A DNA stretch of 38,168 nucleotides from Symploca sp. SIO1C2. GTDB lineage: Bacteria > Cyanobacteriota > Cyanobacteriia > Cyanobacteriales > Coleofasciculaceae. Under the pieces are notes generated by a model that did not search any database, was not told where the DNA came from, and saw only the letters and a program-made list of their open reading frames with translations. Shown piece after piece: positions 1-38,168 of this stretch. The stretch lies in assembly GCA_010672925.1 (NCBI GenBank), contig JAAHFP010000039.1, positions 1-38,168 on the forward strand. The letters run 5' to 3'. Positions within the stretch are counted from its first letter, which is position 1; every line of letters begins with the position of its first letter. Both the position numbers and the translations under genes were made by a program.

Positions 1-222
1 TTTAGGAGAGAGTCTAGCGGTGATGACATGGGCAGCTCCTCTGGAAGTGTGGGAATTTATCCAATTGAGCTTCTTTATATCAAAAAACACAATAAACTCC
101 AATGTCGAGATACTTGCTATAAGTAGTCTTGACTCTCCGCTATCGCTCCGAGACAAGACTAAAGCCAAGGAGTCTTCAGCACTTTTATAAATAAAACTTA
201 TCACCCTAACTACTGGAGAGCC
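1..222. other. Non-coding leader with an imperfect stem-loop
   Basis: I see no gene here. The one visible structure is an inverted repeat at about 125-160: AGTCTTG pairs with CAAGACT, and CTC/GAG continues the stem after an A-A mismatch. No T-run follows, so it is not a convincing intrinsic terminator. The stretch ends where sequence similarity to the downstream Uma2 gene begins abruptly. Confidence 0.3.
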
Positions 223-823
223 TCCTGTAGAAGCTGTCGAAGCTGTAGAAGGAGTGGCGAAAAGTCAGGCACCGGATGTGATGGTGGTTTTTGGTCGTCC
301 CAAAGGCGATAGACGCTCCTATAAGCAATTCCAGGAAGAAGGTATAGCACCCCAAGTTGTCTTTGAAATTCTCTCCAAGAGCAACACTGAAGCCGAGATG
401 CTGGCCAAATTTAAGTTCTATGAGCGTTATGGTGTGGAGGAGTATTATCTGTATGATCCAGCAATAAATCTACTCAAAGGGTGGTTACAACAGAATAAGC
501 AGTTGATTCCTATTGGTAACATGGAAGGTTGGCTCAGTCCGAGGCTCGGTTGTCGATTTGAGACAGCTGGGGTGTCACTGGAACTATATAGACCAGATGG
601 GCAAAGGATGGAGACTTATGTAGAAACCTCAAAACGAGCTCAACAAGAGTCTCAACGTGCTCAACAAGAAGCTCAACGTGCCCAACAAGAAGCTCAACGT
701 GCCCAACAAGAAGCCCAAGCAAGGCGTGATGCTATTCCCCGACTCTTAGGGTTAGGGTTGAGTGTCGAGCAAGTAGCGGCAGCTCTTGGTTTGTCAGTTG
801 AAGAAGTTAATCAGGACTTTTAG
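223..823 (+). pseudogene. 5'-truncated Uma2-family (PD-(D/E)XK) endonuclease copy
   Basis: From about 223 to the stop at 823 this is a near-identical copy of the complete Uma2 gene just downstream (about 1179-1863). The first ~60 codons are missing, and the frame is open only from 191 with no ATG; the first usable start is a GTG at 254 (189 aa). The retained part has the Uma2 core: an APDVMVV strand, then EILSKS, a KFKFYERYGV helix and YLYDP. The C-terminal coiled coil has four 7-residue units of the RAQQEAQ type against eight in the intact copy, which explains the 84-nt length difference. It is best read as a partial tandem duplicate, probably non-functional because the fold's N-terminal part is lost. 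An expressed short protein from the GTG cannot be excluded. Confidence 0.75.
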
Positions 824-999
824 CCATCAGCTATCAGCTTTTAGCAGGTTCGGCGAGAAGCCCCACAAGCTCTATTACAGCTTCTACATCATAAACCAAT
901 CATCGCAGTTGATGCCGTTTTGATTGAGAATTGAGAATTGAAAGCCTTAGACTGGTATTGATTAAATCAAAAATCTAAAATCTCCTGGAAGCTGATATT

Positions 1000-1863
1000 A
1001 TGGTTCAGCAACTTCAACCCACTGCCGTTGATTCCGATTGGCTCTATCCCGAAAGCGATGGTAAACCTTTGTCCGATAATACTGTTCAGTTTCGTCTAAT
1101 TACCACTATTCAAGGCGGCATTGATGCCCTGTTCGCCGATGACCCTAATGTGTTCGTCGCTGGAGATTTACTCTGGTATCCTGTAGAAGCTGTCGAAGCT
1201 GTAGAAGGAGTGGCGAAAAGTCAGGCACCGGATGTGATGGTGGTTTTTGGTCGTCCCAAAGGCGATAGACGCTCCTACAAGCAATTTCAGGAAGAAAATA
1301 TAGCACCCCAAGTTGTCTTTGAAATTCTCTCCAAGAGCAACACTGAAGCTGAGATGCTGGCCAAATTTAAGTTCTATGAGCGTTATGGTGTGGAAGAGTA
1401 TTATCTGTATGATCCAGCACTCAATCTACTCAAAGGGTGGCTACAACAAAATAAGCAGTTGATTCCTATTGGTAACATGGAAGGCTGGATCAGTCCAAGG
1501 CTCGGTTGCCGATTTGAGACAACTGGGGGGTCACTGGAAGTATATAGACCAGATGGGCAAAGGATGGAAACTTATGTAGAAACCTCAAAACGAGCTCAAC
1601 AAGAGTCTCAGCGTGCCGAACAAGAGTCTCAACGAGCTCAACAAGAATCTCAACGAGCTCAACAAGAATCTCAGCGTGCTCAACAAGAAGCTCAACGAGC
1701 TCAACAAGAAGCCCAACGAGCCGAACAAGAGTCTCAGCGTGCCGAACAAGAAGCCCAAGCAAGGCGTGATGCTATTCCCCGACTCTTAGAGTTAGGGTTG
1801 AGTGTCGAGCAAGTAGCGGCAGCTCTTAGTTTGTCAGTTGAGGAAGTTAATCAGGTCTTGTAG
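1000..1863 (+). CDS. Uma2 family endonuclease with C-terminal heptad-repeat coiled coil
   Basis: The 287-aa protein has the Uma2 (formerly DUF820) restriction-endonuclease-like fold that is greatly expanded in cyanobacteria; its biological role is unknown. Visible core motifs are AKSQAPDVMVVFG (metal-binding Asp), VVFEILSKSN (Glu), the KFKFYERYGVEEYYLYDP segment and a following beta-rich region. After the core come eight 7-residue units (RAQQESQ, RAEQESQ and variants), a charged coiled-coil tail, and then a short helix-turn-helix-like end (LSVEQVAAALSLSVEEV). The ATG at 1000 fits the usual N-terminus, in which an early ISPED/YPESDGKPL-type stretch precedes the nuclease core. It lies ~175 bp downstream of its truncated copy. 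The repeat units are 21 nt long at DNA level and so are prone to slippage. Confidence 0.85.
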   Translation: MVQQLQPTAVDSDWLYPESDGKPLSDNTVQFRLITTIQGGIDALFADDPNVFVAGDLLWYPVEAVEAVEGVAKSQAPDVMVVFGRPKGDRRSYKQFQEENIAPQVVFEILSKSNTEAEMLAKFKFYERYGVEEYYLYDPALNLLKGWLQQNKQLIPIGNMEGWISPRLGCRFETTGGSLEVYRPDGQRMETYVETSKRAQQESQRAEQESQRAQQESQRAQQESQRAQQEAQRAQQEAQRAEQESQRAEQEAQARRDAIPRLLELGLSVEQVAAALSLSVEEVNQVL

Positions 1864-2043
1864 CTAAATGAAATGATTGTTGGCTACAAAATTAGCGATC
1901 GCGTGAAGTGTGATAACCCTGAAATCAATACTGAAGAGTGGGAGATGTGGGGAAAAGGATTCTCCGATAGTTGATACACACTCTCATAGTACTCTCTTTT
2001 CTTCCCACACTCCCCACACCCTGATTCTCGAAAGGCTTTCAGC

Positions 2044-3468
2044 TTAAGTATTTGCCGCCCACTCTGTGTGGAAGAACTCACCCCTAGGTTTATCTACCCG
2101 TTCGTAGGTATGGGCACCAAAGTAGTCCCGCTGTGCTTGGGTAAGGTTTTGGGGTAGGCGCTCTCGTCGGTAGCTGTCGAAGTAATCCAAAGATGCACTA
2201 AAAGCTGGAACCGGAATCCCCAGTTGATTGGATGTTGCCAGTACCTCTCGCCAAGCATCCTGCCGATCCAAAATAGTCTGCTTAAACTCAGGAGCTAACA
2301 ACAGATTAGGTAGCTTGGGGTTTTCATTAAAGGCATTTTTAATCTTATCCAAGAAGCCAGCCCGAATAATGCAGCCACCTTTCCAAATGCGGGCAGTTTC
2401 TGCCAAGTTCAGATTGTAGTTAAACTCTTCTGATGCCTTGCTCAACAGTGCCATTCCCTGAGCATAGGAACACATTTTTGAGCAATAGAGAGCATCCCGC
2501 ACTTTGTTAATGAATGCCTTAGTATCCCCATCATATTGACCCGTAGGACCAGTTAATTCTTTCGCTGCTGCTATCCGCTCATCTTTATAAGAAGAGATAA
2601 CACGGGCATTTACCGCTGCATACATAGTAGGAATGGGAACTCCTAGTTCCAGAGAACTCACTACCGTCCAACGTCCGGTACCTTTTTGTCCCGCAGAATC
2701 CAGAATTAAATCTACTAAAGGCAGATTGCTATCTTGATCAACGTACTTGAAGATATCCGCAGTGATTTCAATCAGAAAGGAATTGAGCTCATCAGTAGTG
2801 TTCCATTCAGCAAACACTTCATGGAGCTGTTTATGGTCAAGTCCTAAGCCATTCTTCAGTATGTCATAGGCTTCAGCAATCAGCTGCATATCGCCATATT
2901 CAATACCATTGTGTACCATTTTGACATAGTGACCAGCACCACCAGGTCCAATGTAGGTAACACAAGGGCCATCATCCACCTGAGCGGCAATTTTGGTTAA
3001 AATTGGCTCTAATTCCTTATAAGCAGTGTCAGTACCTCCCGGCATCAAACTAGGACCATTGAGAGCCCCTTCTTCACCGCCACTGACTCCCATACCCACA
3101 AATCCCAGTCCAGTGGCTTCCAAATCTTTGGTTCGCCGTTCGGTATCGCCGTAGAGAGAGTTGCCACCATCGATGATCATATCATCCGGCTCTAGCAAGG
3201 GTTTAAGTTGCTCAATTACTGCATCAACTGGTTTGCCAGCCTTCACCATTACTAAGATTTTGCGAGGACGTGCTAGGGTTTTGACAAACTCTTCCAAGGA
3301 ATAGGCAGCTGTTACCTGCTTACCTGGGGCACGCTTGCTCATAAACTCTTCAGTTTTAGCAGCGGTACGATTGTAAACTGCGACGGGAAAACCGCGACTT
3401 TCCACATTGAGGGCTAAATTTTCGCCCATAACAGCTAAACCAATTACGCCGAAGCTGGGTTGTGTCAT
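2044..3468 (-). CDS. gnd: 6-phosphogluconate dehydrogenase, decarboxylating
   Basis: This is the cytosolic enzyme of the oxidative pentose phosphate pathway; it converts 6-phosphogluconate and NADP+ to ribulose 5-phosphate, CO2 and NADPH. The 474-aa length is normal for the family. The N-terminal Rossmann motif is GVIGLAVMGENLALNV, with the conserved NRT following the second strand (VAVYNRTAAKTEEF). The catalytic region contains GGEEGALNGPSLMPGG and KMVHNGIEYGDMQLIAEAY (catalytic Lys and substrate-binding Asn), and the C-terminal all-helical part contains WKGGCIIRAGFLDKI. It appears monocistronic. The next gene upstream is a tRNA on the same strand, 137 bp away. Confidence 0.97.
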   Translation of the reverse strand: MTQPSFGVIGLAVMGENLALNVESRGFPVAVYNRTAAKTEEFMSKRAPGKQVTAAYSLEEFVKTLARPRKILVMVKAGKPVDAVIEQLKPLLEPDDMIIDGGNSLYGDTERRTKDLEATGLGFVGMGVSGGEEGALNGPSLMPGGTDTAYKELEPILTKIAAQVDDGPCVTYIGPGGAGHYVKMVHNGIEYGDMQLIAEAYDILKNGLGLDHKQLHEVFAEWNTTDELNSFLIEITADIFKYVDQDSNLPLVDLILDSAGQKGTGRWTVVSSLELGVPIPTMYAAVNARVISSYKDERIAAAKELTGPTGQYDGDTKAFINKVRDALYCSKMCSYAQGMALLSKASEEFNYNLNLAETARIWKGGCIIRAGFLDKIKNAFNENPKLPNLLLAPEFKQTILDRQDAWREVLATSNQLGIPVPAFSASLDYFDSYRRERLPQNLTQAQRDYFGAHTYERVDKPRGEFFHTEWAANT

Positions 3469-3605
3469 AAAACTCCTTGCAAAGTTTGCTTAACTTGTAA
3501 GTGCGGTTGGTTGCATCTACAGGTTAGCCTGATATTTCAAGGAGTCTCGTAAAGAAGACATTAAAAATCTGCTGACTTACATTGAACTAAAGGCTGATCT
3601 TTCAG

Positions 3606-3677
3606 AGCCGATGAGCGGATTTGAACCGCTGGCCATTCGATTACGAATCGAATGCTCTACCACTGAGCTACACCGGC
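3606..3677 (-). tRNA. tRNA-Thr (anticodon CGT)
   Basis: The reverse complement folds into a full cloverleaf. The acceptor GCCGGTG pairs with CATCGGC (one G-T wobble), the D arm is GCTC..GAGC, the anticodon stem is TTCGA/TCGAA around loop TTCGTAA, and the T arm is AGCGG-TTCAAAT-CCGCT. The anticodon CGT reads ACG (Thr). The discriminator base is T at 3606 and no CCA is encoded. There is no intron. Confidence 0.93.
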
Positions 3678-3720
3678 ATCAATCTATTAATATAGCAAAA
3701 ACACAATTGAATGAAAATTG

Positions 3721-4008
3721 ATGGCCAAAAATTCTGTCTCTAATCCTCAAATCAACCCCCGAAAGCTCAGTCCACAAAAGTATGCACGGCTTAAAGCGGA
3801 AGCCAAGGCTCCCTACCGGGGTTTAAGAAAGTTCATTTATCTTGCTTGCGGTGCTTCCGGTTTGATGGGTGCAGTCATTTTCCTTTCCCAGTTAGCTGCT
3901 GGTAGAGATGTTACAACAGCTCTCCCCAACCTGGCACTACAAGTTGGTATTGTTGCCCTGATGGTTGGGCTATTTCGCTGGGAAGAAAAGGCAGGAGGCA
4001 GAAGGTAG
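3721..4008 (+). CDS. DUF3493 family membrane protein
   Basis: This ~95-aa protein matches the DUF3493 family of cyanobacteria and plastid-bearing plants. The recognisable pattern is an N-terminal soluble stretch KLSPQKYARLKAEAKAPYRGLRKFIY, then two hydrophobic helices (about residues 40-58 and 68-88), ending in the conserved LFRWEEK. The function is not established; homologues are membrane proteins associated with photosynthetic organisms. The frame also allows a TTG start at 3718, but the ATG at 3721 is preferred. It starts 43 bp from the tRNA-Thr gene, on the opposite strand. Confidence 0.8.
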   Translation: MAKNSVSNPQINPRKLSPQKYARLKAEAKAPYRGLRKFIYLACGASGLMGAVIFLSQLAAGRDVTTALPNLALQVGIVALMVGLFRWEEKAGGRR

Positions 4009-4227
4009 TAGTCAGTCGCGATGAAAAAATTGATTCTGCCCTTTTCGGAACTTTTGGTTCAAAAAATAGTTCAAAACAAGTAGCCCTTAGTATAGCTTGG
4101 TAAAAGCTAACCAATTTAAATGCGTCTTAGCTAAGAAGGGACAATGTCTACTGGTCAGTAATTTTTGCCAGCTTTAGTCTAGTGGTTTGATTTACTTGTT
4201 TCTCCGAATTATACTGAATCACCATTC

Positions 4228-4716
4228 ATGCATTCCTACTTTTTCCGACCTTCCCTGAATCGAATTTTCTCCCAATCCCTGATGGTGGGAGTGCTTGCTG
4301 CAATTGGTGTACTTTCTGGAATTGCACCTGAGCTATCTCAAGATTCCCAGACCCTTGTTTTTAGCTCTTCTGCTTACGCTCAAGCCACTGCGAATAAGGC
4401 TTATATTGACGGTGCAGAATTGGAAAGATTTGTTCGTGCTTCCATCCAAATGGAGATAGCACGCCAGCAAGCCTACGAAGACATCCAAAGAAACAACGGA
4501 GGAAAGGTTCCTGAAATTGCTGACTGCTCATTGCAACGACTGAGTGGAGTGGTTAGGGATATTTGGGAAAATTTCTGCCAGCAGTCCGAACGTTATATTA
4601 GGGAAGAAGGCTTCTCCAATGAGCGCTACAACGAAATCCTGAGAATGCGACAACAAGATCCGAAGTTAGAAATACGGATTCAGCGGGAACTGGATCGACA
4701 AATTAAATTGCAGTAA
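4228..4716 (+). CDS. DUF4168 family secreted protein
   Basis: The 162-aa protein begins with a Sec signal peptide: basic MHSYFFRPSLNR, a hydrophobic core around SLMVGVLAAIGVLSG, and a probable cleavage after AYA (about residue 51, before QATANKAY). The mature part is a small helical DUF4168 domain with LERFVRASIQMEIARQQAY and, near the end, FSNERYNEILRMRQQDPKLEIRIQREL. Two cysteines (ADCSL and NFCQQ) could form a disulfide outside the cytoplasm. The function of DUF4168 is unknown; I infer a periplasmic location. It is followed by a shorter paralogue encoded by a lipoprotein gene. Confidence 0.8.
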   Translation: MHSYFFRPSLNRIFSQSLMVGVLAAIGVLSGIAPELSQDSQTLVFSSSAYAQATANKAYIDGAELERFVRASIQMEIARQQAYEDIQRNNGGKVPEIADCSLQRLSGVVRDIWENFCQQSERYIREEGFSNERYNEILRMRQQDPKLEIRIQRELDRQIKLQ

Positions 4717-4977
4717 CCATGACTAATACATACCAAGCTGCGCTAAAGAAGTTTAGAGTTGACCTATTGACGTATCATAATGTGATATCGAAAGATAAAG
4801 GCACGCTTTCAACCAATTGAGCCATTTCCTGTGCCACCTGCATTTATGACGAATCCTTTCGCTCTGTTGCGTTCACTTTACTCAAAACTAACACTAGTGC
4901 ATGCAGGGTGTCCTCTACAACTAAACCTGACTACGGTACACCATAGTGGGACCCAAGCCTTGCGTCCTGAATCTTTA

Positions 4978-5409
4978 ATGCTCAAGATTCTAGCTACCAT
5001 AGGCTGGTTTGTAGGACTTACCGTGATTTTAGCTGGATGTGCCCCCAATAGAGCCTCAGATTCTGACATCCAAACTTCCCCTCCTTTAACCCTCAACTCT
5101 GAAGAAGTCGAAAATTACGCTAAAGTTGTTTTAGCGATCGAGCCAAAACGTGAAGCAGCAACTAAAGAAATCTTGCGAATAACCAAAAAAGACAAGATTC
5201 CTCAAATTGTCTGTACTAAACCAAAAACTATTACCTCTCTCCGTCGCAATATTCGCGGTATTGCGGTGAACTACTGTCAGCAAGCGAAAGATATTAGCGA
5301 AAGTAATGGATTGACAATATTGCGGTTTAATGATATAACTGCGGCAGTTAAATCTGATGATCAATTAAAAATACGCATTCAAAATGAATTGATTCGCCTG
5401 CAAAAATAA
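4978..5409 (+). CDS. DUF4168-like lipoprotein
   Basis: Starting at the ATG at 4978 (143 aa) gives a typical lipoprotein signal, MLKILATIGWFVGLTVILAGC, with lipobox LAGC and lipidated Cys21. The longer in-frame start at 4831 would bury that signal ~49 residues in and is rejected. The mature part aligns with the upstream DUF4168 protein: the two cysteines recur (IVCTKP and NYCQQA), as does the C-terminal pattern RFNDITAAVKSDDQLKIRIQNEL. I infer a membrane-anchored paralogue of its neighbour, probably in the periplasm. Its role is unknown. Confidence 0.72.
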   Translation: MLKILATIGWFVGLTVILAGCAPNRASDSDIQTSPPLTLNSEEVENYAKVVLAIEPKREAATKEILRITKKDKIPQIVCTKPKTITSLRRNIRGIAVNYCQQAKDISESNGLTILRFNDITAAVKSDDQLKIRIQNELIRLQK

Positions 5410-5432
5410 GGCACTGAATCTATTTTTCGCTA

Positions 5433-5876
5433 ATGCTGACTTTTACGGAACGCTTACCTGCTTCTAAGAAAAATATTACCATTAGCTTTACCCTTGCCCT
5501 CACTGCTGAGGAACGCACTCGCAGCCGTCACCGCTATCAGAACTCTGAGGGTACAGCTTTGTATCTGCGCTTACCCAGAGGTACGGTACTACAGGACGGA
5601 GATTTGCTGCGATCGCTAACTAAGGAAGTTGTCATTCGTATTGTGGCTAAACCAGAACCGGTGCTGACGGTAACTTCCCCAACACCAGTACATCTAATGC
5701 GAGCAGCCTATCATTTAGGTAATCGCCATGTGCCTTTAGAAGTTGCTCCCAACTATTTACGGTTGTCTCCTGATACAGTTTTGCAGACGATGCTAGAGCA
5801 ATTGGGAGTAGAGATTAAAGAGGAAGTAGTAGCCTTTAAGCCAGAAATTGGAGCCTATAGGCATACTCATCATTAG
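5433..5876 (+). CDS. ureE: Urease accessory protein UreE
   Basis: UreE is the cytosolic nickel metallochaperone that delivers Ni2+ to apo-urease with UreD/F/G. The 147-aa sequence has the family signature: [12 protein letters not shown], then [17 protein letters not shown] in the N-terminal peptide-binding domain, and [14 protein letters not shown] with the conserved metal-site His in the C-terminal domain (residues ~75-135). The C-terminus ends in HTHH, a short histidine tail compared with His-rich enterobacterial UreE. No other urease genes are nearby, so the structural genes must be elsewhere if the pathway is present. It starts 23 bp after the DUF4168 lipoprotein gene. Confidence 0.9.
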
Positions 5877-6076
5877 GGCTTTGAAGAAGTAAGTCTTGAG
5901 AGATGAAAGTTGACTGTTGACTGCTTTTTCAAGTCAGAAAGGAAGAGGATTGTGCTTGTTTTTTCCATACACCTTGTAAAATAGATAGATACCGAATGCA
6001 GAAATTAAGCAGTAGGAATCAGCACCTTATGTAGAACAGGAGCTAGCAGTACATCAGGGACTCGGAATAATTTAGA

Positions 6077-6484
6077 ATGCCCAAGAAAAAAAAGAAGAGT
6101 AAATCCACTCCACCACCAGAAGTCACTGCAGTGTCTCAGCCAATAGATAATGCTAGCGCTAGTGAAGAGGTTAAAGCTGAGCTAGTTCAAGTAGTAAAAA
6201 TTCCAGAGTCTACTACTGAGACACCAGAAACAGTCCAAGACACAATCAAGCCAGAGGAGCCACCATCAGATGCGGAAGTCAAAAGCCTCCCCAATGGTAC
6301 AATCATTGTCGTCAAAGCCCCTTGGGGTGGAGATGCCTTGGCAACCATTGAGGAATCTTACACCTCTCCAGAAGGCGAGTCTTGGGTTTGCTATAAGCCC
6401 GTAGAAACACCGCCTGAGGGCTGGAGTTGGTCGAAAGGAGTTATGCTACTTGATCTAGTCAAAATACACCCTGGCAAGGAATGA
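6077..6484 (+). CDS. Hypothetical protein, Lys-rich N-terminus and compact C-terminal domain
   Basis: I do not recognise a named family. The 135-aa product begins with a very basic run (MPKKKKKSKS), continues through ~75 low-complexity residues rich in Glu, Pro, Thr and Val, and ends with a globular part of ~50 residues (LPNGTIIVVKAPWGGDALATI to MLLDLVKIHPGKE) that looks like a small SH3/beta-barrel fold. An acidic linker joining a basic tail to a small barrel would suit a nucleic-acid- or protein-binding accessory, but that is only an inference. It lies between ureE and tsaE on the same strand. Confidence 0.7.
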   Translation: MPKKKKKSKSTPPPEVTAVSQPIDNASASEEVKAELVQVVKIPESTTETPETVQDTIKPEEPPSDAEVKSLPNGTIIVVKAPWGGDALATIEESYTSPEGESWVCYKPVETPPEGWSWSKGVMLLDLVKIHPGKE

Positions 6485-6622
6485 GATGGGGTGATGGGGA
6501 GTTTGGGGAGACAAGAGAAGTATTGATACTTACTCAATTCCCGACTTCCCATTCCCTATGGGAAGTATGGTGCGTAGCAGTAAAGCGAGGCAAAACAACA
6601 AACAAAAAATAACTAATAACCA

Positions 6623-7087
6623 ATGACAAAAATTTTGCTAGCTGATGCTGAGGCAACGCGATCGCTCGGTGTTAAGCTAGGAGAATCTCTCCCTGCTGGC
6701 AGTGTAATTCTTTTGGAGGGAGACCTAGGTACTGGTAAAACCACCTTAGTTCAAGGTATAGGTAAGGGACTAGGCATTACTGAACCTATAGTTAGTCCTA
6801 CCTTCACCTTAATTAACGAATACTTAGAAGGAAGGATTCCCTTATATCATCTAGACTTGTACCGTCTGCAACCAGAAGAAATTGAGGCTTTAAACCTAGA
6901 AAGTTACTGGGAGGGTATGGAGTCTCCTTTGGGGATGGTAGCAATTGAGTGGGCAGAGCGCTTGCCTTATAAACCCTTAAATTATCTGAAGCTCTCTCTT
7001 ACTTACCAGCCCGACTCTGGTCGCCAAGCTGAGCTTATATTGTATAGCGAAGATACAAGCATTAGAGTTTCTCAATCTCTTCTCTAG
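6623..7087 (+). CDS. tsaE: tRNA threonylcarbamoyladenosine biosynthesis ATPase TsaE
   Basis: TsaE is the ATPase partner of TsaB/TsaD in making N6-threonylcarbamoyladenosine at A37 of ANN-decoding tRNAs. The 154-aa length is typical. Walker A is LEGDLGTGKTTL (about residues 33-44). The switch-like SPTFTLINEY follows, then the conserved HLDLYRL and the Walker-B-like VAIEWAERLP. The start ATG at 6623 is preceded by an A-rich stretch without a strong Shine-Dalgarno sequence. The gene ends 156 bp before the convergent fabH gene. Confidence 0.95.
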   Translation: MTKILLADAEATRSLGVKLGESLPAGSVILLEGDLGTGKTTLVQGIGKGLGITEPIVSPTFTLINEYLEGRIPLYHLDLYRLQPEEIEALNLESYWEGMESPLGMVAIEWAERLPYKPLNYLKLSLTYQPDSGRQAELILYSEDTSIRVSQSLL

Positions 7088-7242
7088 TCATCCTCTGCTT
7101 GTCGGACGAGTCTTTTTTTTGTGTAGGTACTGGAGAGGGGATCGCCGAATCCATTTGCGTGTTGCTCATCTTCTTTTTGGGGAATTGTCCCTCAACAGGC
7201 TTATTACTTCAAAACCCTTATTCATGGATTTATTTAGCAAGC

Positions 7243-8247
7243 TTATTTACCCCATCGAAAAATTGCACTACCCCAAGTCAAGCCTGCACCAAAACCAGCA
7301 GCAGCAATCACTTCTCCCGGTTGAATTTTGCCTTCCCGCACTGCTTCATCTAGTGCTAGAGGAATAGAAGCCGCCGAAGTATTACCATAATGAGCCAGAT
7401 TACTCAAAACTTTCTCTCCGGAAATACTCAACCTTTGAGCAACAGCATCAAGAATCCGCTGATTTGCTTGGTGTAACAGTAGCCAGTCTACTTCCTCTGC
7501 GGTAATATTTGACCGAAATAAAGCTTTTTCTATAACTTCTGGGACTTTTTGCACTGCAAAACGATAAACTTCCTTACCATTCATCGCAATTGGTCGATAA
7601 GTACCTTGCCCAACGACAACACCTTTGACTATTTCTTGTTTTTGTGCTTTATATTCCAACTGTAGACAGCTATTTTGATTACCATCACTGCGGAGTTCAA
7701 ACCCTAACAAGTTATCTTGCTCCTGAGCTTGTAAGATCACAGCCCCAGCACCATCCCCAAATAATACACAGGTACTCCGGTCAGACCAATCTACCCACCG
7801 AGAAAGAACATCAGCCCCAATTAGTAAGACATTCTGGTAAACGCCAGTCCGGATAAACTGAGATGCCGTCACCAAACCAAAGACAAACCCAGAGCACGCT
7901 GCGGTTAAATCAAAAGCTACCGCCTGTGATGCTCCCAGCGATGCCTGAATTTGGCTAGCACTACCAAACAAGTCATCTGGAGTCGAAGTTGCCAGAACAA
8001 TCAAATCTAGGTCTTTTGGGGCAATTCCCGCCATCGCGAGTGCTCTTTCGGCTGCTTTTGTGGCAATTGCTTTCAAACTACCTTCAGTATCTGACAGATG
8101 TCTTTCCCGAATTCCTGTTCTAGTTGTAATCCACTCATCAGAAGTTTCCACCATCTGACTGAGTTGACGGTTATCGAGAGTTACTTCTGGCGTTGCAGAA
8201 CCGCTCCCAGTAATAGCAATGCCTATCCCTAATTGATTCAAGACCAT
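7243..8247 (-). CDS. fabH: 3-oxoacyl-[acyl-carrier-protein] synthase III (FabH)
   Basis: FabH condenses acetyl-CoA with malonyl-ACP to start type II fatty acid synthesis in the cytosol. The 334-aa sequence keeps the catalytic triad: Cys in DLTAACSGFVFG, His in LLLHQANQRILDA and Asn in AHYGNTSAASIP. The start-domain signature DEWITTRTGIRERH is also present. It is the second gene of a plsX-fabH pair on the minus strand, 80 bp apart, the usual arrangement linking phospholipid and fatty acid initiation. The C-terminal GAGLTWGSAIFRW is complete. Confidence 0.97.
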   Translation of the reverse strand: MVLNQLGIGIAITGSGSATPEVTLDNRQLSQMVETSDEWITTRTGIRERHLSDTEGSLKAIATKAAERALAMAGIAPKDLDLIVLATSTPDDLFGSASQIQASLGASQAVAFDLTAACSGFVFGLVTASQFIRTGVYQNVLLIGADVLSRWVDWSDRSTCVLFGDGAGAVILQAQEQDNLLGFELRSDGNQNSCLQLEYKAQKQEIVKGVVVGQGTYRPIAMNGKEVYRFAVQKVPEVIEKALFRSNITAEEVDWLLLHQANQRILDAVAQRLSISGEKVLSNLAHYGNTSAASIPLALDEAVREGKIQPGEVIAAAGFGAGLTWGSAIFRWGK

Positions 8248-8327
8248 TCTCCGTTAGTTGCTGGAATATGCCACAAGCTTAAAGTCAAAGGGTGTCGTTG
8301 GTTATTCATCTTGACACACCAATCACC

Positions 8328-9368
8328 TCAGTTATCTGAACTAGTTGCTGATGAGGACAAGGATGAGAAATTATTGGATTGAATGCGCTCTAGTACCTGG
8401 TGCTCAATCGCTTCTTTAGCTAGACGAATAGCATTAAAAATCGACGGAGCTTGGGAACTACCATGACTAATAATACAAATTCCTGCCACCCCCAGGAGCA
8501 ATCCTCCTCCATGTTCTGCATGATCAATACGCTGCTTCAGTCGCTTGAGGTTGGGTTTGAGCATCCCTACACCTAACTGTCCCCGCAATCCTTGAGGTAA
8601 TTCCTCCCGGAGCATTTGCAGCAAAATATCCCCTACAGCTTCAGCAAACTTGAGTAAAACATTACCCACAAAGCCATCACAGACAATTACATCAAAAGTA
8701 CCAGATAGAACATCTCTACCTTCAGCGTTACCAATAAACGCAACCCGAGGATTCTCTTGCAGTAGTTGATAGGTGCGGATGGCTAAATCATTGCCTTTAC
8801 AATCTTCTTCCCCAATATTGAGCAGCCCTACTTTAGGTTCGCTAATACCCAATACATATTGACTATATACCGTTCCCATTACGGCAAACTGCTCTAAATA
8901 TTTGGGGCGACAATCTACATTGGCTCCCACATCTAGAATAATGACCGGTTTACCTGCTACCATAGTCGGAAAAACTGCACCAATTGCTGGACGATCAATG
9001 CCTTTTAGGCGACCTAAACGTAGTAGGGCTGCTGCCATCGCGGCTCCAGAGTGACCCGCTGAAACCACGGCATCAGCCCGCTTTTGCTTGACTAAGTTCA
9101 TCGCCACATTGATCGAAGCCTTTGGTTTCCGCTTTAAGCTTACCAAAGGTTCCTCCTCCATGGTAATGACATCTTCAGCAGCTACAATTTCTAGCTTGTA
9201 AGAACTTTTGTATTGCTTAAGGTGAGATTCGATTTGTTGAGGATCACCAACCAACAAAATTTCTACACCCAATTCTGCCTGTGCCCGAATAGCTCCAGCA
9301 ATGATTTCCGCAGGGGCATGATCCCCTCCCATAGCGTCAATTGCAATCCTTGCGCGAGTTGATGCCAT
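8328..9368 (-). CDS. plsX: Phosphate acyltransferase PlsX
   Basis: PlsX makes acyl-phosphate from acyl-ACP and Pi for the PlsY glycerol-3-phosphate acyltransferase. The 346-aa length is typical. Recognisable family segments are ARIAIDAMGGDHAPAEII at the N-terminus, the SAGHSGAAMAAALLRLGR loop, LDVGANVDCRP, and YDHAEYGG-like IDHAEHGGGLLLGV near the C-terminus. It heads the plsX-fabH operon. The 105-bp gap to the divergent carboxypeptidase gene must hold both promoters. Confidence 0.97.
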   Translation of the reverse strand: MASTRARIAIDAMGGDHAPAEIIAGAIRAQAELGVEILLVGDPQQIESHLKQYKSSYKLEIVAAEDVITMEEEPLVSLKRKPKASINVAMNLVKQKRADAVVSAGHSGAAMAAALLRLGRLKGIDRPAIGAVFPTMVAGKPVIILDVGANVDCRPKYLEQFAVMGTVYSQYVLGISEPKVGLLNIGEEDCKGNDLAIRTYQLLQENPRVAFIGNAEGRDVLSGTFDVIVCDGFVGNVLLKFAEAVGDILLQMLREELPQGLRGQLGVGMLKPNLKRLKQRIDHAEHGGGLLLGVAGICIISHGSSQAPSIFNAIRLAKEAIEHQVLERIQSNNFSSLSSSATSSDN

Positions 9369-9473
9369 TGCTCAAAGTTATATAAACATTCCAAATTTTA
9401 CCAGAAGCCCTTCATGTAACTTAAACTTTATCCTACGTAATACGAGATCAAGCACCGTGAAAGAGAGATCGTG

Positions 9474-10793
9474 ATGTTAAATAGATTTGGCGCTGGATTA
9501 ATTATCTTTGGCTTAGTAGCTGTACTATTCAAGATTATAGGTATGCAATTAGCAACCCCAATGACAGCGGAAGCCTTGGCTTGGAATGACCAGTCTCTAT
9601 TTCAACCTTCTGAGCCAGACCCTACTGCTGAAGCAATTATGCGTCAATACCTGCAAGATTTGAGGGCTAAGGGGGCAAAAGAACAAAATCAAGGAATCTG
9701 GATGCAGACGGGAATCAGAAGATTGGCCTCAAACCAAGATAAAGTACCCCTATCTGCTGCTTCCTTTACTAAAATTGCTACTACTATAGCTGCATTGGAT
9801 AAATGGGCTCCCTCTCATCAATTTGAAACCCTAGTTAGTGCCACTGCACCGGTAAAAGAGGGAATATTGCAGGGAGATTTGGTGATTACTGGCAGTGGTG
9901 ACCCATTTTTTGTCTGGGAAGAAGCGATCGCTCTAGGAAACAGTCTTCAGGAACTAGGTATCAAGCAGGTTACTGGTAACTTGGTAATTGCTGGTGATTT
10001 CTACATGAACTTTAAGAAAAACCCGGCAACTGCTGGTCAGTTACTCAAGCAAGGGTTAAACAGCCGTATTTGGACAACAGCAGCTACTGAGCAGTATGAC
10101 GAACTACCTCCAGGAACCTCTAAACCAGAAATAGAAATTGTTGGAGAGGTTAAAGTAGCGACTGCTCCGATTAGTAATGCATCCTCGCTGTTGCGTCACC
10201 GTTCCCTACCCCTAACTGACATCCTGCGGGAAATGAACATTTACAGCAATAATGTTATGGCTCAAATGTTGGCAGATGCTGTCGGTGGTGCACAAAATGT
10301 CTCCCAGGTAGCAGCCAAGTTTGCTAATGTTCCTAATGAGGAAATTCAGTTGATTAATGGTTCTGGCTTAGGTGTCGCCAATCGGATTTCTCCCCGTGCT
10401 GCCTGTGCCATGCTGATAGCAATGGAATATTCTCTCCAAAACCACCAACTCACTGTTGCTGATTTATTTCCAGTTGCTGGAAGGGATAAGGGTGGGACAA
10501 TGGAAGACCGGAATATTCCTACTGGTACTGCGGTTAAAACCGGAACTCTCAACCAAGTTAGTGCTTTATCTGGTATTATGCCAACCCGTGATCGCGATGC
10601 AGTCTGTTTTGCCATTATCAACAATAACAGTGGCGACATCCTCAGTTTACGAAAACAACAAGACCAGTTGCTTGGAAAGCTATCTCAAACATGGGGTATC
10701 CCGTCTAATGCCGATTTTATTACAACTCACTCCCCTGGTCGCCTAGGCGATCCTAGTCGTAATGAGCGTCTGACGACGCAGGCAACAGAATAA
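9474..10793 (+). CDS. dacB: D-alanyl-D-alanine carboxypeptidase/endopeptidase, PBP4 (S13) family
   Basis: This is a low-molecular-weight class C penicillin-binding protein that trims or cleaves peptidoglycan peptides in the periplasm. An N-terminal hydrophobic segment (about residues 8-25, LIIFGLVAVLFKIIGMQLA) is the export signal or anchor. The three active-site motifs are SFTK (SxxK), SNN (SxN) in EMNIYSNNVMAQ, and KTG in TAVKTGTLNQVS. At ~439 aa it is a little short of E. coli DacB (477 aa). GTG at 9471 and ATG at 9474 are adjacent; ATG is chosen. It diverges from plsX. Confidence 0.92.
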   Translation: MLNRFGAGLIIFGLVAVLFKIIGMQLATPMTAEALAWNDQSLFQPSEPDPTAEAIMRQYLQDLRAKGAKEQNQGIWMQTGIRRLASNQDKVPLSAASFTKIATTIAALDKWAPSHQFETLVSATAPVKEGILQGDLVITGSGDPFFVWEEAIALGNSLQELGIKQVTGNLVIAGDFYMNFKKNPATAGQLLKQGLNSRIWTTAATEQYDELPPGTSKPEIEIVGEVKVATAPISNASSLLRHRSLPLTDILREMNIYSNNVMAQMLADAVGGAQNVSQVAAKFANVPNEEIQLINGSGLGVANRISPRAACAMLIAMEYSLQNHQLTVADLFPVAGRDKGGTMEDRNIPTGTAVKTGTLNQVSALSGIMPTRDRDAVCFAIINNNSGDILSLRKQQDQLLGKLSQTWGIPSNADFITTHSPGRLGDPSRNERLTTQATE

Positions 10794-10994
10794 AATTCCA
10801 AGTCGAAAAAGAAGATGAGACGCAAGTCTGCTTCCCCAACCTCCCCAATTCCCCCGACTTTATCCAAACGGGGGTAAGGAAAACGGAGATAATATCACTG
10901 AGTTATTACAACAAAGGAAAAATAACTAATAACAAAGCAGCGGGCGACTATCTCTCCCTTCTCTCGAATACATTTGTTTCCCGCCGCTTCCAAA

Positions 10995-11076
10995 TGCGGA
11001 TGGCGAGAATCGAACTCGCAAGGCTTACGCCACACGCCCCTCAAGCGTGCGTGTCTACCAATTCCACCACATCCGC
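10995..11076 (-). tRNA. tRNA-Leu (anticodon GAG)
   Basis: The reverse complement is a class II tRNA of 82 nt. The acceptor GCGGATG pairs with CATCCGC, and the D arm carries the GGTAGAC loop. The anticodon stem CACGC/GCGTG encloses loop TTGAGGG (anticodon GAG). The long variable arm TGGCGTAAGCC is typical of tRNA-Leu, and the T arm is GCGAG-TTCGATT-CTCGC. No CCA is encoded. The gene stands alone. Confidence 0.93.
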
Positions 11077-11131
11077 GCGATTACTTAATATATCAAACAA
11101 TTGTGCGATAAACAAGTAGTGAGGAAAATAT

Positions 11132-11356
11132 TTATTGCTGCTGGGTTATAGCAATGACATCTTCGACTGTAATGTCTGAGATTTCGCCAAGGGTGGGGAG
11201 TATGTCCTTGTTGGCATAAACAATTGGCAACTCTTCATTTTCCCAAACCCAGATTTGCTTTCGCTGAATATCAATGAGCTAAGCCAGCTGTGTCCCGTTA
11301 CTCAAGGGGAATAGTTGGGCAAACTTCACACAATTGACTAAATGTACCCGATCACC
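11132..11356 (-). pseudogene. Uma2 family nuclease, C-terminal remnant with internal stop
   Basis: On the minus strand this interval reads as the C-terminal ~70 codons of a Uma2 protein of a different subtype from those at the window start: [18 protein letters not shown], then QLA*LIDIQRKQIWVW and LPTLGEISDITVEDVIAIT before the stop at 11132. The asterisk is a TAG where the family has Trp (TGG to TAG), and no start or N-terminal nuclease core is found upstream because accC begins there. The remnant therefore lies in the upstream region of accC, antisense to it. Confidence 0.72.
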
Positions 11357-11394
11357 TCTATCCTACTGAATACAGAGGTAGTAGAGTGTGTGAT

Positions 11395-12738
11395 ATGAAA
11401 TTTTCCAAAATCTTGATTGCCAATCGCGGGGAAATTGCTCTGCGAATTCTCCGAACTTGTGAAGAAATGGGGATTGCCACTGTTGCGGTTCACTCTAGCA
11501 TTGACCGACACGCCCTACACGTCCAACTGGCAGACGAAGCCGTTTGTATTGGTGAATCCCCTAGTAGCAAAAGTTATTTGAATATTCCCAATATTATTGC
11601 TGCTGCTTTGACTCGCGATGCCACTGCCATTCATCCCGGCTATGGATTTTTAGCAGAAAATGCCCGTTTTGCTGAAATTTGTGCTGATCATCAAATTTCT
11701 TTTATTGGTCCCTCTCCAGAAGCCATCCTGTCAATGGGGGATAAATCTACAGCGAAAGAAACCATGCAACGTGCTGGTGTTCCCACCGTACCAGGCAGTG
11801 ATGGACTACTACTTTCCGAAGAAGAAGCTCAAGCGATCGCGCAAAAAATTGGTTATCCTGTGATGATCAAAGCAACTGCTGGTGGTGGTGGACGTGGTAT
11901 GCGTTTTGTCCAAGATGAGAGTACCTTAGGGAAAAACTTTCAAGCAGCTCAAGGAGAAGCAGAAGCAGCCTTTGGTAATCCTGGTGTCTATTTAGAAAAA
12001 TTTGTCGTCTGTCCCCGTCATATTGAGTTTCAAATTCTGGCAGACAGCTACGGCAATGTTGTTCATTTGGGTGAGCGAGACTGCTCTATTCAAAGGCGTC
12101 ATCAAAAGCTCTTAGAGGAGGCTCCTAGTCCTATTTTAACACCGGAACTGCGGGAAAAAATGGGGACTGCAGCAGTGATGGCTGCTAAGTCGATCAATTA
12201 TGTGGGTGCAGGTACAGTTGAGTTTCTCCTTGATGCTTCAGGTAATTTCTACTTTATGGAAATGAACACCCGCATTCAAGTTGAGCATCCTGTTACCGAG
12301 ATGATCACAGGCCTAGATCTGATTGCGGAACAAATTCGCATCGCCCAAGGAGAAAAATTACAGCTTACCCAAGACCAAGTTATTCTCAAAGGTCATGCCA
12401 TTGAATGTCGGATTAATGCCGAAGATCCGGAACATAATTTCCGTCCTCAACCAGGAAGAATAAGTGGTTATCTACCACCAGGAGGTCCGGGAGTACGTAT
12501 GGACTCTCATGTCTATACTGATTACGAAATTCCCCCCTATTACGACTCCTTGATTGGCAAGTTAATCGTTTGGGGTTCCAGTCGTGATGCTGCAATTAGA
12601 CGGATGAAGCGAGCTTTGCGAGAATGTGCCATTACCGGTGTTTCCACTACTATTGGTTTTCATCAAAAGATTCTGGAAACACCAGCCTTCCTTGAGGGTG
12701 AGGTTTATACCAATTTTGTCGAACAAATGATGATGTAA
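11395..12738 (+). CDS. accC: Acetyl-CoA carboxylase, biotin carboxylase subunit
   Basis: AccC carboxylates biotin on AccB using ATP and bicarbonate, the first half-reaction of malonyl-CoA synthesis. The ATG at 11395 gives the standard N-terminus [19 protein letters not shown] (447 aa); the in-frame GTG at 11386 is less likely. The ATP-grasp glycine loop [12 protein letters not shown], the [13 protein letters not shown] segment, the catalytic [13 protein letters not shown] and the C-terminal [14 protein letters not shown] are all intact. Malonyl-CoA from this complex also feeds the PKS at the other end of the window, though no co-regulation is visible. Confidence 0.97.
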
Positions 12739-12761
12739 TGGTTGTTTGTCATTGGTCATAA

Positions 12762-12800
12762 GGAAATTGAGAATTGGAAATTGGGAATTGATAATTGGTA
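12762..12800. repeat. Degenerate GAATTGG-type short tandem repeat
   Basis: Between accC and the convergent yggT gene is a run of 7-8-nt units built on GAAATTG/GAATTGG. It resembles the perfect heptamer array at 17042. Such short tandemly repeated sequences are common in filamentous cyanobacterial intergenic regions. No function is implied. Confidence 0.55.
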
Positions 12801-12839
12801 ATGTCTTCCTTGTCTCTTTCTCTCCCTCATCTCCGAAGC

Positions 12840-13124
12840 TTAATGTATCATCCTCAGGAGTCCCTGCTGACCAATGAGAATCTCCCGTAGCAGGCTGAAA
12901 ATCCCTACCAAAATAATTGGGGTAATATCCACTCCTCCCAGGGGAGGGACTATTTTGCGCATTGGTACTAAGAAAGGTTCTGTTGGCCAAGTAACTAAAT
13001 TAAATGGCAAGCGATTTAGGTCAGCTTGAGGATACCAGGTGAGAACAATCCGGAAGATAAATAACAAGATCATTAATCCCAGTAAAAGCCCCAGAGTCCA
13101 GTTAGTCAGAGTGGCTACAGTCAT
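12840..13124 (-). CDS. YggT family (Ycf19-like) membrane protein
   Basis: The 94-aa protein has the YggT layout: a first hydrophobic helix (about residues 8-30, LGLLLGLMILLFIFRIVLTWYP), a conserved loop with LVTWPTEPFLVPMRKIVPPLGGVDITPII, and a second helix leading into LLREIL. YggT/Ycf19 homologues act in membrane organisation, including nucleoid and thylakoid-related phenotypes in phototrophs, but no biochemical activity is known. It is convergent with accC and divergent from the DUF362 gene. Confidence 0.88.
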   Translation of the reverse strand: MTVATLTNWTLGLLLGLMILLFIFRIVLTWYPQADLNRLPFNLVTWPTEPFLVPMRKIVPPLGGVDITPIILVGIFSLLREILIGQQGLLRMIH

Positions 13125-13272
13125 GATTTAGTTGAATTAGTCAGTTTAACTTAGCATCAAGTTAAGCTGAGGTAATAAGCTGCTTAACTATACAAATATT
13201 AACAATTTCTCAGACAATAGTGTAAAATACGAACCATCGTCTAGTCATTGTAAGACTTTCTACCTCAATCCC

Positions 13273-14232
13273 ATGTCTAGTGTTAGTTTAATTTATGCTG
13301 ATTCCTATGAGCAGCAAAGGCTGCGAACATCTTTGGTAACCTTGCTAGAGCCATGGGGAGGGATAGGAGCTTTTGTCAAAAAAGGCGACCGCGTTTTGCT
13401 CAAGCCCAATCTACTCACTGCTGGACGTCCAGGTAAAGAATGCATCACTCGCCCAGAAATTGTTTATTGCGTTGCTCAGCTGGTTCAGGAAGTTGGTGGT
13501 AAACCTTTCTTAGGAGATAGTCCTGCTTTTGGTAGTGCTAGAGGGGTCGCTGAGTCCAACGGCTATCTACCGATGCTCGAATCCATTAACATACCCATCG
13601 TTGAATTCCACGGACAGCGTTACCAAACAGTGAGTGATCATTTTAACCACTTGCGGCTGTCCAAAGAAGCAATGGAAGCTGATGTGGTGATTAACTTACC
13701 AAAGATCAAATCTCATGTGCAGTTGACCCTAACCATGGGTGTCAAGAATCTCTTTGGCTGTGTTCCAGGTAAGATGAAAGCTTGGTGGCATATGGAAGCA
13801 GGTAAAGATGAGTGCCGTTTTGCGGAAATGCTAGTAGAAACGGCAAAAGCGATCGCTCCTGCGTTAACTATTGTCGATGGTATTATTGGTCACGAAGGTA
13901 ACGGTCCTAGTGGCGGAGAACCACGAGAGTTGAATCTCCTAGGGGCTGCTGAAGATGTTTTTGCCCTTGACCGTTCCTTAATAGAAATCCTCAATGTTGC
14001 TCCAGAAGTGGTTCCTACTGTTGCTGCTAGTAAAAGGCTAGGGCTTTGTCCCGAATTGATGGATATTCATTTTCCTCATCAACAACCACTAGAACTTCAA
14101 GTGAAAGATTGGAAGCTACCAAGTAACTTAATCCCGATTGATTTTGGTATGCCCCGTGTTATTAAATCTACTTTTAAACATTTGTACATTCGATTAATTA
14201 AAGAACCTATCAGAGCCTATGCTGGCAGGTAG
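13273..14232 (+). CDS. DUF362 domain-containing protein
   Basis: The 319-aa product shows the DUF362 pattern: VLLKPNLLTAGRPGKECITRPEIV near the N-terminus, GDSPAFGSARGVAESNGY, the conserved VINLPKIKSHVQLTLTMGVKNLFG (residues ~140-163), and VDGIIGHEGNGPSGGEPREL. Some family members carry a C-terminal 2x4Fe-4S ferredoxin domain; this one does not, ending in a basic helix instead. The function is unknown; an iron-sulfur or redox role is known only for fused members. It is preceded by an AT-rich intergenic region shared with yggT. Confidence 0.88.
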   Translation: MSSVSLIYADSYEQQRLRTSLVTLLEPWGGIGAFVKKGDRVLLKPNLLTAGRPGKECITRPEIVYCVAQLVQEVGGKPFLGDSPAFGSARGVAESNGYLPMLESINIPIVEFHGQRYQTVSDHFNHLRLSKEAMEADVVINLPKIKSHVQLTLTMGVKNLFGCVPGKMKAWWHMEAGKDECRFAEMLVETAKAIAPALTIVDGIIGHEGNGPSGGEPRELNLLGAAEDVFALDRSLIEILNVAPEVVPTVAASKRLGLCPELMDIHFPHQQPLELQVKDWKLPSNLIPIDFGMPRVIKSTFKHLYIRLIKEPIRAYAGR

Positions 14233-14508
14233 ATAGTGAGTCAGTGATCTCAGTAATAACTCTTACGAGTTTAGATAAAACTAGTCATGTAAGCTCTTTA
14301 GATATTCTGACGAGCCAAAAATTAAGCAGTCTTATTGTCGGAGAGAGTTGTTTATGATGAAGCTCAGCTTAAATCTATTGAAATTTAGTTGAGATTGTTT
14401 AATTAGAGACAAGTACTTGGGAATAAATAGTTAAAATAGTAAGTAGTGGGTCATATTTTACCCACTATTGTTTATTCCAATTGATTGTATTCCAGTTCTC
14501 AATAACTT

Positions 14509-14697
14509 ATGGAATCCAGTGGTTCATCTACTCACTCTTATGATCTTCATCCTTATCGATGGGCGGAGATTATGGGAGCCTGCATTGCTCTATTGACTCT
14601 GACTTTACCTGTGTTCGTCATTGCTTACTCCTTTTCTAGCAGTAGCGTTGATGTTTTTCAGCAACAACCCTACTCACTTACGAGGTCAGGCACATGA
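14509..14697 (+). CDS. Small single-pass membrane protein, hypothetical
   Basis: This 62-aa ORF has a polar N-terminus (Ser/His/Tyr-rich, ending DLHPYRWAEI), one hydrophobic helix (about residues 25-44, GACIALLTLTLPVFVIAYSF) and a short polar tail. I do not recognise a family. The clear soluble-helix-soluble architecture and an upstream AT-rich promoter-like stretch support it being real. A thylakoid or plasma membrane micro-protein is possible but unproven. A short hairpin at 14788-14805 (CAACAC/GTGTTG) lies downstream. Confidence 0.55.
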   Translation: MESSGSSTHSYDLHPYRWAEIMGACIALLTLTLPVFVIAYSFSSSSVDVFQQQPYSLTRSGT

Positions 14698-15103
14698 GAC
14701 CATAAATATTCTTACAACTAAATAACTATACTTCACCGTATAGCAAATGCTGTTACCTCCTACTTAGGATATTGCTTCTAGAAGGAGCAACACTTATTTG
14801 TGTTGGTATTGGCATTCCATTAAAACCGTAGCATCGCTTAGGTCTATGCTGCGAAAGTTTGAGGTGCTGCCCGAGTGAAGTATAGTACTCCATCAATCAA
14901 GAAATAAATAAAGGGCTCCACTTTATTTCCGTGTTTGTGCCTCAGTAATACAACTCCCTATAGTTCTTGGCAGTCAAAGTCTAGAGTATGTAACAATGCT
15001 ACACGGGGGTTGGTAGCAGCTCACTGCTGGCACTTCGCCTCTGTGAGAAAAATCTCCTGTCTGTCAAATGACCCCAATTTAATGTATCGCAAAAAACTCA
15101 GTA
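14698..15103. other. Intergenic region upstream of ppa, no gene seen
   Basis: About 400 nt without a supported gene. A perfect 6-bp hairpin (CAACAC-6 nt-GTGTTG) sits at 14788-14805 and could terminate the preceding small gene, though no T-run follows. The remainder presumably contains the ppa leader and promoter; I could not single out a confident -10/-35 pair. Confidence 0.4.
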
Positions 15104-15616
15104 ATGGATTTATCACTCATTCCGGCTCAACCCAAACCTGGTTTACTCAGTGTATTAATTGAAATTCCCGCTGGGAGCAAAAACAAGTATGAATATGACA
15201 AAGATCTGCAAGCTATGGCCCTTGACCGAGTGCTCTATGCTTCCGTACATTATCCTTACGACTATGGTTTTGTGCCCAACACCCTAGCGGATGATGGTGA
15301 TCCACTTGATGGTATGGTCATTATGGATCAGCCTACTTTTCCGGGTTGCATTATTGCCGCACGACCGATCGGGATGCTAGAAATGATCGACGGTGGCGAT
15401 CGCGATGAAAAAATTCTTTGTGTTCCTGACAAAGACCCCCGTTATGTAGGAGTCAAATCTCTCGAAGACATTCACGAGCACCGTTTGGAGGAGATTGCTG
15501 AATTTTTCAGGACTTACAAAAATTTAGAAAAAAAAGAAACAGAGATTCTTGGTTGGAAAGATATCGATCAGGTACTACCATTGGTAGAAAAGTGCATTAA
15601 AGCGGTTAGTAAGTAG
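15104..15616 (+). CDS. ppa: Inorganic pyrophosphatase (family I)
   Basis: This soluble Mg2+-dependent enzyme hydrolyses pyrophosphate and pulls biosynthetic reactions forward. The 170-aa length and the start [13 protein letters not shown] match cyanobacterial family I enzymes. Active-site segments include [26 protein letters not shown], the metal-binding [11 protein letters not shown] and [16 protein letters not shown]. It is monocistronic, with a long hairpin 131 nt after its stop. Confidence 0.97.
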
Positions 15617-15747
15617 ATACTAATACAAGAAGGCAGTTTTTAACTGATTGCTCATTTCCGCTGTATGTGGGGTAAAAAGCAAGCAACAGTTGTTGAGTCA
15701 TTTGCTTTTAGCCAACTTCTAGCGAGGCTCTCTCTATTTTAGTTAGA

Positions 15748-15793
15748 GCACTCATCTACCTTAAAATCAGTTCAAGTTAAGGTAGATGAGTGC
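15748..15793. terminator. Perfect 17-bp inverted repeat (candidate bidirectional terminator)
   Basis: GCACTCATCTACCTTAA at 15748-15764 is repeated as its exact reverse complement at 15777-15793, around a 12-nt loop. It lies between ppa (plus strand) and a small minus-strand ORF, where a shared terminator would be expected. Neither side has a T-run, so the terminator reading is tentative; a small-RNA hairpin or a miniature repeat are alternatives. Confidence 0.45.
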
Positions 15794-15843
15794 AATGTAT
15801 GCTAAGACTATTCTAGTTTTAAGGAAGCACAGAGGTTTAATAC

Positions 15844-15966
15844 CTACTTGCCCTTTTTCCCTAACTCAATGACGGGGGACTCCTGTCGGAAGAAGTTAAA
15901 CAAAAATTCCTGACCAGCTTCTGGATGCTGGAAGATTAAATGTAGGGTAGAGTAGAAATCAGGCAT
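15844..15966 (-). CDS. Possible small protein (40 aa), unrecognised
   Basis: On the minus strand an ATG at 15966 opens a 40-codon frame ending in TAG. The product begins MPDFYSTLHLIFQHPEAGQE, continues through an aromatic-rich FLFNFFRQESPVIEL and ends in a basic GKKGK tail. Composition and codon pattern look more like a real small protein than chance. No clear Shine-Dalgarno sequence is visible. A 16-bp perfect palindrome ATTCTAGATCTAGAAT lies 33 nt upstream (16000-16015) and could be an operator. It is convergent with ppa across the 17-bp hairpin. The function is unknown. Confidence 0.42.
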   Translation of the reverse strand: MPDFYSTLHLIFQHPEAGQEFLFNFFRQESPVIELGKKGK

Positions 15967-16137
15967 TGGTTTAGCTACTTAATTGCCCTGAGTTGATTTA
16001 TTCTAGATCTAGAATATTTCCCTAGTTCGACTGTAAGTGACATTTAACTACTTATTGGTGCTCATCCTCTCCAGATATCATTTAATAGAAATCCACCGGT
16101 GTGAAGATTTGCTAATCCAGGCAAACTTGATAAAAAG

Positions 16138-17043
16138 ATGCCAGATTTTGCCCCAGCGGTCACTAACCTACCTATATTTTACACTAAAGCCGACATGGTA
16201 ACTGGTTCTACGGTCGATTTTTTTATCCAATTTTGGGGCGTTAGAGATAAAATTTCGTCTCCAGGAAAAGATACCATCCGCTATGGAGGCAATACCTCCT
16301 GTGTGGAGATGCGCCTTGGCAAGAAATGTCTAATTTTTGATGGTGGTACTGGTTTACGAGTATTAGGTAATAAATTACTCTCGCAGATGCCAGTAGAGGC
16401 TCACATCTTTTTTACCAATTGCCATTGGGATAACATTCAAGGCTTTCCCTTTTTTACCCCTGCCTTTATTCCAGGTAATTGTTTTCATATCTACGGAGCA
16501 ACTGCATCTAATGGTTCATCTATGGAACAGCGGCTTGCCTGCCAGATGCAACCACCGACTTTTCCGGTTCCAATTCAAATTATGCAGTCGGAACTACAAT
16601 TCTACAATCTGACTTCTGGCGAGAAAGTGTCACTGGATGATGTGACAGTTGAGATCGTTTCTCTCAACTCTCTACAAGGTTCAGTAGGTTACAAAGTCAG
16701 CTGGCGGGGTTACTCTGTCGTTTACGCCACTGCCCACTCATTTAACCATAAATACCTTGATGACAAATTGCTGTGCTTAGCACATCAAGCTGATTTACTA
16801 ATTTTGGATGCTCCCTATGTAATCTCAGCTGATGAAACTCTAAACTCTGATGTGCTACATTGGCAAGATGACATCTGGCAGACTGGTATAACAACAGCTA
16901 AAGCGGCTGCGGTTAAGCAAGTTGTTATCTCTCGCTACAATCCAGACTATGATGATGATTTTCTTGATAAGATGGAAGCAAAGATTCAGTCAGTTTATCC
17001 TAACTACTTACTGGCTCGTGAAGGGATGATTATGAGAATTTAG
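16138..17043 (+). CDS. Metallo-beta-lactamase-fold protein with degenerate metal motif
   Basis: The 301-aa protein has the fold and landmarks of the phosphorylcholine-esterase/PhnP-like MBL branch: [31 protein letters not shown], then the region where HxHxDH should be, followed by IQGFPFF. That motif here reads TNCHWDN (Asn94, His96, Asp98, Asn99), so two usual metal ligands are Asn. The later strand [11 protein letters not shown] also differs from the usual metal-binding Asp/His pattern. I infer a catalytically altered or inactive MBL domain retained as a binding or sensory protein. A downstream in-frame start (Met at codon 20) is possible. Confidence 0.82.
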
Positions 17044-17091
17044 AATTGGGAATTGGGAATTGGGAATTGGGAATTGGGAATTGGGAATTGT
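17042..17091. repeat. Heptameric tandem repeat (GAATTGG)n
   Basis: Immediately after the stop of the MBL-fold gene are about seven perfect head-to-tail copies of the 7-nt unit GAATTGG. This is the short tandemly repeated repetitive (STRR) sequence type typical of filamentous cyanobacteria. The copy number is likely variable. It is not CRISPR, as there are no spacers. Confidence 0.92.
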
Positions 17092-17210
17092 TGAATAATA
17101 TCAAGTTTGGATAAACAGATATATATAATTCCTTTCTACTTTGCGACCTTCTTCCTTACTTTCTGCGCTCTGTCTTCTGCCTGAGGAAAGTAAAATTAGT
17201 TTGCTTACTT

Positions 17211-18179
17211 TTATTTTTTAGACAGACAGTTATTTAGTGTTTGTTGCAAAAAAAGTAGGTCAAGCTTACGTCCAATCAACACCAGTTGAGTTTTAGGAGT
17301 TTTTGTCCACTCACTTTCCCCAATTGTGAATCGCTTGCCACTGAGTTGAAATAAGTGACAATTTGGGCTTTCAGCAAACCAAAGAACACCTTTGGCTCGA
17401 AACACATTATCCGGTAGTCGGTATTCGAGGAAATGTTGAAATTTTTCCGTGGCAAACGGGCGATTGCTCTGAAACGACATCGACATAAACCCATCGTTTA
17501 CCAAATGAGCTGATTCTCTTGAATGAGGAGCGCTCAGCACTTTCTGGGAAGAACCTGACTCAGCAAAATTAACATCTAAAATTAGCGATAGTGGAACTCT
17601 ACCATACTCACATCGCAGAATGTTTGCTCCTTGTTTAATAGTACGAGCATGAGTTTCTATAGTCTTTAGCTCTGTCTCAGTAACCAAATCAATTTTATTG
17701 AGCAAAATAATGTCTCCATAAAGGAGTTGCCGATTTGCTGCTTCACTATTGAATGCTTCAGACATAAATGTTTCTGCATCCACAACCGTTAAAATTGCAT
17801 CCAACTGAGTCAGGTCTAGCAAATCTGCCCCTAAAAAAGTCAGTGCAATTGGTAATGGATCAGCCACACCTGTGGTTTCAACAATCAGATAGTCAATCTG
17901 TTCTTGCCGTTCTATTACTCGATACACTGCATCTGCTAGATTGTCATTAATCGTACAGCAGATACAGCCATTCGTTAGTTCAATCATGTCCTCTTCAACA
18001 GTAGTCAAGAACTGACTGTCAATGTTGATATCGCCAAACTCGTTGACTAAAACAGCAACTTTATAATTGTCAAAATTTTGCAGGATGTAATTCAATAATG
18101 TTGTTTTACCACTACCTAGAAACCCTGTAATGATAGTTACAGGTAGTCTGTCAGATAAAGTGGTAAGAGTGTCTAACAT
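17211..18179 (-). CDS. CobW/COG0523 family GTPase (putative zinc metallochaperone), short form
   Basis: The 322-aa P-loop GTPase belongs to the G3E/COG0523 family. Visible motifs are Walker A GFLGSGKTTLLNYIL (about residues 19-33), EFGDINIDSQ, the metal-binding NGCICCTIND (CxCC), ETTGVADPLP and the guanine-specificity NKIDL. The C-terminal CobW_C domain contains FRAKGVLWFAESPNCHLFQLSG. The His-rich linker seen in its paralogue at 19016 is absent; only a short SAPHSRESAH stretch is present. It lies downstream of folE in a three-gene minus-strand operon. Delivery of zinc to a client such as FolE is an inference from context. Confidence 0.9.
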   Translation of the reverse strand: MLDTLTTLSDRLPVTIITGFLGSGKTTLLNYILQNFDNYKVAVLVNEFGDINIDSQFLTTVEEDMIELTNGCICCTINDNLADAVYRVIERQEQIDYLIVETTGVADPLPIALTFLGADLLDLTQLDAILTVVDAETFMSEAFNSEAANRQLLYGDIILLNKIDLVTETELKTIETHARTIKQGANILRCEYGRVPLSLILDVNFAESGSSQKVLSAPHSRESAHLVNDGFMSMSFQSNRPFATEKFQHFLEYRLPDNVFRAKGVLWFAESPNCHLFQLSGKRFTIGESEWTKTPKTQLVLIGRKLDLLFLQQTLNNCLSKK

Positions 18180-18267
18180 AAATTAAGCTCGGAACTGAGC
18201 AATTGAACGGCAAAAAAAGAGGCAATGGTGGAATAGAAAACCATTACCTCGCTTGTGAGGAAAAAAA

Positions 18268-18936
18268 TTAATGGAAGGATGGTCTGTGACGGATCAAGTC
18301 CATAAATTCCTGACGAGTTTTGGCATCGTCGGCAAATACGCCTTGCATTGAACTTGTCACTGTCCAAGAACCAGGTTTTTGTACACCCCGCATCACCATA
18401 CACATATGAGTAGCTTCAATAACTACGGCAACTCCTTGCGGTTTAAGCAATCCCTGAATAGCATCAGCAATTTGTGCAGTAAGTCGTTCCTGTACTTGCA
18501 AGCGACGAGCATACATTTCACAAATTCGGGCAATTTTGGATAAGCCAATCACCTTTCCATTAGGAATATAAGCAACATGAGCACGTCCCAAAATCGGTAG
18601 GATGTGATGCTCACAGGAGCTAAACAAATCAATGTCGCGCACTAATACTATTTCTTTGGCATCTTCATGGAAAACAGCCCCATTGAGCAACTCGTCTAGG
18701 GATTGTTGGTAGCCAGAGGTCAGGAACTTCAAGGCTTTGACTACCCGCTTAGGGGTATCACGAAGCCCTTCGCGATCAGGGTCTTCACCCATGCCTAATA
18801 GCAATGTGCGAACCGCTTGCCGCATTTCTTCTTCAGAAACAGGAGACTTAGCTTGAGTGCTAATGGTTTGCTTGCGAATCTCGTCAGTTGAAATAGGTAA
18901 GGATAAGGTCATGAATGAATTGGAGTAAGATAACAA
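18268..18936 (-). CDS. folE: GTP cyclohydrolase I (type IA)
   Basis: FolE converts GTP to 7,8-dihydroneopterin triphosphate, the first step of folate/pterin synthesis, using a catalytic Zn2+. The 222-aa sequence has the conserved [30 protein letters not shown] (Zn-ligand Cys and His), [23 protein letters not shown] and [15 protein letters not shown] (third Zn ligand Cys). All three zinc ligands are therefore present. Starts at 18936 or 18912 (MTLSLP) are both possible. It sits between two COG0523 genes with gaps of 79 and 88 bp, suggesting co-transcription from the promoter above 20116 and a link with zinc supply. Confidence 0.96.
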
Positions 18937-19015
18937 CCAGTCCTATGGTGTAGAGACACATGTTTTGAATGAGTCTCTACCTCCAGCAGACAGCAAGGCT
19001 ACTGAAAGCCTCTGA

Positions 19016-20116
19016 TTAAGCGAGACAATGCTTCAGCTTTTGTCGTAGGTTCTCTGCATTCAAATTGCGCCCAATAAACACAAGCTGGTTATTGGGTAAA
19101 GTTCGCCACTGTTCTGCTTGCATGTCAAAGCGTGGACCACTCAGTTGAAAGATGTGGCACAAATCGCTGTCAGCAAACCAAAGGATTCCTTTTGCCCGGA
19201 AGACTTCCTGGGGCAATTGTTCTTGCAGGAACGATTCAAACTTTTGAACATCAAAAGGGCGATCGCTCTCAAATGATATCGATACAAAGCCATCATTATC
19301 TAAGTGAGCGGAATGATGGTGGTGATGTTCGTGAGGATGATGGTCATGCTCATCATGGTGATGATGGTCATGCTCATCATGGTTATGGTTATGCTCATCA
19401 TGGTGATGATGGTCATGCTGAGATTGCTCGATCTCTTCCTGAACTAAATTAGCATAAGCTTCGGGGTTATTGTACTCCACATCCAAAATGAGTGGCAGTG
19501 ACACCTGTCCGTGTTGACTATGGAGAATTCTGGCATTTTTTTTCACGGTGCGGATGTAATCTTCCAGATACTGGATTTGATCTGGATTTGCCAGGTCGGT
19601 TTTATTCAAAATGGTGATATCGGCATAGGCAATTTGCTTGAGTGCTGCTTCGCTATCAAAGTGATCTGGGGTGAATGTTTCAGAGTCCACCACCGTGATG
19701 ATTGAATCTAGCCGAGTCATATCACGCAATTCTGTCCCCAAGAAGGTTATAATGATGGGTAATGGGTCAGCGACTCCAGTGGTTTCAATCACCATATAAT
19801 CAACAGGCTCATCCCGTTCTAAGACTCGGTAAACTGCGTCCACTAACCCATCATTGATGGTGCAGCAGATACAGCCATTACTCAGTTCCATCATGTCTTC
19901 ATCCATCGACACCAGTAACTGGCTATCAATGTTGATGTCGCCAAATTCATTCACTAAAATCGCGATCTTTACATCCTGACTATTGCTAAGAATATGATTG
20001 AGCAAAGTAGTTTTACCACTACCGAGAAAACCTGTAATGATAGTGACAGGCATTCCTCGTTTAGGAATGTTCAGAGTTGTTGGGTTGGAAAGAGTTACTG
20101 TGTCGGTCATATCCAA
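19016..20116 (-). CDS. CobW/COG0523 family GTPase with His-rich linker
   Basis: The 366-aa G3E GTPase has Walker A GFLGSGKTTLLNHIL (about residues 28-42), EFGDINIDSQ, the CxCC metal site NGCICCTIND, ETTGVADPLP and LNKTDL. Between the GTPase and CobW_C domains lies a ~40-residue segment dominated by His, Asp and Glu (from QHDHHHHDEHNHNHDEHD onward), a classic zinc-buffering linker. The C-terminal domain has FRAKGILWFADSDLCHIFQLSG. This is the first gene of the cobW-folE-cobW operon, with a Zur-box-like palindrome ~93 bp upstream. By family knowledge, Zur-linked COG0523 proteins act in zinc allocation under scarcity; the client here is inferred to be FolE. Confidence 0.93.
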   Translation of the reverse strand: MDMTDTVTLSNPTTLNIPKRGMPVTIITGFLGSGKTTLLNHILSNSQDVKIAILVNEFGDINIDSQLLVSMDEDMMELSNGCICCTINDGLVDAVYRVLERDEPVDYMVIETTGVADPLPIIITFLGTELRDMTRLDSIITVVDSETFTPDHFDSEAALKQIAYADITILNKTDLANPDQIQYLEDYIRTVKKNARILHSQHGQVSLPLILDVEYNNPEAYANLVQEEIEQSQHDHHHHDEHNHNHDEHDHHHHDEHDHHPHEHHHHHSAHLDNDGFVSISFESDRPFDVQKFESFLQEQLPQEVFRAKGILWFADSDLCHIFQLSGPRFDMQAEQWRTLPNNQLVFIGRNLNAENLRQKLKHCLA

Positions 20117-20208
20117 TTCCTGGTCTTCCGTACTTACTGTGCCAAACTGTTAGTTGAAATTTACAAAAAGCTTTTACTGACAAAAATATCTAGATTATTT
20201 ATTAAAAA

Positions 20209-20223
20209 CGATAATCATTATTA
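20209..20223 (-). promoter_or_regulatory. Zur-box-like palindrome upstream of cobW-folE-cobW
   Basis: CGATAATCATTATTA matches the cyanobacterial 7-1-7 Zur operator, recalled as TGATAATNATTATCA, at 12 of 14 specified positions. It is ~93 bp upstream of the His-rich COG0523 gene, a normal operator distance. No Zur gene is in the window. A Fur-type operator is the main alternative because Fur and Zur boxes overlap in sequence. Confidence 0.6.
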
Positions 20224-20388
20224 TATTACAAGCTCTTGGTCATTGTGAGACAGATTCTCTGCTCCACTCTCATACCTGCTGCATCTCTGTCCACGATTGT
20301 GAAAGAACTTTCCCCGCTGACCTGGTAAAAATAAACCTTTGTTGGCAGCATCGAGTGTAGAAGGCATTGCCGCTGTGTCCGCTGCCAC
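20221..20388 (-). other. Unidentified 56-codon open stretch (possible gene fragment)
   Basis: On the minus strand, a GTG at 20388 opens 55 codons ending in TAA at 20221, inside the Zur-like box. It includes AAMPSTLDAANKGLFLPGQ and RGKFFHNRGQ. The GKFFHN pattern faintly recalls the haem-ligand region of di-haem cytochrome c peroxidases (GKFFHDGRF), but the match is too short to name. An in-frame stop lies just upstream of the GTG. It is most likely a decayed fragment, like its neighbours. Confidence 0.25.
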
Positions 20389-20407
20389 GCAGTGTTATGT
20401 TGCGATT

Positions 20408-20635
20408 TTACTGGACTGGACTTAACTGTCCTAGCTCAACACTGACGGTATCAAAACGGTTATCACCTGGATGGTATGAGAGAATTTCCACGCCAATCGG
20501 TTCCCCAGTTGTGGAATCTTAAATCATGATAATGCCATCTCCAAGTTCAGTGCTAATTTGCTCTTTGCAAGGTGGTTGCTAGAATACTGTTAGCAATTTT
20601 GTTTCTGGTTCGTAGAAGACTTTTACCTGTACCAT
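20408..20635 (-). pseudogene. DUF2283 family gene with two in-frame stops
   Basis: The minus strand reads MVQVKVFYEPETKLLTVF, a TAG at codon 19 (where the family has Trp), QPPCKEQISTELGDGIIMI, a TAA at codon 39, then DSTTGEPIGVEILSYHPG and a normal stop at codon 76. The frame is maintained throughout, so only point mutations have broken it. DUF2283 proteins are ~70-aa and of unknown function, frequent near toxin-antitoxin and mobile loci. The ATG abuts the group II intron domain V relic. Confidence 0.75.
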
Positions 20636-20638
20636 GAG

Positions 20639-20671
20639 GAGCCGTATGAACGAAAGTCTCATGTACGGTTT
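20639..20671 (+). mobile_element. Group II intron domain V relic
   Basis: GAGCCGTATGAACGAAAG followed by TCTCATGTACGGTTT folds as a group II intron domain V. The lower helix is GAGCCGT/ACGGTTT with the catalytic AGC triad at positions 2-4. There is a two-nucleotide GT bulge on the 3' side, then an upper helix capped by a GAAA tetraloop. Its ~33-nt length is the family norm. No intron-encoded reverse transcriptase or domains I-IV are seen, so it is a 3' fragment. Confidence 0.72.
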
Positions 20672-20682
20672 TGAAGACGAGT

Positions 20683-20826
20683 ATAAAGCGGTGACGCTTA
20701 TGCTTAGTTTAACAAGTAACGAAGCGTGGAGATGTGTCCTCTACTTCGGTTGGTCGCAAGACAAGTCGTTGCAATAAACATCGCTGAAACTAGAATCCCC
20801 TGGCTTCTAGCCGTGGGGAGTGTCAA
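20683..20826 (+). mobile_element. Structured repeat, left copy (IS200/IS605-type right end / omega-RNA-like)
   Basis: This segment recurs in inverted orientation at 22548-22672. In order it holds a small hairpin AAGCG-GTGA-CGCTT, a second hairpin CGAAG...CTTCG around 20720-20750, and a terminal hairpin CCCCTGGCTTCTAGCCGTGGGG followed by AGTGTCAA. That terminal hairpin plus GTGTCAA resembles the right end of cyanobacterial IS200/IS605 elements, where the TnpB guide RNA is encoded. No tnpA or tnpB is present. The element ends inside a cobW fragment. Confidence 0.55.
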
Positions 20827-20828
20827 GC

Positions 20829-20942
20829 AATTCACTGTCTGCAAACCAAAGGATTACTTTTGCCCGGAAGACTTCCTGGAGCAATTGTTCTTGCATGAAA
20901 GATTCAAACTTGTGAACATTAAATAGGCACTCACTGCGATCG
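20829..20942 (-). pseudogene. cobW/COG0523 C-terminal fragment
   Basis: The minus strand encodes LFNVHKFESFMQEQLLQEVF then RAKVILWFADSEL, nearly the same as the C-terminal domain of the COG0523 protein encoded at 19016-20116 (nucleotide similarity to about 19157-19270). Nothing else of the gene is present. The fragment is cut on its left by the structured IS-like right end at 20826 and fades on the right near 20945. It is evidence of a former third COG0523 copy or a partial duplication. Confidence 0.8.
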
Positions 20943-21090
20943 AGTTTTCCCTGGTGCTAGCCGGAGGAGGACGCTGGCCATAACCTAAATGTTGATTCAG
21001 GCACTATGGCTGAACAGATTTCCTCACCTGCCATAGCTAAAATGACCACTCTATATGAGACAATAAGTATTATACTTAGTTCTCTCCACT

Positions 21091-21576
21091 ATGTCATCAC
21101 CCTTTACTGCCCGGACTTCAGTTGAAGCTGTCGAAGAAGGAATGCTCCTGGCTCCTAAGTTTGACGCTCATGGGCTCATCCCCGTTGTCACCACGGATGC
21201 TGCAACTGGCGAGGTGTTGATGCACGCCTACATGAATGAAGCCGCATTGCTGAAGACTCTGGAAACGGGTGAAGCTCACTACTACAGCCGCAGCCGTCAG
21301 CAGCTTTGGCACAAGGGAGCCACTAGTGGGCTGGTGCAGACTGTGCAGCAATTGCTTATTGACGACGACCAAGATTGTCTGTGGATGAAGGTTCGTGTAG
21401 CTGGTTCAGGGGCCAGTTGCCATGTGGGCTATCGCTCTTGCTTTTACCGCCAGATTTCTCTGGGCGGGGGCGATCTGACGGTAAATCGCCCCTTTGCCCT
21501 CACCTTTACGGAAACTACCAAGACTTTTAACCCCGTCGCCGTCTATGGGGATGCACCCAATCCAACTCAACTTTGA
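21091..21576 (+). CDS. hisI: Phosphoribosyl-AMP cyclohydrolase paralogue, zinc-ligand variant
   Basis: HisI opens the purine ring of phosphoribosyl-AMP in histidine synthesis and is normally a Zn/Mg enzyme. The 161-aa protein is a stand-alone HisI domain: FDAHGLIPVVTTD, MHAYMNEAALLKTLETGEAHYYSRSR, LWHKGATSG and CHVGYRSCFYRQ are all present. The family's first zinc-ligand Cys lies in DCDxD; here that motif is DDDQD (residues 91-95), with Asp92 in the Cys position and a new Cys at 96. Cys110 and Cys117 are kept. Its GC content is visibly higher than its neighbours' (58% in the one 60-nt line counted by hand). It precedes the CcmM-like gene by 15 bp, so the two are an operon. I infer an accessory HisI for low-zinc conditions. 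Confidence 0.88.
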   Translation: MSSPFTARTSVEAVEEGMLLAPKFDAHGLIPVVTTDAATGEVLMHAYMNEAALLKTLETGEAHYYSRSRQQLWHKGATSGLVQTVQQLLIDDDQDCLWMKVRVAGSGASCHVGYRSCFYRQISLGGGDLTVNRPFALTFTETTKTFNPVAVYGDAPNPTQL

Positions 21577-21591
21577 ACCGAGGACAATATC

Positions 21592-22527
21592 ATGCCGTTG
21601 CGTCATCAACCTGCCCCACCCACCCCCTGGGACCACGATCTGGATCGGCCTACCATTGCCGCATCTGCCTATGTCCATCCCCAGTGCAGTCTAATTGGGG
21701 ATGTGCAACTGGGCGAAAATGTAATCGTCGCCCCCAATACCTCCATTCGTGCAGACGAAGGGGCTCCCTTTTATATCGGTGCGAATACCAACATTCAGGA
21801 TGGGGTGGTCATCCATGGATTAGAGCAGGGACGAATCTTAGGGGACGACCAGCAAGCCTACTCAGTGTGGATTGGTCATGATACCTGCATTACCCATATG
21901 GCGTTGATCCACGGTCCGGCTTACGTTGGGAATGAGTGTTTTATTGGCTTTCGCTCGACGGTGTTTAATGCCCAGGTTGGTCACGGTTGCATTGTGATGA
22001 TGCACGCCTTGATTCAAGATGTGGAGATTCCTCCCGGTAAGTATGTGCCGTCGGGAGCGGTGATTACGACTCAGCAGGCAGCCAAGCGGCTGCCAGATGC
22101 TAACGATAGCGATCGCACTTTTTCCCACCACGTAGTCGAAATTAATCAAGCCTTACGGGCGGGGTATCTCTGTGCCAACGATATCGCCTGCGTCACTCCT
22201 TTAAAGAATCCGGTATCCAGTAATGGCTCTCGGTCTATGCCCCAAAATGGCAAAGCAACTCACCCTTTACAGGCAGACATTGTAGACACGATCCGACAAC
22301 AACTCCGCCAGGGTCACCACATTGGCCTGGAATTTGCCAATGCGCGACGATTCAAGGTTGGTTCCTGGCAGAGTGGCCTTACGATTACCAGTGCCGATGA
22401 AGCTCAGGTGCTAACCCAGCTGAAACAGTTCTTAGCCGATCACCCTGGCGACTACGTGCGATTGTTGAGCATTAACCCCAAGGCAAAACAGCGCCAGTTG
22501 GAGCGACTGATTCAGAAGCCAGAGTGA
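21592..22527 (+). CDS. Short CcmM-like gamma-carbonic anhydrase with one RuBisCO-SSU-like domain
   Basis: The first ~210 residues are a CcmM-type left-handed beta-helix. Zn ligands fall at His75, His102 and His107, and the redox-switch cysteines of the active form at Cys194 and Cys200, the same numbers I recall for Thermosynechococcus CcmM. After a linker (about 205-225) comes a single SSU-like domain (about 228-311) with [22 protein letters not shown] and [18 protein letters not shown]. Full CcmM has three to five such domains and 540-660 residues; this protein has 311 and ends at a normal stop. The SSUL cysteines seen in Synechococcus CcmM are absent (WQSG, LKQFL). CcmM organises RuBisCO in beta-carboxysomes; a one-domain form could cap or bind RuBisCO without cross-linking. 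Co-transcription with the HisI variant suggests a metal-stress role. Confidence 0.88.
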
Positions 22528-22547
22528 GCCTCGTATTGTCTGATAAT

Positions 22548-22672
22548 TTGACACTCCCCATGGCTAGAAGCCGGGGGATTTTAGTTTCAACGGTTTCTTA
22601 CTTCGACAGGTCTTGGGAGCAACCGAAGTAGAGGAAACATCTCCACCCTTCGTTTGTTAACTTGGCGATACA
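22548..22672 (-). mobile_element. Structured repeat, right copy (IS200/IS605-type right end / omega-RNA-like)
   Basis: This is the inverted partner of the element at 20683-20826. On the minus strand it carries TTAACAAACGAAG, the CGAAG...CTTCG hairpin, and a terminal hairpin with CCCCCGGCTTCTAGCC and GGGG, then AGTGTCAA. Differences from the left copy keep the stems paired. The GTGTCAA end points left, towards the CcmM-like gene stop 20 bp away. Thus the two ends face inward around the cobW fragment, hisI and the CcmM-like gene. There is no transposase. Confidence 0.55.
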
Positions 22673-22685
22673 GCGCTTCCCGCTG

Positions 22686-23040
22686 TTACGAGGTACAGTA
22701 AAAACGATGAGAAAAAAATTTATCCAATCTTGACAACTGATTCAAGAGTACCTCATTGCAGCGGTAACCGCTGTAATAACCAGGCGTAATCCCAAACATC
22801 TTCTTGAAATAGTGATTAAGATGGCTTTGGTCTGACATTCCAACTGCGATTGCTGTATTGGCAATTGACATTCCCTTGCGGAGACATTGCTTGGCTTTTC
22901 GCATCCGAATTTGATTTAAATATGTATAGGGTGGCATTCCTGTTGCTTGCCGGAAGATACGAATTAAGTAAGAAAGGTTGATGCTGGTAATTTGTACTAG
23001 CTGTTCTAAAGAGATAGAATAATTAAAATTATTGTGAAGG
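22686..23040 (-). pseudogene. AraC-family regulator, DNA-binding domain only (5'-truncated)
   Basis: The minus-strand frame encodes both helix-turn-helix motifs of an AraC C-terminal domain: INLAKEYLHNNFNYSISLEQ, SYLIRIFRQATGMPPYTYL, AKQCLRKGMSIANTAIAVG and SHLNHYFKKMFGITPGYY, then a 3' tail to TAA. The frame lacks any ATG before the second HTH and meets a TGA near 23070, inside the methyltransferase gene. The N-terminal effector-binding domain is therefore gone. A transcript from the methyltransferase gene might still produce the HTH domain, but it is most simply a pseudogene. A hairpin ACAGCG-GGAAG-CGCTGT follows the stop. Confidence 0.75.
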
Positions 23041-23050
23041 TATTCCTTCG

Positions 23051-24139
23051 CTAGGTTGATGCAAGTGCAAGATGTATGTGAAACTGTCCCTCAGTATCCC
23101 GCAACGATTCTAGAGGTTCCCATCCTGAATTGATAAGCATTGCTCGCATTTCTTCACAGCTCGGTTTAATCGAATTGGCAAGGACATAGTTCTCTCCTTC
23201 ATAAATTTTGATAACAGCTTCTCTATTAGTAAAACAGTCAGTTATCGTGAACTCCTGCGTTTCTAAAGCTGTAAATACATGCTCGACTGCACTACTCTGT
23301 TCGTTCCATTGAGGATTATATACAAAAGATTCAGGTTTAAAAGTATTTGCCCGCAAGTCTCTTTTAAGCTTAAACAAAATACTCAAGAAACATTCTCTAG
23401 CTTCTGGTGAGACGTACAAATTTATCATAGAGTTAACATCATCCTTTCGACTATCCATTAGAATGACTAGATAGTGTTGAGATTCTTTATTTTCTTGGGA
23501 AAAACCATTGGTACGATGCAACAGCTTAAGGTGATCCGCAACAAATTTATTTTCAATAAATGTCTGCCCAGGTAAGGAAGGAAGATTACCAAGAGTTGAT
23601 CCAGGATACCAAACAACGGAAACACCAGATTGAGGGTAGGGTAGAACCTTGCTGTGAAAATCAATTGCAATAGCCTGAACCTTCATATCCGGAAATTCGC
23701 GCTCAATGACTCTGCAAGCTTCCTCAGTGAAGGTAAGCTCTATGTCAACCGCAAAGTATGCTAAGGGATTCAGAACTCTCAGAGCTGGAATCGTGTTTCT
23801 CGTGACTGACCAATTTGGACCTGGACCAAGATCGAAAAAAGATGATTCCGCTCTAATATATTTTTTAACAACTGAAGCGAATTGTTTTAACAGGGGAGGC
23901 TGTTTCTGTGGAATAAAAGAAGTTGGAAGCTTTACATATCGCGCATAATTGATGCCACCTTCAACTGGGTCTCCAGGATATTGAGGCATGTCATATATAT
24001 AGCTGCTTAAGGCTCCTTTCGTCCTTTTTTCTGCATCTGCTTCAAACGCACTGACAACGGCATCAAAGTCCATACATAGAGATCGCCCTAGAAGTGTGGG
24101 ATTAAAATTCTCCGCTCTTTCAAACCTGAAGCTACTCAT
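23051..24139 (-). CDS. EgtD-like SAM-dependent methyltransferase (histidine-N-alpha-methyltransferase family)
   Basis: The 362-aa protein fits the EgtD/Methyltransf_33 family. The SAM-binding glycine motif is FFDLGPGPNWSVTRNT (about residues 100-115), the second acidic strand is YFAVDIELTFTEEAC, and the family hallmark PGSTLGNLPS follows VVWYPG. Classic members trimethylate histidine for ergothioneine; others tailor natural products, for example WelM-like enzymes in cyanobacterial indole alkaloid pathways. There is no EgtB partner here. It lies between AraC debris and the PKS-NRPS gene, on the same strand as the latter, so a tailoring role is plausible but not shown. The substrate is unknown. 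Confidence 0.75.
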   Translation of the reverse strand: MSSFRFERAENFNPTLLGRSLCMDFDAVVSAFEADAEKRTKGALSSYIYDMPQYPGDPVEGGINYARYVKLPTSFIPQKQPPLLKQFASVVKKYIRAESSFFDLGPGPNWSVTRNTIPALRVLNPLAYFAVDIELTFTEEACRVIEREFPDMKVQAIAIDFHSKVLPYPQSGVSVVWYPGSTLGNLPSLPGQTFIENKFVADHLKLLHRTNGFSQENKESQHYLVILMDSRKDDVNSMINLYVSPEARECFLSILFKLKRDLRANTFKPESFVYNPQWNEQSSAVEHVFTALETQEFTITDCFTNREAVIKIYEGENYVLANSIKPSCEEMRAMLINSGWEPLESLRDTEGQFHIHLALAST

Positions 24140-24395
24140 AATTTTTGGGCTTTAACTGTCTAAACATTTATTATATTCCATAATAAACTGTATCCCGGAG
24201 AAATGGATGGAAAAGAAGCGGAGGACTTGTGGGTTAATAATGCACCAGTGATTTTCCTGATCTTTCGAAGAAATTAATTGTATAGCTGGTATTTTATTTT
24301 CTTGCGAGTCCCTAATTCTTCTGCGATGCTGTGTTCTTGTTCTACGTAACATACCCAATAGTTATATTATCCAGAAATATACAGCAGTCCCCCCT

Positions 24396-24493
24396 GCAAT
24401 GAGGTACACCTGAATCAGTTATCAAAATTGGATAGATTTTTTCCTTGCCGTTTTTAATGTATCTCGTAACAGTGGGAAGTGCTGTATCAAAAG
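24396..24493 (+). pseudogene. Inverted second fragment of the AraC 3' end and its hairpin
   Basis: The plus strand here repeats the last ~25 codons and the 3' hairpin of the AraC remnant at 22667-22765 in opposite orientation: CNEVHLNQLSKLDRFF against CNEVLLNQLSRLDKFF. The final 39 nt (24450-24488) match 35 of 39. This copy has an extra in-frame TAA before the end. The hairpin after the stop keeps pairing through G-U wobbles (ACAGTG/TGCTGT). With its partner it forms an inverted repeat around the EgtD-like gene. Confidence 0.7.
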
Positions 24494-24498
24494 TGGAA

Positions 24499-24612
24499 AT
24501 GGAGACGATGGCCGATTTAGAAAAGGTGCAAACATCCAGATTAAGGGGCACGTTGGAGATTTATGAAGAGTATCCCGAAGCCGTGACAGAAGCAATTCAG
24601 AATTTTCTTTAG
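24499..24612 (+). other. Unidentified 37-codon open frame, probable fragment
   Basis: An ATG-initiated frame of 37 codons (METMADLEKVQTSRLRG, ending EAVTEAIQNFL) runs to a TAG. Its end looks like the C-terminal helix of a larger protein, so it may be a remnant. I do not recognise it. It follows directly on the inverted AraC fragment, and nothing in its upstream sequence suggests a promoter. Confidence 0.22.
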
Positions 24613-24674
24613 CACTAATGTTTAATAATTCCCCAGGCTGATTTTAGATTAAAATCCTTTTTCTGGACATAAGT

Positions 24675-24689
24675 CGATTATCATTATCA
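24675..24689 (+). promoter_or_regulatory. Zur-box-like palindrome upstream of a truncated cobW
   Basis: CGATTATCATTATCA matches the recalled cyanobacterial Zur operator TGATAATNATTATCA at 12 of 14 specified positions on the reverse strand. It ends 22 bp before the ATG of a broken COG0523 gene. The operator seems to have outlived its gene. It also lies ~500 bp beyond the 3' end of the PKS-NRPS gene. Confidence 0.58.
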
Positions 24690-24711
24690 AAAAGAGCTTA
24701 GGAATTAGATT

Positions 24712-24930
24712 ATGATAGCGACAACCACCAACACCGTTCCTGTCACTGTACTAACAGGTTATCTCGGTGCGGGTAAAACCACCCTCCTCAATCGCATCCT
24801 TACCTACGAACACGGCAAAAAAGTAGCAGTCATCGTTAACGAGTTTGGAGAAGTGGGTATTGATAATCAACTGGTGATTGATGCCGATGAAGAAATCTTT
24901 GAAATCTGGAGTTTAGAGAAAATATCCTGA
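24712..24930 (+). pseudogene. cobW/COG0523 N-terminal fragment (different subfamily)
   Basis: The 72-codon frame holds the GTPase start: [20 protein letters not shown] (Walker A), then [18 protein letters not shown], ending abruptly just before the expected CxCC metal motif. Its [10 protein letters not shown] signature differs from EFGDINIDSQ of the two intact copies, so it is a separate subfamily member rather than their duplicate. No continuation is found in any frame to 25187. The 260 nt that follow hold no convincing gene. Confidence 0.82.
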
Positions 24931-25187
24931 CTCCGAACAATCCTTAGTAGATGCAGCAACTATCTGACGGGGTGACAATTGTGGCTACAATGTAGATTTA
25001 ATCATTACCTACTCAGCATCAATCTCCTTCTCAATAAGCCTGTCAATAAAATTCCATCTTTGGGGAAGTCAATGGGGTCAAAAGCCAACTCTATAAAGGC
25101 TTCAGCCTGCTTGTCACCCCCTGAGGTGCATGAATCCAACGCAACACCAGTTTTATTATGAGTGATTATCCGAACTTGACATTATAT

Positions 25188-28100
25188 CTACATGTCATCT
25201 TGAGCATTGGAGTTTTCTGATTGATTGGTCTGGGCTTGTTCCAGAGATGTTTGGAGTTTTTCCGCTAGTATCTTGACATGAGGCTCAGTCATAATTGATA
25301 TATGAGTACCAGGAATGGTATGGATTTCCACCTCTGAATCAGAAAACTGATTCCAACCCCATGCTGGATCGTAAGATAAGTGATCATTTTCCTGTTCAGA
25401 ATTTACCTCTTGAGCACGGAACAGAGTAATTGAAGTCCCAGAAGTATTGTGTGGTAGGTAATCAATTTGAGCTTGAGTTCGGTAAATTTCTAATAAGCCA
25501 CGAACGAGTTTGATATCTGCTTTAGGAGGCAAAACGCCAACCATTTCTAACTGTTGCTTGAAATAGTGAATTTGTTGATCTGGTGTCAGAGAAGCTAGAG
25601 CCTGATTAGATATTTGTAGATTTTCTCCAACAAGTTCTTCAATTATCCCAGCAATGTCACATATCCACATGGCATTATCCCAATTAGAAAAATCCACTTT
25701 AGGATTGAGTTCAGGAATTGGTGCCGGGGTATCTAAAATCGCGACCAAAGCAACAGATTGTCTTTGAGCTTGTAACTGATTCGCCATTTCAAAAGCGACT
25801 TCACCTCCAAAAGAATGACCTCCCAAGAAGTAAGGACCTACTGGTTGAACTGTCTGAATTGCTTTAATATATTGATCAGCTATTTCTTCCATGGTCTCTA
25901 GGGGTTTCGTTTCACCATCAAGACCCTGTGCCTGTAGACCGTAGAAGGGTTGATTCCTTCCAAGATATCGTGCTAAATGGTGGAAGTAGAGAACATTTCC
26001 TCCAGCTCCTGCTACACAGAAAAAAGGTGGTAATGAACCGTTGGGTTGAATTGCTACCAAGGGAGACCAGAGTTTTGTAGATGAATCAGAACCAAGAACA
26101 ACCGCTAGTTGTTCGATGGTGGGACTTTGGAAAAGGGTTGCTAAAGGTAAATTGATTTGGAATTGTTGTTGAATTAAGGACATGAGACGGACAGCGATAA
26201 GAGAATGACCGCCCAGCTCAAAGAAGTCATCTTGTACTCCGACAGAGGTGAGATTCAAAACGTCTGACCAGATTTGAGTCAGTTGAAGTTCTATGGTTGT
26301 ACGTGGTGCGACATCAATGATTTTCGATGGGGATTTGGCGGTATCGGGTATGGGCAGTGCTTTGCGGTCAACTTTCCCGTTGGCTGTTAATGGTAAAGTC
26401 TCTAAGCTCAGACACTCATTTGGCACCATGTAAGAGGGCAACTTCTGTTTTAAATACTTGCGCATCTCCGTGGAAATCGACTTATAACCTCCTCCAGGTT
26501 GAGAAGCTTCCAAGGAGTTGATTAAATTATTCCCAATTAAACCTTGCTGGGGGACAACATAAGCCACAAGCTGATTATTATATGAATTGACTACTGCCTC
26601 TTTCACAGCAGGATGCTGTTTCAAGGCCCCTTCAACTTCTCCTAACTCAATGCGGTAACCATTGATTTTTACCTGAAAATCTTCCCTTCCCAAAAACTCA
26701 ATCTCACCTCCAGGTAAATACCGGCCTAAATCACCAGTTTTATACAATCTTTTTTGAGTTACCGGATGAGTAATAAAACTGTTTTTGGTTTTTTCTTCAT
26801 CCTGCCAGTATCCTTTGGCCAATCCTATACCGCCAATATACAGTTCTCCACTTACCCAAGTGGGAGTCGGTTGCATTGATTTATTGAGCACATAAAACCG
26901 TTGATTCTCCATGGGTTTACCGTAGGGAATGCTCTTCCAATCCGGTTCAACTTTTTCAATGGGATACAAAATAGACCAAATAGATGCTTCGGTCGCCCCT
27001 CCCAAACTAACAACTTGTATATTAGACCACAATAATTCAATTTGTGACGGTAAGTTCACAGGCAACCAATCCCCACTGAGCAAAGCTAATCGCAAATCAC
27101 CTACTTGTTTATCTGTCGTTCTTGACAATTGCTCTACTAGCATTTCCATCAAAACTGGAACCGTGTTCCAAAGGGTTACTTGATGAGATAAGATTAATTC
27201 TAACCAGTGGGCAGGGTCTTTTCTGTGACATGGTGCAGGCTTGGGAATTACAATGGCTCCACCGGCAGCCAAAATTCCAAAGATGTCGTAAACAGATAAG
27301 TCAAATTCCAGAGCTGATAATGCTAATACTCGGTCATCAACTCCCACCCCAAAGCGTTTGTTAATATCCAAAATGGTATTCACCGCTCCCTGGTGGTCAA
27401 TCATCACTCCCTTCGGTCTGCCTGTAGAGCCTGAGGTATAAATGACATAGGCTAAATCCTCGGTCGTTTGTACCGACTCAATTGGATTTGACTGTGCTGC
27501 TTTTAAATCTTCTTGCTTAAGAGATAAACACTCGATCCCTTCTGGTAAAGATAAGTTTTCCCCAAGTTGTGGTTGGGTAACAACCAGCCGCACTTGTCCT
27601 TGAGAGAGCAAATCCCATTGCCGTTCTTGAGGTAATTCTGGTGAGATGGGAAGATAAGCTGCTCCTGACATTAAGATTCCCAACACCGCTACTATTTGCT
27701 CCCAACCTTTCTCCATGATGACAGCTACTAAAGTATTAGGAGTTGCCCCCAATTGCCGCAATCCATGTCCTAAGCTATTAGCAAGTTCGTATAATTCCTG
27801 ATAGGTGAGGTTTTGTTCTGGTGTGATCACCGCAGGAGATTGAGAACGCACAGCCACTTGCTTCTGGAACAGACCGTGCAAAGTTTCCTGGCTTAGAGGG
27901 GTACTGGTATTGTTAACTGCTGACTGTTGAGCTAATTGAGTTGGAGGGATTAATTGAGGATGAGTTTCCTCCCAAGCTGGATCTGTGTTGGCTAGTTGTT
28001 GTAACCAATTGCAGTAGCTAGCAAACATATCTTCAATTAGACCTGCTGGGAACAGTTCTTCTACCACATCCCAGTTAAATACTAATGCTCCATCTTGCTC

Positions 28101-31100
28101 AGATATTTGATGATCTAACCACACTTGTGAAGTTTGAGTAATAACGTAAACTACCTCTCCCAACTGATTTAATGATCTATTCTCTATCAAGGAGTTGAAT
28201 CCTAGGGTGCTGGTAAAGACTACACCCATTGGTTGAGTACTACCACGCTGACGGCGTAATTCTCGTTGTACTTCTACTCCACTAACATAGTTGTAGTCCA
28301 AATCTTGCCACAGTTGCCGTTGCACTCTTTGAGCGCGAGTAGTAAATGAGTAGGCAACGCTGTTATCAACTTCTAGCAATGTGAGTGAGGTGAAGTCTCC
28401 CACCAATTGATTGACTTGGGGGTGTAGGGGGAAACGATTGAATAAGGTAAGATTGATGGTAAAGTTGGGACTTTTACTCCAGTAGTTTAGAATATCGGCA
28501 AAAGCTGCTAGCAACACGGTTGTTGGAGTAAGATTTGCTTTTGTGGCTCGCTGTTTTAATTGCTGCCATTGCTCGGGTTCGAGTTGAGCAGCATAGCGCT
28601 TAAACTGAGGTTTAGCGACCGAAGATGGGTGTTTGGCAAAAGGCAGTTCTGGTGCTGGTGGTAGATTACGGTTGAACCAATATTCCTCTGAAAGTTGATA
28701 TTGTGGTGTATCTTTGAGTAATAATTCTGCGAGTACATAGTCCCGGAAGGAAATTTCTAATGGTGGTAGTAAAATCTCCGGATTTTCATAGAGTTGTTGC
28801 CACTGTTTTCCGAGCAACATCGCACTCCAAGCATCACCGATTAAAGCATCAGAGCTCAAGTGTAGGCGGGTGTTTTCTCCATCTAATATTGTGGCGCGGA
28901 TTTTGAATAGAGGCCATTGGTCTGCTGGTAATACTTCGTGGGACATTTGTTCGCGAATTGCCTCTAGTTGCTCGGCTATTGCTGATGGTGATTGGGAGCG
29001 TAAGTCTAATACTTCTATTTCATAAGCAGGTACTTTCTCCAGAATCTCCTGTTCACCTGAAGCTAACATCACTGCTCTTAGCATGTAATGGTGTTCAATT
29101 AATTTCTGCCATGCTTGGTTAAACTGCGGCAGATTTAAGTCGGAGCAATCTAGTTCTATGTAACCATGAGTGGCAATATTACCGAGGTCAAAGTTCTGAT
29201 GGCGACCTAGCCAGTAGGCTTGTTGGATGCTTGTAAGGGGGAAGGGTTGATATTTTTTTTCTGGAGCGGGTACTATGTTTGGTAAAGTTATGGCTGATGC
29301 TTGCCCACAATTGCTAGTCCGCAATTGACCGATCTTCTGGTCTAATTGAGCTACGGTGGAGGATTCAAATAATTCCCTTAAGGGGATTTCTATTTCAAAA
29401 GTAACTCTGAGTCTGGAAATTAATTGGGTTGCTAGTAGGGAATGTCCTCCCAATTCAAAGAAGTTGTCGTGAATTCCAACATTTTGCACACTTAGAACCT
29501 CTGCGAAAATGTTGGCTATTATTTCTTCAGAAGGGGTGCGTGGCGCTACATATTCCTCAACTGATGTGAAAACCCTATCAGGTGCCGGTAGGGATTTGCG
29601 GTCTACTTTGCCATTTGGCGTTAAAGGCAGGGTTTCTAGGGTTATGAAGGCACTGGGCACCATGTAATTTGGTAGTTTGTGCTTGAGGAATTCTCTTACT
29701 TGCTTGGTAGTTAGTGATTCTTTCTGACTGACATAGTAGGCGACTGAGCATTTGTTGCCAGAAAGATCTTCTGTTGCAATTACTACGCTTTGTTGAATTT
29801 GGGGATGGGTGTTAAGTACTGCTTCGATTTCCCCTAATTCAATCCGGAAACCGCGTATTTTCACCTGATTATCAATGCGACCGAGCAACTCGATGTTACC
29901 ATCGGGTAAGTAACGAGCCAAATCCGCTGTTTTATATAATTTTGAATTGTTAAAGGGGTTGGTGATAAATTTCTCGGCAGTTAATTCCGGAAGGTTGAGA
30001 TAGCCCCTAGCAACTCCAGCACCGCCAATATGCAGTTCTCCAGGAACCCCAATCGGAACAGGTTGGAGATGGTTGTCAAGGATATAGACTTGGGTGTTAG
30101 CAAAGGAACGCCCAATGGGCACTAGCTTTTGTTGAGGTAAATCAAGTTCGGTATTTTGAAAATAGCAACTGTCGATGGTAGCTTCAGTTACGCCGTAGGA
30201 ATTAATCAGGCGTGTATCGGAACCGCACAAATTTTGGAGTTCAATATAATCTTTCCAATACCAGCTATCTGAACCTACCATTAGCAAGCGCATGAAGTTA
30301 AGGTTCTGTTCAGTTTTATGGAGATACTCAATTAAGTTCTTCACAACCGCAGGCACAAATTCAGCGCAATCAACCTCTTGTTCTGTCATTAGCTGATATA
30401 GTTTCTCTGATTCCAAAAGCCATTCCCTTGGGCAGAGAACTAATTTTCCTCCAAAACAAAGAGCACGAACTAGATCTCCTGAAAAGACATCAAAACAGAA
30501 ACTAGCCATTTGCAGATGACTTCTGGCTTTGGTCCGAAGCTGATATGCCTCCTCCCAAGCAGTGCAGGCATTAACCAGATTGCGATGCTCAACCGCTACT
30601 CCCTTGGGTTTCCCTGTGGAACCAGAGGTGTAAACAACATAAGCCAAGTTATCTGGGTTTAACCGAATAACTAAATTTTCCTGACTCATCGTTTCGATTG
30701 CTTGCCAGTCTGCATCGAAACAGATTACCTGGGCTTGATGTTTGGGCAGTGATTCGACCAACCCCTTCTGGGTCAAGAGCACTGACACCTGAGAATCTTT
30801 GAGAATATCAGCTAAGCGATCACTGGGATAGTTCGGGTCTAAAGGCAGATAAGCCCCACCTGCTTTGAGAATCCCCAACAGTCCCACAACCATCTCAATG
30901 GAGCGCTCCACACATATGCCCACCAGCACTTCTGGTCCCACAGCCAGAGTTTGCAGGTAATGGGCCAATTGATTAGCACGGGTGTTTAACTCCCGGTAGG
31001 TAAGTTGTTCGTCTTTAAAGACCACCGCTACAGCATCAGGTGTTCTCTCTACCTGCTCGGAGAATAACTGATGAATACATTTATCTTTTGGGTATTGTGT

Positions 31101-34100
31101 TGCAGTATCATTCCACTTGCTCAACAATTGATAGCGTTCGGACTCTGACAACAAATTCAAGGTTGTAACACTTTCTTGAGGATTTTCCACAATTGCTGAT
31201 AACAAGTTCTGGAAATGAGTTACCATCCGTTTAATGGTAGACCCATCAAATAAGTCCGTGTTGTAATGCCATATCCCCACCAATCCCATCTCTGTTTCCA
31301 TCATTGACACGAGCAAATCAAACTTAGCCATCGTACTGTGTTGATTGAACTGACTCACACTCAGACCTGGTAACTCTAATTTCCCCATTGGTGCATTCTG
31401 TAGAATAAACATCACCTGGAACAGAGTCGAATGACTCAAAGATCGTTGAGGCCGCAATGCTTCGAATAGCCGTTCAAACGGTACATCCTGATGTTCATAA
31501 GCGGTGAGTGCGGTTTCCCTGACTTGTTTGAGCAACTGAGAAAAACTGGGATTATCTTCAAAACGGGTTCTCAACACCAAGGTATTGACAAAGAACCCAA
31601 TCAGGGACTGGATTTCATGGCGATTGCGATTAGCTATGGGTGAACCAATTAATATATCTTTTTGTCCACTGTAACGATAGAGTAAGGTGGCGAACGCTGC
31701 CTGCAGGGTCATAAATAAGGTACTACCCAAGTTACGAGACAACTGTTGCAACTTCTCGGTTAATTCCGTGGTGAAACTAAAATTTTCACTACTACCTCGA
31801 TAACTCTGTACATGGGGACGAGGACGGTCTGTAGGTAGTTGTAATAATTCTGGAGCACCCAATAATGCTTCTTTCCAGTAATTGAGTTGGGTGTTTAGGA
31901 TTTCCTCACTTAACCATTGTCTTTGCCAAAGGGCAAAGTCAGCATATTGAATCGGTAATTGAGGTAACGGGGATGGTTTTCCTGCAGCAAAAGCTTGATA
32001 TAAACTTGATAGTTCTTGGATTAATATCCCCATTGACCAACCATCAAAGACTATGTGGTGGATCGTCACTGCTAACACATACTCACTGGTGTCTAGTTGC
32101 CATAATTTACACCGGATTAATGGTGCTACCTCTAGGTCAAATGGGGTTGTTGCTTCACGTTGTACTTCTTGTTGTAGGATAGCTTCCCGTTCTGGTTTTG
32201 GGTGTTGTTGTAGGTCTACTACATTGATCTTGATGGTGCTGTCGGGGTGAATTACTTGTATTGGTGTGCCATCGACCGTTGGGAAACTTGTTTGCAGTAC
32301 TTCATGACGATTGATTATTTCTGATAAGGTTTGTTCTAGGGCTAACAAATTTAGGTTACCGGTGAGTTGTAATGCACCATGCTCAATATAAGGAGCTTTT
32401 GACCCTTCAAGTTGGTCAATAAACCACAGTCGTTCTTGACTAAAAGATAGGGGGATTTTTTTGTCTCTAGGAATAGCTTTAATAGGGAATAGCTGATATT
32501 TGTTTTCTGGGGCGGGTATTAGAGAAATTTTCTCTTCTTCATCTTGCTCAACTCTTTGATAGCTATCAATTTGGGTCAGTTGCCCATTCACTTCAGTAGC
32601 CAAACTAACGATACTGATATCTTCTAGAAATTTGACTATGGGTACATCCACTCCCAAGTCAGTTTGAACACGATTCCGCAATTCCACAGCCATCATAGAA
32701 TCAAGTCCCATGGTGTTAAGATACTGTTGCACGTCAATTTGGGAAGCTGTCATACCCAGTACCTTTGCTACTTCAGTTTGAAGGTGAGAGACTAAACTAT
32801 TTTGGCGATCGCTTTCCTTTGCCCCCTCTAGTTTTTCTAAAAGTCCATAATGCTTTGGTTTTAATGTGGGCTGGGCTAAAGAAAATGCCTCCAATAAAGG
32901 TATTTTTATCCCTCCAGACAGTTGCTCCAAAAATTGAGACCAATTAATCGGCAACACACCAACTTGAGTAGCCTTTTGCCGCAACAACTTCGCCAAAGCT
33001 TGTAATCCTTGCTCTGGAGTTATAGGTGTAATCCCCTGAGCCTTCATCCTACTGAGGTGTTGACTCTGCAAGCGGCTTGCCATTCCCCCTTCAGCCCAAG
33101 GTCCCCAGTTAATACTCAACCCCGGTAAACCGATTCCCTGTCGATAATGGGCTAAAGCATCCATAAAAGCATTGGCTGCTGCATAGTTTCCTTGACTTGG
33201 TGAACCCAGCAGTGATGCAACAGATGAAAAGCACACAAAGAAATCCAGGGGTAAGTGCTTTGAAAGCTGGTGTAAATTCCAACTGCCTGCTACCTTGGGA
33301 AGCATAACTTTCTCAAATCGCTCCCAACTTTGCTGCATGAGTAATCCATCATCCAGTACCCCTGCTGCATGAATGATTCCCCTGAGTGACGGCATGGAGC
33401 TCTGGCTCTCTGCCAGCAGCCGTTCGACATCCTCACTCTGACCAACATCTCCTGGGACTATCTTGACATTTATCCCCTTGTGGTGCATCTGGTCTAACAC
33501 TTTTTGGGCTTCCTGATTAGGTTCTTGTCGTGAAGTGAGTACCAAATGTTGTGCTCCCTTCTCTACCAACCATTGAGCCACTTCTAGTCCCAGTGTCCCC
33601 AGTCCACCAGTAATCAGGTAGCTTCCTGTCTCTTTCACAGGTAGAGTGTCCTCACCTGTATGATCCCAAAATTGCTTTAGCCTGACTCCGTAGCGTTGAG
33701 CTTGGCGGTAAGCAAGTTGGTTCTCACTATCTGGCCTTAGCATTTCCTTGACCAAGACCTGAGTATTACTGATCACCCCCTCATTAAGATCCAGATCAAG
33801 CAATCGGCAATTCAGCTGAGGATACTCCAGAGTAATCACTCGACCCAGTCCCCAGAGCGGTGATTGTTGCACCTGGACAAAGTTAGTTTGTTTCTCTACA
33901 GCCTGAGCTCCTTGTGTAATCAGCCAAAGATCAGGACTAGACTGACTTTCTGCCAGTTGATTCAGAGCTTTTACTAAATGCAATACACTGCCACATCCTA
34001 GCTGTTGCGATTCCTGCAGGCTGGACACTGTCAGCTCAACTGGCTCCTTACTATCCAGACTCCATAGATGCACTACTCCTTGCCAGGTTTGGCCATCCGC

Positions 34101-37100
34101 CAATGTCTGACAGACGACCTGCAGGTAGTCAGCTGGCTCTCCCAACCGGAGCCGCCACTGCTTCACACTTATCTGTTCACAGGCTTCCCCCCGATAGACG
34201 AGAATGCTGTTCTTCCCCTGTTGCTCCAGCTCAGTAGCTAACTGTTGACCTACTCCCTCTTGATCGGCAAAAATTAGCCACTGACCTATACCTGATTTAG
34301 GGGTAGAGAATTCTTGCACAGAAGGTATAGGCTTCCAGGATAGTTCATACAGCCAGTGTTGGGGTGAATGCAGGGAATAGGGCACTAACTTTTGTGCATT
34401 GTAGTAGTCTTGATCTACATTACTTTTACCTTGCAGCTGTTGCAGATGTTGTTTGGTCAGAATATCCAGCGCTCGGTTAATAACTTGCAATTGGTCATCC
34501 GTGAAACCATCCGATTGAACAACCCGCTCTGCCAGCTCTTTAGTATTCCCATGATTGAGCAGATTCACGATATCTGTCTGAGCTTGATCAGAACCATTTC
34601 CAAGAAATGGTTGAGTTGACTTTACCCAATACCGTTGCCGTTGAAAGGGATAAGTGGGCAACACTACTTTACTAGGAGAATAATCTCTGTCAAACCCTAA
34701 CCAATCAACTTTGACTCCCCGCACATATAATTGAGCCAAACTTTGTAGCATTTGCTGCGAGTCTTCTTGACTAGGACGTAGAGAAGGCAACCATACTCCT
34801 ACTTCTTCTGGCAAACACTGCCGAAGCATCCCTAACAAAATTGGTTTGGGTCCGATTTCTATGAACAGGTCATAACCTTCTTGATGCAAGCTCTCCACAC
34901 TTTGGGCAAACTTCACGGGTTGGCGGACATGATTTACCCAATAGCTGGCTGTAGCAATACTCTGATCAGCTCTAGCTCCTGTGACATTTGAGATCAGAGG
35001 TATCTGGGGTTGATTATAGGTGATTTGACTAGCTACTACTTCAAAGTCTGCCAACATCGGTTCCATCAAGGGTGAATGGAAGGCGTGGGATACTTGTAGC
35101 TGTTTGGTCTTAATTCCTTCTACTTCTAAGCTGTCCCTAACTTTCTTCATCGCTTCTGCTGCACCGGAAATGACCATGCTAACAGGTCCGTTGATGGCCG
35201 CTACTGCCACTTTTTCTGTGTATGGGGCAATTAGCTGATTGACTTTCTCCTCTGATGCCATCACCGCTATCATCTCACCTCCAGAAGGCAGCTGTTGCAT
35301 TAACCTTCCCCGATGGGCAATCAGTTTTAATCCATCTTCTAAACTAAATACTCCTGCTACACAAGCGGCCACATATTCCCCCACACTGTGACCCATCACC
35401 ACATCCGGTTCAATGCCCCAAGATTTCCATAACTCAAAGAGCGCATATTCTAGCGCAAATAGAGCTGGTTGAGTATAGGCAGTTTCATCAATTGGTGAAG
35501 TTTCCCCTGGTTCTGGATACAAGACACTCAGTAGAGGTTTCTGTTGATAGGCACGTAGAATGCCATCACATTGCTCAATGGTTTTGCGGAAGGTTGGTTG
35601 AGTAGAGTAGAGTTCTTTGGACATGTTCACATACTGTGAACCTTGACCGGTGAATAAAAATGCTATTTTGGGCTGAGCTGTAGTAGTGGGCAATTTTTCA
35701 CAGTATACTCCTGCCACCTCCTGTGCATCACTCCAAGCAGCAAGTTTTTCACTTAATTCTGCTACGGACTTTGCCACTACACTTAGGCGGTGGTTAAAAT
35801 GCTTACGCCCTGTATTAGCACTAAAGCAAATATCTCCTATGGTTAATTCTGGATGGGTGTTTAGGTGTTTTTGATAACGTATGATTAATTCTTTGAGAGC
35901 GGCTTGTGTTCTGGTCGATAGAGCCAGCAGATGAACTGGACGGTCTACTGTTCCCTGAGGGATAGGGTCAGGTAGGGGGGCTTCTTCTACCACCACATGG
36001 GCATTAGTTCCACTAAAACCAAAAGCACTAACTCCAGCTAGACGGCGCTTTTCTGCTCTTGGCCAGGGCAAGACCGTGGTGGGTACTCTCACCTGTAGCT
36101 GTTTCCAGTTAATACGAGGATTGGGTTCATTAAAGTTTAGATGAGGGGGAATCTTTTCATGCTGCAAAGCTAGTATCACCTTAATTAAACCCGCCACTCC
36201 AGAAGCAGCTTCCAAGTGACCAATGTTCGTCTTAGCAGAACCTATAGTTAAAGGTTGGTGATCAGGACGATTTTTGCCAAAAAATTCTCCTAATGCTCCA
36301 ACTTCAATAGGGTCTCCAAGACTGGTTCCTGTTCCATGAGCTTCGATGTAGCTTACGTCTTTTGGGTCTACCTTGGCATTATCTAAGGCTTGGTGAATCA
36401 ACAATTGCTGAGCTTTCTTGTTAGGTACAGTTAACCCACTGCTAGCTCCGTCATGGTTGATTGCTGAACCCCTGATCAGAGCTAATATATTGTCCCCATC
36501 TGCCATAGCATCACTAAGACGTTTGAGGACTACTATGCCGCACCCTTCCCCTCGCCCATAACCATCCGCAGCCGCATCAAAAGTTTTACACCGACCATCG
36601 GCTGATAAAGCGTGAGTTTTGCAGAAAAAGATGGTTGGAGCAGGGGAAAGCATCAAGTTTACCCCTCCCACTAAAGCCAAATTAGACTCTTTGGCTCGTA
36701 GGCTCTGGCAGGCTAGATGGACAGCTACTAAAGATGAGGAGCAGGCTGTATCCAATTGAAACGTTGGTCCAAGTAAGCCGAGAATATAGGATATCCTACC
36801 AACCGCAATACTTTGAGCATTGCCTAATCCGCTGTAAGCATCAATATTACTAGGGTTAGCTCCAAAAATCTTGTATTCATAGTCATGACTACTCAAACCT
36901 ACAAATACTCCAGTTTGAGTGCCTCTGAGCTGATCTGCTGATAAACCAGCATTTTCAATAGCTTCCCAAACCACCTCAAGTAGTAGTCGCTGCTGGGGAT
37001 CTAATTTCACAGCCTCGCGGGGAGAAATACCAAAAAATTGTGAGTCGAATCGATCAACAGGTTGTTGTAAAAAGCCACCACAACGGGTGTAAGTTTTTCC

Positions 37101-37373
37101 TGGGGCTTCAGGATTGGGATCGTAGTATTCATCAAGATTCCATCTTGCAGAAGGAACCTCGGTAATGGCATCTATTCCTTCATGTAGTAAGTGCCAGTAA
37201 GATTCTGGGTTATCAACTCCTCCAGGGAGGTGACAGCCCATTCCAATGATGGCAATCGGTTCAGTTTGGGCTCTTTTGAACGCGTCAAGTTTCGCATTTG
37301 CTTGCTGAAGTCCAATTAAAAGGCGTTGCTGTGTTGATAGTTGACTTCCATTGCCAAGAGAATAGTTGCTCAT
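25188..37373 (-). CDS. Hybrid PKS-NRPS, KS-AT-KR-ACP-C-A-PCP-Cy-A-PCP-TE
   Basis: This 4061-aa terminal assembly-line protein starts at the ATG at 37373, which overlaps the upstream PKS stop by one base (TGATG) behind an AAAGGA ribosome site. Domains with approximate residues: KS 40-465 (Cys211 in DTACSSSL); AT 560-860 (Ser663 in GHSVGE; HAFH, malonyl-type); KR 1040-1440 (TGGLGTLG at 1255; LDD motif, B-type); ACP (Ser1559); C 1660-2085 (HHIVFDG at 1772); A1 2120-2590 (code about DVGELVSID, ornithine-like); PCP1 (Ser2645); Cy 2705-3140 (DALIGDAWS, Asp2842/Asp2847); A2 3170-3660 (DLYNLSLIW, cysteine code); PCP2 (Ser3724); TE 3780-4035 (Ser3854 in GHSFGG). There is no DH, ER, epimerase or oxidase. 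I infer malonate extension, ketoreduction, addition of a basic amino acid, then Cys cyclised to thiazoline and release. Confidence 0.95.
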
Positions 37374-38168
37374 CACCAATTTTCCTTTAAAGAAGTTTCT
37401 AATAGGGCAAGTTGCTCTTCAATCGAGGTAGTAAGCTCATTTGCAGAGAGTTGAATAACTTGTTCCAGAGCTATCTTTTCTGGGTTATTTTCCTGTTTAG
37501 TAGACCTATAATCTGATTTTTCTTCTTCAAGATCCCCAGGAATAACTTCATCTAAGTAAACAGCAAGTTCCTTAATGTTTGAATACTCAAAGACAGTTGT
37601 GGAAGAGAGAAAAACACCTAAATCTGACTGCAAGCGATTCCCAAACTCAACTGCCATGAGGGAGTCCATTCCCATATCAAAGAAGCCCTGATTAATATCA
37701 GGCAGATTATTGTTGTTCAGATGCAGAACCTTTGCCACCACATTGGTTAGATAATCAATTAGGAGGTTGATACGCTCCTGTTGATTAACTTTCTTCAACT
37801 TGTCCAATAATTCACTCTGCTTGGGAGCAATTTTCTCTGATAATTCCACCTGAATGGCGATTTCAGAAAGAAAGGTTGGAATCTTATTACCTGGAAACTG
37901 CTGCAAGAATTGGAACCAATTGACTGGAAAAACAGATACCTGTGTTGCTGGCTGAGTTAACAACCCTTCCAAGACCTGTAATCCCAGATCTGGGGTGATG
38001 GCACTAATCCCCTGAGCTGTCATCCTTGTTTGGTTTTGAGCCTCCAGACGCTCTGCCATGCCTGCTTCTGCCCACGGTCCCCAGTTGATGCTCAACCCTG
38101 CTAAACCCTTTGCCCGTCGATGATGGGCTAGGGCATCCATAAACCCATTAGCCGCAGCATAATTTCCT
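37373..38168 (-). CDS. Type I PKS, C-terminal part (KR end-ACP-docking), cut by the window edge
   Basis: The frame is open to the end of the window. It contains the KR catalytic Tyr region (NYAAANGFMDALAHHRR), the conserved [18 protein letters not shown], and an ACP with the phosphopantetheine Ser in MGMDSLMAVEFGNRL. The tail is ~75 residues, acidic then helical, ending SIEEQLALLETSLKENW, and is a likely C-terminal docking domain. Its KR end closely resembles the KR of the next protein ([15 protein letters not shown]), suggesting module duplication. It passes its acyl chain to the KS of the downstream protein, whose N-terminal helix ([20 protein letters not shown]) would be the matching docking element. 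Confidence 0.93.
   Translation of the reverse strand, partial: GNYAAANGFMDALAHHRRAKGLAGLSINWGPWAEAGMAERLEAQNQTRMTAQGISAITPDLGLQVLEGLLTQPATQVSVFPVNWFQFLQQFPGNKIPTFLSEIAIQVELSEKIAPKQSELLDKLKKVNQQERINLLIDYLTNVVAKVLHLNNNNLPDINQGFFDMGMDSLMAVEFGNRLQSDLGVFLSSTTVFEYSNIKELAVYLDEVIPGDLEEEKSDYRSTKQENNPEKIALEQVIQLSANELTTSIEEQLALLETSLKENW

Follow-up and report, generated by a model that had tools for sequence, protein, structure and literature searches.

A probable, partly decayed zinc-economy island around a hisI variant and a single-SSUL ccmM paralogue in Symploca sp. SIO1C2

Genes and mobile-element traces at the locus

Within the window, by which we mean the whole 38,168-nucleotide stretch of Symploca sp. 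SIO1C2 DNA analyzed here, a region of 8 kb harbors four COG0523 genes, two of them intact and two broken, together with folE, a paralogue of hisI and a gene for a gamma-carbonic anhydrase (gamma-CA); a preliminary description had listed this set, and all of its members were re-identified by profile matches and repeat comparison (Table 1). The intact COG0523 gene at 17211..18179 is likely the last in a COG0523-folE-COG0523 operon. The folE gene retains its CEHH and HMCM motifs, which we take to be metal-ligand motifs, in the same form as the other folE copy of the genome (motif comparison). Both intact COG0523 proteins scored below the cut-off of the ZigA equivalog NF038288 (206.8 and 203.5 bits vs. 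600) and, as judged by their profile matches, are CobW/COG0523 members and not ZigA. In the sister genome G173, the COG0523 gene with the His-rich stretch has a counterpart at 86% identity, and the truncated COG0523 fragment has a longer homologue (L092, 11544-12506).

The hisI-ccmM pair is enclosed by two inverted repeats and adjoins domain V of a group II intron, features that the preliminary description had missed. The upstream repeat is presumably IS200/IS605-like; an Rfam scan of 16500-25400 returned the group II intron only, with no match at the inverted ends.

Table 1. Features of the locus, in window coordinates
Position	Strand	Feature	Evidence
17211..18179	-	COG0523 (CobW-type) GTPase gene, intact	PF02492 2.6e-55, PF07683 5.1e-22
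18268..18936	-	folE (GTP cyclohydrolase IA), second copy	TIGR00063 271 bits vs. cut-off 181.6
19016..20116	-	COG0523 GTPase gene with His-rich stretch, intact	PF02492 1.4e-55, PF07683
20203..20223	.	predicted Zur box before the 19016-20116 COG0523 gene	1 mismatch to published cyanobacterial Zur box (PMC9337993)
20637..20713	+	group II intron domain V remnant	RF00029, 46 bits, gathering 40
20718..20826	+	mobile-element-like end	inverted repeat of 22548-22654, 84% and 91% in two pieces
20828..20935	-	further COG0523 gene, 108-nt remnant	87% identity to 19160-19267 (part of the 19016 gene)
21058..21078	.	eroded operator position before hisI	5 mismatches to published 21-mer; best 15-mer match 4 mismatches
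21091..21576	+	hisI variant (HisIv)	NF000768 154.8 bits vs. 126; PF01502 104.6 vs. 27
21592..22527	+	single-SSUL CcmM paralogue (mini-CcmM): gamma-CA and one RbcS-like domain	PF00101, hexapeptide repeats
22548..22654	-	second mobile-element-like end, inverted	repeat of 20718-20826
24675..24689	.	weak Zur-like palindrome before COG0523 fragment	2 mismatches to 15-mer
24712..24930	+	truncated COG0523 gene, 72-aa N-terminal fragment	PF02492 positions 1-57 only

Extra copies and the changed zinc site of HisI

Since a canonical hisIE (C112), another folE (C124) and a three-SSUL ccmM (C183) are present elsewhere in the genome, the hisI, folE and ccmM of the window are extra copies; a role as the housekeeping copies, which the preliminary description had named as the case against its own reading, is thereby ruled out.

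The zinc site of PR-AMP cyclohydrolase (PRA-CH) sits between two subunits. According to PMC8102479, its zinc ligands are the Cys of DCD and both Cys of CHxGxxSC, and the three zinc-site residues are termed universally conserved. Alignments of HisIv revealed DDDQD in place of the canonical DCDxD, with CHxGxxSC unchanged and with two Cys, the His and three Asp retained. In every one of the 79 named HisIv homologues retained, Asp stood where canonical enzymes have the DCD cysteine, these being the best 79 of 326 confirmed loci, some of them from the same genome and with overlapping order and class samples; the other two zinc-site Cys were retained in the homologues, and HisIv thus lacks the three-cysteine site of HisI. 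The new Cys in DDDQDC was considered as a replacement for the lost ligand throughout and rejected, with Thr at that position in 3 of the 79. Canonical HisIE keeps DCD in all 13 cyanobacterial genomes searched, where HisIv is an additional copy beside it, and a quick tree with long branches flagged placed HisIv on a branch apart from canonical HisI/HisIE (SH-aLRT 98). Outside the cyanobacteria, 12 of the 20 genomes searched had no other PRA-CH match (by their titles most are MAGs, and Pan216, G323, a complete genome), and since HisIv is the only PRA-CH match in these genomes, this form probably works as an enzyme. Among 30 fetched PRA-CH loci, the motif script overlooked two (L197 and L200).

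Carbonic anhydrase is a major zinc consumer in phototrophs, and no member of the beta-CA family was found in this draft genome. The mini-CcmM, at 311 aa, has a single PF00101 stretch, short of the three to five SSUL repeats of beta-carboxysome CcmM, and scored under the NF053794 (CcmM) cut-off (500 vs. 550 bits); the mini-CcmMs listed extend 0 to 2 residues beyond the matched region. In a tree of 24 mini and 35 full CcmM, built without two fragmentary minis (L110 and L115) and without near-identical copies, the single-SSUL forms make up one clade (support 100/100). Recent truncation of the local ccmM was rejected as its origin, given 59% identity to that gene and a separate clade spanning several families. 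All 24 mini-CcmMs retain H75, H102, H107, C194 and C200, as in a gamma-CA with its ligands. With metal ligands kept in both folE and mini-CcmM, the change of a zinc site is therefore confined to HisI. Around the mini-CcmM genes of G131 and four g21 genomes, no further matches to the reference gene set were found.

Zur-like boxes and neighbors of HisIv

We scanned with the 15-mer TGATAATNATTATCA, which we take to be a Zur-like palindrome pattern. The two Zur-like palindromes of the preliminary description were both recovered, at 20209-20223 and 24675-24689, as the sites within two mismatches of this pattern (0.30 expected; 4 of 100 shuffles reached two), but only the first fits the published box, the second being unmatched by the published 21-mer at up to 3 mismatches; that both are Zur boxes is thus weakened. 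At the place in G173 corresponding to the second palindrome, the 15-mer is matched with no fewer than 3 mismatches. The 21-mer site at 20203-20223 is one of five in the genome with at most one mismatch, and the only other window match at up to 3 mismatches, 19332-19352 with 3, lies within a COG0523 coding region (0.42 expected). At 2 mismatches genome-wide, the 21-mer showed no excess over the reversed control (12 vs. 19).

Neither palindrome stands in the promoter of hisI-ccmM itself, a point that the preliminary description had missed. Upstream of this operon, no site fits the 21-mer with 4 or fewer mismatches, and the position equivalent to its eroded operator has 4 mismatches in the sister locus L104; since the operon box is eroded in this genome, control of the operon may here be weakened or changed. 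The motif also occurs in this genome before metH and before a znuA/aztC-type zinc-binding-protein gene behind hemB. Three Fur-family genes are present. L264 is a candidate Zur; it shares 73% identity with the gene of the Fur family that adjoins HisIv in G220, a gene that passes no equivalog cut-off.

Among 46 cyanobacterial HisIv loci, several of which share a genome, 38 have the 15-mer at up to two mismatches within 300 bp upstream (0.65% of sequences resampled to first order), and 31 have the published 21-mer within two mismatches; in the 420 bp preceding the first aligned codon of canonical hisIE, the 15-mer was found in 0 of 13 (best 4 mismatches) and the 21-mer in 0 of 13 (best 5 mismatches). 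For the hisIv-ccmM operons, 10 of 14 carry the published cyanobacterial Zur box within two mismatches, 6 of them exactly; Leptolyngbya sp. PCC 7375 is one of the strains with a retained box. No Zur-like box (best 5 mismatches; shuffled controls were first-order resamplings here too) was found at 32 HisIv loci outside the cyanobacteria, one of which is titled uncultured cyanobacterium; the set called non-cyanobacterial (33 loci) includes this one as L178.

In a neighborhood comparison, one or more members of a zinc gene set (COG0523, thrS, folE, hemB, cysS, metE, pyrC, znu, fur) were present near 30 of the 46 HisIv vs. 0 of 13 canonical hisIE loci, in a test that was not blind because the set was picked from families seen near HisIv. 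The remaining 16 loci have no zinc-set gene nearby, and the commonest neighbor within the reference gene set is a FeoB-like gene (21/46). In the sister G173, hisIv is lost and mini-CcmM kept; the pair is therefore not obligatory.

Proposed role, alternatives and known systems

The 8-kb region is probably best explained as a partly decayed cyanobacterial zinc-economy island with the hisIv-ccmM(mini) operon at its core. This reading is supported because: 1) the paralogues stand beside canonical copies; 2) the neighbors are of zinc type; 3) boxes lie upstream in relatives; 4) a zinc ligand is changed in HisI. The earlier proposal of zinc-sparing or zinc-prioritized versions of key enzymes is thus upheld, mainly from relatives. 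As to Zur control, metal use and carboxysome targeting, we infer the following scheme. When zinc is short, Zur would leave its boxes, both the one before hisIv-ccmM in relatives and that before the COG0523 genes, and the COG0523 GTPases may then allocate the little metal available to particular enzymes. In HisIv, Asp stands in for a Cys of the catalytic zinc, and the enzyme would sustain the histidine-pathway step with weaker-bound zinc or a non-zinc metal. Mini-CcmM would be the source of carbonic anhydrase in the Rubisco condensate or the carboxysome and might use iron or cobalt as its metal. We tentatively go further and speculate, with rather less than even confidence, that some cyanobacteria respond to zinc starvation with a single Zur-controlled operon that remodels both the histidine pathway and the carboxysome. 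Its products would be a naturally zinc-independent PR-AMP cyclohydrolase, from a subfamily that provides the only enzyme of this kind in some planctomycetes and other bacteria, and a dedicated single-SSUL CcmM bringing a non-zinc gamma-CA to Rubisco.

A quite possible alternative is that HisIv, FolE and mini-CcmM all still use zinc, the copies and the COG0523 chaperones only raising their amount or metallation under shortage. Zinc may also bind to a Cys2Asp site, the two Cys, His and three Asp are still in HisIv, metal ligands are kept in FolE and mini-CcmM, and a copy-number explanation was proposed by Haas et al. for ligand-retaining paralogues in PMC2770081; as the proteobacterial Zur-linked HisI described there keeps its zinc ligands, zinc regulation needs no zinc-free enzyme. 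Against this stand the invariance of Asp at the ligand position across the 79 best homologues and the direct upstream boxes that go with the Asp form (38/46), as compared with 0 of 12 DCD-type loci near zinc genes; among these 12, the frame of L042 is as long as a HisIE, and others may be inner operon genes.

It is unlikely that mini-CcmM merely alters carboxysome assembly, with fewer Rubisco links per chain, supplies no carbonic anhydrase and is linked to zinc incidentally: one SSUL vs. three to five (PMC7059596) would fit such a scaffold, but all 24 mini-CcmMs share the active-site ligands together with C194 and C200, and both the box and the hisIv-ccmM gene pair are conserved. Equally improbable is that mobile-element traffic carries the hisI-ccmM segment of this genome along as a passive passenger in decay; the inverted ends that flank the segment, the intron and COG0523 remnants, the eroded box and the loss of hisIv in G173 speak for this, whereas the hisI and ccmM frames are both intact (98% and 94% identical to the G242 copies), as is the mini-CcmM of G173 (96% identical). 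That the boxes are Fur boxes, the 7-1-7 layout of which we liken to classical Fur boxes of other bacteria, and that the island responds to iron is very unlikely even with FeoB-like genes as the most frequent neighbor. The published cyanobacterial Zur pattern is exact in 6/14 operons, the Anabaena FurA consensus is AAATAAATTCTCAATAAAT (PMC4005646), the motif precedes the znuA/aztC-type gene of this genome, and the neighbors are zinc-enzyme paralogues.

Under the zinc-economy reading, a conserved operon with a special CcmM under predicted zinc control would connect the composition of the carboxysome with zinc availability. No such connection was found in the papers searched, and neither was a HisI plus one-SSUL CcmM operon, which the preliminary description had thought undescribed. 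HisIv, as a widespread subfamily without one of the Cys, is a natural test of the need of PR-AMP cyclohydrolase for a three-cysteine zinc site.

Among known systems, the Zur-linked COG0523 clusters of Haas et al. (2009, PMC2770081) share COG0523 genes, HisI and gamma-CA paralogues and, as predicted here, Zur boxes with this locus; in that text, the enzyme paralogues come from gamma- and beta-proteobacteria, HisI keeps its zinc ligands, and CcmM is absent. The Zur regulon of Anabaena sp. PCC 7120 includes COG0523, hemB2, thrS2 and znuABC, gene kinds that surround HisIv in relatives, but its table entry, where "several more predicted" is appended, names neither hisI nor ccmM (PMC6103462); HisI and carbonic anhydrase have no mention in PMC10957091. 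Canonical HisI/HisIE shares PF01502, the Asp triad, CHxGxxSC and the WHKG motif with HisIv, which differs in the Asp for the DCD cysteine, in its length of 161 aa and in that no HisE domain was found. Finally, mini-CcmM resembles the CcmM of beta-carboxysomes in its gamma-CA domain, metal ligands, C194/C200 and SSUL domain, but in contrast to the three to five SSUL given for the latter (PMC7059596), it has one and belongs to a separate clade.

The Asp-type HisI and its canonical counterpart

The HisI of the window (HisIv) aligns without gaps at the metal loop with 1zps and the HisIE structures, and carries an Asp where those have the Cys of DCD. According to PMC8102479, this Cys and both Cys of CHxGxxSC are the catalytic zinc ligands in HisI, with the Asp triad binding a further metal. 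The motifs DDD[Q/R]D[C/T] and CHVGY[R/H]SC were present in all 79 named HisIv homologues kept (best 79 of 326 confirmed). Besides cyanobacteria, their sources carry titles such as Planctomycetes, Verrucomicrobia and Gammaproteobacteria; one 98% HisI match is in the same genus (Table). HisIv was found in 17 of 291 order-sample genomes at ≥66% identity, two of these being broken or partial copies, and in 18 of 388 class-sample genomes at E 1e-50 or better.

We counted copies of PR-AMP cyclohydrolase (PRA-CH) in 33 of 34 selected genomes, 13 cyanobacterial and 20 others. All 13 cyanobacterial genomes searched had at least two, one of them DCD, and 12 of the 20 others gave a single match, including the Pan216 chromosome, which is titled complete. 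One branch split the DDD from the DCD rows (SH-aLRT 98) in a quick tree with 103 rows, in which long branches were flagged. Based on this census and tree split, the DDD form constitutes a subfamily and is probably active; cyanobacteria hold it in addition to the DCD form. In the source genome (a draft of 8.67 Mb, completeness 97.9%, with the window as contig C179), the second PRA-CH is a 216-aa frame with DCDSD. This genome also harbors another FolE, which shares the ligand motifs of the window FolE, a CcmM with three matches to the Rubisco-small-subunit-like domain (SSUL), and four more CobW-domain genes outside the window.

Mini-CcmM and its pairing with hisIv

Genes for CcmM with a single SSUL (mini-CcmM) occur in 10 of 291 order-sample and at least 17 of 388 class-sample genomes, the two samples overlapping, with two interrupted frames (G474, G611) and one ambiguous case (G633) in the latter. 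With full-length CcmM of other families added, one branch parted 24 mini-CcmM from 35 full-length rows (support 100/100); an earlier tree had 31 vs. 21 rows across the mini/full branch (100/99). The window copy clusters with those of sister genomes, Leptolyngbya and Adonisia, apart from the canonical CcmM of the source genome, a placement that suggests an old duplication with transfer. The metal ligands and cysteine pair are invariant in 24/24 mini-CcmM, and likewise in nearly all full CcmM. Since no beta-carbonic anhydrase (PF00484) was found in the source draft genome, a CcmM-type gamma-carbonic anhydrase may be the carboxysomal carbonic anhydrase of this organism.

Of the 29 loci examined, to which some genomes contributed two, 14 have hisIv directly 5' of mini-CcmM; the window and the divergent G465 and G522 are among them. 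Mini-CcmM was seen at 13 of the 46 named cyanobacterial HisIv loci. In a single genus, four genomes (G009, G097, G171, G194) have a solo mini-CcmM, upstream of which we noticed a Zur-like palindrome pattern (15-mer) with 2 mismatches, and 3-4 mismatches to the published cyanobacterial Zur box (21-mer; PMC9337993). In the sister genome G173, hisIv is gone save the last 30 codons, and mini-CcmM is kept beside a COG0523 gene/promoter, with a 15-mer at 1 mismatch between the two.

Zinc-type neighbours and Zur-like boxes

Genes near HisIv in relatives comprise thrS, hemB, znuABC-type genes, a Fur-family gene, pyrC, cysS, metE, folE and COG0523. Checked representatives of thrS, hemB, pyrC, metE and metH passed the curated cut-off; those of the znu-type, Fur-family, FeoB-like, flavoprotein and partial cysS genes fell below it and are family matches only, and a phosphoesterase-like neighbour, named by eye, had no NCBIfam match. 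At least one zinc-set gene lay in the fetched flank of 30/46 cyanobacterial HisIv loci vs. 0/13 canonical hisIE loci from 13 HisIv-bearing genomes (Fisher 1.7e-5; mean locus lengths 15.2 and 17.6 kb), a comparison in which the zinc set was chosen after looking and the loci are not fully independent. A FeoB-like GTPase was seen near hisIv in 21/46 cyanobacterial loci and a flavoprotein in 14/46 (L048, L055 and similar loci).

Within 300 bp upstream of hisIv, the 15-mer was found with ≤2 mismatches in 38/46 cyanobacterial loci and ≤1 in 22/46, mostly at a similar spacing to the start, against 0.65% and 0/920, respectively, for first-order resampled sequences. The 21-mer was present with ≤2 mismatches in 31/46 loci, five of these exact. 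No box was found upstream of canonical hisIE (0/13; best 4 mismatches to the 15-mer, 5 to the 21-mer) or at HisIv loci L150-L182 (0/32; best 5 mismatches). Among the 14 hisIv-ccmM operons, partly from the same genomes as the 46 loci, ten had the 21-mer with ≤2 mismatches, two of them with an interrupted gene (L233, L241); those missing it were the window, its sister locus L104, L242 and L243.

Sites with ≤2 mismatches to the 21-mer in the source genome numbered 12 vs. 19 in the reversed control, so this looser count carries no weight. Five sites with ≤1 mismatch precede: 1) metH; 2) a znuA/aztC-type gene behind hemB; 3) the window COG0523 gene; 4) a 283-aa frame with no NCBIfam match; and 5) one further place. 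An exact match to the published box stands before metH (Table).

The window operon and known systems

The gene positions named in the preliminary description were borne out by gene calls and profile matches. On the minus strand, COG0523, folE and COG0523 run head to tail behind the box at 20203-20223; on the plus strand, 15 bases separate the hisI stop codon from the ccmM start codon. Both of these reading frames are intact, surrounded by inverted ends of roughly 107 bp, part of a group II intron and the remnant of a COG0523 gene, and the operator position 5' of hisI differs from that in L104, with 5 mismatches to the 21-mer. Judging by these remnants and the mismatched operator position, zinc control of the operon has probably been lost or altered in the source strain.

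Coordinates of features in the window and in related sequences
Sequence	Position	Strand	Feature
Window	16138-17043		metallo-beta-lactamase-like gene
Window	17043-17095		GGGAATT-type short tandem repeats, just behind that gene
Window	17211-18179	-	COG0523
Window		-	folE
Window	19016-20116	-	COG0523
Window	20203-20223		Zur-like box
Window	21064-21078		different palindrome, TAAGTATTATACTTA, where relatives carry a Zur-like box; could reflect chance or an altered operator
Window	21091-21576	+	hisIv
Window	21592-22527	+	mini-CcmM
Window	22667-22775, 24380-24488		109-nt inverted repeat, 84% complementary, flanking the EgtD-like gene; possibly further mobile-element ends
Window	22686-22937		short AraC-type helix-turn-helix frame; probably a regulator-gene fragment
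Window	23051-24139		EgtD-like methyltransferase family gene, near the synthase genes
Window	25188-38168		large hybrid polyketide/nonribosomal peptide synthase genes directly adjoining the island (17211-24930): 4063-aa frame (named by eye) and end only of a second synthase, with KR and carrier domains
G000:C1 (L282)	482578-482598		exact published Zur box before metH, source genome
G242:C1063	1131-1613		98% HisI match in the same genus
G173:C379 (L092)	8901-8990		hisIv remnant
L048	5389-7026		FeoB-like/flavoprotein example
L055	2759-4477		FeoB-like/flavoprotein example

In the open-licence PMC papers searched, covered mostly at the level of titles and abstract openings, we found no description of the hisIv-ccmM operon, the Asp-type HisI or the single-SSUL CcmM clade. 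Published descriptions give CcmM three to five SSUL (PMC7059596), and proteobacterial COG0523 islands with HisI and gamma-carbonic anhydrase paralogues are already known (PMC2770081). Short DCD-type HisI were found in zinc-type settings too, by COG0523 (L062), by COG0523 and thrS (L034) and by cysS (L039, L040, L045), in agreement with Haas et al., whose HisI paralogues retain the ligands.
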